A DNA stretch of 55,503 bases from Nostoc sp. MG11 (lineage in GTDB: Bacteria > Cyanobacteriota > Cyanobacteriia > Cyanobacteriales > Nostocaceae): contig NZ_JACXXN010000036.1 in the NCBI RefSeq assembly GCF_014904695.1, positions 1 to 55,503 on the forward strand, in the 5' to 3' direction. Of this stretch, positions 1 through 55,503 are shown one piece after another. The translations under genes were made by a program, and so were the position numbers. Every line of letters starts with the position of its first letter. The stretch's first letter is position 1. The notes beneath the pieces are model-generated. The model searched no databases. It was given only the letters and a program-made list of their open reading frames with translations, and had not been told where the DNA came from.

Positions 1-72
1 AGGGGGGTTGGGGGGATCAAAAGCCTGTGGGGCAACTCTCAAAGACTTGTGTGTACACCGTAGCCTTTTTAA

Positions 73-173
73 GGGGAGCCAGCGCGGTCTTCTCCCTTCG
101 CGTAGCGTCTCGTAGAGAAGGGGAGACGCAATTATGCGATGGGGTCTCCCCAAGTGGAGCGACTGGCGTGGGC
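73..173. repeat. Nostoc-type dispersed repeat, long form
   Basis: The element begins GGGGAGCCAGCGC and ends GAGCGACTGGCGTGGGC. The same two ends, in the same relative order, bound a shorter element at 40804-40855 read on the minus strand. Inside is a CGTAGCGTCTCGTAGAGAAG segment whose 13-mer TCTCGTAGAGAAG also occurs near 54706. I infer a dispersed intergenic repeat family; no transposase is present. Confidence 0.65.
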
Positions 174-526
174 TAGGGGGGATCAATAAGTGCCTAATAT
201 CACAGCCGACCACTTTTCATACAACCTGTTAGAGATAAGACGCTTTGTTAGAAGATGAATTAACATAAATACTCACTGTTAACTAGACTTCTTGCAAAAA
301 TGCGAATAAGCGAAAAAATAACCACAGCGAAAAGTTTGCGCGTCCGGGTAACAGGAGCGCAAAACTTTTCAAGACAGATAAACACCCATAAACACCGATG
401 AATTAAGAGATCATTAGATACGTTCACGGGGAATAATAAAAATGAGGTTGGAACGATTTTGTATGGTTTCAGCCTCTATTTTTGTAGGAGGTCTACTGAT
501 AAATAATTAATAATACCGATCCAATT

Positions 527-561
527 CATGTAGAGACGTTGCAATGCAACGTCTCTACATG
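527..561. repeat. Perfect 17-bp palindromic repeat
   Basis: CATGTAGAGACGTTGCA (527-543) and its exact reverse complement (545-561) are separated by one base. Outer CCAATT (521-526) and AATTGG extend the symmetry. The core GTAGAGACGT is shared with the palindrome at 37684-37736. It is probably a MITE-like intergenic element able to form a hairpin upstream of the NDH-2 gene. Confidence 0.75.
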
Positions 562-612
562 GTTTTTTAAATTGGTATAAATTGACCCGCTAGCTAAATC
601 AAGAGGGGATGG

Positions 613-1965
613 ATGAAGAGTAGCCGCGTTGTCATTGTTGGCGCTGGATTCGGTGGATTGCAAGCTGCTCAATCTTTAGCTGATTCTGGTGCAGATGTAT
701 TGTTAATTGATCGCAACAACTATCACACCTTTATACCGCTGCTGTATCAAGTTGCAACAGGTCAATTAGAACCTGAGTACATTGCTTACCCTATCCGCAC
801 AATTTTACGGCGATTCTCTTTCTTGCGGAATGCTAGGGAAACGAGACGGCAGAATCGAGTACCCAAAGTTCAGTTTTTGATGGCTGAGGTTCAGCAAATT
901 GATTTTTCAGCGCAGATCATTGAAACAGATGATTGTGTAATCAGCTATGACTTTCTCGTGCTTGCAACTGGAAGCCAAACGCAGTTTTTGGGAGTTCCTG
1001 GAGCGTCAGAATATGCCTTCTCAATGAGAACATTAGAAGAGGCAATAGCATTACGTAACCATATTTTCTCTTGTTTTGAAAGAGCTATCCAGGAATCTGA
1101 TTCATCACGCCGTCAACAACTGCTGACGTTTACTATTGTAGGTGGTGGCCCAACAGGTGTTGAGATGGTAGGGGCCTTTGTTGAAATGCTTCGAGGCTAT
1201 TTGCGTCAGGATTATCCAACATTAGATTTAAGGCAAGTGAGGCTGATTCTTGTACAATCAGGCGATCGCTTATTGGCTGATCTCCCAGAGAAGTTGGGAA
1301 TTTATACCTACAAGCGATTACGTCATTTGGGAGTGGAAGTTTATTTGCAAACAAGAGTCAACCAAGTAACTCTGGGATCTGTGCATCTTCAAAACAACCA
1401 GATAATTCCAACTGCAACCGTAATTTGGACAGCAGGTTTAGAAGCTAACTCTCCCGCGATATCAGAGGAGATATCTTTAGCAAACAAAGGAAAATTAATT
1501 GTTCATCCCACCCTGCAATTGTTAGAGCAACTCAATGTTTATGCCATTGGGGATCTTGCATATTTGGAGAAAAACGGTAAACCTTTAGCTGGGATTGCGT
1601 CAGAGGCACTACAACAGGGTGTTACTGTAGCACAAAATATTAAAAGGCAGCTTCGAGGTAAATTACCAAAACCCTTTAACTATTTTAACAACGGAAGATT
1701 AGCGATCATTGGCTGTTATTCAGGCGTTGGAAAAATTGGCGCGTTTGCGTTTACAGGCTTTTTAGCTTGGCTGATGTGGTTGGGAGTTCACTTAATGTAT
1801 CTTCCTGGCTACCGTAGTCGTTTGCTGGTATTATTTACCTGGCTTCATACTTATTTATGGCGCGATCGCGCCGTTCGCTTGATTCTGTCTACTAAAGACG
1901 TTGGCATTCAAAACCGCCAAGTGCTTCCAAAAGCAAAGTTAAATATTTTCCAAAAGTCGCGTTGA
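613..1965 (+). CDS. Type II NAD(P)H dehydrogenase (NDH-2), FAD-dependent
   Basis: This 450-residue flavoprotein should oxidise NAD(P)H and pass electrons to quinone at the membrane surface without pumping protons. An N-terminal FAD-binding dinucleotide fold is marked by VIVGAGFGGL near residue 8. A second, NAD(P)H-binding fold is marked by IVGGGPTGVE near residue 176. YAIGDLA near residue 315 is the usual flavin-contacting GD motif. The C-terminal region holds a hydrophobic stretch (FAFTGFLAWLMWLGVHLMYL, roughly residues 378-397), as expected for membrane attachment in this family. The length is normal for NDH-2. The start is supported by GAGGGG four bases upstream. It is convergent with the glycosyltransferase block and seems to be transcribed alone. 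Cyanobacterial NDH-2 paralogues are thought to act in redox sensing; which paralogue this is cannot be told here. Confidence 0.9.
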   Translation: MKSSRVVIVGAGFGGLQAAQSLADSGADVLLIDRNNYHTFIPLLYQVATGQLEPEYIAYPIRTILRRFSFLRNARETRRQNRVPKVQFLMAEVQQIDFSAQIIETDDCVISYDFLVLATGSQTQFLGVPGASEYAFSMRTLEEAIALRNHIFSCFERAIQESDSSRRQQLLTFTIVGGGPTGVEMVGAFVEMLRGYLRQDYPTLDLRQVRLILVQSGDRLLADLPEKLGIYTYKRLRHLGVEVYLQTRVNQVTLGSVHLQNNQIIPTATVIWTAGLEANSPAISEEISLANKGKLIVHPTLQLLEQLNVYAIGDLAYLEKNGKPLAGIASEALQQGVTVAQNIKRQLRGKLPKPFNYFNNGRLAIIGCYSGVGKIGAFAFTGFLAWLMWLGVHLMYLPGYRSRLLVLFTWLHTYLWRDRAVRLILSTKDVGIQNRQVLPKAKLNIFQKSR

Positions 1966-2118
1966 TCTAAATTCCTGTAATTTAAATCAATCACAGTTAA
2001 TGTAACCGAGTTGAAGTTAAAGCAATTGAGCACTAGAGAAAAAATAGATGAACCCTTGCAAACTAAGCAACGCATTATAAACTAGGCTAGAACACTCCAA
2101 GCATTCTATTTGGGAATC

Positions 2119-3153
2119 TTATTGAGTAATTCTATCCTTGAAATTGCGATAGTTAAGCTTAATGTTATTAACTTTTTGCTGAATAAAACTACTGGTAGTC
2201 TTTTGTAGACGAACTAGCGGACTTTCAGACCTAAAACTTTGAGGTCTTTGTTCTGGCGACGTTAAATATCGATAATGCAAAAACACGTCTCTATATGGAA
2301 TGTTGACATTCTCACCAGCGCAAAGTTGAGTAAATGTTGATGCACCTATACTCATATAGTGCAGATATGTCAGCCGCCGTTCTTGGTCGTAAAGGATGTT
2401 ATCTACCACATCAAAGTTAGAACTCCAGTGATTACCAGTCGCTTTATCCGAGTCATGGTAAGCAAAATTATAGTATGAAATTCTACTTCTCAATACCATG
2501 TAGTTAAATAAAGATTGGTCAGGTGCTACTAAAGCCATTACATCAGCTTCACCAGCCTCTAATTTGTTGAGGATATCTACTAACATATCTTGAGGAAAAA
2601 TATGTTTTTTAGATGCAAACCAACCAGCACAGAATATCTGAGACTGCAATTTTTCTTGATTGAAAACTTGCTGTAAAAGCTCTGGCGAACCATCAAAAAT
2701 GTACTTTAAGTCAGACTTATACTGAAAATCATTTACTACCCAATCATAGCTATCTAACTTTTCATATACATAATCTACAGGCCCCATTAATAAGGTATCT
2801 GCATCAAAATAAATAAATTTATCAAATGGCCCATCAAATGCACAAAATTTACGGTGCATCGGTAACTCATATAAATCAGAAAAACCCCACTCTCGCCAAG
2901 TTTTTTGTGCTCTTGGATAATTTTTCCATATATGAGTTGCAAAGTTATCCCAGTAAGTAATAGCAGCAGAGTTTTCAAATAAGGTGACATTATCTCTAGC
3001 TGCAATCTCTTCTCGCACCTTGTGCAACCGATCATTATATGGAATTATACAAATAGGTATTTTTCTACCAGCATTAGCTTCTATACTATTGAGCAATGCA
3101 ACTACTTGGTCATAGACCACATCATTACCTAGTATATAAATACCATCGGTCAT
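2119..3153 (-). CDS. Glycosyltransferase, GT-A type, paralogue 1 of 3
   Basis: This is the last gene of the minus-strand glycosyltransferase block and the first of three adjacent paralogues. The start at 3153 (MTDGIYILGND) is preferred over an upstream one at 3189 because AGGAG lies about seven bases upstream and because it avoids overlapping the previous gene, which stops at 3170. Shared family features are an N-terminal IYILGND strand, FCAFDGPFDKFIYFDADTL with a DAD metal-binding motif, a GWFASKK turn, DQSLFNYMVLR and a C-terminal HYRYL. The fold is probably GT-A, similar to GT8 proteins, so it should use a nucleotide sugar and a divalent metal. The acceptor and sugar are unknown; a role in surface polysaccharide or glycolipid assembly is inferred from context. 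Confidence 0.75.
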   Translation of the reverse strand: MTDGIYILGNDVVYDQVVALLNSIEANAGRKIPICIIPYNDRLHKVREEIAARDNVTLFENSAAITYWDNFATHIWKNYPRAQKTWREWGFSDLYELPMHRKFCAFDGPFDKFIYFDADTLLMGPVDYVYEKLDSYDWVVNDFQYKSDLKYIFDGSPELLQQVFNQEKLQSQIFCAGWFASKKHIFPQDMLVDILNKLEAGEADVMALVAPDQSLFNYMVLRSRISYYNFAYHDSDKATGNHWSSNFDVVDNILYDQERRLTYLHYMSIGASTFTQLCAGENVNIPYRDVFLHYRYLTSPEQRPQSFRSESPLVRLQKTTSSFIQQKVNNIKLNYRNFKDRITQ

Positions 3154-3169
3154 TGGGATACTCCTAATA

Positions 3170-4060
3170 TTAAGTACGGGCAGAAACAAAGGGAAATAAA
3201 CGGCGAGTCAGCTTTGGAATGAAAGCAAATTTACCTTCATGAAGGTAACGATAGTGTTCCCACAGTTGCCAATAGGGACTACCAACTTTAATCCGCGTAC
3301 CAGCCCAGTGGAGATATTTTAGTCGTTGTCCTCGGTCATAGAGAGCGTAATCTTGCTGTTGAAAATTTTGCGAACCGGCCCAACTACCAGGCCCGCCCCC
3401 AGGAATTTTGACGAGATTGCCACGTTTAGCAATCAGCTTCAAAACAAGGTAATTCAGAATAGGTTGGTCTGTAACTCCTTCAGAAAAATCGAAATATTCA
3501 CGATGCATTGCACACTCGCGTAAAGCTTCATCCATCTGTTGCTGTGTAATAACTCCCTTTCGAGAAGCCCAAAAGCCGCTATTGAAAACGTCTTCTAGTT
3601 GAGCATCTGAAAAAATTTGCTGTTCTTTCACAAATGGGGAAAAAATATTTCGCATCTTATCATTGGCATAATGATAATCGCAACAGAAAAAATCGACTTC
3701 TGAAAGCTTGTCTAAATTGTCAGCGATTTTTTCAAAAACGACAATATCAGTATCAATATAAATAAACTCATCTAAAGGCCCAAACCATGCCACCAGCTTA
3801 CGCATTTTATTAGGTAATGCGAGAAAATCTCGATCAAAAATTTCCCCTATGCGTTTAGTTAAGTTCTCAAGAAGTTCTAGGTCTGGGAAAACTTGCACAT
3901 TATGTAAGCTGGCAAGTTGCTCTGCTACCTTGTGATAATTGTCATTAAAAGGGATAAGATAAACGGTCACTTCTTGGTCATAGTGGCGAATGCTATTGAG
4001 TAAAGCGATCGCATTATCAATAACACGGTCATTGGCAACTATGTAAATTCCCCGACTCAT
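3170..4060 (-). CDS. Glycosyltransferase, GT-A type, paralogue 2 of 3
   Basis: This 296-residue protein is the most divergent of the three paralogues. It keeps the IYIVAND N-terminus, a DTD metal motif in EFIYIDTDIVVF, GFWASRKGV, DQPILNYLVLK, RLKYLHWAG and EHYRYLHEG. The cysteine-containing FCAFDGPFD of its sisters is VAWFGPLD here, so substrate specificity may differ. The ATG lies four bases after the stop of the upstream paralogue (4065), so translation is probably coupled. Sugar and acceptor cannot be predicted. Confidence 0.75.
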   Translation of the reverse strand: MSRGIYIVANDRVIDNAIALLNSIRHYDQEVTVYLIPFNDNYHKVAEQLASLHNVQVFPDLELLENLTKRIGEIFDRDFLALPNKMRKLVAWFGPLDEFIYIDTDIVVFEKIADNLDKLSEVDFFCCDYHYANDKMRNIFSPFVKEQQIFSDAQLEDVFNSGFWASRKGVITQQQMDEALRECAMHREYFDFSEGVTDQPILNYLVLKLIAKRGNLVKIPGGGPGSWAGSQNFQQQDYALYDRGQRLKYLHWAGTRIKVGSPYWQLWEHYRYLHEGKFAFIPKLTRRLFPFVSART

Positions 4061-4064
4061 AGGA

Positions 4065-5039
4065 TTAACCTTGATTAATTAACTTTAATTTTCGCAAAGC
4101 TCTTGTAAGTAAACTCGGTGGTGGAGCGTCATAACGCTTAGGAGGATTGTTAAAAATTGGGCGTTTATCTGGTTCATGCAAGTAACGATAATGGAGAAAT
4201 AAATCTCGATAGGGAAACTCTATATTTTCTCCAGCACATACTGCTTGATTGATATTAGGAGGAATACCAATATAGTGCAGATAAGTTAATCGAGCACCTT
4301 TATCATAAAGAACTTTATCTTGTTCTTCAAAATGTTTAGAAGTAACGGAGCAGCCTGTAACTTGATTATTTGGTAAGTGATGAGCAAGATTATAAACTGG
4401 TATACCAGACCTCATAAACATATAGTTGAGAACTGGCTGATCTCCTGTGGGATAGAGTATTTCTATCTCACCTGCTCTCAGATGAGATAACAATCCTTCT
4501 AGTTTAGATTGGTCAAATAATCCTTTTTTAGAAGCGTAAAATCCTGAGCAAAAAATTTCACTTTTTATTCGATATTCGTCAAATACTTGGAATAATTTCT
4601 CTGAATTGATGTTATAAACTTTATCTGGATATTTAAACTGGAAATCATAGACGATACAGTTGTATTCATCTAATTTTTCAAAAATAAAATCTAGTGAATT
4701 CATCACTAGAGTATCGGCATCCAAATAAACAAATCTATCAAAGGGGCCATCGAATGCACAAAAGCGTCGATGTCCGCCATAAATTCTGTACTTATTTTTG
4801 TTCATACTAGCAGGACTAGCCTCTAGCATAAATTTATCCCAGCGGTTGATTGATTCTTGATTATCGTAAATAAATACATTAGGGCGCTTAACTATTTCAT
4901 CAGCAATCCGCTGTGTTTGGTCATCAAAAGGATAAATACAAACAGGGGTTTCTTTGCCCAATATCACATCAATACTATTGAGTAAAGCAATCAGTTGATC
5001 AAAAACATAATCATTGCCAAGCGTACAAATACCATCCAT
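4065..5039 (-). CDS. Glycosyltransferase, GT-A type, paralogue 3 of 3
   Basis: This 324-residue protein is the closest sister of the gene at 2119-3153: both have FCAFDGPFD followed by a DAD motif (FVYLDADTLVM here), SKK after the GFYA turn, DQPVLNYM, RLTYLHY and PYRDLFLHYRYL. It starts three bases after the stop of the GT10-like gene, so it is part of the same operon. A GT8-like metal-dependent transfer from a nucleotide sugar is inferred from the fold signature only. Confidence 0.75.
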   Translation of the reverse strand: MDGICTLGNDYVFDQLIALLNSIDVILGKETPVCIYPFDDQTQRIADEIVKRPNVFIYDNQESINRWDKFMLEASPASMNKNKYRIYGGHRRFCAFDGPFDRFVYLDADTLVMNSLDFIFEKLDEYNCIVYDFQFKYPDKVYNINSEKLFQVFDEYRIKSEIFCSGFYASKKGLFDQSKLEGLLSHLRAGEIEILYPTGDQPVLNYMFMRSGIPVYNLAHHLPNNQVTGCSVTSKHFEEQDKVLYDKGARLTYLHYIGIPPNINQAVCAGENIEFPYRDLFLHYRYLHEPDKRPIFNNPPKRYDAPPPSLLTRALRKLKLINQG

Positions 5040-5042
5040 AGT

Positions 5043-6002
5043 TTATGAGTGTTGAGTAACAAAATTTGATAACCAGTTGAGCAGATTTAATTTGTGTAAT
5101 ATAATTTGACGTGCTTCTGCGATCGCATCCTTGGCAGCATACCAAGCATCAGGTGTAGCAGTAACTTCTTTGATGTAGGCAATGCCTTTTTCATCCAAAC
5201 TAGGCAATCTTAAAAAACTACCCGGTGGCAACAATTTATCAGCAGCCGGCCCACCATAGTAAATTGGTAAACACCAAGCAAGCAAACTATCCCAAAGTTT
5301 CTCACTTACATACCAATTATTATCAGCATAGTTTTCAATTGATAGATTGTAATAATAAGGAGCCATCCCATACCACTTGTTACTAAGTTCTCCTAATGTT
5401 TTTGCCCATACAGGTAAGTTTCGCCCATACAAATCAAACTTAATTCCACTTGATTCTAAGGACTGCAAAAATTCTAAACGCTGGCGGTGGTTAGCTGTGC
5501 GGCTAATTCCAGAAGTAATCCAACTGCATGGAGAAACTTTTTGGGTACATGGCATTTCATTTAAATCTTGAAAGGAATTTGAATGATACCAAATAGCAGG
5601 CATATAATCGGGAGTTGGAGCAAAATCATCAGGGCCAGAAACGTAACCACAATACTTTTGGGCTTGTTGATAATTATGATTGTTTATTTCTACAATTTCA
5701 TCTAAAGGCGGTTCTCTGAGTAAATAAATAATTCGCTCTTTGTTGACATTACGTAATCGAGAATCGATATTTAATTCTGATGCTTGCTGTGGTTTACGAA
5801 AGCTATCTAACCAAGATTTATGTGGCGATATTCTGGGAAAATCAAACTGATACATTATCAAAAAATCTGGTTTTGGCGCTAGTGCTAACATTTGCATATT
5901 GCCCCAAGTTCCAAATTGATTCGGGGTTTGTTGCCACAGCCAATCGGCTCTAGTTTCCAAACCTCGATAGCTACTAATCATACCTACAGTTTTTATATTC
6001 AT
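5043..6002 (-). CDS. GT10 (fucosyltransferase-like) glycosyltransferase
   Basis: The C-terminal half of this 319-residue protein contains NWYVSEKLWDSLLAWCLPIY followed by YGGP, which matches the conserved donor-binding motif of GT10 alpha-1,3/1,4-fucosyltransferases (Y-V-T/S-E-K-hydrophobic-x-D-A/S-L). A SWITSGISRTANHRQR strand precedes it, as in that family. It would transfer fucose or a related sugar from GDP-sugar to a glycan. No GDP-fucose synthesis genes occur in the window, so the sugar is uncertain. It ends three bases before the next glycosyltransferase and is separated from the upstream one by a 72-bp spacer containing TTTGTCATTTGTCA-type short repeats. Confidence 0.75.
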   Translation of the reverse strand: MNIKTVGMISSYRGLETRADWLWQQTPNQFGTWGNMQMLALAPKPDFLIMYQFDFPRISPHKSWLDSFRKPQQASELNIDSRLRNVNKERIIYLLREPPLDEIVEINNHNYQQAQKYCGYVSGPDDFAPTPDYMPAIWYHSNSFQDLNEMPCTQKVSPCSWITSGISRTANHRQRLEFLQSLESSGIKFDLYGRNLPVWAKTLGELSNKWYGMAPYYYNLSIENYADNNWYVSEKLWDSLLAWCLPIYYGGPAADKLLPPGSFLRLPSLDEKGIAYIKEVTATPDAWYAAKDAIAEARQIILHKLNLLNWLSNFVTQHS

Positions 6003-6074
6003 TCTATTTATTTGTCATTTGTCATTTGTTATTTGTCAAGGGTCAAAATTCAAGAATTATTCCCTCATTTTCCA

Positions 6075-7283
6075 TTACGCAATAAGTGGAGGAAGTAGAG
6101 ATTCATCAACGTAACTGAGGATTTTTGCTGCTCTATTTTCCCAAGAGAATTGCTTGACAAACTCAACACTATCTGGATAACCATCTACTTTTTTGGGATG
6201 AGTTTGTAGAACTCGCTTGAGACATTCGGCGAATTTGCTAGGATTATCTGGCTCACACCAAGCAGCGATGGCTTTAGTATCTTGAAACTCAATTAATGAA
6301 GGAATTTTTGTGGCTACAATGGGTGTTCCAGAGGCGAAGTAGTCAAATAGTTTTAGGGGAGATGTAAAAGTTGCTGCTTTTCCTGAACAATGGGGATGAG
6401 CTAAAATATCGGCTGCTTGTAGCAAAGATGCTAACTCATTATGCAAAACATAGCCTAAAAATGTAATATTATAAACTTGCTTTTCTTTTGCTAATTGCTG
6501 ATAGTATTCGATTTCTGTGGACTTACCACCTGCACAGACAAATTGCACATTTGGCATTTGCCTAGCCACATCAATTAATACATCGATACCTTTAAATTGT
6601 TGTAGCGCTCCTGCATACACTACCAAATGCGATCGCTCCGTCAGTAGTTTTTTGCGCCATTCTGCCGCTTTTTCTGGCTGTCTCTGCATAAATAAGCGGT
6701 TAAAACCGTTGTGCAGCTTAATTACTTTTTCTGGTGGAATGCCATTTTTAATCATGGTTTCGCGGATGGTATCTACAACTGTGACAGCAATTTGAAACAG
6801 CGGACTTTTGACAATTTCTGGCTCAAATTCCTTATCTTCGTGGTGATGGTGTTCATAAATTGCGGGAACGCCATTTTTAATAGCAGCTTTCACAAAATTC
6901 CAGTTGCGACTATGGACAAGTTTGGTAGTTGGAAGTATATGAAATGGTAAATAGTACTTAGTGGCAATAGTATTAGAATCAGTAAATTTACTTTTAAAAT
7001 GATCAATCGGCCAAGGCATCGGTAAGGGAGCAACTTTCAATTTGTCATGAAGGTTATAATATCTAATCAGTTCTGTTGGAGTTTTTTGAGGTTGAAAAGG
7101 ACGAAACAAATTAGCTGGGTTAATAGCTCTCGAATCTTTGTCAGGATATACCAAAACTGTTGAATATCCCAAGTTAGCGGCGGCGTTAGCTGCATTTGTG
7201 GACTGTACTAAGTGAGCTTCTTGCTGGGGTAATTCTTCACCAATAAAAAAAACGTAGTGTTTTTTTAAAGCAGCATTGTTCAT
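6075..7283 (-). CDS. Glycosyltransferase family 4-like
   Basis: This is a retaining GT-B type glycosyltransferase of about 402 residues. The N-terminal Rossmann half starts HYVFFIGEELPQQEAH. The C-terminal half has LVVYAGALQQFKGIDVLIDVA, then the donor-site loop SPLKLFDYFASGTPIVATKI. The ATG at 7283 (MNNAALKKH) is chosen over 7310 because the latter would overlap the ABC exporter gene, which stops at 7288. The gap is then four bases, so it is probably co-transcribed and coupled with the exporter. It presumably adds a sugar to the glycan or lipid the exporter handles; this is inference from position. Confidence 0.8.
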   Translation of the reverse strand: MNNAALKKHYVFFIGEELPQQEAHLVQSTNAANAAANLGYSTVLVYPDKDSRAINPANLFRPFQPQKTPTELIRYYNLHDKLKVAPLPMPWPIDHFKSKFTDSNTIATKYYLPFHILPTTKLVHSRNWNFVKAAIKNGVPAIYEHHHHEDKEFEPEIVKSPLFQIAVTVVDTIRETMIKNGIPPEKVIKLHNGFNRLFMQRQPEKAAEWRKKLLTERSHLVVYAGALQQFKGIDVLIDVARQMPNVQFVCAGGKSTEIEYYQQLAKEKQVYNITFLGYVLHNELASLLQAADILAHPHCSGKAATFTSPLKLFDYFASGTPIVATKIPSLIEFQDTKAIAAWCEPDNPSKFAECLKRVLQTHPKKVDGYPDSVEFVKQFSWENRAAKILSYVDESLLPPLIA

Positions 7284-7287
7284 GATT

Positions 7288-9537
7288 TTAGGTGGTAATA
7301 CTATCCTCAAATTTTTCTAAGTTATCGAGCAGATATATAGCAGATTCATAAGTTTCCGTAACTAACTTATTTTGTTCTTTATGGGTGTATATCAAATTAT
7401 CGGCTAGAGAGCGGAGAGAGCTAAGTATAGGATTAAGACAAGTCCGAAACTCAACGGAAATATGATTAAATGTTTCGTATTGAGTGGTTGCAATGTTCTG
7501 ATTTTGCTCAGAAATTGAGAGGAATTTACCTCTTAATTGCATATTAACAACATCGTCAAAAACATCAATGGTATTAAGAATTCTCCAGGCTGATTTGTAG
7601 GATTCTTCAATTAATTCTTGCCGCTCTTGAGAATTGTCTACCATCTCATCAAGCAATAAGCGTAAAAACCCAATCATTGAGTTTAACTGCGTGCGAATTT
7701 CATGAGAAATGCGGAGTAAGCTTTGATTACGTTTAACAATAGCTTCTGGACGTTCAGCAAATTGCATTGAGTATAAGCGTGAGTAGTAACCACCTTTTTG
7801 CAAAAGTTCTTCGTGGTTTCCCACCTCTACCACACGTCCTTGATCTAATACAGCAATTTGATCGGCTTTTTGGACTGTAGAAAGGCGGTGAGCAATGACT
7901 AAGGTTGTCCGATCGCGACTGAGGTCATCAAGTGCAGCTTGTACTAAGCGTTCGGAAACGGTATCTAAAGCACTAGTGGCTTCATCAAGGATGAGAATGT
8001 CGGGATTTTGTAGCAAGGCGCGAGCGATCGCTAATCTTTGTCTTTGTCCACCAGACAACATGACGCCGCGATCGCCAATCAAGGTATCAAAACCTTGGGG
8101 TAATTTACTGATAAACTCATAGGCATTTGCCCGCTTTGCTGCTGTGATAATTTCATCCTGGGTAGCCTCTGGTCGTCCATAAGCAATGTTATTTCCCACC
8201 GAGTCATTGAACAGAAAGGTATCTTGACTGACAATTCCCATTCGTTTTCGCAGGGATACAGCATCGAACTCGCGTAAATCAGTGCCATCAATGGTAATAG
8301 AGCCAGATGTTGGGTCGTAAAATCTGGGTAAAAGGTCTGCCAAAGTAGATTTACCAGCACCGGAACCGCCTACCAGAGCTAAGGTTGTGCCATGCGGTAA
8401 GTATAAATTCACATCTTTGAGCACCAACTTTTCATGACTGGGGTAAGCAAAGGAAAGGGAATTAAATCGCACTCCCTCTTGCAATTTCGTGTAGGGAAGC
8501 TTACCGTTGCCCATGAATGGCTTATCATCCAAGCTCAAAAATTCACTAGCTACATCCACACTAGTAGCAGTACTTGCAAAGTTGCTGCGAATAGTATTTA
8601 ACTCAGAAATTAATGGCAGCACTCGCAGCAGCAAGAATAAATATGTTAGAAGTACAGGAGCAAGAGAAGTAATTTGGTCGGCAAAAAATATTTTACTCAA
8701 AAGTACAATCAGCAGTAAAGCTGTAATCCCCATGACTTCGCTGAGGGGTGCGATCGCTCCTGAATTAACCTGAGATTGAAAATCTGCTTTCTCGCGATCA
8801 CGGATTAATTTCTTAATTCGTTGATATTCTTTTTCTTCATTTCCAGTTGCTTTGACTAACCGAACCCCGTTCAGAGTTTCCAGCACAGTAATTGAATATG
8901 CTTTAGACATATCACTGAGCTGTTTACCAAACTTTTTAGAACGATAAATAGCATACTGATTGATTAAAGTTACTAACGAAAGCAAAATCGTTGAAGCAAT
9001 CGTCAACTGCCAAGAAATTGACAATAACAACCCAACGAAAACTAAAATAGTAATCCCTAAAATACCTAGCTTGACTGTACTACCTACAGCGCCGGCTGCA
9101 CGACCAATTTCACCACCAAGTCGATTAATTAAATCACCAACTTTTGTCTTAGCGTAATAATCTATATCAATTTCTAGCAATAGTCTTAGTCCGGCTTCTC
9201 GCATATCTGCTGTCAGCGCTCGTGTTAAAGAACTCGATGCTAAAGCACTGGCATAAGCCGCTAAGTTTTTTAAAATAATTGTGAATATAATAGCTCCAGC
9301 CATTACTCCTGTGCGGTAATTCGCTGGAATATTATCAAAGGGAGACATTATCGTTTTGAGAAGAGTAGGAGCATTACTTAAATCTACTTCCTGCCCCACA
9401 ATTCTTAAAACTACTGGCACAATTAGAGCCGTGCTTACCCCATTAAATAAAGCTCCAGAAAATCCTAACAATATTGTCAATATAATCAAACCTGGATAGG
9501 GTTTAGCAAATCTTAGTAGTAGTTTTCTGGTAGACAT
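7288..9537 (-). CDS. ABC exporter (TMD-NBD) with C-terminal tandem DHp-like modules
   Basis: Residues about 15-320 form a type I exporter membrane domain. Residues about 355-590 form the ATPase domain with Walker A GGSGAGKST (390-398), signature LSGGQRQRLAIA and Walker B ILILDEATSALD. Such half-transporters work as dimers and flip lipid-linked sugars or lipids. Typical members end near residue 590-600, but this one runs to 749. The extra tail has two histidine-kinase DHp-like segments. The first (about 606-665) has an H-box, SHEIRTQLNSMIGFLRLL, with His612. The second (about 690-749) reads SVEFRTCLNPILSSLRSL with Val695 in place of the His. Both continue into YKSAWRILN / YESAIYLLD helices. 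No HATPase domain follows. The gene is embedded among glycosyltransferases; a polysaccharide or glycolipid export role with a regulatory tail is inferred. Confidence 0.88.
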   Translation of the reverse strand: MSTRKLLLRFAKPYPGLIILTILLGFSGALFNGVSTALIVPVVLRIVGQEVDLSNAPTLLKTIMSPFDNIPANYRTGVMAGAIIFTIILKNLAAYASALASSSLTRALTADMREAGLRLLLEIDIDYYAKTKVGDLINRLGGEIGRAAGAVGSTVKLGILGITILVFVGLLLSISWQLTIASTILLSLVTLINQYAIYRSKKFGKQLSDMSKAYSITVLETLNGVRLVKATGNEEKEYQRIKKLIRDREKADFQSQVNSGAIAPLSEVMGITALLLIVLLSKIFFADQITSLAPVLLTYLFLLLRVLPLISELNTIRSNFASTATSVDVASEFLSLDDKPFMGNGKLPYTKLQEGVRFNSLSFAYPSHEKLVLKDVNLYLPHGTTLALVGGSGAGKSTLADLLPRFYDPTSGSITIDGTDLREFDAVSLRKRMGIVSQDTFLFNDSVGNNIAYGRPEATQDEIITAAKRANAYEFISKLPQGFDTLIGDRGVMLSGGQRQRLAIARALLQNPDILILDEATSALDTVSERLVQAALDDLSRDRTTLVIAHRLSTVQKADQIAVLDQGRVVEVGNHEELLQKGGYYSRLYSMQFAERPEAIVKRNQSLLRISHEIRTQLNSMIGFLRLLLDEMVDNSQERQELIEESYKSAWRILNTIDVFDDVVNMQLRGKFLSISEQNQNIATTQYETFNHISVEFRTCLNPILSSLRSLADNLIYTHKEQNKLVTETYESAIYLLDNLEKFEDSITT

Positions 9538-9736
9538 TGGCTATTTTTTACTATTCACTTATTAATTAATATTATTCACCAATTAGTTGCTTAATCAGCT
9601 AATCATCAAATAAACAGAGCTAAATAACTTTCATAAATTGGTTAAAACACATATTTACCTATAATCTATAGCTTTTGGAGCTTTGATAAAATAGTTAATC
9701 TAATTAATTCTGCATATAAATCACCTCCATTAATAT

Positions 9737-10900
9737 TTATAATTGAGAAATTATTGACTTAAGCGTAGAAGCCATAGCCTCTATGCTATAGTGCTTCACA
9801 CATCTTTCTCTTGCCTTGAGAGCTAGCTGGTTCGCTAATTCTAAATCTTGAAATATCGCTTGAATTTGTTCAGCAATTTGTTCAGGACAAGCAGGCTCAA
9901 CTAAATAACCAGTATTGTCTAAAATTTTGGGAATATCTCCAACACGAGTTGATAATACAGGTTTAGCCATTGCCATCCCATCTGTCAACTTGAGGGGAAA
10001 TTGAGCGCGAGTTTCAAGAGTATCTCGCTGGGGAACAACAACAATGTGAGCAGCCGCTACTAAATCAGGCATAACATCAGCTGGATACTTTGGCAGTTTG
10101 ATAATCCAGCGTCCCCACTGTTGTTGAAGTTGCTGATCATAATTATCATAAGGACTGCCACCCACAATTACCAATTTTAAGTCTGGCTGATTAATTTTAT
10201 CTAACGCTATTAAAACATCTTCTAAACCTTTATAAGGTCTTGGCGCACCAGGAAACATTAAAATACGATAATCAGATAAACCATAGCGAATTCTGCTAGA
10301 CTCAGCATCATATCGAGCAGGATCAAATAAGGAAATATCTTTACCATTGGGAACAAATGTACCGCCAAAACGCTGTTGCAAAAATGTAGTATGCACAGTC
10401 ACAGCATCAGCACAATTTACTAAAGTTTCCATCCATTTAACGTACAAAGGATGATAAGGATTCCTAAGTGCGCCGTCTGATTTGAATAATTCTCTAGCTA
10501 ATTGTTTGAGTGTAGGATGATAATGCCAGTCATCCCCACCATGCCAGCTAAGTTCCCAATCATCTATATCTAAAATTACTGGTTTTTGGCTATATAGTTT
10601 TTTGAGTAGTGCAACTCCAAAACTTGCTGTTTGTGGTTTGATTGCATAAATTATATCTCCATTTATTTTTGGTAAAAGTTTCCTCATCTCACCAAAAAAG
10701 TCTGGAAAATTTTTGCCAGGTAAATGATAAACGTTTAACTCTGACGGTAAATTTCGATATAAGTTTTTTCCAAATAAAAACCCCATAATTTCAACTTCCA
10801 GCCCTAATGTTTTGAGGGCTGCTGCTATCAAGTATGCACGCAGAATAGCCGCACTTGATAAGTCTGAAACCAACAGTGATATTTTTGAAATCTTTTTCAC
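9737..10900 (-). CDS. Glycosyltransferase family 4-like
   Basis: This 387-residue GT-B protein starts at GTG (10900); no in-frame ATG near the start is available. KISLLVSDLSSAAILRAYLIA begins the acceptor domain, and RILMFPGAPRPYKGLEDVLIAL begins the donor domain, followed by LKLVIVGG and ARAQFPLKLTDGMAMAKPVL-like donor contacts around residue 295. About 200 bp of AT-rich DNA separates it from the downstream exporter, so a second promoter could lie there. It is 17 bp downstream of the next glycosyltransferase gene. The sugar is not predictable. Confidence 0.8.
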   Translation of the reverse strand: MKKISKISLLVSDLSSAAILRAYLIAAALKTLGLEVEIMGFLFGKNLYRNLPSELNVYHLPGKNFPDFFGEMRKLLPKINGDIIYAIKPQTASFGVALLKKLYSQKPVILDIDDWELSWHGGDDWHYHPTLKQLARELFKSDGALRNPYHPLYVKWMETLVNCADAVTVHTTFLQQRFGGTFVPNGKDISLFDPARYDAESSRIRYGLSDYRILMFPGAPRPYKGLEDVLIALDKINQPDLKLVIVGGSPYDNYDQQLQQQWGRWIIKLPKYPADVMPDLVAAAHIVVVPQRDTLETRAQFPLKLTDGMAMAKPVLSTRVGDIPKILDNTGYLVEPACPEQIAEQIQAIFQDLELANQLALKARERCVKHYSIEAMASTLKSIISQL

Positions 10901-10917
10901 TATTTTTTCACTGGTTT

Positions 10918-11757
10918 TTATTTAGTGCGCCAAGGATTTGTAACTTGATTCGGCAAAAATACTTTAGCGAATCTGTCAAAAACCCTTGTGTATAAAGAAC
11001 GAGTAATATTTTTAGCATATTGAGGACGGTAAGGATACGTACAGTGAAGTACTTTAATTTCATCTTGAATATTATAAGCTTCTTGCCATTTACTGAGATA
11101 ATTGTAAGTAGGCGGTAATATTTTCATCTTAGGATGTACAGATGCGATCGCAGAAGCAAAAGCACCTTGATCTTTTAAAAGTAATTTATCTTGGTTATTT
11201 TTAACAATCTCAAAATAGTATTTAAATTTGTCAAAAAATACCTTAGTTATCTCTGTTTTACGGAAAGCCATAAAACCGCCGTTATACTGCACACTATCTT
11301 CTTTTAAAGGTAAACCTACAGATTGCAGTATTGGTAAAACATTAGGTAAAAGTTCTTGTTGCTTTCCCCGCAATAAATTTGTTGCTTTAACAATATAAGG
11401 TTGCACATCCTCAGTTAATAAAAAATCATACTCATCTAAATACTCAAACACATCATTGATATTAGAAAGTAAGCAAATATCTGAATCTAGATAAATTGTT
11501 TGCTCAAACTCCGAAGCTTCATATAGAGCGAGTTTTGCTTGTCGTGATGCTAAAACAGTATTTTCATTCGCTGGGGCTGGCTTTAAAGTTACGTTTTTGA
11601 AAGCCTTGAGTAAAGGATAGAGAATTATCGGAACCTGGTCAATTAGAATAATTATTGGTTCTTGATGAAACTTTCTAATTGCTGCTAAAAAGTGAATGCA
11701 ATCTTGAAAAGAGTAAAGACCTGTCAGAATAGTTATAAATCCTCTTTTTGAGTTCAT
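10918..11757 (-). CDS. GT8-like glycosyltransferase
   Basis: This 279-residue protein has a GT-A layout: an N-terminal FITILTGLYSFQDCIHFLAA strand-helix, then FEQTIYLDSDICLL with a DSD metal motif near residue 95, QYNGGFMAFRK, and DQGAFASAI. This order is typical of GT8-like retaining transferases. Its HC(T)YPYRP C-terminus matches the histidine seen after the donor site in that family. It starts at ATG 11757, 15 bp downstream of the first gene of the block. It probably builds the same glycan as its neighbours. Confidence 0.75.
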   Translation of the reverse strand: MNSKRGFITILTGLYSFQDCIHFLAAIRKFHQEPIIILIDQVPIILYPLLKAFKNVTLKPAPANENTVLASRQAKLALYEASEFEQTIYLDSDICLLSNINDVFEYLDEYDFLLTEDVQPYIVKATNLLRGKQQELLPNVLPILQSVGLPLKEDSVQYNGGFMAFRKTEITKVFFDKFKYYFEIVKNNQDKLLLKDQGAFASAIASVHPKMKILPPTYNYLSKWQEAYNIQDEIKVLHCTYPYRPQYAKNITRSLYTRVFDRFAKVFLPNQVTNPWRTK

Positions 11758-11772
11758 AAGTTTATATAATAG

Positions 11773-12810
11773 TTATTTTAAAAGTTCTTGCACTTCTAAA
11801 GAAAAGTTTTTCCAACTCAAATGTTCAACAGTTTGACTGATATTAGCTTGAATATTAAACGCCTGATCAATTAATTTACATACCACTTCACAGGGACTAT
11901 CAATATCAAAGATAAAGCCATTTTCTTCATGATTAATAATATCAGGAGCAAACCCTGTTCTACTGGCTACAGGTACAATATTACACATCATCGCTTCAAT
12001 TAAAGGTATGGGGCCGCCTTCTAATTTTGCAGGTGAAACAAAAACATCCATTTCAGCATAGTACTTAGGGTAATCAGAATAGGGAGCTTGAATATAAGAT
12101 AGGTTTGGTAAAGCAATTAGTTCTTCAAATCTTTCGTATTGATCCCAATTTCTCCCCAAAATAATAAACTTTCTATGGGGCATTAATTTGATAATATTAA
12201 ATATTAATTCTGGAGATTTTCTGGCATAATATGCTGTACAAAAACCAACAGCGCCATTGGAACGTTGATGAGGTTGAAAGATTGCAGGGTCAGCACCACC
12301 CAGAATAAATGTTGTTTTTTTACTGTTTACTCCTTGGTTTTGAAGTAGCTCTACAAATTGGGAACAGGTACATATAACTTTAGTACTTTGATTTAGTGTA
12401 TAAACAAGTTCTTCATTACTTCTACCAATATCTTTTGGATGTGTATACCAAACGAGTAGCTTGCTTTGCCAAAGAATCGGGTTTTGCTTTAAAGCTATGG
12501 GTAAAAAAGAGTAGTGAGCAAAAAAGTATGCTTTAGCTTGAGGTAGATCGGTCAAAGAATATGCAAAAAAATAATTACCTGGAAAATATGTAGCAATTTC
12601 TCTGCATATTGCTTCGAGTATCCAGCCTTTAGCATCGTGAATTACAAAAACTAGATCATATAGTTTTTCATCTAGATTATTTTTGATTAAATTGCTAAGT
12701 TTAGATTTAGCTTTTCCGAAAATATAAGGATATTTATATTCTTCTATTTTAGAAATACTTAAAACTTTAAAAAATATATTTGCAATTAATGGCTTATCTA
12801 AAAAATGCAT
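11773..12810 (-). CDS. Glycosyltransferase family 4-like, first gene of the block
   Basis: This 345-residue GT4-like protein contains SPAKLEGGPIPLIEAMMCNI, which is the E-x7-E donor-binding motif of GT4 enzymes (with C-terminal PVASRTG). An earlier KLLVWYTHPKDIGRS loop and KVICTCSQF strand fit the GT-B fold. As the most upstream gene of the minus-strand block it is the likely leader of an operon running towards 9737. It starts at ATG 12810 with no strong ribosome binding site in the AT-rich leader. Confidence 0.8.
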   Translation of the reverse strand: MHFLDKPLIANIFFKVLSISKIEEYKYPYIFGKAKSKLSNLIKNNLDEKLYDLVFVIHDAKGWILEAICREIATYFPGNYFFAYSLTDLPQAKAYFFAHYSFLPIALKQNPILWQSKLLVWYTHPKDIGRSNEELVYTLNQSTKVICTCSQFVELLQNQGVNSKKTTFILGGADPAIFQPHQRSNGAVGFCTAYYARKSPELIFNIIKLMPHRKFIILGRNWDQYERFEELIALPNLSYIQAPYSDYPKYYAEMDVFVSPAKLEGGPIPLIEAMMCNIVPVASRTGFAPDIINHEENGFIFDIDSPCEVVCKLIDQAFNIQANISQTVEHLSWKNFSLEVQELLK

Positions 12811-13186
12811 TTTTTTAATCCATTTTTATTTTATTCAAATAATGGAATTTTAAATATATAGTAGTATTATGCTCGACATCGAAAATCTAATTTTGATCAT
12901 GAAATTATTTTGTATTTTTAAAATATAAAACAATATGATAAATTTAACTTTATAATAATGGTTATTCCTATAGAAAATTCACTGATAAATCTAGATAAAT
13001 TTTGTGGTTATTCAGTATATTTACCGTGGAAGTACGGTTGTATACTATCATGATTTATGAAGTACTACAGCTATAATAGTGAAAGTATAAATAGTTGATG
13101 TAGCTTGTGCAAGTAACCCTGTTACTTACTGATGTATAAGATTATTAATCAATACCAAACATTTATTTGCGAGGGAGGCAGAGGTA
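12811..13186. promoter_or_regulatory. Divergent intergenic region, AT-rich
   Basis: This 376-bp, strongly AT-rich region separates the minus-strand glycosyltransferase block from gloB and must carry both promoters. GGTTGTATACTATCAT near 13032 is promoter-like, but I cannot assign -35/-10 boxes with confidence. GGGAGG shortly upstream of 13187 is the gloB ribosome binding site. No small gene or RNA was recognised. Confidence 0.4.
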
Positions 13187-13957
13187 ATGCAGGTAATGCG
13201 TCTTGAGGCACTCTCAGACAACTACATATTCTTACTGCACGACAGCAAACAAAATATTGCCGCTGTTGTCGATCCAGCGGAGGCGGAACCAGTATTAAGG
13301 AAATTGACAGAACTAAAAGCTGATTTGGTAGCGATTTTCAATACGCACCACCATAACGATCATGTGGGTGGTAACAAACAGTTGATGCAACACTTCCCGA
13401 AAGTGATAGTTTATGGCGGAGCTGAGGATCGCGGGCGAATTCCTGGACAACAGATGTTTTTGCAACAAGGCGATCGCGTTCAGTTTGCAGACCGAATAGC
13501 TGAAGTAGTCTTCGTTCCCGGACATACTCGCGCTCACATTGCTTATTACTTTCCCCCAGAACAAGCTGGTGTAGGGGATTTATTCTGTGGTGATACCCTG
13601 TTTTCTGGTGGTTGCGGTCGTTTATTTGAAGGGACACCGACGCAAATGGTAGACTCTTTAAGTAAACTGCGCTCTCTACCTGATGATACCCGCATCTGGT
13701 GCGCCCACGAATACACCTTAAAAAATCTGCAATTTGCCCTGACTGTGGATGGCGACAATGCCGACCTCAAGAAGCGCTACGATGAAGTCAAGGCTTACCG
13801 TAGTCGAGGAGAAGCGACAATTCCCTCGCTGTTGGGAGTGGAGAAACGCACTAATCCCTTTTTACGTTGGGAGCAGCCGTCTTTACAATCAGCAGCTAAA
13901 AGCATTGATCCTGTGCAAACCTTTGCTCGGATCCGGGGAATGAAAGACAGGTTTTAG
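13187..13957 (+). CDS. gloB: Hydroxyacylglutathione hydrolase (glyoxalase II)
   Basis: This protein hydrolyses S-lactoylglutathione to lactate and glutathione, the second step of methylglyoxal detoxification in the cytoplasm. The metallo-beta-lactamase metal site is complete: [10 protein letters not shown] (near residue 56) gives THxHx[15 protein letters not shown] (near 108) gives the third-strand His, [14 protein letters not shown] (near 132) gives the bridging Asp, and CAHEYTLKN (near 173) gives the last His. The C-terminal NPFLRWEQP matches the glutathione-binding tail. At 256 residues it has normal length. An alternative start is the ATG at 13196; GGGAGGCAGAGG favours the first. Confidence 0.93.
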
Positions 13958-14137
13958 TCAAGAGTTAACACGCTTTGTGATTTTTCTGACGCTAATAGTT
14001 GCGATCGCACCCTACCTTTCGCTACGATCTGTAAGCTTTAGGGTATAGGCAAAGCTACTTGGGAGAGAGCTACACTCTTATGAGCTATTCTGCCCGAAAC
14101 CCCAGTTAATGAGATTTTACAGGAAAAACGGAAAACG

Positions 14138-14596
14138 ATGGTGAAACGCGTGCAGTTGGTTTTAAATCAGGATATCAGCAAGCTGGGCAAATCTGGCGAC
14201 TTAGTGGACGTAGCTCCCGGCTATGCTCGTAATTATCTGATTCCCCAAAAATTGGCAACCCATGCCACTCCCGGTATTCTCAAGCAAGTAGAACGCCGTC
14301 GTGAGCAAGAACGTCAACGGCAATTAGAACTCAGACAACAAGCTCTAGAACAAAAAGAAGCTTTAGAAAAAGTTGGTAGCTTGACAATTGCTAAGCAGGT
14401 TGGTGAAAACGAAGCAATTTTTGGTACTGTTACCACTCAAGAAGTTGCAGAGGCAATTCAAGCAGTTACCAGTCAAGAAATTGATCGGCGTGGTATTACC
14501 ATCCCTGATATTAACCACCTTGGTACTTATAAAGCCGAAATTAAGCTGCATTCTGAAGTAACGGCGCAAGTCGATATTCAAGTTGTAGCTAGCTAA
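14138..14596 (+). CDS. rplI: 50S ribosomal protein L9
   Basis: This 152-residue protein binds 23S rRNA at the base of the L1 stalk. The N-terminal domain holds the L9 signature [20 protein letters not shown], and a long charged helix (about residues 42-75, rich in R, E and Q) joins it to the C-terminal domain. The downstream neighbour is dnaB, an arrangement conserved in cyanobacteria. The genes are 240 bp apart with an intergenic inverted repeat between them. Confidence 0.97.
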
Positions 14597-14836
14597 CGGT
14601 AAAGTAAGGAGACAAAAGACAAAAGACAGGAGACAGAATGTTTTTTGGGTGAGTGCCTTGAGTTGGGTTTTAAAATCTGGCACTTGTAAGCAGAATCGAA
14701 AAAGAAATCATGACGTTTAAACTCCATTTTTTATAGCTTTTGTCTCCTGAATCCTTGTACAGATGCGTAGACGCTCGAAGACCGCTTCTCGTAAGAGTAT
14801 AATCGCGTCTCTACTCCTGACTCCTAATGTTTCATT
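14597..14836. repeat. rplI-dnaB spacer with inverted repeat
   Basis: GGAGACAAAAG (14608-14618) and its exact complement CTTTTGTCTCC (14737-14747) flank about 118 bp. The left arm is followed by partial tandem copies (GACAAAAGACAGGAGACAG). These are the purine-rich short tandem repeats common in Nostocales spacers. A GTAGACGCTCGAAGACCGCTT segment related to other dispersed repeats follows. Confidence 0.55.
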
Positions 14837-16180
14837 ATGGCTGAAGAACTACGTTTTCAAGGTGATGGTAGCGATCGCTTACCACCCCAAAATATTGAGG
14901 CTGAAGAAGCGATTTTGGGGGGAATTTTACTAGATCCAGAAGCAATTAGTCGAGTTAGCGATCGCCTCCTTCCCGAAGCTTTTTACATCAGCGCTCATAA
15001 AGATATCTATCAAGCAGCTGTGAGGCTCCACGCTCAAGGGAAACCCACAGATTTACTCGCGGTTACAAGTTGGCTAACTGACCATGATAGTCTTACCCGC
15101 ATTGGTGGGAGAAATAAATTAGCAACTTTGGTAGACCGCACAGTGTCAGCAGTTAACATCGACTCCTTAGCAGGGTTGGTGATGGAAAAATACTTGCGGC
15201 GACAGTTAATCAAAGCTGGTAATGAAATTGTGCATCTCGGTTACGAGACAGAAACCGAGTTACCAATCGTCCTCGATCAAGCAGAACAGAAAGTTTTCGG
15301 CGTTACTCAAGAACGTCCCCAATCAGGTCTAGTTCACATTTCTGATACCCTGATTAATAATTTCCAAGATATTGAAGATCGCAATCAAGGTATTGCCTTA
15401 CCTGGTATTCCCTGCGGATTTTATGATTTAGATGCCATGACCAGTGGCTTTCAGCGTTCTGATTTGATTATTGTCGCTGGTAGGCCATCAATGGGAAAAA
15501 CGGCCTTTTGTTTGAATCTTGCTCATAACATCGCTGCTTCTTATAAATTACCGGTTGCTGTTTTCAGTTTGGAAATGTCCAAAGAGCAACTAACGCAACG
15601 TTTATTAGCTAGCGAGGCGCAAATTGAAAGTAGTTATCTGCGGAGTGGACGCCTCAGTCAAACACAGTGGGAACCTTTAAGCCGTGCTATTGGTATCCTT
15701 TCAGAAATGCCAATTTATATTGACGACACGCCGAATATTACAGTTACACAAATGCGTAGTCAGGCGCGGCGACTCCAAGCAGAACAAGGAACTGAACTAG
15801 GATTAATTGTTATAGATTACTTGCAATTAATGGAAGGAGGAGGTGATAACCGCGTCCAAGAATTATCAAAGATTACGCGGAATCTTAAAGGTTTAGCGCG
15901 CGAATTATCAGTACCAGTTATTGCTTTATCTCAGTTGAGCCGAGGGGTAGAAGCACGCACCAATAAGCGGCCAATGTTGTCAGATTTGAGAGAAAGCGGA
16001 AGTATTGAACAAGATGCGGATTTAGTAATCATGTTGTACCGCGATGAATATTACTCTCCAGATACTCCCGATCGCGGAATTGCAGAAGTAATCGTAGCTA
16101 AACACCGCAACGGGCCAACTGGTACTGTGAAACTTCTATTCAATCCACAGTTTACAAAGTTTCAAAATCTCAAACTTTAA
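14837..16180 (+). CDS. dnaB: Replicative DNA helicase DnaB
   Basis: This is the hexameric 5'-3' helicase of the replication fork. The 447-residue protein has the N-terminal primase-interacting domain (PQNIEAEEAILGGILLDPEA near residue 17) and a RecA-like domain with Walker A GRPSMGKTAF (near 215), Walker B LIVIDYLQLM (near 325), ALSQLSRGVE (motif H4) and the C-terminal HRNGPTGT. No intein interrupts it, although DnaB inteins are common in cyanobacteria. Confidence 0.97.
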   Translation: MAEELRFQGDGSDRLPPQNIEAEEAILGGILLDPEAISRVSDRLLPEAFYISAHKDIYQAAVRLHAQGKPTDLLAVTSWLTDHDSLTRIGGRNKLATLVDRTVSAVNIDSLAGLVMEKYLRRQLIKAGNEIVHLGYETETELPIVLDQAEQKVFGVTQERPQSGLVHISDTLINNFQDIEDRNQGIALPGIPCGFYDLDAMTSGFQRSDLIIVAGRPSMGKTAFCLNLAHNIAASYKLPVAVFSLEMSKEQLTQRLLASEAQIESSYLRSGRLSQTQWEPLSRAIGILSEMPIYIDDTPNITVTQMRSQARRLQAEQGTELGLIVIDYLQLMEGGGDNRVQELSKITRNLKGLARELSVPVIALSQLSRGVEARTNKRPMLSDLRESGSIEQDADLVIMLYRDEYYSPDTPDRGIAEVIVAKHRNGPTGTVKLLFNPQFTKFQNLKL

Positions 16181-16230
16181 TAATTTAGCTAAACAAAATA
16201 ATTATTGCTTTGATTGAGCATAGGGCATTA

Positions 16231-16258
16231 GGGAAAGGAAAAAACTATCCCTTTTCCC
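16231..16258. terminator. Hairpin between convergent dnaB and FKBP genes
   Basis: GGGAAAGG (16231-16238) can pair with CCTTTTCCC (up to 16258), with one extra T, over an A-rich loop. It lies between two convergent genes and is flanked by A and T runs, so it may terminate both. The pairing is imperfect. Confidence 0.45.
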
Positions 16259-16285
16259 TTTACCCCTCTTAAGAGCCGCCAATCC

Positions 16286-16807
16286 CTACTTAACGTCCAA
16301 CAATTCCACATCAAACAGTAGAGTGGCGTTAGGTGGAATCACGCCACCAGCACCGCGAGAGCCATAACCTAACTCAGGGGGGATGATTAACTGACGTTGA
16401 CCACCAACTTTCATTGTGCCAACTCCTTCATCCCAACCTTTAATTACCTGTCCGACGCCGATTTTAAAGTCGAAGGGTTGACCGCGATCGCGTGAGCTAT
16501 CAAACTTAGTACCATCTTCTAGAGTGCCAGTGTAATGCACCACAACTTTTTGTCCGGTTTTAGGAGTTGCCCCAGTCCCCTCTTTTAACTCAACATACTT
16601 TAATCCAGAAGGGGTGGTTACGGCATTGGCATCAGACATAGTATTGCTCGCAATTAGAGTATTGTTTTCAGTTACAGTCGTAGGCGCTGGTAGTGTTTGA
16701 GTCAATTGGGTAGCAATGGCAGTATCCTGTCTACCGCCAACTTGCGCCAACACCAAAAGCACAACACATGCCAGCATGAACACCACGCTGAGGAAAATTG
16801 CTTTCAA
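16286..16807 (-). CDS. FKBP-type peptidyl-prolyl isomerase, exported
   Basis: This 173-residue protein has an N-terminal hydrophobic signal or anchor (residues about 4-22, AIFLSVVFMLACVVLLVL) and one FKBP domain (about 68-173). VVHYTGTLEDGTKFDSS, GQVIKGWDEGVGTMKVGG and PPNATLLFDVELL are the characteristic segments, with the active-site Tyr, Asp, Trp and Phe retained. It should catalyse proline isomerisation in the periplasm or thylakoid lumen. The start is TTG at 16807, supported by AGGGAG eight bases upstream. Confidence 0.92.
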   Translation of the reverse strand: MKAIFLSVVFMLACVVLLVLAQVGGRQDTAIATQLTQTLPAPTTVTENNTLIASNTMSDANAVTTPSGLKYVELKEGTGATPKTGQKVVVHYTGTLEDGTKFDSSRDRGQPFDFKIGVGQVIKGWDEGVGTMKVGGQRQLIIPPELGYGSRGAGGVIPPNATLLFDVELLDVK

Positions 16808-16885
16808 AATCAGTTCTCCCTACTTAGGCAGTCTGGCAAAAGGATTACCAACAGAACACATTTAGTTTAAATCACAAAGGACATT

Positions 16886-17209
16886 CTAACGCCAAAGCTT
16901 ATTTTCTAAATCGCGCACTTGACGCTCTAAACGGTCAATTCTACCTCGCAGTTCGTCTACTTCAGACTGGCGAGCCACCCCTAAATCCTGCATCATATTT
17001 CGCATTTGTCGTTGCATTTGGACATCCCAGTTTCCCTGCTCCGACTTTAACTGCTGTGCAATATCATCAATTACAGCCTTGGCTTGTTCAGGATTGAGCT
17101 TACCATCTTTAACTAAGTCATCGCTGACTTGCCGTAATTTTTCTGCAACTATAGATGTTGTACCAAGACCTACCATCATTAATTGTTGCAACCAGTTGTT
17201 GCTGTCCAT
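16886..17209 (-). CDS. Phasin-like small coiled-coil protein
   Basis: The start is placed at ATG 17209 (MDSNNWLQQL), preceded by GGAAGGGAG, rather than 24 bases upstream. The 107-residue product has an N-terminal amphipathic segment (NWLQQLMMVGLGTTSIVAEK), a helical region and a C-terminal coiled coil (VDELRGRIDRLERQVRDLENKLW). This layout resembles poly(hydroxyalkanoate) granule-associated, phasin-superfamily proteins. No PHA synthesis gene lies nearby, so granule binding is only a family-level guess. Confidence 0.7.
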   Translation of the reverse strand: MDSNNWLQQLMMVGLGTTSIVAEKLRQVSDDLVKDGKLNPEQAKAVIDDIAQQLKSEQGNWDVQMQRQMRNMMQDLGVARQSEVDELRGRIDRLERQVRDLENKLWR

Positions 17210-17343
17210 ACTCCCTTCCTCTTCTTGTTTCAAACCAACCGACCCTTGCTACTGAATATACGCAATCAAGCTATGCTGGAAGCGTAGTTATTCTAGCCTA
17301 CAGCTCTATTTTGGCAAATTGGCAAGCATAGGGATCAAAGGGC

Positions 17344-17652
17344 GTGGTTATAGAACTTCTCAAGTTTCATGTTGCCCCCGATTTACGGGAAAATTTTATT
17401 CAGAAGGATGCGGAAATTTGGACAGCAGCGCTGGCCAAGTATCCTGGATTTCTCGGCAAAGAAGTTTGGATTACTCCCGACGACTCCAAAGAAGTTATCC
17501 TAATCATTCGTTGGGCAACGCGAGAACAGTGGAAAGCCATACCCCAAGCCGATTTGCAGGCTATTGAAGATAAATTCGTCCAAGCAGTGGGAAAATCTCA
17601 TCTAATTGTGGAATCAGCGGAGTATCAAGTACGGAAATTCCCCCATATTTGA
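17344..17652 (+). CDS. Small ABM-like protein (cyanobacterial conserved family)
   Basis: This is a 102-residue protein starting at GTG, with AAAGGG just upstream. VIELLKFHVAPDLRENFIQK, a PGFLGKEVW turn and EVILIIRWATREQWKAI fit the ferredoxin-like fold of antibiotic-biosynthesis-monooxygenase (ABM) domain proteins, which form dimeric beta barrels. I believe it matches a small cyanobacterial family described only as uncharacterised (TIGR03792), but could not check this. Enzymatic activity is unknown. Confidence 0.7.
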   Translation: MVIELLKFHVAPDLRENFIQKDAEIWTAALAKYPGFLGKEVWITPDDSKEVILIIRWATREQWKAIPQADLQAIEDKFVQAVGKSHLIVESAEYQVRKFPHI

Positions 17653-17804
17653 CGGTAATGCGTAGACCGCAGTGTTGAGGCAGTCGCAGTCCTGGAGGCG
17701 ACTTCCTTTAGCTAAAGGCAATGCAGCATTACGTAAATTCTTTACTGCAATCCTGTTATACTTTTTCCAGTTTTTCCTGTAATAAAGTTTTTAGTAAATT
17801 TACA

Positions 17805-18662
17805 ATGTCAACATCAAGTGATACACAGAAGCAGATGTATGAGGCTTATGCTTCCTCATACACCATTTTTTTAAAAAATTGGCAAGTTAACCGACAAAAA
17901 GCTCTAGAGATGCTTGAGAAGCATCTTCAAAGCAGTCTTTCTAAGCAAACAGAGGTTTCAGTGTTAAGTGTTGGCCCTGGCCCTGGAGAGTTCGATAAGC
18001 AACTTATCCACTTCCTTCAGCAAAATATGGCTGAGGGGCAACCATTAAAGTATGTAGTGGTGGAACCGAATCATATTCATCGGCAGATATTTGAAGCAAC
18101 GATGCAGTCTGCTAATGTTGGCAAAGTGCATTTCGAGATGCATCCGATGACTATTGAGGATTTTCAGACAAATGAAAAATTTGACTGTATCCATTACACG
18201 CATTCAATCTACCATATGCCTGGTCAAGAGAGGCGCTTAATCCTTGAGTCGCTTGATATGCTAAAAGACGCAGGAGTTCTTTTGATTACTCTAGACACAG
18301 AAGAAGCAGTGATATTTAAGTTGATTACGAAATATGCGGAGGTCGTTGGGAATGATCAATACTGGCAAGAAGGGTCTTCCCAAATGATGGAATCGAGTAA
18401 GTTACGTGAAATCATTGACGATATCGGTCTGTCGTATCAATTTGAAAGCTATCCCGAATATTTGGATGTTTCTGCTTGCTTTGAAGAGAATTTGGAAGAA
18501 GGTAAAGTGTTGATGGATTTCCTCTTCCAGGCTAACTTACGTGATGCTTCTGCTGAATTGAATCAGCAGCTACTTTCTCTAGTTGAGGAAGTGGCAATTG
18601 AGCAGAATGACCGCAAAATGTTGTATTTGCCAGCTGGCACATTTATTATGCCAAAACAATAG
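17805..18662 (+). CDS. SAM-dependent methyltransferase, histamine N-methyltransferase-like
   Basis: The start at ATG 17805 (MSTSSDTQKQMYEAY) is preferred to one 84 bases upstream that would add a non-homologous leader. The 285-residue product has motif I VLSVGPGPGEFD, motif II YVVVEPN, FDCIHYTHSIYHM, then a C-terminal region SKLREIIDDIGLSYQFESYP..DVSACF..LMDFLFQ. The order and spacing of these blocks match animal histamine N-methyltransferase from end to end (LSIGGGAGEID, VVEPS, WDFIHMIQMLYYV, DISDCF, LLWDFLTE, as I remember it). The histamine-contacting residues I recall for that enzyme (Glu28, Gln143, Asn283) do not seem conserved, so the methyl acceptor is probably different. It stands alone. 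Confidence 0.8.
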   Translation: MSTSSDTQKQMYEAYASSYTIFLKNWQVNRQKALEMLEKHLQSSLSKQTEVSVLSVGPGPGEFDKQLIHFLQQNMAEGQPLKYVVVEPNHIHRQIFEATMQSANVGKVHFEMHPMTIEDFQTNEKFDCIHYTHSIYHMPGQERRLILESLDMLKDAGVLLITLDTEEAVIFKLITKYAEVVGNDQYWQEGSSQMMESSKLREIIDDIGLSYQFESYPEYLDVSACFEENLEEGKVLMDFLFQANLRDASAELNQQLLSLVEEVAIEQNDRKMLYLPAGTFIMPKQ

Positions 18663-18963
18663 TGCAAGCAAAGTAAAGCTTATTGTTACTTAGCTCGACT
18701 TTATCCATTTTCGCTTTCTGCGATGGCGTAAACGATCGCATACGTTAAAACCCTTATCCAAGTTAGCTTTTGTGTTTTTCGATTTCACTCAAACTCATCA
18801 CGTAGGGTAAAGTTTTTGCTACAAAACTAGAACTTTTGCCAGATTTCAAGGATTATGTTCTTGGATTTGAATAAAGTCGAGCTTAGCAAAAAAGAGCGAT
18901 CGCCTTAAGCTTAGTTTAGTGACGATTAAATCAGAATTATTACAGATTTGGAGGAGTTATCAG
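18663..18963. promoter_or_regulatory. Leader region of cyanase gene
   Basis: About 300 bp without a gene precedes the cyanase gene. It contains two HIP1-related GCGATCGC sites and a GTG at 18919 that could extend the reading frame by 15 codons but lacks a ribosome binding site. GGAGGAG at 18950-18956 places the real start at 18964. I see no NtcA-type GTA-N8-TAC box with confidence. Confidence 0.4.
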
Positions 18964-19404
18964 GTGTCTATTCCCGAAATTACTCAAAAACTATTAGCTG
19001 CAAAACAAAACAAGGGACTAAGCTTTGCTGATTTAGAAAAAATTCTCGGACGTGATGAAGTCTGGATTGCCGCTTTATTCTACCGTCAAGCTAGTGCTTC
19101 TGAGGAAGAGGCTAAGTTACTAGTTGAAGCATTAGGACTGGATGCAAGTTACATTCAAGAATTGATTGAATACCCTGTGAAAGGATTGGGCCCAATTGTC
19201 CCAACTGACCCATTGATTTATCGGTTCTACGAAATTATTCAGGTATATGGACTACCAATTAAAGCCGTAATTCATGAGAAATTTGGTGATGGAATTATGA
19301 GCGCTATTGACTTTACTTTAGACGTGGAAAAAGAAGAATATCCCAAAGGCGATCGCGTTAAAATTATTATGTCTGGTAAATTTCTCTCATATAAGAAGTG
19401 GTAG
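18964..19404 (+). CDS. cynS: Cyanate hydratase (cyanase)
   Basis: This enzyme converts cyanate plus bicarbonate into ammonia and CO2 (via carbamate), giving nitrogen and detoxifying cyanate. The start is GTG 18964 ([10 protein letters not shown]), with GGAGGAG seven bases upstream. The 146-residue product has the N-terminal helix-turn-helix-like domain and the C-terminal catalytic domain. Arg87, Glu90 and Ser113 ([11 protein letters not shown] and GIMSAIDF) have the same spacing as the catalytic Arg96, Glu99 and Ser122 of the E. coli enzyme. No cynA-type transporter or cynB/D permease gene is adjacent, so it is a stand-alone gene here. Confidence 0.95.
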
Positions 19405-19599
19405 TGTTTCAGTCAGTTATACCAACTTCTGCACTAACAGATCACGAAATGCTTCAGGATTATATGCTAACGCAGAGTTATGGAAAGTAAATATACATTC
19501 TCTGTGTTAGTTTGCGCTGAAATAATAATTTTTAAAATTAAATATCTAAACAATATCAAAACAAGTTATAACTATAAAGTCAAAATAATTTGATAACTT

Positions 19600-20502
19600 T
19601 TGCAAGAACCAATAACGCAACACAAAGAAACAATTTTTCATCCTTATTATGTCCAGCAAAAAGGAGCAGCATATTTAGGTGATAGCCTTCAACTTATTAA
19701 ATTCATTGCTGATAATAGTATTAATTTAATTCTGACTTCGCCTCCTTTTGCTTTGACTCGAAAAAAAGAATACGGTAACGAAAGCGCTGAAAAATATATC
19801 GAATGGTTTCTACCTTTTGCCTACGAATTTAAAAGAGTATTGACAGATAATGGCTCATTTATTTTAGATTTAGGTGGTGCTTATCTTCCTGGTAATCCTG
19901 TGCGGAGTATCTACCAATACGAACTTTTAGTTAGATTATGCAAGGAAGTAGGTTTTTGTCTTGCTCAAGAATTTTACCACTACAATCCGGCTCGATTACC
20001 AACCCCTGCTGAGTGGGTGACAATCAGGCGAATTCGGGTGAAAGATTCAGTAAATATAGTTTGGTGGTTGGCTAAAACACCAAATCCTAAAGCAGACAAT
20101 AGAAAAGTCTTAAAGCCATATAGCCAAAGTATGAAACAATTACTCAAAAATGGCTATAAAGCTAAAATACGTCCTAGCGGACATGATATTTCTGATAAGT
20201 TTCAAAAAGATAACCAGGGTGCAATTCCGCCAAATTTACTACAAATTGCCAATACTGAATCAAATAGTGCTTATTTACGTCAATGTAAAGCAGCAGGAGT
20301 TAAACCCCATCCAGCACGTTTCCCTCAAGGATTTGCCGAGTTCTTCATCAAATTCTTAACTGATGAAGGTGATATAGTTTTAGACCCATTTGCAGGTTCT
20401 AACACAACCGGATTTGTTGCTGAAACTTTGCAACGCCAATGGATATCTTTTGAAATTAATCAGGATTATGTTGTCGGAAGCCGCTATCGATTTAGCCATT
20501 AG
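19600..20502 (+). CDS. Site-specific DNA methyltransferase, N4-cytosine type, solitary
   Basis: This 300-residue methyltransferase has the catalytic motif IV TSPPF near residue 51 and the AdoMet-binding motif I DPFAGSNTTG near residue 266. Motif IV before motif I is the beta-class order, and SPP followed by an aromatic residue points to N4-cytosine methylation. No restriction endonuclease gene lies beside it, so it is probably an orphan epigenetic methyltransferase. Cyanobacteria carry a conserved GGCC-type N4 methyltransferase (M.Ssp6803II/DmtB); this could be its orthologue, but I cannot confirm this. The start is TTG 19600, just after an in-frame stop at 19594, without a visible ribosome binding site. 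Confidence 0.85.
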   Translation: MQEPITQHKETIFHPYYVQQKGAAYLGDSLQLIKFIADNSINLILTSPPFALTRKKEYGNESAEKYIEWFLPFAYEFKRVLTDNGSFILDLGGAYLPGNPVRSIYQYELLVRLCKEVGFCLAQEFYHYNPARLPTPAEWVTIRRIRVKDSVNIVWWLAKTPNPKADNRKVLKPYSQSMKQLLKNGYKAKIRPSGHDISDKFQKDNQGAIPPNLLQIANTESNSAYLRQCKAAGVKPHPARFPQGFAEFFIKFLTDEGDIVLDPFAGSNTTGFVAETLQRQWISFEINQDYVVGSRYRFSH

Positions 20503-20544
20503 TCATTAGTAAGAATAAAAGACAAATGACTAATGACAAATAAC

Positions 20545-20757
20545 TTAAATCTCTCGATTTACCTGCATTTGATGAACTTGATCCGCTAGCTCTTGACGAC
20601 TTTGATCATCCATCTTTTCAATCGCTAACATACCCATGAGAATAACCTCTTTTAGGGTTAAACGTGTTGAATGTGCCTGTTTTTGCACAATCTCCTTAAT
20701 AATTGGACTAACACCGATCGCTGTACTAGCTCTAGCCACAGAATAATAGGGAAACAC
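20545..20757 (-). CDS. Small protein, possibly ribbon-helix-helix-like
   Basis: This 70-residue reading frame starts at GTG (20757). RLTLKEVILMGMLAIEKMDDQSRQELADQ could form the strand-helix-helix of an RHH DNA-binding protein, but there is no clear family match. It lies in the same orientation as the HTH gene upstream, 142 bp away, and a 16-bp perfect palindrome (20824-20839) sits in the gap. A role as a small regulator or antitoxin is speculative. Confidence 0.45.
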   Translation of the reverse strand: MFPYYSVARASTAIGVSPIIKEIVQKQAHSTRLTLKEVILMGMLAIEKMDDQSRQELADQVHQMQVNREI

Positions 20758-20823
20758 TAATGACTTAGCCTAAATATTAGCATTTCTAATAAACTTGTTC
20801 TATATATTTAAAACTTAATTTAA

Positions 20824-20839
20824 ATGTGTTTAAACACAT
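20824..20839. promoter_or_regulatory. 16-bp perfect palindrome, candidate operator
   Basis: ATGTGTTTAAACACAT is fully self-complementary. It lies between the XRE-type HTH gene and the 70-residue gene, about 65 bp upstream of the latter's start. Palindromes of this length next to small DNA-binding proteins are often their operators. No binding evidence is available. Confidence 0.45.
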
Positions 20840-20899
20840 AATGCTTGCGTATTGATAACATAGCATCGTATTATATCAACACCCTCAATAGTATTTAGT

Positions 20900-21112
20900 T
20901 TATTCCTCTAGAATTTCTACTAAGTCTTCAATCATCACATCAAAGGTACGAGCTAACTTATGGATAGCAGTAAAATCAACTGTTGTCATTCCAGAACGAC
21001 GAGCATAGCTTCTAACTGTGCTGTAAATTACTCCAGAACGGTCAGAAACCTCTTTCAACGTCCAACCTTTTTCTTGTGCTAGTTCTCGAACCTTTAATCT
21101 GACTAATCCCAT
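20900..21112 (-). CDS. XRE-family helix-turn-helix regulator
   Basis: This small protein has a classic HTH: VRELAQEKGWTLKEVSDRSGVIYSTVRSYARR (the region near residues 6-38), followed by a FTAIHKLARTFDVMIEDLVEI helix pair as in Cro/CI-type repressors. The start at ATG 21112 (MGLVRLKV, 70 residues) is chosen for its fit to the family; an ATG at 21136 would add eight residues. Its targets are unknown, but two palindromes flank the gene (20824-20839 and 21208-21238). Confidence 0.8.
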   Translation of the reverse strand: MGLVRLKVRELAQEKGWTLKEVSDRSGVIYSTVRSYARRSGMTTVDFTAIHKLARTFDVMIEDLVEILEE

Positions 21113-21207
21113 ACTTGACTGTTGATGCAATTGCATCGTTTAATTTTATATGAGAATATTAAAAAGCGATCGCCCCCGGTCTAGCAGTCTCCAGGCGATC
21201 ACGTAGC

Positions 21208-21238
21208 TACCTGATTTTAGGCTTTATAAAATCAGGTA
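21208..21238. repeat. 12-bp perfect hairpin upstream of HTH gene
   Basis: TACCTGATTTTA (21208-21219) and its exact complement TAAAATCAGGTA (21227-21238) flank a seven-base loop. It lies about 96 bp upstream of the HTH gene start. It may be an operator or a transcript-end hairpin; there is no clear T-run after it. The rest of the 21137-21560 gap shows no gene. Confidence 0.6.
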
Positions 21239-21560
21239 AACATTTACCATATTACCAACATCAAAGACAAAAACATCTGCCGCTAGATAATCAAAAATTA
21301 CTCACAAATCGCCAATTCTGCACTACTAGCAAAATTTGTGACACAACAAGCAGTAAGAGTAATGTTGAAGGCTGTAATTTAATACCAAGAAAAATTTGCT
21401 TTGAAGAGATTGTAAATTGCCCAATATAATCCCGTTAACCCACTTTACAGAACTACACAGGGTAAATAAGAATAATAATCTAACCGAAGTAAAATTTTCC
21501 TGAATCCAGCCAGTAAATGTTGTCATAGGGAAAAGCAGTGAGTAGAGGAGAGGTAGAAGG

Positions 21561-22613
21561 ATGAGGGAACCTTATCTGTTGGCAGCAGGCTTGTTAACAG
21601 GATTGGCAATACCAGCGTCGACTCTTCCACATTTATCGATGATCCTGCCAAGCAATTCTAGATTCCTGTGGGATTTAAAACAGGGTTCGCAGCCAACAGT
21701 AAACGAGAAAGTCATCCCTAGCGTTAACCTCTTTTCTCCAGAATTGAGTAACCAGGCTTTACAATCGCTAGAACACGTACAGCCAACAGTAGGTGAGAAA
21801 ATCACCCCCAGTGTTGATATCTCCTCTCCAGAATTCAGTAATCAGACGGAGGCATCACTTAACCCTAATTTCTCAGCAGCAAGTAGCACATTTTTATCTG
21901 GAAGTCAACTTTACTACCAAAGATTAGCAGCTCTGAAAACAGGCCAGATTTATAAACGTGCAGATGATAATAGCTTGCAGTCATTGTGGGAGTCAGCCAA
22001 AAACCACCAATTGACTTATGAGGACTGGAAAAGATTATTAGCTTTGGAAGCCAAAGCGATCGCCCAAGGTCAAGGTGCGAATCACCTGAGTATTTTAGTT
22101 GGTGATTCTTTAAGCATGTGGTTTCCCCTAGAAAAACTGCCTACGGGCAAAATGTGGCTAAATCAGGGCATATCTGGAGATACTTCTAGTGGCATTTTAA
22201 AGAGATTGGGGGCATTTTCGGCAACGCGACCCGACGTAATTTATGTCATGGCTGGAATTAATGATTTACGCAAAGGTGCTAGTGATCAAGTAATTTTACG
22301 TAATTACCGCCGCATCATCCGCATCTTACGGCAGAATCACCCAAAAGCTCAGATAATTGTCCAATCAATTTTACCTACTCGCCTGTCAACAATTTCTAAT
22401 AGCCGTATTCGTCGCATCAACGAACAACTTGTGCTAGTCGCCAAACAACAAGGAGCTAATTATTTAAATATTTATGGTTGGTTTACGGATATTGAAGGTA
22501 ATTTGCGCCCAGAGTTGACCACAGATGGATTGCATCTCTCTCAAGAGGGATATGATGTGTGGCGGTCAGTGCTACAGCAGATAGAATTCAGGCTCACTCA
22601 GAGCGAGAATTGA
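21561..22613 (+). CDS. SGNH/GDSL-family hydrolase, exported
   Basis: This 350-residue protein has an N-terminal hydrophobic segment (residues about 4-20, YLLAAGLLTGLAIPAS) acting as signal or anchor. A linker carries a two-copy 30-residue tandem repeat (about residues 44-103). The SGNH hydrolase domain covers about 170-345: LVGDSLSMW (block I nucleophile Ser), NQGISGDTS (block II Gly), VMAGINDLRKG (block III Asn) and TDGLHLSQEGY (block V Asp and His). The catalytic set is complete. It probably de-esterifies a cell-wall or exopolysaccharide substituent or a lipid. The ribosome binding site AGAAGG lies just upstream of ATG 21561. Confidence 0.88.
   Translation: MREPYLLAAGLLTGLAIPASTLPHLSMILPSNSRFLWDLKQGSQPTVNEKVIPSVNLFSPELSNQALQSLEHVQPTVGEKITPSVDISSPEFSNQTEASLNPNFSAASSTFLSGSQLYYQRLAALKTGQIYKRADDNSLQSLWESAKNHQLTYEDWKRLLALEAKAIAQGQGANHLSILVGDSLSMWFPLEKLPTGKMWLNQGISGDTSSGILKRLGAFSATRPDVIYVMAGINDLRKGASDQVILRNYRRIIRILRQNHPKAQIIVQSILPTRLSTISNSRIRRINEQLVLVAKQQGANYLNIYGWFTDIEGNLRPELTTDGLHLSQEGYDVWRSVLQQIEFRLTQSEN
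21690..21869 (+). repeat. Two-copy 90-bp tandem repeat inside the SGNH hydrolase gene
   Basis: CAGCCAACAGT recurs at exactly 90-bp spacing (21690 and 21780). The encoded units begin QPTVNEKVIPSVNLFSPELS and QPTVGEKITPSVDISSPEFS. The duplication sits in the linker between the membrane anchor and catalytic domain. Confidence 0.75.
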
Positions 22614-22624
22614 GCGATCGCAAT

Positions 22625-23455
22625 CTATAGTTTAACGCCCAAGGCTTCCTGATTTAAGACCTGATTTAACTTACCACTACGATAACCTTCTAAATCTAGG
22701 CTGACATAGACAAATCCAAAATCCTGAAATGTGGAAACTAATGTTTGTAAATCCGTAGTCAACACAAACTCTTTGATTTGTTCTGGTGGTAATTCAATGC
22801 GTGCTGTATCGCCTTCCGAACGCACACGCAAATTTTGCCAACCCAGTTTTCGTAAGAAAATTTCTGCCCTACCAACTCGCTGTAACTTGGCTACAGTAAT
22901 CTCTTCACCGTAAGGAAAGCGAGAACTCAGACAAGGTTGAGCAGGTTTACCCCACCAAGGTAAACCGAGTTGTTGCGAAAGTTGTCGGACTTCTGCTTTA
23001 GTAACACCTACTTCTGCTAAAGGCGATCGCGCACCTCTTTCCTTAGCCGCCTGAATTCCTGGGCGATAATCATGCAAATCATCAGCGTTCACCCCATCCA
23101 CTACATAGGGATAACCCAATTCCCAAGCTAAAGGTTTGAGAGTGTCGTGCAATTCACTTTTGCAAAAATAACAGCGGTTGACTGGGTTAGAGGTGTAATT
23201 AGGATTTTCCATCTCGTGAGTCTGGACGATTTTATGAGTAATCCCAATCGTTGCTGCTTGAATTTTGGCATCTTCCAACTCTTCGGGTAATAGCGAAGGA
23301 GAGACAGCTGTTACAGCCAAAGCGCGATCGCCCAACACATCATAAGCAATTTTGGCAACCAAAGTACTATCAACGCCTCCTGAGTAGGCGATCAACGCCT
23401 GCTCCATTTCTAAAAATAAGACTTTTAGTTGTTCCAACTTTTCTGTCAGCATCAT
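22625..23455 (-). CDS. larE: LarE-like ATP-dependent sacrificial sulfur transferase
   Basis: LarE donates sulfur from its own cysteine or from an iron-sulfur cluster to nicotinic-acid-derived mononucleotide during synthesis of the nickel-pincer cofactor. The 276-residue protein has the PP-loop SGGVDSTL near residue 25, NRCYFCKSELH near 93, and GKPAQPCLSSRFPYG near 169, with Cys175 in the position of the sacrificial Cys176 of the Lactobacillus protein. The C-terminal VGRAEIFLRKLGWQNLRVR is also typical. No larB or larC gene is in the window. A sulfur-transfer reaction of another kind is possible, since many organisms carry LarE without lactate racemase. Confidence 0.85.
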   Translation of the reverse strand: MMLTEKLEQLKVLFLEMEQALIAYSGGVDSTLVAKIAYDVLGDRALAVTAVSPSLLPEELEDAKIQAATIGITHKIVQTHEMENPNYTSNPVNRCYFCKSELHDTLKPLAWELGYPYVVDGVNADDLHDYRPGIQAAKERGARSPLAEVGVTKAEVRQLSQQLGLPWWGKPAQPCLSSRFPYGEEITVAKLQRVGRAEIFLRKLGWQNLRVRSEGDTARIELPPEQIKEFVLTTDLQTLVSTFQDFGFVYVSLDLEGYRSGKLNQVLNQEALGVKL

Positions 23456-23586
23456 GTTCCAATCCTGCTAAAACCCAATAGCACCCAATCAATACTATTG
23501 TAGTCAGCAGTCAGGAGATGAAAGTCAAAGGTCAAGGGTCAGTACCTATTTCCCCTTGTCTCACACTTTTACACTCTCTGACTTGC

Positions 23587-25434
23587 TTATCTCTCATCAG
23601 TTGCAGTTGTTGGTTTGCTATATTCAGCTATCAGATTTGCTAAAAGTGGTAAATCAATCGGTTTGGAAGTATATTCATTGACTCCAGCAGCTAGACAGGT
23701 TTCGCGATCGCCTTTCATCGCCAGTGCTGTTTGGGCAATTATTGGAATATTGCAATACTGGGGATTTTCTCGCAATTGTTGCACCAATTTAAGACCGTTT
23801 CCATCTGGTAGGTAGACATCCATTAAAATCACCACTGGGTTTAACTGTGTTAGAGTTTTCCACATCTCGGCAGCAGTCTTTACCCAAGTCACCTCATATC
23901 CCAACTTACTTAAATAAATTTGCATCAACTCAGCGTTGGGTAAGTCATCTTCCACTAGCAAAATCTCTAACCTTGAACTAGGCGTAACGGTCTGAGGCAA
24001 TAAAAAAGATGTTGCTCCCCTTGCTTCCTCATCTCCCTTATCTCTTTCATTTACTTCCACAGGCTTGAGGGGAAGTATGAGGGTAAAACAGGAACCGCGG
24101 TCAACTTCAGATTCGACTTCCACGCAACCTCCGTGAATTTCCGCAAGTTTCCGAGTTACTGTTAAACCCAATCCAGTACCTTCAATACCATCAGCTACAG
24201 CGTTGAGAATTTGAAAATAGGGTTGAAACAGGTGAGCTTGGTCTGCTTGAGAGATGCCAATGCCAGTATCCCAAACCGTAAAATGCACAAACTCACCTTT
24301 AGGGGCGACCTGTAAGCCAACACTTCCATTACTAGTAAACTTTAGAGCGTTGAAAAGTAAATTCAATAGCATTTGCTTGAGTCGCAAAGCATCAGCTACT
24401 AAAGTTGTGACATTAGGATCTAGTTCTAGGCGCAGTTTCAAACCCTTATTAGCGGCTTTCTCTTTAACCAACGCCAAAACATTGCTACACAACACTGGCA
24501 CATCCACGGTTTCCCACTGGACTTCTAGCTGGTTTGCTTCAATTTTAGAGAGATCCAAAATATCATTAATTAGAGCTAGCAGATGTCTACCACTTGACTG
24601 AATAATAGTCAAATATTCTTGGTGGCGTTCTCTGGTGGGATCGTACCCCTGAGCTAAGAGTAAGTGAGTAAACCCAATAATCGAACTCAGCGGCGTGCGA
24701 ATTTCGTGACTGGTATTTGCCAGAAATTGATTTTTGAGTTGATTGGTGCGTTCTAGTTCTTGATTAGAGCTACCTAATTGTTGGTATCGTTGCTGCCAAG
24801 ATAATATTTGCTTAAGCTGTGCCAAAGCTGTAGCACACTGCTTAGCAGACCTTGCCATCAATTGCGAGGTGAGTTGAGCTTGTGATGCTATGAGTGAGTC
24901 ACCAGACTCGACGAGGGGTGCTGTGGCGATAATTAGCCAGCCCATAACCTCGCCAAAAGTATCGACTAACCGCCAAGCACTTGGTGGTTGTTTGTTTTCA
25001 AGCTGCTGCAAATCTTTGAGTTCTATGACCTCTTGCAACTTTAACCGCAGTTTTTTGCGTTTTTTGGGCGTAACTTCTAAGAGTGGAGATTGTGAAGCTG
25101 GGGATGAGGAGCCAGAAATGTAGCAAACTGTGCCAACTGTTTCTTGCGGTTGAAACAAAGCGATGCCTACGGCACAGTGCGTGAGCGCCACTCTACTGGT
25201 ATCCACAGCACTGTTTAGCTCGTTCACCACGGTTTGGAAAATTTCTGTTTCTGCTGCTCTTGCGTGTGGGACAGTGATACACGCAGAAAGCAGGCAATCA
25301 TTAAGGCGACTTTGCAACTGGTTCAAGCTGCTCTCCAGCCACAACTCGGCACGAAGTTGCTGAATTGTTTTCAAAAGTGTTGGCGTTGCATCTATCTGTG
25401 AGTTCTGTTCTGGTAAGCTTGAATACTGCTGCAT
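23587..25434 (-). CDS. Hybrid sensor histidine kinase/response regulator
   Basis: The start is placed at ATG 25434; a TTG six bases upstream is less likely. Residues about 60-200 look like a degenerate GAF-type sensor. A coiled segment leads into HisKA with ANTSHEIRTPLSSIIGF (His about 243). HATPase motifs follow: NLLFNALKFTS (N box), VWDTGIGIS (G1) and GTGLGLTVTRKLAE (G2). A receiver domain near 480-600 has the acidic pair VEDD, phospho-acceptor Asp about 539 in ILMDVYLPDGNG, and Lys in SKPID. The protein has no membrane segment, so it should be a cytoplasmic sensor. The linker before the receiver (RDKGDEEARGATS) seems derived from an intergenic repeat. The signal and output are unknown. Confidence 0.9.
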   Translation of the reverse strand: MQQYSSLPEQNSQIDATPTLLKTIQQLRAELWLESSLNQLQSRLNDCLLSACITVPHARAAETEIFQTVVNELNSAVDTSRVALTHCAVGIALFQPQETVGTVCYISGSSSPASQSPLLEVTPKKRKKLRLKLQEVIELKDLQQLENKQPPSAWRLVDTFGEVMGWLIIATAPLVESGDSLIASQAQLTSQLMARSAKQCATALAQLKQILSWQQRYQQLGSSNQELERTNQLKNQFLANTSHEIRTPLSSIIGFTHLLLAQGYDPTRERHQEYLTIIQSSGRHLLALINDILDLSKIEANQLEVQWETVDVPVLCSNVLALVKEKAANKGLKLRLELDPNVTTLVADALRLKQMLLNLLFNALKFTSNGSVGLQVAPKGEFVHFTVWDTGIGISQADQAHLFQPYFQILNAVADGIEGTGLGLTVTRKLAEIHGGCVEVESEVDRGSCFTLILPLKPVEVNERDKGDEEARGATSFLLPQTVTPSSRLEILLVEDDLPNAELMQIYLSKLGYEVTWVKTAAEMWKTLTQLNPVVILMDVYLPDGNGLKLVQQLRENPQYCNIPIIAQTALAMKGDRETCLAAGVNEYTSKPIDLPLLANLIAEYSKPTTATDER

Positions 25435-25605
25435 GGTCAACTAGACCGGTGAACAAATTAGCTTCGCATAAAAATGCGAACAGGATTCTATGTAAATTAG
25501 CGGACAACTCTTTTATATTTATAAACCATAACTTATGTAGCAGCCAGTCTAAAAATTCTTGTATGAAATTACTCATTTAAAATTTTTTGATCGCAACTTA
25601 AAACT

Positions 25606-26472
25606 ATGGATACACAATTCGCTCAACTAATCGTCAATGGAATTGCTGTGGGAAGCATTATTGCTCTAGCAGCAGTCGGCTTGACTCTTACCTATGGAAT
25701 TTTACGGTTATCTAACTTCGCTCATGGTGACTTTCTAACTTTAGGAGCCTATCTTACTTGGCTGGTGAATACCTTTGGAGTCAATATTTGGCTGTCGATG
25801 ATACTGGCGGCGACGGGAACAGTATCGGCGATGCTTTTATCAGAAAAGTTTCTATGGTCAAGAATGCGCTCTATCCGTGCTACTTCCACTACGCTGATTA
25901 TTATCTCCATAGGACTGGCTTTATTTATTCGCAATGGAATTATTTTTATTTGGGGCGGTAGAAACCAAAATTACGATGTACCTGTAACTACTGCTCTTGA
26001 TATCTTGGGCTTAAAAGTACCACAAAATCAATTATTGGTATTGGGTTTAGCGGTATTAGCAATTTTGGCGCTGCACTACCTCTTGCAAAATACCAAAATT
26101 GGTAAGGCGATGCGAGCTGTTGCCGACGATTTAGATTTAGCTAGGGTATCTGGTATTAATGTCGACAGAGTAATTCTGTGGACTTGGCTAATTGCTGGCA
26201 CTCTCACATCTTTGGGGGGGAGCATGTATGGGTTAATTACAGCTGTCCGCCCAAATATGGGATGGTTCTTAATATTACCATTGTTTGCCTCCGTGATTTT
26301 AGGAGGAATTGGCAACCCTTACGGTGCGATCGCCGCAGCTTTTATCATCGGCATTGTTCAGGAAATCAGCACCCCTTGGCTGGGTTCTCAGTATAAACAA
26401 GGTGTGGCACTGTTAATTATGATTTTGGTGCTGCTCATTCGTCCCAAAGGTTTATTCAAAGGCACGATTTGA
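25606..26472 (+). CDS. natD: LivH-type amino-acid ABC transporter permease (NatD-like)
   Basis: This 288-residue integral membrane protein belongs to the branched-chain amino acid permease family: GIAVGSIIALAAVGLTLTYG at the N-terminus, LRLSNFAHGDFLTLGAY, and KIGKAMRAVADDLDLARVSG, the cytoplasmic loop that docks the ATPase. Around eight hydrophobic segments are visible. In cyanobacteria a LivH-like permease that is not in a urea (urt) cluster is normally NatD of the N-I neutral amino acid uptake system, whose genes are scattered in some species; that fits a lone gene. The symbol is inferred on that basis. Confidence 0.8.
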   Translation: MDTQFAQLIVNGIAVGSIIALAAVGLTLTYGILRLSNFAHGDFLTLGAYLTWLVNTFGVNIWLSMILAATGTVSAMLLSEKFLWSRMRSIRATSTTLIIISIGLALFIRNGIIFIWGGRNQNYDVPVTTALDILGLKVPQNQLLVLGLAVLAILALHYLLQNTKIGKAMRAVADDLDLARVSGINVDRVILWTWLIAGTLTSLGGSMYGLITAVRPNMGWFLILPLFASVILGGIGNPYGAIAAAFIIGIVQEISTPWLGSQYKQGVALLIMILVLLIRPKGLFKGTI

Positions 26473-26493
26473 GCAGCACCATTCCACTTCTAA

Positions 26494-26631
26494 CTATTGA
26501 ATAATGTGGAAATAGTACGCTGCTACCAGAAAGTTGATAGCTAACAGGAACAATGCCCAGCCTGTGCGAAAGGCGTAGGGAGGTTTAGCTCCACTATCAG
26601 CAACTGGTAAATCTTTACTTTTAGCAGTCAT
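26494..26631 (-). CDS. psaX: Photosystem I subunit PsaX
   Basis: This 45-residue gene is easy to overlook. The ATG at 26631 is preceded by AAGGAG eight bases upstream. The product starts MTAKSKDLPVADSGAKPPYA and continues with FRTGWALFLLAINFLVAAYY. The second segment is nearly identical to the single transmembrane helix of PsaX from Thermosynechococcus (FRTFWAVLLLAINFLVAAYYF, as I remember it). PsaX sits at the rim of cyanobacterial photosystem I and contacts a chlorophyll and lipids. The gene is convergent with natD, with only 21 bp between the stop codons. Confidence 0.93.
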   Translation of the reverse strand: MTAKSKDLPVADSGAKPPYAFRTGWALFLLAINFLVAAYYFHIIQ

Positions 26632-26814
26632 AAACGGTTCTCCTTAATGTCAGGACTTTTTAAGAAATACCAAACAGGTGTACCCATTACCCAAATTCTT
26701 TAAAAATATTTGTGTAGCTTGGGGAATTGGGGATTGGGGACTGGGAAAAGACAACATAAACAAAGCAGAGTAATAATTTCTCCTTGTCGTCCTTGTCCCC
26801 CTTGTTCTCAATCC
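26632..26814. repeat. psaX leader and GGGGATTG-type short repeats
   Basis: This short region between psaX and lipA holds the psaX ribosome binding site and promoter. Near 26720-26748 there are tandem degenerate copies of GGGGATTG/GGGGACTG, a short-tandem-repeat type common in Nostocales spacers. No further gene is seen. Confidence 0.5.
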
Positions 26815-27720
26815 CTAATCTCCTGCGTGGTAGGAACTGCGAACCAGAGGCCCAGAACGGACGTGGCTGAATCCCATTTTCCATGCTAAGCTGCCGAGCT
26901 GATCAAATTCCTCTGGAGTCCAATATTTTTGGACTGGCAGATGATCTAAGGAAGGACGCATATACTGACCAATAGTCAGGCGATCGCACCCCACAGCCCT
27001 CAAATCAGCCATTGTTTCGCTCACTTCATCTAGTGTTTCTCCATGTCCCAGCATCAAACCTGATTTGGTGGGAATATTCGGCTCGATTTCTTTGACCATA
27101 GCCAGCACTCGTAGTGAGCGATCGTACTTTGCTCCTCGACGCACTGGCCCAGTTAACCGTCGCACTGTCTCGATATTGTGGTTGAAACAAGCTGGCAAGG
27201 CTTGGACAATCATAACTATTCGCTGGTGTTGACCTGACTCTCCAGATCCCGTACCACCCCAAAAATCTGGGGTCAGTACTTCAATTTGAGTTTCTGGGTT
27301 CAACTGGCGGATAGTGGCGATCGTCTTCACAAAGTGACCCGCTCCCTGATCGGGCAAGTCATCACGGGCTACAGAAGTCAGCACTACATAACGCAATCCC
27401 AAAAGCTGCACCGCCTCTGCCACTTTTTGTGGTTCCTCTAGATCAACAGGCATCGGTGCATGACCTTTATCAACTTGACAAAAAGCACAAGAGCGTGTGC
27501 AGGTAGGCCCCATTAGTAAAAAGGTAGCAGTTTTTTGGGCGTAGCACTCCCCCCTGTTAGGGCAGCGTCCTTCTTCGCAAATCGTATGAATTTGGCGCTG
27601 CTTAATAATACGCTGTACCGTGGAGAGTTCGCTGGCTTTGCCAATAGGGCGACGTAACCAGCTAGGTATTGCTGTAATTTCAGACTTGAGTTGGGCTGGT
27701 TGTGACGAAGTCATAGACAT
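26815..27720 (-). CDS. lipA: Lipoyl synthase
   Basis: This radical SAM enzyme inserts two sulfur atoms into protein-bound octanoyl groups to make lipoate. The auxiliary cluster motif [12 protein letters not shown] is at about residues 48-59. The radical SAM motif CTRSCAFC is near residue 74. The C-terminal [13 protein letters not shown] contains the RSSY motif whose serine ligates the auxiliary cluster. The length of 301 is normal. Cyanobacteria often have two lipA copies; this is a complete one. Confidence 0.96.
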
Positions 27721-27973
27721 CCAAACAAGATGCAGAGATAAAGTAAGGCGAGTTTCTTCTGCTCTTGAGCAAAGTTAAGGCCTTAAATATCACCATGACA
27801 CAAATTGCAAAGAACATAGGCAAAAGTTTTGCAAAATACCTCTAGTCATGTGATTTATACCGAAATATACTGTCCCCCAATCAACAAAAATTTTGGATAT
27901 AGTGGGAGCATTCTCAAAGTCAATCGGCAAAGCCGCTATTTACACTTAAAGTTTCTGTTTAGAGCAATCAGCC

Positions 27974-28606
27974 GTGGCAAGTAACAAAATTTTAGTTATC
28001 GATGACACTACAGTTGTCAGGGTAAAAGTACGAGAAATGCTGCCTCCAGGCAATTTCGAGGTACTGGAAGCAAAAGATGGGATGGAAGGACTAAATTTCA
28101 TCCTTCAGGAAAAACTCAGCCTCATCATGTTGGATTTTCTGTTGCCAAAAATGAGTGGTTGGGAAGTTTTCCAGCAAATTCAAGCCCAGCCTGAGTTACG
28201 AAAGATTCCTTTGGTAATTATGTCTGGTCGTAAGGAAGAGGTAACAGAGAAAATCACAGAACCCTTTGAATATTTTGAATTTCTAGGAAAGCCTTTTGAC
28301 CAGAAACAACTAATTGGCGCGATTAAGTTAGCCATGACAAAGGCTAAACAGCCTCGTCCAGAGCCAGTTCTGGTAGGGGCAGGTGTTGGTGCTAGAAATG
28401 GCCCTGTAGCAACCTCTAGTGATGGAGTTACAGCAGCAACTTTTAGTACTGAAAACAGTACACCAGCAGCCTCTAATACTGAAGCAGCTTCCTCCGCAGA
28501 AATAAATGCGCTAAGTGAGAAAATTGTCAAAATGCAAGGGGAAATTGATGGTTTGAAGAAACAGCTAGCTCAAGTTGTGACTTTTATTAAACAGAAAATT
28601 AAGTAG
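27974..28606 (+). CDS. Response regulator with C-terminal linker and coiled coil
   Basis: The first 125 residues form a receiver domain with the acidic pair at Asp10-Asp11, phospho-acceptor Asp54 in IMLDFLLPKMSGWE, a Ser in VIMSGRKEE and Lys in FLGKPF. After an Ala/Thr/Ser-rich linker (about 130-170) a helical C-terminus EINALSEKIVKMQGEIDGLKKQ probably forms a coiled coil. There is no DNA-binding or enzymatic output domain, so it may act through protein contact. It starts at GTG 27974. Its cognate kinase is not evident. Confidence 0.88.
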   Translation: MASNKILVIDDTTVVRVKVREMLPPGNFEVLEAKDGMEGLNFILQEKLSLIMLDFLLPKMSGWEVFQQIQAQPELRKIPLVIMSGRKEEVTEKITEPFEYFEFLGKPFDQKQLIGAIKLAMTKAKQPRPEPVLVGAGVGARNGPVATSSDGVTAATFSTENSTPAASNTEAASSAEINALSEKIVKMQGEIDGLKKQLAQVVTFIKQKIK

Positions 28607-29117
28607 CTTTTGCGCTCTCTATTTTCAATGTTCTCTTGAGCTAATAAAGTAAGAAGAAAAGTTTTTCTACACTTGAAATTGATATGTAAGTCTACCATAT
28701 TTAGGTAGATTTCAAAACCAAACACCTGACTTATTAGGGTAGAGGTAATCTGAGTTTCTAGTCTAGTAAACAACTCCAAATACAATAAACCTGCCGCAAT
28801 TTACTTTTGAGCTAAGGTAACGGCAGGCTTTTTATTGTTTGGAATTATCTAAAATAAGTAATTTACAAATATACTAAATCAAGATACGTAATTGAATATA
28901 AGATAAAACTTTAGTTTTTGCAGTGTGAATAGTAATATTATTGTTTGACTTTAGCATTAGTATTTTTATAATTACACAATTTAATATGAGATTTTTCTTA
29001 AAAAAGATGCATTTTGAAATACAAGTTAAATAAAATAAATCTACTATTTGATGATAACGACAGCCTTCTCACGGGAATACTAAGCGATATAAACACAAAT
29101 TATGAGCATGAGCTGCG
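28607..29117. other. Non-coding spacer with hairpins
   Basis: This 511-bp AT-rich spacer has no supported gene. TCTACC-N7-GGTAGA (28691-28709) is a small hairpin. A much stronger one lies at 28783-28837. The right half must hold the promoter of the giant kinase gene. A 22-codon reading frame begins at ATG 29102 and overlaps the kinase start out of frame; it could be a leader peptide, but this is weak. Confidence 0.5.
28783..28837 (+). terminator. Rho-independent-like terminator hairpin
   Basis: CCTGCCG (28790-28796) pairs with CGGCAGG (28821-28827), and outer CAATAAA (28783-28789) pairs with TTTATTG (28831-28837). The right arm runs into CTTTTTATT. It probably ends the response regulator transcript, though it lies about 180 bp after the stop codon. 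Confidence 0.6.
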
Positions 29118-32100
29118 ATGTCAGTAGTATTCGATACATTATACGTGCTTCCCGGTTATCGCATTACTGAGCAAATCTACTCAGGCAGCAAAACCTTAGT
29201 TTATCGAGGCATCAGAGAACAAGACCAAAAATTGGTCATCATCAAACTGATGCGAAATGAATATCCTACGTTCGTGGAAATCGCCCAGTTCCGCAATCAA
29301 TACACCATCACCAAAAACCTTGACCTTCCTGGCATAGTCAAACCCTATAGTTTAGAAAACTACCGCAACGGCTATGCGCTAGTGATGGAAGACTTTGGCG
29401 GTATCTCTCTTCAAGACTGGCGACTGGGAGATAAGGCAAAGGAAGGCAATCCTGTTTCTTTGAGTGAGTTTTTCTACATAGCCATTAAAGTTGCTTCCAC
29501 CCTTGAGCAATTGCATTGCGATGCCTACGGCGAGCTACGCCTACGCATCATTCACAAAGATATTAAACCTGCCAATATCCTAATTAACCCTACCACAGGT
29601 GAGATCAGGCTCATCGACTTTAGTATCGCCACCCTCTTGCCAAGAGAAATTCAATCTCTCACGAATCCCAACGTCTTAGAAGGAACGTTGGCTTACATTT
29701 CTCCCGAACAAACCGGAAGGATGAACCGAGGTATAGACTACCGCACCGACTTTTATTCCCTTGGTGTCACCTTCTTTGAACTTCTCACCGGACAGTTACC
29801 CTTCACCCCCACTGACCCGATGGAGTTAGTTTATTGTCACATTGCCAAAGAACCACTTAAAGCAAGCTTGATTAGCTCCAATATTCCCCCAATTTTATCC
29901 AACATCATCAGCAAACTGATGGCAAAAAATGCCGAAGACCGCTATCAGAGTGCCTTGGGATTAAAGCATGACTTGGAAGTGTGTCAAAACCAGTGGCAAG
30001 AAACTGGAAATATTGCTCCCTTTGAGTTGGGATACCGGGATATCTCAGACCGTTTCGTTATTCCCGAAAAACTTTATGGTCGCCAACGTGAAGTAGAAAC
30101 CCTACTTGCTGCTTTTGGACGTGTGACAAGCGGAGTCACAGAAATGATATTAGTAGCAGGTTTTTCTGGTATTGGCAAAACTGCGGTAGTCAATGAAATC
30201 CACAAACCCATTGTGCGGCAGCGTAGTTACTTTATCAAAGGTAAATTTGACCAGTTCCAACGTGATATTCCTTTGTCAGGATTGGTACAAGCTTTTCGTG
30301 ACTTAATTGGACAAATACTATCGGAAACTGATGCTCAAATTGAACAGTGGAAAGTCAAGATTTTGTCAGCCTTGGGTACACAAACTCAGGTAATTACCGA
30401 TGTAATTCCTGAACTAGAACAGATTATTGGCAAGCAACCCCCAGTTGCAGAACTCTCTGGCATTGCTGCTCAAAATCGTTTCAATTTGTTGTTCCAAAGA
30501 TTTATCCAGTTGTTTACCGCTAAAGGACATCCCTTAGTTATTTTTCTGGATGACTTGCAATGGGCAGATACAACTTCTTTGAAATTAATTCAACTATTAA
30601 TGAGTGAAAACCCGTCATCTTCTCTCGCAAATGAAATAGATAAACTAGATGAAGCTAAGGGAGGTTTCCTGGTTGTTGGTGCGTATCGGGATAATGAAGT
30701 TTCAAAGGCGCATCCGCTTTATTTGACACTACAGGAGATTGAAAAAGCTGGAGCAGCTATTAATACTATCACTCTATCACCTTTAAATCAAGGTGATTTA
30801 AACCATCTGATTGCTGATACCCTTCATTGCCCTGAAGTATTTGCTGTTTCTCTCACCCAAATGGTATTCGCCAAAACTAAAGGCAACCCTTTCTTTTCTA
30901 TTCAATTTCTTAAGTCTTTATTAGATGAGAAACTAATTACATTAAACTTTGATATTGGGCATTGGCAGTATGATATTACAAAAATCAAGGCATTAGCCCT
31001 TACAGATGATGTAGTGGAATTTCTGGCAATTCAAATAGAGAAATTGCCAATAAATACTCAAAAAGTTTTAAAACTTGCTGCTTGCATTGGCAATCATTTT
31101 GACTTAAAAGCTCTCGCCATTATACATGAAAAATCTGTAGTAGATACAGCGTCAGACTTATGGCAAGCATTACTTGAGGGATTAATTTTACCTCAGACTG
31201 ATGTTTATAAAATATTTCCAGAAAATATTAATGATCAACATTTACTAGTTAATAGTAAAGAATCTACACAATTTCCAAGTTCTAATTTACAACTACCTAA
31301 ATATAAATTTGTACATGATCGAGTGCAGCAGGCTGCTTATTCCTTGGTTCCTGATGACCAAAAAAAGCCAATTCATTTAAAAATTGGGCTAATGCTGTTA
31401 AGTAGTATCTCAGTTGCAGAACGAGAAGAAAATATTTTTGAGCTTGTCAATCAGTTCAATATTGCAGTGGAATTCATTCCTAATCAGGATAAGCGTGATG
31501 AACTGGCTACGATGAATTTGATTGCTGGACGTAAAGCTTTGGCATCAACGGCTTATCCAGCTGCGATTAAGTATTTAACTACTGGAATAGAACTATTAAC
31601 AAGTGGTGATAGTTGGGAGAGTGAATATGAGCTAACCCTAGCTTTACATGAGACAGCAGCAGAAGCGGCATACTTAGCTGGCGACTTTGAGCAAACTGAG
31701 CAATTAATAGAGGTAGTGTTAGCACGAGCTAAAACACTATTGGAGAAAGTGAAAGTTTATGAAGTCAAACTTAAAGCCTATGGAGCGCAAAACCAAGCAC
31801 TCAAAGCAGTCAATACTGCACTAGCCTTTCTGAAGTTGTTGGAGGTGGATTTCCCTGATAATCCTAGCCAGTCTGATGTTCAGCTAGCAATGGTAGAAAT
31901 CACATCAAATCTAACTGGCAAACGTATTGAAGACTTGATTAGCCTGCCAGAGATGACACAAGCACAACCACTGGCGGTGATGCATATCCTAAGCAATGCA
32001 ACTATTTTTGCTTATGCAGTTTCTCCTGAGTTTTTACCACTGATTGTCCTTAAACAAATCATTTTATCTGTTAAACATGGCAATACTCCCTTATCTGCTT

Positions 32101-34778
32101 TTGGATATGTTGTTTATGCATCAATACTCTGCGGAGTGATGGGAGATATTGAAACTGGTTATAAATTTGGCAAGTTGTCTGAAAGTCTTTTATCTAAGTT
32201 CCACACTAAAACTGTTACAGCTAAAATACTTACGACATTTAATGCCAATATCAGACCTTGGAAGGAACATACCAGAGAAGCATTAAAGCCTTTACACGAA
32301 GCTTATTCGGCTGGACTGGAAACGGGAGATTTAGAATTTGCAGCCTTTTCTCTTTTGGCTTATTCTTACTATTCATATTTCATCGGTAGAGAATTGACAG
32401 GGCTAACACAGGAGCTAACAATCTACAGCAATGCTATTGCTAAAACCAAGCAAGAGAGAATGCTTAATTGGCTGACTATTTATTGGCAGAGCGTTTTGAA
32501 TTTGCTAGGGAATGTAGAATATCCCTGTCGTTTAATTGGTGAAGCCTACGACGAGGAGAAAATGCTACCAATTCAACTTCAAGCCAAGGATAGAGTCGGA
32601 CTTTTATATTTATATTTCAGCAAACTACATCTTTGTTACCTATTTCAGGATTTTCCTCAAGCAGTTGAAATTGCTATTCTGGCAGAAAAGTATTTAGATG
32701 CTGGTACAGGACAACTAGTTGTTCCTCTTTTCCATTTTTACAATTCTCTAATTATGCTAGCTGTGTGCCTTAATTTCGATGAAGCTGAACAAAAACAAAT
32801 CTTGACAAAGGTAGCTATTAGCCAGGAAAAGATGCAGCATTGGGCAAATCACGCTCCAATGAATTATTTGCACAAGTTTTATTTAGTGGAAGCAGAACGA
32901 TATCGGGTCATTGGTAAATATGTAGAGGCAATGGAATTGTACGATCGCGCTATTTCCCTTGCTAAAGAACATGAGTACATTAATGAAGAAGCTCTAGCGA
33001 ACGAACTTGCTGGGAAATTCTATCTAGGGTGGGGCAAACAGAAGATTGCACAAACATATCTAATTGATGCCTACTATAGCTACGTTCGTTGGGGTGCTAA
33101 AGCCAAAGTTGACGATTTGGCAAAACGTTATCCTCAGTTACTTGCTTCCATACTCCAGCAAGAAAACCTGAGCTTCCATTCCAGAGATCAAAGTACTTCT
33201 CTCAATAGCCTATCTTTATCTACTACTCTAAGTAATCAACAAACTATTATTGGTTCTAAAACAAGCATTTCCGACTCTCTGGATTTAGCAGCATTCATCA
33301 AAGCATCTCAAGCACTCTCTGGAGAAATTGAGCTTGAACGACTGCTTTCTACTTTAATGAAAGTTGTAATGGAGAACGCAGGAGCCTCTAAATGCGCTCT
33401 GATTGTGAGCAAAGGTAATAACTTAGATTTAACCATTACTGTGATTAGTTCAAATTCAACTCATACAGAGTTTCCATCAATTAGTTTAGAGTCAAGCGAC
33501 GATGTTCCTATTACTTTAATTAACTACGTTAAACGTACTAGGGAAATTTTCGTCATCGACGATGCAATGGCTGTCGCATCTTTGGCAACCGACAGCTACA
33601 TTATTCGAGAGTCACCTAAAAGCTTGTTGTCTATACCTATTATCAATCAAGGGAAATTGATTGGTATTCTTTACCTAGAAAATAATCTAACTACAGGAGC
33701 ATTTACAAGCGATCGCGTTGAAGTTATCAAACTCCTCACTACTCAAGCAGCAATCTCGCTAGAGAATGCCATCCTCTATAAAAATTTGACACAAGCTAAG
33801 GAAAACTTAGAAGAATATAACCATACGCTAGAGGAAAAAGTTGAGGTAAGAACGCAAGAACTTAACAACAAAAATCATCGTTTACAGCAAGCCCTGGAGG
33901 AATTGCAACGTACCCAAACTCAATTGATTCAAAGTGAAAAAATGTCTTCATTAGGGCAGATGGTGGCGGGAATTGCCCATGAAATTAATAATCCCATCAA
34001 CTTTATTCATGGCAATATTACTCATGCTAGTGAATATGTCCAAGATTTGCTGGATTTAATTACTCTTTATCAGCAGGAATACCCTCGTCCTTCACCTCTA
34101 GTTGAGGATAAAACGGTAGAAATAGACATAGATTTTTTAGCAGAAGACCTGCCAAAAACTTTAGCTTCAATGAAGCTTGGCAGTTCGCGCATCAGAAATA
34201 TTGTTTTGGGCTTACGCAACTTCTCTCGTCTAGATGAATCGGAAATGAAACCTGTAGATATTCATGAGGGTATCGACAATACCTTGATGATTTTGCAGCA
34301 CCGACTCAAGGCAAAGAGCGATTATCCAGAAATTGAAGTCATCAAAAAATACGGACAACTGCCAGAAGTTACTTGCTACGCTGGTCAACTTAATCAGGTG
34401 TTTATGAATATCCTAAGCAATGCGATCGATGCTTTGGAGAATTCAGAAGTCAGTAGTCAGTGGTTAACGGTCAATGGAAAAACAACTGACAATGAACAAC
34501 CGACAATTGATAATCCTACAATTCACATCTTTACTGAATTAACAGATTCAAATACTGTAATAATTCGATTTGCTGATAACGGTTCTGGTATGACACAAGC
34601 AGTGAAACAGAAAATCTTTGACCCATTTTTTACCACTAAGTCGATAGGAAGTGGTACAGGATTAGGGTTGTCAATTAGCTATCAGATTGTTGTGGATAAG
34701 CACAAGGGTAGTTTAACTTGTGATTCCACATTAGGAAGGGGAACTGAGTTTGTAGTTGAAATACCGATGCGACAGTAG
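29118..34778 (+). CDS. Giant Ser/Thr kinase-ATPase-GAF-histidine kinase signalling protein
   Basis: This 1886-residue dual-kinase protein belongs to a type common in Nostoc. An N-terminal Ser/Thr kinase (about 10-290) has Lys43 in [15 protein letters not shown] (146-153) and DFS (167-169) in place of DFG. An AAA-type ATPase domain follows, with Walker A GFSGIGKT (348-355) and Walker [13 protein letters not shown] long helical, TPR-like region fills about 700-1370. A GAF domain (about 1395-1550), a coiled coil, then HisKA with His1621 in [15 protein letters not shown], and a HATPase domain with N box, DNGSGM and GTGLGLS end the protein. The loop at about 1776-1800 seems derived from an intergenic repeat. 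It converges on the UbiA-P450 operon. Role and ligand are unknown; the receiver partner is not fused. Confidence 0.9.
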
Positions 34779-34820
34779 ACTTCTGGTATTCTGAATATTA
34801 GGAATTTTGCCAGAAGTCTA
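34776..34820. terminator. Bidirectional terminator between kinase and P450 genes
   Basis: TAGACTTCTGG (34776-34786) and its exact complement CCAGAAGTCTA (34810-34820) form an 11-bp stem with a 23-base loop. The left arm includes the TAG stop codon of the giant kinase gene. Its position between convergent stop codons suggests termination in both directions. Confidence 0.65.
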
Positions 34821-34834
34821 GTCAAATAGCTAAG

Positions 34835-36229
34835 CTAGAGGACGCATGTAGTTTTCATATTTACTAAAGAATTTTGACGCACACGCTGTTCTGTAATAAC
34901 CATTTTGACGCCATTGCCAGGTGCAAGCGTCATACCTCGGCGCTGGGGTCGCTCTGGTTTTTGATCTGCCAACCTCAGTTGATAGTTTGACAAGATAGTT
35001 GCTAATACTAGCTTCATTTCAAAGACAGCTAAAGCCTCACCAATACAGCGTCGGACACCGCCACCAAAAGGCAGAAATTCATAAGGAGAAAATTGACGTT
35101 CTAGAAAGCGCTCTGGCTTAAACTGCTTCGGCTGTGGATACAAATCTTCACGGTGATGAGTGAGATAAATGCAACCTTGCATTACCGTACCAGGTTCTAA
35201 CGAATATCCCAGTAGTTCAACAGATTCTTGCACTACCCTGGGCAATGTGAACATAGCCACGGGGTGAATCCGCAAGGTTTCATTACAGACAGCGGTGAGA
35301 TAAGGCAGCCGATAAATGCTCATAGGGTCTTTTGAATCACCCAGAGTATCTAATTCCTGAAACAGTTTTTCACCTACTTCTGGCAAATGATGAATCCAAT
35401 ACAAAGCCCATGCGATCGCTGTAGCTGTAGTTTCATTTCCGGCAAGCATTAGAGTCATCAACTCATCGCGCAACTCTTGATCCGTCATTGTGTTACCTGC
35501 TTCATCTTGAGCGAACATCAGCAACGAGAGGATATCGATACGCTCTAAATCGGGATGCTCTCGGCGTTCGGCAATATCTGCGTAGAGCAGTTCATCAAGT
35601 ATTCGTCGATCATGTAGAAACTTTCCCCAAGGACTCCAAACTCCTAAATCTTTTTGCAAGAAGGAGAACAAGAGTAAGCTAGACGTGAGTGGCGACCGAA
35701 AGACATCCGACATCAACACTGTAAATAAATGCTTGAGTTTTTGATAACGTTCTCCTTCATACAAACCAAATACGGTTTGTAACATGACTTGCAAGGATAT
35801 CTCCTGTGTGATGTCACGAGCTAGGAAGGGTTGATTTTTGGGTAACTGACTCAAGACTTTTTCAGTCAAATTACAGATTTGCTGCCCGTAGACTTGCATC
35901 CGCTCTCCATGAAAGGAGGGTGTCACAAGTTGCCGTTGTCGTTTGTGTTGCTCGCCGTTCAGTAAGAGCATTGAATTGTCACCGACTAAGGGATGCATAA
36001 CACTGTTTGCCTTACCGAGGGCGGCAAATTTCTTGCGATCGCTACTTAAAAGTTTCTGGATTGCTTGGGGATTGTTAACGAATACTACAGTATCCCCAAA
36101 ACCAACGATCTCAGCAGTGAAAATATCAGGATATTCCTGAACTGCGCTTTCCAAATATCCTACTGGATCAAAAACCCACTGGAGTTTCTGTACAAAAGAA
36201 GAGGTTTTGAGAGTATTTGGGAGTTTCAT
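34835..36229 (-). CDS. Cytochrome P450, CYP110-like
   Basis: This is a 464-residue haem-thiolate monooxygenase. The I-helix is marked by LAGNETTATAIAWAL, the K-helix by ETLRIHP, and the haem loop by FLPFGGGVRRCIGE with the ligand Cys. Overall sequence (for example KANSVMHPLVGDNSMLLLNG and HKRQRQLVTPSFHGERM) is of the cyanobacterial CYP110 type. CYP110 members oxidise fatty acids, alkanes or terpenes. The gene begins 49 bp after a UbiA-family gene, so the two are probably one operon and the UbiA product may be its substrate. No redox partner gene is adjacent. Confidence 0.9.
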   Translation of the reverse strand: MKLPNTLKTSSFVQKLQWVFDPVGYLESAVQEYPDIFTAEIVGFGDTVVFVNNPQAIQKLLSSDRKKFAALGKANSVMHPLVGDNSMLLLNGEQHKRQRQLVTPSFHGERMQVYGQQICNLTEKVLSQLPKNQPFLARDITQEISLQVMLQTVFGLYEGERYQKLKHLFTVLMSDVFRSPLTSSLLLFSFLQKDLGVWSPWGKFLHDRRILDELLYADIAERREHPDLERIDILSLLMFAQDEAGNTMTDQELRDELMTLMLAGNETTATAIAWALYWIHHLPEVGEKLFQELDTLGDSKDPMSIYRLPYLTAVCNETLRIHPVAMFTLPRVVQESVELLGYSLEPGTVMQGCIYLTHHREDLYPQPKQFKPERFLERQFSPYEFLPFGGGVRRCIGEALAVFEMKLVLATILSNYQLRLADQKPERPQRRGMTLAPGNGVKMVITEQRVRQNSLVNMKTTCVL

Positions 36230-36278
36230 CTAAATCTTTAATTGCGTAACACTACTGTTAGAGAATTCTGCAAGAAAT

Positions 36279-37178
36279 TTAAAGAATTACGATCGCGCTA
36301 GCTAAGACAAGGCAAAACCAGTAGGTTAACAGCATATAGGTATGATGATCTGCCTGGGGATTGCGATAAAGCATAATTCTAGCGGCAATAATCCAGCAGA
36401 GTACTGTGAGTCCAAGTTCACATGCCAAGACATTCAAAGTATTTCCCGCAGGCATCATCAGTACTAAATGAATTACAAGTGGTAAAAATGTAAAGCCCAC
36501 ACTTAGTATCACTCGGCTTGCTGTTTCTCCAATCACCATCGGCAATGTCTTGCGACCAATAGCGCGATCGCCTTCCATGTCACGAAAATCCTGAACAGCG
36601 ACTAGTGTAGTCCAGAAAACTCCCATCATGAATATCCAGCGCCAAGCGATCGGTGTAATTGGTGTGACTATTTCCCATGCTGCGGCAAGTTCTGCAACTG
36701 CACCAACTCCGATTACAAGACCTTTGGTAAACCAATTCTTATCCCAACCAGCGAAGTGATATAGAAAAGTGAATAGTTGCCATAGCAATGCCCATTCTAA
36801 AACTCCAAGCCACAGCCCGATCAACGAGAATGCAATTTGGCTACAAGCCAATCTAACTAAAGCTCCATGATATGAAACAGCTCCAGTTACAAGTGGGCGA
36901 TCAGGCTTATTAATCCGATCCTCATCTATGCCAATGATTTGGTTAGCGATACAAAATGATAAGATGAACAACAAAAAATAAATAAAGCCACGTTCTAATG
37001 CCAAAAACAACTCCCCAAGAGATGATTGGCTGTTCTTCCAGGCGGCTATTATAAACAGCAGTGCAGGCAAAATCGTGGTGGAATAATCGCGCCTAATGAA
37101 TAGCCAAATCAGGTATGGTTCACGAATCAGGCTACTACTAAATTGTGTCAAAACCTGAAATTTTGCACTATTGATCAT
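36279..37178 (-). CDS. UbiA-superfamily membrane protein, possible UbiA-type terpene cyclase
   Basis: This 299-residue protein has about eight hydrophobic segments and two Asp-rich motifs. The first is NQIIGIDEDRINKPDRPL (near residue 81) and the second is VQDFRDMEGDRAIGRKTLP (near 193). Canonical aromatic prenyltransferases have NQxxDxxxDxxNKP; here the first Asp is Gly and an extra Glu-Asp pair is present. That form resembles fungal UbiA-type terpene cyclases. It is the leading gene of an operon with the P450. It could instead be a divergent aromatic prenyltransferase. The start ATG 37178 is plain, with no strong ribosome binding site. Confidence 0.75.
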   Translation of the reverse strand: MINSAKFQVLTQFSSSLIREPYLIWLFIRRDYSTTILPALLFIIAAWKNSQSSLGELFLALERGFIYFLLFILSFCIANQIIGIDEDRINKPDRPLVTGAVSYHGALVRLACSQIAFSLIGLWLGVLEWALLWQLFTFLYHFAGWDKNWFTKGLVIGVGAVAELAAAWEIVTPITPIAWRWIFMMGVFWTTLVAVQDFRDMEGDRAIGRKTLPMVIGETASRVILSVGFTFLPLVIHLVLMMPAGNTLNVLACELGLTVLCWIIAARIMLYRNPQADHHTYMLLTYWFCLVLASAIVIL

Positions 37179-37978
37179 AATAACTAAATCCTTAGTAAAA
37201 TCAAGTTTGACAATGAATTTTAGCTACAACACAAATTCACATAATCTGAATGTTATGCGAATAAATATTGATTAAATCTGCAATTTAACTGGTGAAAAAT
37301 ACAAGATTACACCAAGTTTTCAACAGAACATTAATTACATTTATGCTGCTGTTTTTGGTGTTTAAAGTTAGGTGTATGTTCCCAAGATTAATTAATAATT
37401 GTTCAATACTTTCTTTAAAAAGATATCCGTAATTACACGTAATTAAAAAATATTATAAAAAAAATATTAAGCTGACGCCGATTCATGATAAATACTGATG
37501 ACAATCGGAAAAAGTGCAATAGCGTTTAGTAGCAATGCTAATTAGCTAAAAAGGCAAGGGTATTAATAACTAATTATAAATATTTCGTTCTGTAATTTTA
37601 TGTATTATACAGCAGCTAATGCGATCATAAGATTTACGCTGAGAGAATGAGCAAACTAAAACCAAAGATTGATGCCACATGTGTGTAGAGACGTTACATG
37701 TAACTGTTTAGAGACCGTAGATGTAACGTCTCTACAGGGTTTCGGGTTTTATTTATGTACTTCATTTACCTGAAATCTGCTGTATGTCTGCTGTTTAAAA
37801 TTCTCAAAAATTGCCTCTGCGGCTTATTATCGTCATTACCTTCGTTATCTAAATCTTTGCAGTGGTGAGTCTGTTGAGGAAAAATAAGTAATTTTTTTGG
37901 TACAAATCTAGCTATTGCTAGATGCTGTAATTCTGTTAAAAGCTATAATTTACAACTGTTGAACAAAGAGATTAACTT
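37179..37978. other. 800-bp non-coding region
   Basis: No supported gene is seen. The left part is very AT-rich and should hold the UbiA-P450 promoter. A 16-bp palindromic element lies at 37684-37736. The rest holds no clear RNA gene or tRNA by eye. Confidence 0.5.
37684..37736. repeat. 16-bp inverted repeat, GTAGAGACGT family
   Basis: TGTAGAGACGTTACAT (37684-37699) and its exact complement (37721-37736) flank 21 bases. The GTAGAGACGTT core is shared with the palindrome at 527-561, so the two belong to one dispersed family. MITE-like spread is inferred. Confidence 0.75.
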
Positions 37979-39313
37979 GTGGATGTCATACTAGAGCGAT
38001 CGCACGAACTAAAACAAGCCATAGTAGATTTTGTCCTAGACGCAGAGGGGGAACTGGCACAAGCACTAGAAACCTATGCAGCGAAACAGTTACGTCGTGG
38101 GAGTGGTGATAGCACACAGCAGGACTTAATTATTGACAGTTTTCTCACAGAAGGAAAAGTCAATGAGCAGTCACCACTAGAGTTATTTACACAAAGCAAT
38201 CCTAATTTATTAGAGAGCGATCGCAACCTGATCAACAGCTGGCATCGTAGTTTTATTGGCTTATTTGCTATAGCTAACACCCTACCTGATGGCTTTGAGT
38301 TAACGAACTGGCTCACAGATAAAAATTACATTGTCAAGCCAAACAATGCCAAAACACTACAGGAAATATCTCGGTTAAAAGTAGGAGAAATCATTTTAAC
38401 TCGAATTTCTCCCGTCACCGATAGCTATTGGATGTTTTCTGGCCCCTACACACTGATGGGTAAATTGGGTAAACCAAAACTTGCTGTAGCAATTGGCAAT
38501 TTCAAAGATAACTATAAAAGTAATCTTTACAGCGATGCTCCAGACTTGCTAGAAGAAGCTTGGCAATCAGTAGTAAAATACCACCAACAGTTTGTTGACT
38601 TTTTTGGCGCTGATGAAATCACATTACCTGGTTATCAGCTTAATAAAAAAATAGCTGAATTTCAAGAATTAATTACTGAGAAACAGTTAGCAGATGCAGG
38701 AATTGATCCATCAAAATCCCTGGCTGAAGTGGCAGAAGCCGCTGGCATTGGAGATGAGGAAATCAAAGCAGCGGCAGAAGAATTTGGTGCTGACTCCAAG
38801 ACAGTTTCTCAAATGTTTAACAGCAAAAGTGGCAATAGTAAAATGGTGATGCCAAAGGTTGATTTACCTGCCGAACTCAAGAAAGCAGAACAGGTAACAG
38901 CTCTTTCTCATCCTCGTTGGGGACAAATGTTTTTACCAACATACAGTAAAATCCAAGCAATTTTATCAGCAGAAGACTGGCACAATATTGAAGGTGCTGA
39001 AAAACTAATTCGCTACTACCTCGAAGATAAAAGTATTAATGCATTTATCTGGCATCGATTAGCGCAACAGTATCCAACTCAGTTAGAAAAGGTGTTGCAG
39101 ACATTTCTACAACGTCCTGACCTTCGCCTTGCAACCAACTTAGACGCACTTTTGCAAGAATTTCACAAACCCATCGAGCCGGAATTACCAGAAATTGCTA
39201 GTGTCCCCATACATCTGCATAACTTATTTCAAGAAGCTTTAGGAGAAGTGAATAAATCTAAGCCTAAGAGTAAAGGGCAACAAAAGCCAGCAAAGGGTTT
39301 TCAACGAGGTTAA
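37979..39313 (+). CDS. Conserved-type protein of unknown function
   Basis: I do not recognise this 444-residue protein. It starts at GTG 37979 with AAAGAG about nine bases upstream. It is soluble and mostly helical, with an N-terminal LERSHELKQAIVDFVLDAEGEL helix, a central globular part (ISPVTDSYWMFSGPYTLMGKLGKP divided over residues about 145-168), an acidic helical segment (ADAGIDPSKSLAEVAEAAGI), and a basic C-terminal tail rich in Lys and Gly. There is no signal peptide or membrane segment. It converges on the gene at 39349-41181, with 35 bp between stops. Confidence 0.7.
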   Translation: MDVILERSHELKQAIVDFVLDAEGELAQALETYAAKQLRRGSGDSTQQDLIIDSFLTEGKVNEQSPLELFTQSNPNLLESDRNLINSWHRSFIGLFAIANTLPDGFELTNWLTDKNYIVKPNNAKTLQEISRLKVGEIILTRISPVTDSYWMFSGPYTLMGKLGKPKLAVAIGNFKDNYKSNLYSDAPDLLEEAWQSVVKYHQQFVDFFGADEITLPGYQLNKKIAEFQELITEKQLADAGIDPSKSLAEVAEAAGIGDEEIKAAAEEFGADSKTVSQMFNSKSGNSKMVMPKVDLPAELKKAEQVTALSHPRWGQMFLPTYSKIQAILSAEDWHNIEGAEKLIRYYLEDKSINAFIWHRLAQQYPTQLEKVLQTFLQRPDLRLATNLDALLQEFHKPIEPELPEIASVPIHLHNLFQEALGEVNKSKPKSKGQQKPAKGFQRG

Positions 39314-39348
39314 CTCACTCGCCATCTTTCCCACTCCTTCCCTCTTTT

Positions 39349-41181
39349 TTACCCTTCCAGTGTCCGCACATAAACTATCTGATCTTGAGCATCATAGAGA
39401 AACAAGGGTAAGTTAGCATTCTCACTAATTACGGCTAGCGCTTCCCGTAAAGTTTGTAAGTGATTGGTAAGGTCAACAGAAGTAGCTAAGTTCTCAGAAT
39501 AAGAATTTACTAAGCTATTTTGGATTGTTTGGTCATACTCAGGAGTTAACCGGACAATAATTCCTTCGTTGTCTATGCTAAAGGTGCAAATCTGAATTCC
39601 ATTAACACAAGTTTTATCTAGGTCTGTGCGAGTTTGTTGCAAATTACTAGTAACTTGTAGTTTCTCTTGTGCTTGTTTGAGGGCAACTGAATAAGGTTCG
39701 ATGAGAGTCTGAGTTTGAGTGTAGTAAAAGCTATCACGAGATATCTGTTTAGCAGTTTGCAAAGCCTGATCCCAGTATGTAGCCGCTGCTTGCCATTGAT
39801 TTTGTTGTTCATAGGCTTTGGCTTGATTGGCAGTGCTGACAGCTTGTTGGTAGGTTTTGGCAGCTAATTGTTCTTGAGTAGTGCGATCGCGTGCTGCTGT
39901 GAGTTTCGGTTTATAATCTGCTAGCAGCTTTTGTGCTTCTTGATAACCAGGGCTAGTCTGGGGAATCACATTTAAGGCATTAACTGCTACCTGCCAAGTA
40001 GACTGTATCTTTTGCCAGTCATTCAAAGATTTAGCAGTGGCTTCCCGGTTAGCGGCTGCATTGGCTACTGCTTTTGCTGCTGTGAGTTTTTTCAGCCATT
40101 TTTCTGCAATGAGCATCTGCTGATTTACAGTATGCAATTTGACACGGTAATCCAGCAATTTCGCTTGCACTAATGCATAGAGCTCACTGTTGGGACTTAC
40201 AGCCTCTAGTGGCGCGATCGCCTGTCGCCATAAATGTTGTCTAGCTTGTAATTCCTCCAGACTATATGCAGGAGTTTGAATTTTTTGTGCTGCTATGGAT
40301 GCAGTCTGCAAAGCCTTGACTACCTGGTTAATTTTTTCTACCCGCCCTGACAAATTTGTTTGTAGTTCTTGTGCTTGCTGATAATGGGGCGACCAACGGG
40401 GAATCGGTTTCAAAGCTACACTGGCTGCTTGAAGTCCCTGTTGCACTGCAAACAATTCATTTTCCGACTTGGCGCGGCGCGTCAATTGCTGAGATTCGGT
40501 TTTTAATTGCTCAGCAATTTGGACTTGCTTACACTCAGACATTACACAAGGACGAGTCAGACAGTAAGCACCGCCAGCTAAGACTACAAATCCTAGCACT
40601 GCACCCAGCATAATAGGTTTAACTTGACGTGCTGGCTTAGAAGCTGACAAATCCGGCGCACCCACAAACGGGTCAAATAGTTCCTCTTCCTCAGTCTCGT
40701 CAATAGGTGGAGCAAAAGTCAGAGAAGATGAAGGGCATGGAAAGGACAAGGAGGACAAAGTAGAATTTTCTTCCTTGTCTTCCCTATCTCCCCTTGCGCC
40801 TCTGCTCACGCCAGTCACCTCAACGGGGGAAACCCCCCCACGGCGCTGGCTCCCCTCCTGCCCCTCTGCCTCCCCTTCCCCCCTCTGCACCGTTAAAAAA
40901 CGTTTGGCATAAGGAAGTTTTTCACCAAAGACTCTGAGGAAACATTGCACGTGTTGCTCTCTGTGGGGTGCTAGAGACTGGAGTACTTCCTCAAGTACTG
41001 CAAAAATCGTCTGAGAGTCAACTATCGTACCTGATGAATGTTGCGTTAAAATCATTAACTCGTCTTTATTGACGCCACACTTAACTTGGAAGAATTCAAC
41101 CAATGGGACTTCTACAAGCAATTGTTCCTGCAAAGTTTTGGCTAAAAGTTGTAAATCTTCCTGCTGGACTGCTACTTTCAT
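39349..41181 (-). CDS. Membrane-anchored coiled-coil protein of unknown function
   Basis: This 610-residue protein has an N-terminal soluble domain (about 1-96), a low-complexity linker (about 98-155), one transmembrane helix (about 189-207, PIMLGAVLGFVVLAGGAY), and a long helical region (about 215-525) rich in Ala, Gln and Lys that should form coiled coils. A small C-terminal domain ends at YDAQDQIVYVRTLEG. The linker is encoded by repeat DNA at 40804-40855 and adjoining purine-rich repeats, kept in frame. I cannot name a family. The topology suggests a structural or scaffolding membrane protein. Confidence 0.75.
   Translation of the reverse strand: MKVAVQQEDLQLLAKTLQEQLLVEVPLVEFFQVKCGVNKDELMILTQHSSGTIVDSQTIFAVLEEVLQSLAPHREQHVQCFLRVFGEKLPYAKRFLTVQRGEGEAEGQEGSQRRGGVSPVEVTGVSRGARGDREDKEENSTLSSLSFPCPSSSLTFAPPIDETEEEELFDPFVGAPDLSASKPARQVKPIMLGAVLGFVVLAGGAYCLTRPCVMSECKQVQIAEQLKTESQQLTRRAKSENELFAVQQGLQAASVALKPIPRWSPHYQQAQELQTNLSGRVEKINQVVKALQTASIAAQKIQTPAYSLEELQARQHLWRQAIAPLEAVSPNSELYALVQAKLLDYRVKLHTVNQQMLIAEKWLKKLTAAKAVANAAANREATAKSLNDWQKIQSTWQVAVNALNVIPQTSPGYQEAQKLLADYKPKLTAARDRTTQEQLAAKTYQQAVSTANQAKAYEQQNQWQAAATYWDQALQTAKQISRDSFYYTQTQTLIEPYSVALKQAQEKLQVTSNLQQTRTDLDKTCVNGIQICTFSIDNEGIIVRLTPEYDQTIQNSLVNSYSENLATSVDLTNHLQTLREALAVISENANLPLFLYDAQDQIVYVRTLEG
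40804..40855 (-). repeat. Nostoc-type dispersed repeat inside a coding region
   Basis: Read on the minus strand it starts GGGGAGCCAGCGCCGT and ends GACTGGCGTGAGC, the same ends as the longer element at 73-173. It encodes residues about 109-126 of the 610-residue protein (SQRRGGVSPVEVTGVSR). It keeps the frame open. Confidence 0.7.
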
Positions 41182-41913
41182 AGAGCTTTGTGCTGATCTT
41201 CTATATAGTTTTTCTGATCTTTGAGGGGAGGAAATGAACTTTTTGGGTTAATTGATATAGATGCACAGTTTTAACCAATCACAGCCTGAGAATCAGAACG
41301 ACCAACTTTCTAACACAAATTCCGTCTTTTAACCAAAAATTAAAATAGCAGTAATAATTGTTCGCTCCGCTACATTTTTGGTTGACTAGATGTGAAATTA
41401 AACAATCTGTCCAAAAGTAGAAATTACAAATAAAAAATGGGAATAATAAAGTTTTTGAGGATTTTAACTGCATTACTTAGTGATAATTAAATTCATGGTA
41501 GCTACTACCCTCAGCTTCTAGTTGCAGAGCAGTTGTAATAGAATTATCTAAAGGTGAAGGAGACAATGCTATGTCATGTATAGTTGCATTCAGAGATATT
41601 ACTTGTTAGAGAGGAGGCAGCAAAAAAGACTCCTGACCCCTAACTCATAACTTATACAGAGATTTTTGACAGAAATGCTAGTTATCTTCTATGCTGGGAG
41701 ATTTACTGAGGAGATTAATTACGTTTTGTTGACTTGGCACAAATGGGTTGGTTATAGAAATTAATTTGTCTCATCTGCCGAATTCGATAAAATTGATCGA
41801 TGAAAAATAAATTCCTATAGTTCCCCAAAACTTAATTCTGCAATTAAGGTGCTGCAAAAGATTAAAGACAGCACCAATCAAAAGCTTTGAAAGTGTCAAT
41901 ACAAGGTGCGTCA
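41182..41913. other. Non-coding region upstream of sucC-like gene
   Basis: About 730 bp with no supported gene. It contains the promoter regions of two divergent genes. AAGG at 41903-41906 is the likely ribosome binding site of the sucC-like gene. Short open frames on the minus strand have improbable composition. Confidence 0.5.
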
Positions 41914-43140
41914 ATGGATTTATTAGAGTACCAAGTTAAAGAATGGTTTGGGAAGATAGGCATTCCGGTATTGCCTTCCCAAAGAATCGACCATCCCACA
42001 GATTTAAAACGTTTAAAAATCCGTTTTCCGATTGTACTAAAATCTCAAGTACATGGAGCTGAACGGGCAAAAGCTGGTGGTGTTAGATTTGCGGAAACGA
42101 CAATTGATGCGATCGCCGCTGCACAAAGTATCTTTAATTTACCGATTTGGGGTGAGTTACCAGAAGTTTTATTAGCAGAATCTCAATACGACGCCAAACA
42201 GGAATTTTACTTAGCAGTGGTTTTAGATACTGCTGTTTGCCGACCAGTACTTTTAGGTTGCAAAGAAGCCAATATTGATTGGGAATCGGCTGGGGAAAAA
42301 ATGGTGCATGTTGTCGTTGAACAAGAATTCTCTCCATTTTATGCGCGACGACTAGCTTTGAAAATGGGCTTGCAGGGAACGCTAATGCAATCGGTAAGCA
42401 GCGTTGTCGAAAAGATGTATCAGTTATTTGTGCAGAAAGACCTGGATTTAGTGGAAATTAATCCCCTGGCAGTTAATGCTGCTGATCAAGTTATGGCTCT
42501 CAATGGTAAAGTTAGGGTCAATGAACGGGCAATCAAGCGTCATCCAGATCTCGCTCAGGTAGCGGCAAACATCATCAGCCGTCATACCAGTACTGAGATT
42601 AACGGCATTTTAGGCGACTGGGATGGTGTAGAAATGCACGGCAAAATCGGTATTTTGGGTAATGGCGCTGGTTCGGTAATGGCAACCTTAGATTTAGTCT
42701 CTAATGCTGGTGGTAAACCTGGTGTTTGTTTAAATCTACGTCATGCTTTCCTTACAGATACAGCACCAACGACCTTTCGCGATCGCTTAGACATTGGTCT
42801 GAAAATCTTAAACGCTGACAAAAGTATTCAAGTGATACTAATTAACTTCTTAGGTAGCATTCCTCAATCTGAAGAAGTAACTGAAGTCATCGCTAAATTT
42901 GTGCAGCAAGACAAAAGCGAACTCAAATCCCAGGCTGTAAGCTCGAATGGCAGTAAAAGCCTTCGAGTACCTAATTTTCTACCCTTAGTTGTCCGTCTTG
43001 CCGGCTCTGAATTCAACGCCGCTAGAGAATATTTCGCAGAACTAAAAACCCACACTGATGCGCTGATAGTGGTAGAAAATTTAGATGAGGCAGTAGACAA
43101 AGCAGTTCGTTTGGCTAAGTTAACCGCTTCTAAGAAATAA
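41914..43140 (+). CDS. Succinyl-CoA synthetase beta-like protein (divergent)
   Basis: The start ATG 41914 (MDLLEYQVKEWF) matches the usual N-terminus of the family; a TTG 27 bases upstream is unlikely. The 408-residue protein has an ATP-grasp domain and a C-terminal CoA-ligase domain. LKSQVHGAERAKAGGV corresponds to E. coli VKCQVHAGGRGKAGGV. LVEINPL keeps Glu197 and Asn199. However, the Mg ligand Asp213 is Asn (LNGK for LDGK), and the GGGA and GGI substrate loops are altered (LNLRHAF; LGSIPQ). Its partner is the alpha-like gene 380 bp downstream. It may act on another acid or not be a full synthetase. Confidence 0.85.
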   Translation: MDLLEYQVKEWFGKIGIPVLPSQRIDHPTDLKRLKIRFPIVLKSQVHGAERAKAGGVRFAETTIDAIAAAQSIFNLPIWGELPEVLLAESQYDAKQEFYLAVVLDTAVCRPVLLGCKEANIDWESAGEKMVHVVVEQEFSPFYARRLALKMGLQGTLMQSVSSVVEKMYQLFVQKDLDLVEINPLAVNAADQVMALNGKVRVNERAIKRHPDLAQVAANIISRHTSTEINGILGDWDGVEMHGKIGILGNGAGSVMATLDLVSNAGGKPGVCLNLRHAFLTDTAPTTFRDRLDIGLKILNADKSIQVILINFLGSIPQSEEVTEVIAKFVQQDKSELKSQAVSSNGSKSLRVPNFLPLVVRLAGSEFNAAREYFAELKTHTDALIVVENLDEAVDKAVRLAKLTASKK

Positions 43141-43520
43141 TTACTGATCCGTAATTCGTAATACTCGCGCCTGGCGCGAGAAGCAAGCTACGTAATGGGC
43201 TACGCCCCGCTATACTAACGTAATTCAAAGGGTACAGAGCAAGCACTGATTGTAACTACGAATTACATGAGCACAGTGGTAACGATAGCGGTAGGGAGAA
43301 ACGAGCGTCATTATCAATTACGAATTACTTTGACGCTTGAGTAGTCACTAGTGCTGTGGTATCGAGCGTTTACCTGGAAGCCGACGCCTAGACTTCTCTC
43401 AAAATTCAAAAATTATTAATTTTTACCGCAAGGGAAGAATTTTTAAGCTTGACGACGCTGAAACTAGGTAATCTTAGTAAAAATTAAAAGTACTAGGTTG
43501 TCAAACTTACGGTAATTTTT
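43141..43520. repeat. Repeat-containing spacer between the beta- and alpha-like genes
   Basis: The 380-bp gap contains GTAATTCGTAAT near 43151 and the opposite AATTACGAATTAC near 43316, with CGCGCCTGGCGCGAG and GGGCTACGCCCC between them. These are inverted, intergenic-repeat-type sequences. No gene or terminator is clear. The gap may unlink transcription of the pair. Confidence 0.55.
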
Positions 43521-44402
43521 ATGAACTTAACACCAGACAGTAAAGTGCTGATTCAAGGCTTTTGTGAATTCATCTCAGGAACTCATATTGCTCAAATGAA
43601 AGCTTATGGCACAAATTTGGTAGCTGGTGTCAATCCCGGATGTGGTGGACAGCAACTTAACGATCTGCCAGTATTTGACTTGGTGGAGGAAGTGATAGCA
43701 GAATTTGGAGCAATTGACACAACGATTATTTGTGTACACCCTTTCCAAGTATTAGATGCGGCATTGGAAGCGATCGCATCTAATATCGGTCAGATAATTA
43801 TTATCACTGCTGGCGTGCCGCCTTTGGATATGGTGCAATTACTTCGCAAAGCCGAGGCGTGTGAAACTCTTGTGATAGGGCCAAATAGTCCTGGGATCAT
43901 TGTGCCAGGGAAAATTCTTTTAGGCACTCACCCTAGTGAATTCTACACTCCTGGGCCAGTAGGCATCGTCAGCCGTAGCAGCACCCTCACCTACGAAGTT
44001 GCCTACGAATTGACCAAAGCTAATTTAGGACAGTCAATTAGTGTCAGTATTGGTAGTGATGCGATCGTCGGTTCCTCGTTTCTGCAATGGCTGCAAATTC
44101 TCGATGAAGATGAAACTACGCAGGCGATCGTTTTAGTCGGTCAACCCGGTGGAGGTAGTGAAGAAGCTGCGGCGCGGTATATTGCTGAAGCAATTGATAA
44201 ACCAGTAATTGCTTATATTGCTGGCAGACAAGCACCACCAGGAAAAAGTTGGCGTCAGACTGGGACTTTGGCAACGGTTATCGGACGTGATTCTAACTTT
44301 GGCACAGCTCAAAGTAAATTAGCTGCTTTAAAAGAAGTACATGTTCCGGTAGCTGAACGTCCTTCTCAAATTCCAGAATTGGTCAGAAAAAGGATTAATT
44401 GA
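43521..44402 (+). CDS. Succinyl-CoA synthetase alpha-like protein lacking the catalytic histidine
   Basis: This 293-residue protein aligns with E. coli SucD along its whole length (SKVLIQGF, PVGIVSRSSTLTYEVAYELT, AYIAGRQAPPGKSW). At position 246, where SucD has the phospho-accepting His of GHAGA, the sequence reads RQTGT with Gln246. At 208, Glu of GEIGG is Gln (GQPGG). The CoA-binding loop GFTGSQGTFH reads GFCEFISGTH. The codons CAG at 44256 and CAA at 44142 are clear, so this is not a frame problem. Phosphoryl transfer through His is therefore not possible as in canonical enzymes. It might bind CoA or form a regulatory or alternative ligase with the beta-like protein. Confidence 0.88.
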   Translation: MNLTPDSKVLIQGFCEFISGTHIAQMKAYGTNLVAGVNPGCGGQQLNDLPVFDLVEEVIAEFGAIDTTIICVHPFQVLDAALEAIASNIGQIIIITAGVPPLDMVQLLRKAEACETLVIGPNSPGIIVPGKILLGTHPSEFYTPGPVGIVSRSSTLTYEVAYELTKANLGQSISVSIGSDAIVGSSFLQWLQILDEDETTQAIVLVGQPGGGSEEAAARYIAEAIDKPVIAYIAGRQAPPGKSWRQTGTLATVIGRDSNFGTAQSKLAALKEVHVPVAERPSQIPELVRKRIN

Positions 44403-44535
44403 AATTTCTCGGTTAAAGGGGAAAGGGAAAAGGGAAGGGTTTAAATTTACCCCTTAATCTTTTCCTAGACCATAGCAGAGTTGAAGAGTACTTATCCGAG
44501 AAGGATTACGATGTGCTGTTAGAGCGATCGCACTT

Positions 44536-45231
44536 TTAAAGACTAGTCATTACTTGAGCTAATTCATTCGATAAATCAATGACAGGTTCTTGCTGCTTTT
44601 TAAATAAAACACCAGCCAAAAAGTAATAATCACCAGAATAAAAGGCCATTTTGTTTTTCCGTAAACCTTCTATATGTTTTTTGACTTTTGGCTCAGAGCT
44701 ATAGTATCCAAATTCTAAAGGTAAAATCAGAAAATTACTCACACAATAACCATTTTCTTTTGCTTGTTTGAGTGTACCTTTTGGATTAGAAAAGCTAGAC
44801 ACCAAAACTAAAACATTTTCGTAACCTAATGATAAAAGATTGTTGGTAACTGTTGCTCCATCTATGCCTCCAAATAATAGCGGCATACAAATATCTTGAT
44901 CTGGTGCAGGAAGATACGGCGGATTGGCTACAAGATACTTAGCTTTGGGTTTAGAAGATTTAAACAAACAGGAATTATAGATTACGTATTTATTACCAAG
45001 ATTATATTCATCAATTGTTGAATTTGCGACTTTCCATGCAGAAGTATTTAATTCAAATCCGCGGATTACGCCCTCAAACTTGTTTCTCAATAATGTATTA
45101 ATCACGGGACTGCCATCTCCCGAACCAAACTCAACAATAGATTCAGATTGTTTACAATTTCTCAAAACAAGGTTTTCTAAGCAGTTGGAATAAAAAATAG
45201 ATTCATCAGGGCAAAAAAAGATATCTTTCAT
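44536..45231 (-). CDS. SAM-dependent methyltransferase, NPPY type
   Basis: The start is placed at ATG 45231 (MKDIFFCPDESIF); a TTG upstream at 45264 is less likely. The 231-residue protein has motif I IVEFGSGDGSPV and motif IV YLVANPPYLPAP. NPPY is typical of enzymes that methylate planar nitrogen atoms (glutamine in release factors, adenine or guanine in RNA or DNA). The small size and lack of a target-recognition domain favour a PrmC/RsmC-like protein or small-molecule enzyme over a DNA methyltransferase. The substrate is unknown. Confidence 0.75.
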   Translation of the reverse strand: MKDIFFCPDESIFYSNCLENLVLRNCKQSESIVEFGSGDGSPVINTLLRNKFEGVIRGFELNTSAWKVANSTIDEYNLGNKYVIYNSCLFKSSKPKAKYLVANPPYLPAPDQDICMPLLFGGIDGATVTNNLLSLGYENVLVLVSSFSNPKGTLKQAKENGYCVSNFLILPLEFGYYSSEPKVKKHIEGLRKNKMAFYSGDYYFLAGVLFKKQQEPVIDLSNELAQVMTSL

Positions 45232-45459
45232 TTGACTGTACTTCAACGGTAATGTTATGATCAATGTAATAAGAGGTTATTTAATACCTCTATCAAAGCA
45301 ATAAAAAACCGTTCCTTTAGTAAGCAAGTCACTACTAAAGAAATTAGATTGGTGGTGAATTAGCAATAGAATTATTAGAAATGCAAAATTAAAAATGCCA
45401 GAAGAAACCTGCCATTTTTGCTTACTAATTTTTTGCATTTCTCCCATGAAAATAGGGAT

Positions 45460-46557
45460 TTATTCAGATTCACGTATTGAACGCACTACAGCTTTAGCTG
45501 CGCGATCGCCCATTAGTTTCTCTTGGTCATACCCAAGTACCAATTCCCATGCTTGGTTAGGATACCTTTCTACTAAAGGCAAAGCCACATCATCTAACAT
45601 CCAACGTCCGTGGCGTTCATCTTCTCTGATGTGTAGTTCCCAGTAACCCATTGCTGCCTCTGAGAGTCCCAATCGTTGCGCCGCCGCTAAATAATTTCTG
45701 TAAGCCGCTGGCCCAGCTACCTCAAAATATGTCAGTCCCCCGCTGTAACGCAGAAAATGGCGCTTACGCTCTGTCACCAGAAAGTTATGATTACCACAAG
45801 CTATAACTTCCCAAGGTACTAAATCAAAGTATCCCTCTGGTTCGGTATTCATGCCAAACTCAGCAAGCATTTGAGCAAAAAATGTAGAGTGCTTGCGAGA
45901 TAAACGACCGTTGCCGTATTCTTCCAGTAGTACGCGTACAAGCGTACATTGCACCTCATTGGCAGTACCACCCAAAATCCGGGAAAGACGGCTACCTTCG
46001 ACTAAACCATCAAAAGAAGCGATCGCTAACAAATGACGATAGCCAGCTTCCGTCATTTCCTCGCGGATATAGCGACTATCATCTGACAAAGGCGGATCTA
46101 AATCGAAAGATGCACGTTCAATTAGCCCTTGTTTTACATCCAATTGTTGTAGTGCAGCCACATCGATTTGTGCAAGTTCCCACTCTTGCCAAGCTGCCTC
46201 AATTTGGTCACGACATGAGTGCAAGTAAAGCGATCGCTCATTGGTGTAGTGCTGCAAATCATCGTACCAAAACAGCTTTAGCCGATTAATGCGATAAAGT
46301 ATTCGCTGAAGAAAACGGTGAGCTGGTTCGTCACCGCAGCCATTTTGATAGGCAGCACAAATTGCCATTGAGAGTACACGTTCAAACTCATTGACTTTCG
46401 CAACTTCTACATCCAGTTTATTGTCCAAATCCTCCGTAGCCAGCAGTTCTATAAACTGCTGCTCAGCACTGTTGTACTTAGTTGCCGTTCTTTCCTGTGT
46501 TTGCGTACTCTTTCCCGCAGCCTCAGCATTGGGGAACATAACTAAATTACTTTGCAT
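45460..46557 (-). CDS. Haem-oxygenase-like diiron (iron-containing redox) protein
   Basis: This protein of about 365 residues (ATG 46557; a GTG at 46599 is an alternative) is helical and carries EEYGNGRLSRKH and, near the C-terminus, YWELHIREDERH. The latter gives H-x3-D-x2-H, the spacing of the metal ligands in CADD-type proteins of the haem-oxygenase-like diiron oxidase/oxygenase (HDO) superfamily. These enzymes use O2 to oxidise amines, amino acids or fatty acids, or, in CADD, to make p-aminobenzoate from the protein itself. The substrate here is unknown. It lies next to ftsI in the same orientation, 149 bp after the ftsI gene ends. Confidence 0.75.
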   Translation of the reverse strand: MQSNLVMFPNAEAAGKSTQTQERTATKYNSAEQQFIELLATEDLDNKLDVEVAKVNEFERVLSMAICAAYQNGCGDEPAHRFLQRILYRINRLKLFWYDDLQHYTNERSLYLHSCRDQIEAAWQEWELAQIDVAALQQLDVKQGLIERASFDLDPPLSDDSRYIREEMTEAGYRHLLAIASFDGLVEGSRLSRILGGTANEVQCTLVRVLLEEYGNGRLSRKHSTFFAQMLAEFGMNTEPEGYFDLVPWEVIACGNHNFLVTERKRHFLRYSGGLTYFEVAGPAAYRNYLAAAQRLGLSEAAMGYWELHIREDERHGRWMLDDVALPLVERYPNQAWELVLGYDQEKLMGDRAAKAVVRSIRESE

Positions 46558-46748
46558 GGAATCTTTGGTAGCTTTGCAAAGGTGTGAAATTAGTTCCACC
46601 CCTAATATTTATATATCCATACTCGTAGCTTTCTCTACCTCTTTCCCTGGTTATAAAGCAAAGATTAAATTTAGCAAGGGTCAGAAGTCAAGGGTCAAAA
46701 GTCAAGAGACAGTGGTTCTTTATTTCCCCAGTCTCCAGCCCCCAGCCC

Positions 46749-48551
46749 CTACTCCCCACTCCTTGCCTGACTCGGCGGAATCTGTTCAATAGGAATCAGT
46801 GCTTCCATCACCGACTTAACAATTGGTGCGGCGACAGTAGAACCGTAAGCATTTTCTCCTTTTGGCTCATCCACTAATGCCAACACTACATAGCGAGGAG
46901 ATTCTACGGGTAAAATGGCTACAAAGCTAGTTATCCTAGCACCACTGATGTAGCCTCCAGAGGGACTAGCTTTTTGGGCTGTCCCAGTTTTACCAGCAAT
47001 GCGATATCCCGGAATTTGTGAAGGCTTGCCTGAACCTTCAGTAACCACACTTTCCATCATTTCTACTACCGTGTTAGCTGTGGTGGCTGAGAAAATTTGG
47101 CGTGGTGTGGCGCGATTGGGCGAATAATGCATCTGCCCCTTGCTATCAATCAGTCCTCGCACGACGTGAGGTGTGACTAATTTGCCGCCATTGGCTAAAG
47201 CTCCGTGTAATTGCACTAGTTGCAACGGTGTTAAAGACAAGCCTTGACCGAAGGAAGTAGTAGCTGGTTCAATGGGCGAGGCGATAAATTGCTCTTGACT
47301 TTTAAGCCGACCGCTGACTTCAAAAGGTAAATCTGTATCAACTTTTTGTCCTAACCCCAAGCGTTCCAGCCAGTTGTAATAGGCTGAAGGCTGCAATCGT
47401 TGGATAATTTGCACCATGCCAATATTGCTGGAATGTTGCAGAATTTGGGCAATGTTGATTCGCCCATAACTATTATTCAGAGCATTTTTGATCGTGCGGT
47501 CAGCCACTTTAATGAAACCGGGGTCATTAAAAGTATCATCTGGTTTGATGACACCATTTTCTAGTGCGATCGCCACATTCAAAGGCTTGAAAGTCGATCC
47601 CGGTTCATAAAGATCCGCCACCGTCCAGTTTTTGAACAGTGAGATATCAGAGGTGGAGTATTTATTAGGGTTATATGTGGGCTGAGAAACCAGGGCTAGT
47701 AGAGAACCATCGGACGCATCCATGACAATTACTGCCCCACGTTTTGCACCAAACTTCTCCATCTGTTGTTTTAGAGCAGTGCGAGTAGCCCGTTGCAGAC
47801 GGCTATCGATAGTGAGTTGCAGTCGCAAGTCATCAAAATGCAAAAAGCCTTCAGGAGCATGATTCGGCATGATTGCCCCATTACCCGATCGACTTAGCCG
47901 CACTGTTTGTACAGAACGTTCTAACAACTTCTCTTGAGAATACTCCACACCTGCCTGACCGCGACGATCTATATTTACATAGCCCACCACGTCAGCAATC
48001 AAATCATCTGGTGGGTAAAAGCGGGAGTATTTTTGAATCAACTCCAAGCCATTTAAGTTCAAAGAGGTGATGCGGTCAATAATTTCTTCAGGTAGCGGCG
48101 GAGCAAGTGTGATCCCGCTTTTTTTGCTTTGAAAGGTTTTCACCAATTTAGCAGCATCTTTATTGATGATTGGGGCAAGTCGCTCTGCCATCTCTTCATT
48201 GGACTTATTAAACAGCTTGGGATGAGCGTACAAAGTATACATCGGACGGTCAATCGCCAAGATATTGTTACTGCGATCGACCACTGGCCGACGTGGCATG
48301 AAAGGTCGCAAATTAACCATTTGCTGGTTTCGCGCCCTCTGGGTTAACTTTGGCCCACGTACAATTTGCAAGTAATACAAATTGATTGCCAATCCCAAGC
48401 CTGCTGCTATTAATATGCCCCATGCAATGAACAGCCGGTACTTATTATTGGGTGTTTTGTCTTGGGTATTAGAAGCAGGTTTACCCATCAACCCTCGTCT
48501 AGAACGCTTCTGCCGCCTCGTAAGTGTTGGATTCCGAAAATTCTTTTGCAT
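46749..48551 (-). CDS. ftsI: Peptidoglycan transpeptidase FtsI (PBP3-like, class B PBP)
   Basis: This septal transpeptidase crosslinks peptidoglycan during division. It has a short basic cytoplasmic tail, a transmembrane helix (LFIAWGILIAAGLGLAINLYY), a PBP dimer domain, and a transpeptidase domain with the active-site motif STFK (near residue 325), SSN (in QHSSNIGM) and KTGT (in IAGKTGTAQ). It starts at ATG 48551; a TTG 18 bases upstream is possible. It is preceded by an FtsL-like gene 89 bp upstream in the same direction. Confidence 0.93.
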   Translation of the reverse strand: MQKNFRNPTLTRRQKRSRRGLMGKPASNTQDKTPNNKYRLFIAWGILIAAGLGLAINLYYLQIVRGPKLTQRARNQQMVNLRPFMPRRPVVDRSNNILAIDRPMYTLYAHPKLFNKSNEEMAERLAPIINKDAAKLVKTFQSKKSGITLAPPLPEEIIDRITSLNLNGLELIQKYSRFYPPDDLIADVVGYVNIDRRGQAGVEYSQEKLLERSVQTVRLSRSGNGAIMPNHAPEGFLHFDDLRLQLTIDSRLQRATRTALKQQMEKFGAKRGAVIVMDASDGSLLALVSQPTYNPNKYSTSDISLFKNWTVADLYEPGSTFKPLNVAIALENGVIKPDDTFNDPGFIKVADRTIKNALNNSYGRINIAQILQHSSNIGMVQIIQRLQPSAYYNWLERLGLGQKVDTDLPFEVSGRLKSQEQFIASPIEPATTSFGQGLSLTPLQLVQLHGALANGGKLVTPHVVRGLIDSKGQMHYSPNRATPRQIFSATTANTVVEMMESVVTEGSGKPSQIPGYRIAGKTGTAQKASPSGGYISGARITSFVAILPVESPRYVVLALVDEPKGENAYGSTVAAPIVKSVMEALIPIEQIPPSQARSGE

Positions 48552-48569
48552 TGTCCTACTCAGTAGCAA

Positions 48570-48640
48570 ACTGCTTTATGGAGTCAAAAGTCAAAAGTTC
48601 AGAGTAATTAACTTTGACCCTTGACCCTTGACCTTTGACC
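48570..48640. repeat. Inverted short tandem repeats between ftsL-like and ftsI genes
   Basis: GTCAAAAGTCAAAAG on one side and CTTTGACCCTTGACC-type copies on the other are separated by a short AT segment and can pair. These GTCAAAGG/GTCAAGGG units also occur near 6009, 23521, 46680 and 50989. A hairpin here could influence ftsI translation or transcript stability. Confidence 0.55.
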
Positions 48641-49333
48641 TTAGTATCCCAACGGCGAAAGGGTTTGCTGTTGCGTTTCGGAATTTAGCGTTTTGGGAGA
48701 CGATGCTGGATTAGGACTTTGAGGTACTGGAGACAAGAAAATTGTCCCTTCAGGAGTTGGTGAGACTAGTCCTGCTGTTGGTCGTTCTGCTTCCTCAGCC
48801 ATTTTGTTTGTCAGCGTTGCATTGGTTGTTGTCAGCAGCCGCTCATGACGTTGTAGGTTTTGCACTCTGCGGTATGCCTGACTCCAAAGCTCTTGAGAAT
48901 ATACCGTCCAGCCATAAACCACAAGTGTCGCAGCGACAAATAAAAACGCCACAACTGACGAATAACGATGTAAAGTGTACAAGCGCAGCAACCATAAAGG
49001 TGCTGATTTAGAACCAGGCATTACAGGAACGCCAATAAAATCTTCTTTCAGACTTTTGGGCGTTGCACTTGATCCGTTGAGGTTTGAAGCTTGTTGTCTG
49101 CCCAACTCTTTCATCGTTGTGGGTATAACCGCCTCATTTGTAGAAGAAACGGATAAATTTTTCGAGGAACGCCGTTGTTTAGAGACGACTGGTGCAGCTT
49201 GAGCAGCGATTGTAGAAGCGCTCCGCGCCGCTGCTCCCTGACGCGCAAAGCGTCGTTTCCTTAAAGGAAGGGTAAAATGTCGTTGGAACCAAGTACCCTT
49301 TGCAGAAACATCTGATTTACGAGCAACAACCAT
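48641..49333 (-). CDS. FtsL-like cell division membrane protein (probable)
   Basis: This 230-residue protein has a basic, Ala/Ser-rich N-terminal cytoplasmic region, one transmembrane segment (about 127-148, VVAFLFVAATLVVYGWTVY), and a following coiled-coil helix (LWSQAYRRVQNLQRHERLLT). A Pro/Ser-rich tail ends it. This topology and the position immediately upstream of ftsI match FtsL in the bacterial division cluster. Sequence conservation of FtsL is low, so this remains an inference. A stretch in the N-terminal region (RRFARQGAAARSAST) seems repeat-derived. Confidence 0.6.
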   Translation of the reverse strand: MVVARKSDVSAKGTWFQRHFTLPLRKRRFARQGAAARSASTIAAQAAPVVSKQRRSSKNLSVSSTNEAVIPTTMKELGRQQASNLNGSSATPKSLKEDFIGVPVMPGSKSAPLWLLRLYTLHRYSSVVAFLFVAATLVVYGWTVYSQELWSQAYRRVQNLQRHERLLTTTNATLTNKMAEEAERPTAGLVSPTPEGTIFLSPVPQSPNPASSPKTLNSETQQQTLSPLGY

Positions 49334-49815
49334 AACTTTTTTCAGATTGAAAATACTGTATTTTTGATTAATTGTTTGTTCTTGCTAAGGTTAGAATTGC
49401 TTTTTGTGCAATAAGCACACATAACACCCTACACCCTTTTATGTGTTCTGATAGATAGCCGCACCAATGTTTGCATCCTCTGGATATTGCAATGCTTGCA
49501 ATCAGCGAGCAGCAATCTGACAGATGTATTGCATCTAAAGTATGGCAATGCGGGGTGAAAGGTGCAAGCCTCTGAGAAAAAATAAAAATTCTTGATGTGA
49601 TCGCTCGCCTTACGAGTAAATTTACTACTTTCTGTTCGCTAATTAAGTTATCTTGCTCGTGAGTTAAGAGAAGCTAATCAGATTACTGGATGAAATAACC
49701 TGAAAGGATTGCTTTTGAGTATGTAATCTGACAGCATTTAAAAAAAAGCAATAAATACGGTATCGTATTCAACAGGCGAAAAATTTTTCTAGCCACAATT
49801 GGTGAAAGAGGAGTT
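49334..49815. other. Non-coding region upstream of lipoprotein gene
   Basis: About 480 bp without a supported gene. It separates divergent ftsL-like and lipoprotein genes. AGAGGAG just before 49816 is a strong ribosome binding site. No tRNA or structured RNA is recognised. Confidence 0.5.
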
Positions 49816-50001
49816 ATGAAAACAAAAATCTTTGGTTTTGCTTTAATGTTAAGTCTGGCTGCAATTCTCGGAGCCTGTGAAGGCACTAATGAACCTGCTG
49901 GCACTACTACCACTCCAGGTGCTCCCGGTGAGCCAGCAGATACCGGATCTACCCCTGCCGTTACTACTACTCCCCTTGCTACGCCTACTAAAACACCCTA
50001 A
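49816..50001 (+). CDS. Small Thr/Pro-rich lipoprotein
   Basis: This 61-residue product starts with an AGAGGAG ribosome binding site and a signal peptide MKTKIFGFALMLSLAAILGAC; LGAC is a lipobox, so the Cys at 21 should be lipidated. The mature 41 residues are rich in Thr, Pro and Gly (TTTTPGAPGEPADTGSTP), typical of a flexible surface tether. Function unknown. Confidence 0.75.
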   Translation: MKTKIFGFALMLSLAAILGACEGTNEPAGTTTTPGAPGEPADTGSTPAVTTTPLATPTKTP

Positions 50002-50161
50002 ACTCTTGCTATCATCGCCCACGCTATGGGTTAGTGACGGCGCTGCTCACTAAACAACTTAAATGAATTAGGGTCAGGCGAAAATACCAGTATTTTTTTA
50101 TGTTGGTGACTGAGAGCTTGGAGCTTGCTGAAATGTTAGTTTAAGTAAGACAGCAAGTAGA

Positions 50162-50201
50162 GGACACTGGTGAGGATAGTTTCTGCCGTAACCAGGTGTC
50201 C
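50162..50201 (+). other. Hairpin, possible small RNA or leader structure
   Basis: GGACACTGGT (50162-50171) pairs with ACCAGGTGTCC (50191-50201), with one bulged G. There is no T-run right after it, so it is not a clear terminator. It might be part of a non-coding RNA. Confidence 0.35.
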
Positions 50202-50444
50202 GTCTGTAAATTCTCGCCTGACATAACCTTTTTCCAAGATCAAAAAAGTTGAGTCCGAGAAATATCAGCCACTATGTAGGCAAGGTACTTCGGTGGGTGT
50301 AAACTGCTCAGTTTCAAGAGTGCAAAAAATTTATCGCGATCGCTGGCAATTGCTCTTGATCATTGGCTGTAGTCCATTCCATATTGGGATAAGTGGCTTG
50401 GTAATGTTGATTGACTTGCCAGATTTTTATTAGGGAAATGTGTA

Positions 50445-50508
50445 GTAGGGGTATGGCATCCAAAATCTTGTCCACAAACGGACAATCTGGCTGAGGCCAT
50501 GCCCCTAC
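50445..50508. repeat. GTAGGGGTATGGC inverted repeat
   Basis: GTAGGGGTATGGC (50445-50457) and GCCATGCCCCTAC (50496-50508) are complementary apart from one T-G pair and flank 38 bases. This resembles GTAGGGGCATGGC-type MITEs that I associate with Nostoc genomes. Confidence 0.65.
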
Positions 50509-50644
50509 GGTATATCTTTGACAGTTTTTTTTGTTGCCCAAAATCGAGTAACAACCAAAAGTCTTCTTTTGTAGATGTTAGAAGATTGGTTAGATGGCTG
50601 AATCACCGAACTCTGAGTGTTAGAAGAGGGAGATGCAAAGAGTG

Positions 50645-50962
50645 ATGAGAAAGTCCATAAGATTTTTGGTGTTAACAGTAAGTATTTTTACCTTGATAGC
50701 GTTGAACAGCCATTGGGGAGCAGCGGTAATGGCATTACCGCCACCAGAGGATACGCCGGAAGAAATATTGCGGACACAGATTATTACAGAAGCGCGATCA
50801 CCCATTGATGGTAAATCCCTAACTGCTGCCGAATATGCAGAATTACAAGCGCAGCTGCAAAAGGCCCCACCACCAAAACTAACTTCTAATTTGCGACAAA
50901 CTCTTTTCCTGCTGCGTTTGCGTAAGGCACTGCGTCAAGTTTTCCCGTTTTTCAATTTTTGA
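50645..50962 (+). CDS. Small exported protein of unknown function
   Basis: This small protein of 105-109 residues has an N-terminal signal sequence (MRKSIRFLVLTVSIFTLIAL), probably cleaved after the AVMA segment. The mature part has PPPEDTPEEILRTQIITEARSP and a basic C-terminal helix. The start could be 50633 or 50645: GAGGGAG directly abuts 50633, which is too close, so 50645 is preferred. No family is recognised, but it has the look of a conserved cyanobacterial periplasmic protein. Confidence 0.7.
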   Translation: MRKSIRFLVLTVSIFTLIALNSHWGAAVMALPPPEDTPEEILRTQIITEARSPIDGKSLTAAEYAELQAQLQKAPPPKLTSNLRQTLFLLRLRKALRQVFPFFNF

Positions 50963-51120
50963 TGACTTAAGCAGGAGATAGGGATCAAGGGTCAAGGGTC
51001 AAAAGTTATTTTCTTTCCCAATCAGCCACTCCCCCGAAAGGAATCAAGACTCATTCTGAGGTAGGATAACGGTGGCGACAAAATTGCAAATAAATGTAAA
51101 GAATATATATAGATATTAAT

Positions 51121-51243
51121 AGGACTTACGCAAAAACTCTCTAAAACTCCTATTTCTACCCTGTGGGTTTGCCCTTGGTGTTCTTGTAGAGTAGCCATTC
51201 CGCGTCTATGCGGGTCATTTTTACATAATTTTGTGTAAGTTCT
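51121..51243. mobile_element. MITE-like element, 123 bp
   Basis: The 15-bp ends AGGACTTACGCAAAA (51121-51135) and TTTTGTGTAAGTTCT (51229-51243) are complementary at 13 of 15 positions. No coding capacity is present. The AGGACTTACGCA end resembles ends I associate with cyanobacterial IS-derived elements. It lies about 46 bp upstream of glgB and may carry or displace its promoter. Confidence 0.6.
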
Positions 51244-51289
51244 GATTAAAAAAGCACATTTAATCACGTTATTTCATGTAGGTAGCTTC

Positions 51290-53581
51290 ATGTCCATGAC
51301 CACGATCGCCCCTGAACAGGTTAACCGTATCGTTTGGAATCAGCATCACGATCCCTTTGAAATACTAGGTTCTCACCCCATAGAACAAAATGGCAAAACT
51401 GTCTGGGCTGTGCGAGCCTACCTACCAAATGCAAGTGCAGCATGGGTAGTCTTTCCTGAACAACGGCAGGAATACCCAATGCAAACAGTGCATAATCCCC
51501 ACTTTTTTGAATGCACGATTGAAACAGCAGAACTGGCAAACTACCAGTTACGGATCAAAGAAGGGGAACATGAGCGTGTCACCTATGACCCTTACGCTTT
51601 CCGTTCTCCCCGCCTGACAGAGTTTGACTTGCATTTGTTTAGTGAAGGCAATCATCACCGGATTTACGAGAAACTGGGATCACACCCCACAGAAATAGAC
51701 GGCATCAAAGGCGTTTATTTTGCCGTTTGGGCACCCAATGCCCGTAATGTTTCATTACTGGGAGATTTTAACCTCTGGGATGGACGCAAACACCAGATGC
51801 GTAAAGGCCCTACCGGAGTTTGGGAATTATTTATTCCCGAAATCGGAGTTGGGGAACATTACAAATATGAAATCAAAAATTTTGAAGGACACATTTACGA
51901 AAAATCTGATCCCTACGGTTTTCAGCAGGAACCCCGCCCCAAAACAGCATCCATCGTCACTGATTTAAATTCCTACAAGTGGAGTGACCAAGATTGGATG
52001 GACAAGCGGCGTCACACCGACCCACTCACGCAGCCTGTCTCAGTTTATGAAGTACATTTAGGCTCTTGGTTGCACGCTTCGAGTTCAGAACCAGCCAAAC
52101 TACCCAATGGTGAAACCGCCCCTGTAGTTACTGTCTCAGAACTTAAACCGGGTGCACGCTTCCTTACTTACCGAGAACTAGCAGATAGACTGATTCCCTA
52201 TGTCAAAGAATTGGGCTACACCCATTTGGAACTGCTACCCATTGCAGAGCACCCCTTTGATGGCTCTTGGGGTTATCAAGTAACTGGGTACTTTGCCCCT
52301 ACTTCCCGTTTTGGTAGCGCCGAAGATTTCATGTATTTTGTTGACAAATGTCATGAAAACGGCATTGGCGTGATTGTGGATTGGGTTCCCGGTCACTTCC
52401 CCAAAGATGGTCATGGTTTAGCTTTCTTCGATGGTAGTCACTTGTATGAACACGCTGATCCCCGTAAAGGCGAACATAAAGAATGGGGAACTTTGGTGTT
52501 CAACTACAATCGCCATGAAGTCAAGAATTTTCTAGCAGCAAACGCTCTGTTTTGGTTTGACAAGTACCACATTGACGGGATTCGTGTCGATGCTGTCGCC
52601 TCGATGCTCTACAATGACTATTGCCGCGAACCAGGAGAATGGCTACCTAACCAGTACGGCGGCAGAGAAAATTTAGAAGCAGCAGATTTTCTGCGTCAGG
52701 TAAATCACACTATTTTCAGCTATTTCCCTGGCGTTCTCTCAATTGCTGAAGAATCTACTTCTTGGCCGATGGTATCTTGGCCTACCTATACAGGTGGATT
52801 GGGTTTTAACTTGAAGTGGAATATGGGTTGGATGCACGATATGCTGGACTACTTCAGCATGGATCCCTGGTTCCGTCAGTTCCACCAAAACAATATCACT
52901 TTTAGCATGTGGTATAACCACAGTGAGAACTTCATGCTGGCTCTGTCTCACGATGAAGTGGTGCATGGCAAGAGCAATATGATTGGCAAAATGCCAGGGG
53001 ATACATGGCAGAAATTAGCTAATGTGCGTTGTTTGTTTTCCTATATGTTCGCTCATCCAGGCAAGAAAACCATGTTTATGAGCATGGAGTTTGGGCAGTG
53101 GAGTGAGTGGAATGTTTGGGCTGATTTGGAGTGGCACTTATTACAGCATGAGCCGCATCAACAGTTGAAAACGTTTTTCCAAGAGCTAAATAATCTCTAC
53201 CGCTCTGAACCAGCTTTGTATACTCAAGATTTTGCTGAGCCAGGGTTTGAGTGGATTGACTGTAGCGACAACCGTCATAGTGTAGTTTCGTTTATCCGGC
53301 GTGATAAGGATTCTGATGATTTTGCGATCGTAGTTTGCAACTTTACACCCCAACCCCATTCTCACTACCGCATTGGTGTACCACAACCGGGATTTTATAC
53401 TGAGTTGTTCAACAGCGATGCGCGTCAATATGGCGGTAGTAATATGGGCAACTTAGGTGGTAAGTGGACAGATGATTGGTCATTGCACAGTCGTCCTTAT
53501 TCGCTGGATTTATGTTTACCACCTTTGGGTGTGTTGATTCTGAAGTTGGATAAAAAGAAGACTGCTGAGGTGATGGGATAA
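51290..53581 (+). CDS. glgB: 1,4-alpha-glucan branching enzyme
   Basis: This enzyme makes alpha-1,6 branches in glycogen, the main carbon store. The 763-residue GH13 protein has N-terminal CBM48-type segments (HDPFEILGSHP; GVYFAVWAPNARNVSLLGDFN), a catalytic barrel with nucleophile Asp434 in GIRVDAVAS, acid Glu near 487/488 in AEEST, and LSHDEVVHG carrying the transition-state Asp. The C-terminal beta domain ends near LPPLGVLILKL. Length is normal for the long N-terminal GlgB form. It stands alone with no other glycogen gene in the window. Confidence 0.97.
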   Translation: MSMTTIAPEQVNRIVWNQHHDPFEILGSHPIEQNGKTVWAVRAYLPNASAAWVVFPEQRQEYPMQTVHNPHFFECTIETAELANYQLRIKEGEHERVTYDPYAFRSPRLTEFDLHLFSEGNHHRIYEKLGSHPTEIDGIKGVYFAVWAPNARNVSLLGDFNLWDGRKHQMRKGPTGVWELFIPEIGVGEHYKYEIKNFEGHIYEKSDPYGFQQEPRPKTASIVTDLNSYKWSDQDWMDKRRHTDPLTQPVSVYEVHLGSWLHASSSEPAKLPNGETAPVVTVSELKPGARFLTYRELADRLIPYVKELGYTHLELLPIAEHPFDGSWGYQVTGYFAPTSRFGSAEDFMYFVDKCHENGIGVIVDWVPGHFPKDGHGLAFFDGSHLYEHADPRKGEHKEWGTLVFNYNRHEVKNFLAANALFWFDKYHIDGIRVDAVASMLYNDYCREPGEWLPNQYGGRENLEAADFLRQVNHTIFSYFPGVLSIAEESTSWPMVSWPTYTGGLGFNLKWNMGWMHDMLDYFSMDPWFRQFHQNNITFSMWYNHSENFMLALSHDEVVHGKSNMIGKMPGDTWQKLANVRCLFSYMFAHPGKKTMFMSMEFGQWSEWNVWADLEWHLLQHEPHQQLKTFFQELNNLYRSEPALYTQDFAEPGFEWIDCSDNRHSVVSFIRRDKDSDDFAIVVCNFTPQPHSHYRIGVPQPGFYTELFNSDARQYGGSNMGNLGGKWTDDWSLHSRPYSLDLCLPPLGVLILKLDKKKTAEVMG

Positions 53582-53725
53582 TAATTGAGAGTGGGCATTG
53601 CCCACCCTCAATTATGCGATCGCAGTATTTAACAGACAAGCGCGAAGTATACAGGTGAACCTGACCAGACGCGAGAAAAACAATTCCCCAACTAACGCAA
53701 TCATAAGAGCGATCGCTAATCAATA

Positions 53726-53845
53726 TTATTCCTGTTCTAAAATCCTTTCTATATCTTGCCCCGCATAGAGAACCCGCACAACTTCAATGTTTTCATCTCG
53801 CTCAAAGTAATCAAAGTTTAGAAATAGCGATCGCACTTTCGTTGA
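53726..53845 (-). pseudogene. C-terminal remnant of a ParE/RelE-type toxin
   Basis: The stop is at 53726. Translated upstream it reads FERDENIEVVRVLYAGQDIE then RILEQE, which matches the C-terminal strand-loop of ParE/RelE toxins (EIVRVLHGARDIEAIL-type). Residues before about 53845 do not continue the domain and no start exists, so only the last 35-40 residues survive. No matching antitoxin is seen. Confidence 0.6.
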
Positions 53846-53893
53846 TGAGAGAAAAGCGATGTTTAACGACAAGCCAAAGAAGCATCTACGTAT

Positions 53894-54328
53894 CTACTCA
53901 GGGACTTGCACAATGTGAGCGATCGCATTTCCTAAACGATTAAAATGATTTGGATTCAGGGTCAATAGAGCGTTTACCTCTGCTTTTAAAGCAGCTTGAG
54001 CAATTAAAGCATCAAAAATACCACCACCAGGAAGATTTAAGGTTGCCATTTGAGCGATCGCAGCCTGATAATCATTGACAAGCAGTGGAACTCCCTCTAA
54101 ATACTGTGATATATCTACAACAATGCTCTGAGCTTGTTGGGGTTGAATACGTGGCTGAATAGGTAAGCGTGTGATGACAGAATATGTTTCAGCTAAACTG
54201 TGAGTCGAGATAAAACCTTGAATTTGCCCAGATTTTGCAGCTTTCATCTGTGAAAAGCAAACAGAATGCTGCGGGTGATTGACAATTAATCCAGGAACTA
54301 AGACAGAAGTATCAAACAAGACTTTCAT
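53894..54328 (-). CDS. PIN-domain toxin (VapC-like)
   Basis: This PIN-domain protein of about 144 residues should be a Mg-dependent RNase. Acidic residues are in place: Asp near residue 6 (VLFDTSVLV), Glu in HSLAETYSV and Asp in GGIFDALIAQAAL. It starts at ATG 54328, overlapping the stop of the upstream antitoxin frame (TGATG, one base). It appears complete even though the antitoxin gene is frameshifted. Confidence 0.85.
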   Translation of the reverse strand: MKVLFDTSVLVPGLIVNHPQHSVCFSQMKAAKSGQIQGFISTHSLAETYSVITRLPIQPRIQPQQAQSIVVDISQYLEGVPLLVNDYQAAIAQMATLNLPGGGIFDALIAQAALKAEVNALLTLNPNHFNRLGNAIAHIVQVPE

Positions 54329-54627
54329 CAAGCTATCTGATCTTGAATCCGTTCTTCTCTCAACTCATCTATAAAGGCATTAACATCAAAGTTTTCTGGT
54401 AATTCTGCCTCTACAACTAAAATCCCTTCTTTTCGATAAATGTTTGGTTGGTTAAGAGGCAATACATTGGTCATCTCAGAGTTTTGTTGAGTATATTCTT
54501 CAATGACTTGCTGACTCAGGTGTCAATTTTTTCTATAATAGCTTGCAAAACAAATTGCTCAGTCGAAATTCCCTGACTGCTTGCCCATTTTTCAATCTTT
54601 TGTTGGAGTTGGGGAGGAAAGTTCATA
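54328..54627 (-). pseudogene. Frameshifted antitoxin gene paired with the PIN toxin
   Basis: From ATG 54627 the frame reads MNFPPQLQQK and hits a stop after an A5 run. One base away the sequence continues KIEKWASSQGISTEQFVLQA, a typical antitoxin N-terminal domain, but ends at TGA 54518 after IIEKIDT. Back in the first frame it resumes LSQQVIEEY... to the stop at 54328-54330. So one insertion (in the A-run, about 54600) and one deletion (about 54519) have broken the gene. The last part retains an internal ATG at 54474 that could encode a 48-residue C-terminal piece (MTNVLPLNQPNIYRKEGILV...), probably the toxin-binding part. Confidence 0.7.
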
Positions 54628-54659
54628 GATGTAAATAGAATTAATACTCCAATTGTAAA

Positions 54660-54748
54660 AGGCGATCGCTGCGATGGTCACTGAGCTTGCCGTTAGCACA
54701 GCCTCTCGTAGAGAAGTGAGGGCTACGCCTACGTGCAAAGCCAATGTT
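54660..54748. repeat. Dispersed repeat near TPR gene
   Basis: This contains GCCTCTCGTAGAGAAGTGAGGGCTACGCC-type sequence, shown here in parts: TCTCGTAGAGAAG near 54706 and GGGCTACGCC near 54720. The first 13-mer is also in the element at 73-173. No gene is seen. Confidence 0.55.
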
Positions 54749-55503
54749 TTAATTACGAATTAGTTGTTTAACGAATCGCCACAGCAGGGAAAACGGTAGA
54801 GTTGCGATCGCAAATAAGATTTGAAGAAACTGACCTAACCGACGTATCCAGATAGCATGGAGAGTAGACTGGCGTTGCAGGATTGCTAAATTTTCTCGAA
54901 TTGTTGTTGTAGTGGGATGATTAACGCCTAAAATGCGATCGCACATTGCCAGGGCTTCAATGTAGAGGGGTTCGGCTTCGCTGTACCACCCTTGGCCTTT
55001 GTAGAGTAGAGCTAAATTGTTCAAGCTAGTAGCGACATCAGGATGGTCGCCATCAAACAGCCGCTTTCTCATCGCCAAGGCTTCAATGTAGAGGGGTTCG
55101 GCTTCGCTGTACCACCCTTGGCCTTTGTAGAGTAGAGCTAAATTGTTCAAGCTACTAGCGATATCAGGATGGTCGCCATCAAACAGCCGCTTTGTCATCT
55201 CCAAGGCTTGGGTGTAGAGAGGTTCGGCTTCGCTGTACCGCCCTTGGCTATAGTAGAGTCCAGCTAAATTGTTCAAGCTAGTAGCGACATTGGGATGGTC
55301 GCCATCAAACAGCCGCTTTGTCATCTCCAAGGCTTGGGTGTAGAGGGGTTCGGCTGCGCTGTACCGCCCTTGGCTATCGTAGAGTCCTGCTAAATTGTTC
55401 AAGCTAGTAGCGACATCAGGATGGTCGCCATTAAACAGCCGCTTTCTCATCTCCAAGGCTTGGGTGTAGAGGGGTTCGGCTTCGCTGTACCGCCCTTGGC
55501 TAT
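54749..55503 (-). CDS. TPR protein (kinesin light chain-type repeats), 5' end beyond window
   Basis: The reading frame continues past the window edge, so the N-terminus is missing. Visible residues are four full 42-residue TPR units (LFDGDHPDVATSLNNLA..LY..QGRYSEAEPLYTQALEM), part of a fifth at the edge and a degenerate final one (ILGVNHPTTTTIRENLA). A C-terminal hydrophobic helix (LQILFAIATLPFSLLWRF) follows. These TPR_10/TPR_12 arrays are protein-interaction domains, often attached to NB-ARC or CHAT domains that would lie outside the window. The near-identical DNA repeats suggest ongoing unit gain and loss. Confidence 0.88.
   Translation of the reverse strand, partial: SQGRYSEAEPLYTQALEMRKRLFNGDHPDVATSLNNLAGLYDSQGRYSAAEPLYTQALEMTKRLFDGDHPNVATSLNNLAGLYYSQGRYSEAEPLYTQALEMTKRLFDGDHPDIASSLNNLALLYKGQGWYSEAEPLYIEALAMRKRLFDGDHPDVATSLNNLALLYKGQGWYSEAEPLYIEALAMCDRILGVNHPTTTTIRENLAILQRQSTLHAIWIRRLGQFLQILFAIATLPFSLLWRFVKQLIRN
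54950..55503 (-). repeat. Tandem 126-bp DNA repeats encoding TPR units
   Basis: AGCCGCTTTCTCATC / AGCCGCTTTGTCATC recurs at 126-bp intervals (near 55060, 55186, 55312 and 55438). Sequence between is near-identical (GAGGTTCGGCTTCGCTGTAC, AGCTAAATTGTTCAAGCTA). Units alternate between QGRYSEAEPLYTQALEM and QGWYSEAEPLYIEALAM types. Confidence 0.85.

Follow-up and report, generated by a model that had tools for sequence, protein, structure and literature searches.

A UbiA-family gene of Nostoc sp. MG11 is a good candidate for an intramembrane terpene cyclase in a conserved terpenoid locus, where it would fill the slot of the cyclase; from sequence comparisons, we estimate the probability of this reading at about 0.75. 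The gene lies at positions 36279..37178 (minus strand, 299 aa) of the window, that is, of the whole stretch of 55,503 nucleotides that was analysed. The reading is supported by the signature motifs of the protein, by its position in a 19-row clade of its own, by the fact that it reaches no NCBIfam cut-off, and, most strongly, by related loci in which this slot holds a class I terpene synthase. According to this last comparison, one slot of a conserved cyanobacterial terpene locus may be occupied by either of two unrelated enzymes.

The UbiA gene and a cytochrome P450 gene (34835..36229, minus strand, 464 aa), the second gene of the pair, are co-directional and separated by 49 bp (36230..36278) between the UbiA stop and the P450 start. 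A dual-kinase gene on the plus strand (29118..34778, 1886 aa) is convergent with the P450 gene, with 56 bp between the end of the kinase ORF and the P450 stop. An earlier note on this DNA had described such a UbiA-P450 pair at 34835-37178 beside a dual-kinase gene; the ORF positions are exact, and the Pfam domains agree. The 299-aa protein matches UbiA (PF01040, E 9.9e-29), the 464-aa protein matches p450 (PF00067, E 3.5e-80), and the kinase ORF contains Pkinase, AAA_16, GAF and HATPase_c, that is, a Ser/Thr kinase, an AAA ATPase, a GAF domain and a histidine-kinase ATPase. By eye, the P450 has the segments NETLR and FGGGVRRCIGE, which we take to be the usual ExxR and heme-cysteine segments. 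The earlier note had called it a CYP110; no CYP110 is named among the best 60 of its 189 PDB matches. The left flank consists of a gene for a 288-aa protein (25606..26472, plus strand), a radical SAM gene (26815..27720, minus strand, 301 aa) and a response-regulator receiver gene (27974..28606, plus strand, 210 aa). To the right lies a gene for a 444-aa protein with no Pfam match (37979..39313, plus strand). The latter gene adjoins the response-regulator gene also in a same-genus species that has no kinase, P450 or UbiA gene there.

The UbiA protein is 99% identical to its counterpart in Komarekiella atlantica HA4396-MV6, 97% in Nostoc sp. B(2019) and 96% in K. delphini-convector. Since copies of 96-99% identity are present in other genomes, an error in a single assembly cannot account for the gene. 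Within the genus, dN/dS is about 0.03-0.13 for the UbiA gene (three comparisons) and about 0.09-0.10 for the P450 gene (two comparisons), and both genes are under purifying selection.

The locus was compared with 20 kinase loci without UbiA, hand-picked from the best kinase matches and from second copies in UbiA-bearing genomes. In 18 of these 20 loci from other Nostocaceae (given the choice of loci, this is not a random-sample rate), the kinase gene is followed by a convergent P450 gene and then, in the P450 orientation, by a gene encoding 321-364 aa. In all six cases put to Pfam, the product of this third gene matches Terpene_syn_C_2 (PF19086, E 4.7e-42 to 5.3e-53), and DDQCD together with an NDxxSxxRE segment is found in all 18 proteins. 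Of the two exceptions, one lies at the end of a contig (L123) and the other has no P450 (L140); in one more locus (L126) the kinase and the P450 are split. The class I loci compared here are presumably the published sesquiterpene synthase clusters of Nostoc and Anabaena.

The left flank, in the same order and orientation, is common to the window and 16 of the 18 class I loci. Against L122, L125 and L124, the window DNA aligns collinearly across the kinase and P450 genes, and the similarity stops at 36,229, 36,241 and 36,239, respectively, that is, at the P450 start codon. Thus the window has the left flank, the kinase and the convergent P450 of the Nostocaceae terpene synthase-P450-kinase locus; a UbiA gene, not a class I synthase gene, is found upstream of the P450. 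Since the order of the locus, with its kinase, P450 and left flank, is kept and the DNA similarity ends at the P450 start, the UbiA gene occupies the class I synthase position, as the earlier note had proposed, and its product is most likely in the cyclase slot. Five class I synthases compared with the whole window gave no match at E 0.01, and a search of positions 36,000-38,500 for a synthase remnant gave nothing convincing (one match, E 0.1). By PF19086, the genome otherwise encodes only one class I synthase, a two-domain enzyme of 776 aa, which is the size of a geosmin synthase, and this also counts for the cyclase slot.

Several observations count against the same reading. Firstly, the right flank differs from that of the class I loci: 15 of the 18 go on with a receiver/histidine-kinase gene (Pfam on one), whereas the window goes on with the 444-aa gene. 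Secondly, a class I locus is still present in a number of genomes that have UbiA (L128, L131, L133-L139, and the further loci L163 and L164). In particular, the six genomes with a FAD monooxygenase beside UbiA have the one version (UbiA, L067-L072) as well as the other (class I, L133-L138). As both are present, the two versions are not alternatives in those genomes. Finally, the kinases of three class I loci (L124, L130 and L141) fall outside the joint clade described below, that of L141 beside the FAD-monooxygenase-type kinases (99).

Close homologues of the kinase were found in 176 of 217 family genomes (551-aa stretch, E 1e-140). In the kinase tree, the sister group of the four query-genus kinases consists of 16 kinases, 15 of which come from synthase-bearing class I loci and one from the locus at the contig edge (L123); this joint clade is supported by an SH-aLRT of 99. 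The kinases that accompany UbiA in other genera are not part of the sister group. The suggestion that the kinase is a dedicated sensor is thus not supported, as the kinase type is widespread and the query-genus kinases are nearest to those of class I loci. A first tree, with own-genome paralogues only, had joined all 14 UbiA-partner kinases; it was overturned by the family-wide search and the wider tree.

The window P450 belongs to the lineage of the P450s beside class I terpene synthases. A 25-row clade (100/100) unites the P450s of both kinds of loci with one further P450 of the source genome and a second one near L065; within it, no nearest branch is resolved for the query P450. The P450 trees were built without the split P450 of L063 and three of the ten P450 genes of the source genome (one contains a stop, and the other two have no locus). 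The wider tree was also built without two distant P450s of the same genome, and has no row from L123, L126 (where the P450 is split), L134 or L140.

With somewhat better than even odds, a UbiA-type cyclase has displaced the unrelated class I synthase beside a retained P450 and kinase, and elsewhere the oxygenase was exchanged as well, a FAD monooxygenase replacing the P450. The locus would then be of a plug-in type, two non-homologous cyclase folds feeding the same oxygenase and regulator. A more doubtful scenario is that the kinase, P450 and UbiA genes arrived at the site jointly, as one unit, without an exchange in place; this would be compatible with the cyclase function. In one species of the same genus (G373), about 580 bp separate the aligned window flanks 22,625-28,629 and 37,877-39,314, and the segment between them (window 28,630-37,876), with the kinase, P450 and UbiA genes, is absent; none of these genes was found in the 19 kb examined. 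The triple also occurs in two further genera at different sites, the right flank is unlike that of class I loci, and the P450 tree gives no resolved nearest kin for the query P450, all of which is consistent with joint arrival. However, the grouping of the query-genus kinases with those of class I loci and the left flank common to most class I loci point the other way, and because of these two observations the in-place exchange is favoured.

Motif I of the UbiA protein is N79-Q-I-I-G83-I-D-E86-D87-R-I-N-K-P (NQIIGIDED), and motif II is Q196-D197-FR-D200-MEG-D204 (VQDFRDMEGD). According to the section of PMC9835599 on these enzymes, the signature of UbiA-type terpene synthases is NXXX(G/A)XXXD in motif I and QDXXDXXXD in motif II. 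Both published motifs are present in the window protein, which agrees with the supposed likeness to fungal UbiA-type terpene cyclases. In an alignment of 18 relatives, N79, Q80, E86, D87, N90, K91 and P92 are invariant, as are D197, R199, D200 and D204. Position 83 is Gly in 15 rows and Asp in three, and position 196 is Gln in 17. As the residues around G83 are invariant or conserved, motif I is not a matter of chance. The replacement of the first Asp by Gly and the added Glu-Asp pair, to which the earlier note had drawn attention, are thus in the letters as quoted and recur among the relatives.

Asp stands at the place of G83 in all 35 of the other UbiA-family proteins collected from cyanobacteria, many of which are near-identical ChlG rows, and Glu at the position of E86 is seen in none of them. 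The pattern of aromatic prenyltransferases with the first Asp, N(D/Q)XXDXXXD, does not fit the window protein. Motif II of homogentisate phytyltransferase is KDIPDMEGD (pattern K-D-x-x-D-x-x-x-D), the main difference being Q for K in the window protein. Since homogentisate phytyltransferase has the Asp trio too, the trio by itself does not discriminate. On the motif comparison, G83, E86 and Q196 do discriminate the window protein from prenyltransferases such as homogentisate phytyltransferase.

Ala mutants of four Asp residues of Tps1A abolished the product, as stated in the same section of PMC9835599, and the motif counterparts of these residues were found in the window protein. On the other hand, three features of the sequences count against a cyclase: the likeness of motif II to that of homogentisate phytyltransferase, the prenyltransferase Asp at position 83 in four relatives (L075-L078), and the apparent lack of a conserved match for the Tyr reported as essential in Tps1A. 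Position 140, guessed as the site of this residue (Tps1A Y155, AfUbiA Y139) without alignment to either protein, is Tyr in five and His in ten of the 18 rows.

The source genome (8.4 Mb) contains seven UbiA-family genes. Five of the six other proteins, taken as domain fragments, exceed the NCBIfam cut-offs, namely for heme o synthase, homogentisate phytyltransferase, ChlG, cyanobacterial MenA and EboC. The sixth domain fragment is just under the cut-off for 4-hydroxybenzoate prenyltransferase (274.1 of 275.45 bits). The window protein matches 14 NCBIfam models, none of them at cut-off, the best with 58.7 of 269 bits. Its best matches are a 'prenyltransferase' model without a named substrate and geranylgeranylglycerol-phosphate geranylgeranyltransferase, both far under cut-off, and its best PDB match is a digeranylgeranylglyceryl phosphate synthase.

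In a maximum-likelihood tree of 46 rows, which has long branches and no characterised cyclase among its rows, the window protein and 18 relatives form a clade of 19 rows (100/100). It is apart from the clade of the homogentisate phytyltransferase of the same genome and from other named prenyltransferases, and includes the two plasmid relatives that adjoin polyprenyl synthetase genes. Eight near-identical ChlG rows and the loci L070, L076, L079 and L080 were left out of this tree. Grouping with homogentisate or quinone prenyltransferases, named beforehand as the outcome that would speak against a cyclase, was not seen in this 46-row sample. An AlphaFold model of the window protein built from four near-identical rows has a pLDDT of 40.3 and was discarded as unusable.

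Relatives of the UbiA protein were found in 21 of 217 family genomes (E 1e-7), one of them truncated (L079). At the level of the class, 159 of 291 genomes contain a match at E 0.001, and the best match besides the gene itself has 36 bits; a profile search of 388 class genomes at E 1e-30 gave the source genome only. Three matches of the contig scan lie on the same contigs as G370-G372 and were counted once. Only two non-cyanobacterial relatives were found, both in a plasmid collection: one from a plasmid of Streptomyces sp. YIM 121038 (36% over 78% of the query) and one from a plasmid of Bacillus subtilis DK01 (27% over 58% of the query), the latter with the motif NQAVGAEEDRINKP. Both directly adjoin a polyprenyl synthetase gene, which counts for the cyclase reading. 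The Bacillus gene is also near idi and a FAD monooxygenase gene.

The neighbours of the UbiA gene differ among the 21 genomes. A kinase and a P450 are found in eight (the source genome, L061-L066 and L080; in L063 both are split by frame breaks). In six (L067-L072) the neighbours are a kinase and a FAD monooxygenase, the latter assigned by Pfam (FAD_binding_3) in one and by 85-89% similarity in the others. One locus (L073) has Rieske oxygenases and a class II diterpene-cyclase-like gene, whose product has copalyl diphosphate synthases as best PDB matches and, by eye, NSDN against DADD in the best match. In four loci (L075-L078) the neighbours include a GMC oxidoreductase gene and a DUF1702 gene (Pfam on L077 only). 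The truncated copy is accompanied by a remnant of a FAD monooxygenase gene. The P450, FAD monooxygenase, class II cyclase-like, Rieske and GMC neighbours count for the cyclase reading. The one remaining locus (L074) has a type III PKS-like gene beside UbiA, which counts against it.

Together with the class II cyclase-like neighbour in L073, this last neighbour brings up another function, namely that of an aromatic or meroterpenoid prenyltransferase, with the aromatic moiety made elsewhere and the P450 oxidising the prenylated product. The UbiA fold, the closest named families, all of which are prenyltransferases, and the homogentisate phytyltransferase-like motif II are in line with such a function. 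We nevertheless consider it improbable, given the Gly in place of the first motif Asp, the separate clade, and the place of the gene in what is the terpene synthase position in other genera. In addition, there are no aromatic-precursor genes among the 15 window proteins put to Pfam (part of the window ORFs). It is very improbable that the UbiA protein prenylates an acceptor that is not aromatic, as happens in the synthesis of archaeal-type lipids, or that it just cleaves the diphosphate to a prenyl alcohol then oxidised by the P450: the best NCBIfam and PDB matches named above are in line with such a function, but the NCBIfam scores are far under cut-off, and the class I cyclase slot argues for cyclisation.

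For the cyclase reading, we infer the following catalysis, substrate, product and regulation of the UbiA-P450-kinase locus. With FPP or GGPP as the substrate, D87 of motif I and D197, D200 and D204 of motif II would bind Mg2+ and the diphosphate group, which would depart in the membrane by Mg2+-assisted ionisation. The cation would then cyclise onto itself, as Gly replaces the first Asp of the prenyltransferase motif and an acceptor is not supplied. The P450 encoded by the adjacent gene would oxidise the cyclised hydrocarbon, and the convergent kinase probably tunes expression upon some signal, as at the class I version. FPP is slightly favoured as the substrate, because the missing enzyme is of the class I type and stands beside the same P450 lineage. 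Arguments for GGPP are the UbiA-type cyclases already known from bacteria (StlTC) and the copalyl diphosphate synthase-like protein beside the relative in L073.

If the cyclase reading is true, the locus is a natural swap of terpene cyclase folds before the same P450 lineage, and tests the tolerance of an oxygenase to a new cyclase. It would also point to UbiA-type cyclases of a cyanobacterial branch, which would escape mining with the class I model PF19086, since PF19086 gave no match to UbiA-related diterpene synthases in a published test, as given in the corresponding part of PMC10055836. The open-licence literature searched yielded neither a UbiA-type cyclase from cyanobacteria nor such an exchange of cyclases.

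Among the known systems, the fungal UbiA-type terpene synthases Fma-TC, EriG and Tps1A/Tps2A belong to the same family and have the same motifs I and II, and a P450 acts in the fungal Tps1 pathway (section cited from PMC9835599). The window protein differs in being bacterial, with a photosynthetic host. The expectation that a bacterial UbiA-type cyclase would be new was too strong: StlTC (lydicene) and an enzyme of the platencin pathway are described as bacterial UbiA-type diterpene cyclases, and none of those named in the relevant passage of PMC10301674 is cyanobacterial. The partners of the window protein, unlike theirs, are a P450 and a dual kinase, and no polyprenyl synthetase or class II cyclase is found among the 15 window proteins put to Pfam. 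A 2017 paper in Angewandte reportedly deals with UbiA-type cyclases of bacteria and fungi.

Homogentisate phytyltransferase and related UbiA prenyltransferases have the family, the NQ...NKP segment and a DxxDxxxD-like motif II in common with the window protein. The latter is distinguished by Gly for Asp and the added Glu in motif I, by Q for K in motif II, and by its separate clade. The putative tolypodiol cluster has ubiC, ubiH and ubiE, according to the description of the cluster in PMC8073705, whereas the Pfam-checked proteins of the window include no counterparts of such aromatic-precursor genes. The genes of the germacrene A and 8a-epi-alpha-selinene synthases of Anabaena and Nostoc cluster with P450 genes, as the pertinent part of PMC4390852 states. 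In these class I clusters and in the window alike, a cyclase gene or a candidate for one stands beside the P450 gene; in the window, the candidate is a UbiA membrane protein and not a PF19086 enzyme.

In another species of the genus, both flanks of the kinase-P450-UbiA block are present (L158, G373:C102:1-19000), and the genes for the kinase (29118-34778, plus strand), the P450 (34835-36229, minus strand) and the UbiA-family protein (36279-37178, minus strand) are absent between them. Elsewhere in the window, a 749-aa protein (7288-9537) combines ABC transporter domains with a HisKA stretch. The gene of an ATP-grasp / CoA-ligase protein (41887-43140) is followed by a second ORF, both within 41887-44402; judged by eye, the two resemble a succinyl-CoA-synthetase-like pair in which the second ORF would encode the partner subunit.

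Relatives of the UbiA-family protein occur in several other gene contexts. A cluster of similar make-up recurs in four genomes (L075-L078), where the relative has Asp in motif I, at the position of G83, and is accompanied by genes for a GMC oxidoreductase, DUF1702-like proteins and an RTX-repeat protein (Pfam assignments for L077 only); L076 additionally contains a carotenoid-oxygenase (RPE65) gene. At L074 (338-2688), the gene of the relative and a type III PKS-like gene point away from each other; this relative may be a prenyltransferase or represent some other use of the family.

On a 53-kb plasmid of Bacillus subtilis DK01 (L112, CP123774.1), a relative is accompanied by idi and by genes for a polyprenyl synthetase and an FAD monooxygenase, a set that looks like a plasmid-borne terpenoid pathway.

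Finally, at L073 (347-5093, G416:C30) the relative lies 89 bp away from a class II diterpene-cyclase-like gene (565 aa), together with two Rieske-domain genes. This is possibly a two-cyclase diterpenoid operon of a cyanobacterium. The top PDB matches of the 565-aa protein are copalyl diphosphate synthases, and it has NSDN at the position of DADD in the best of them.
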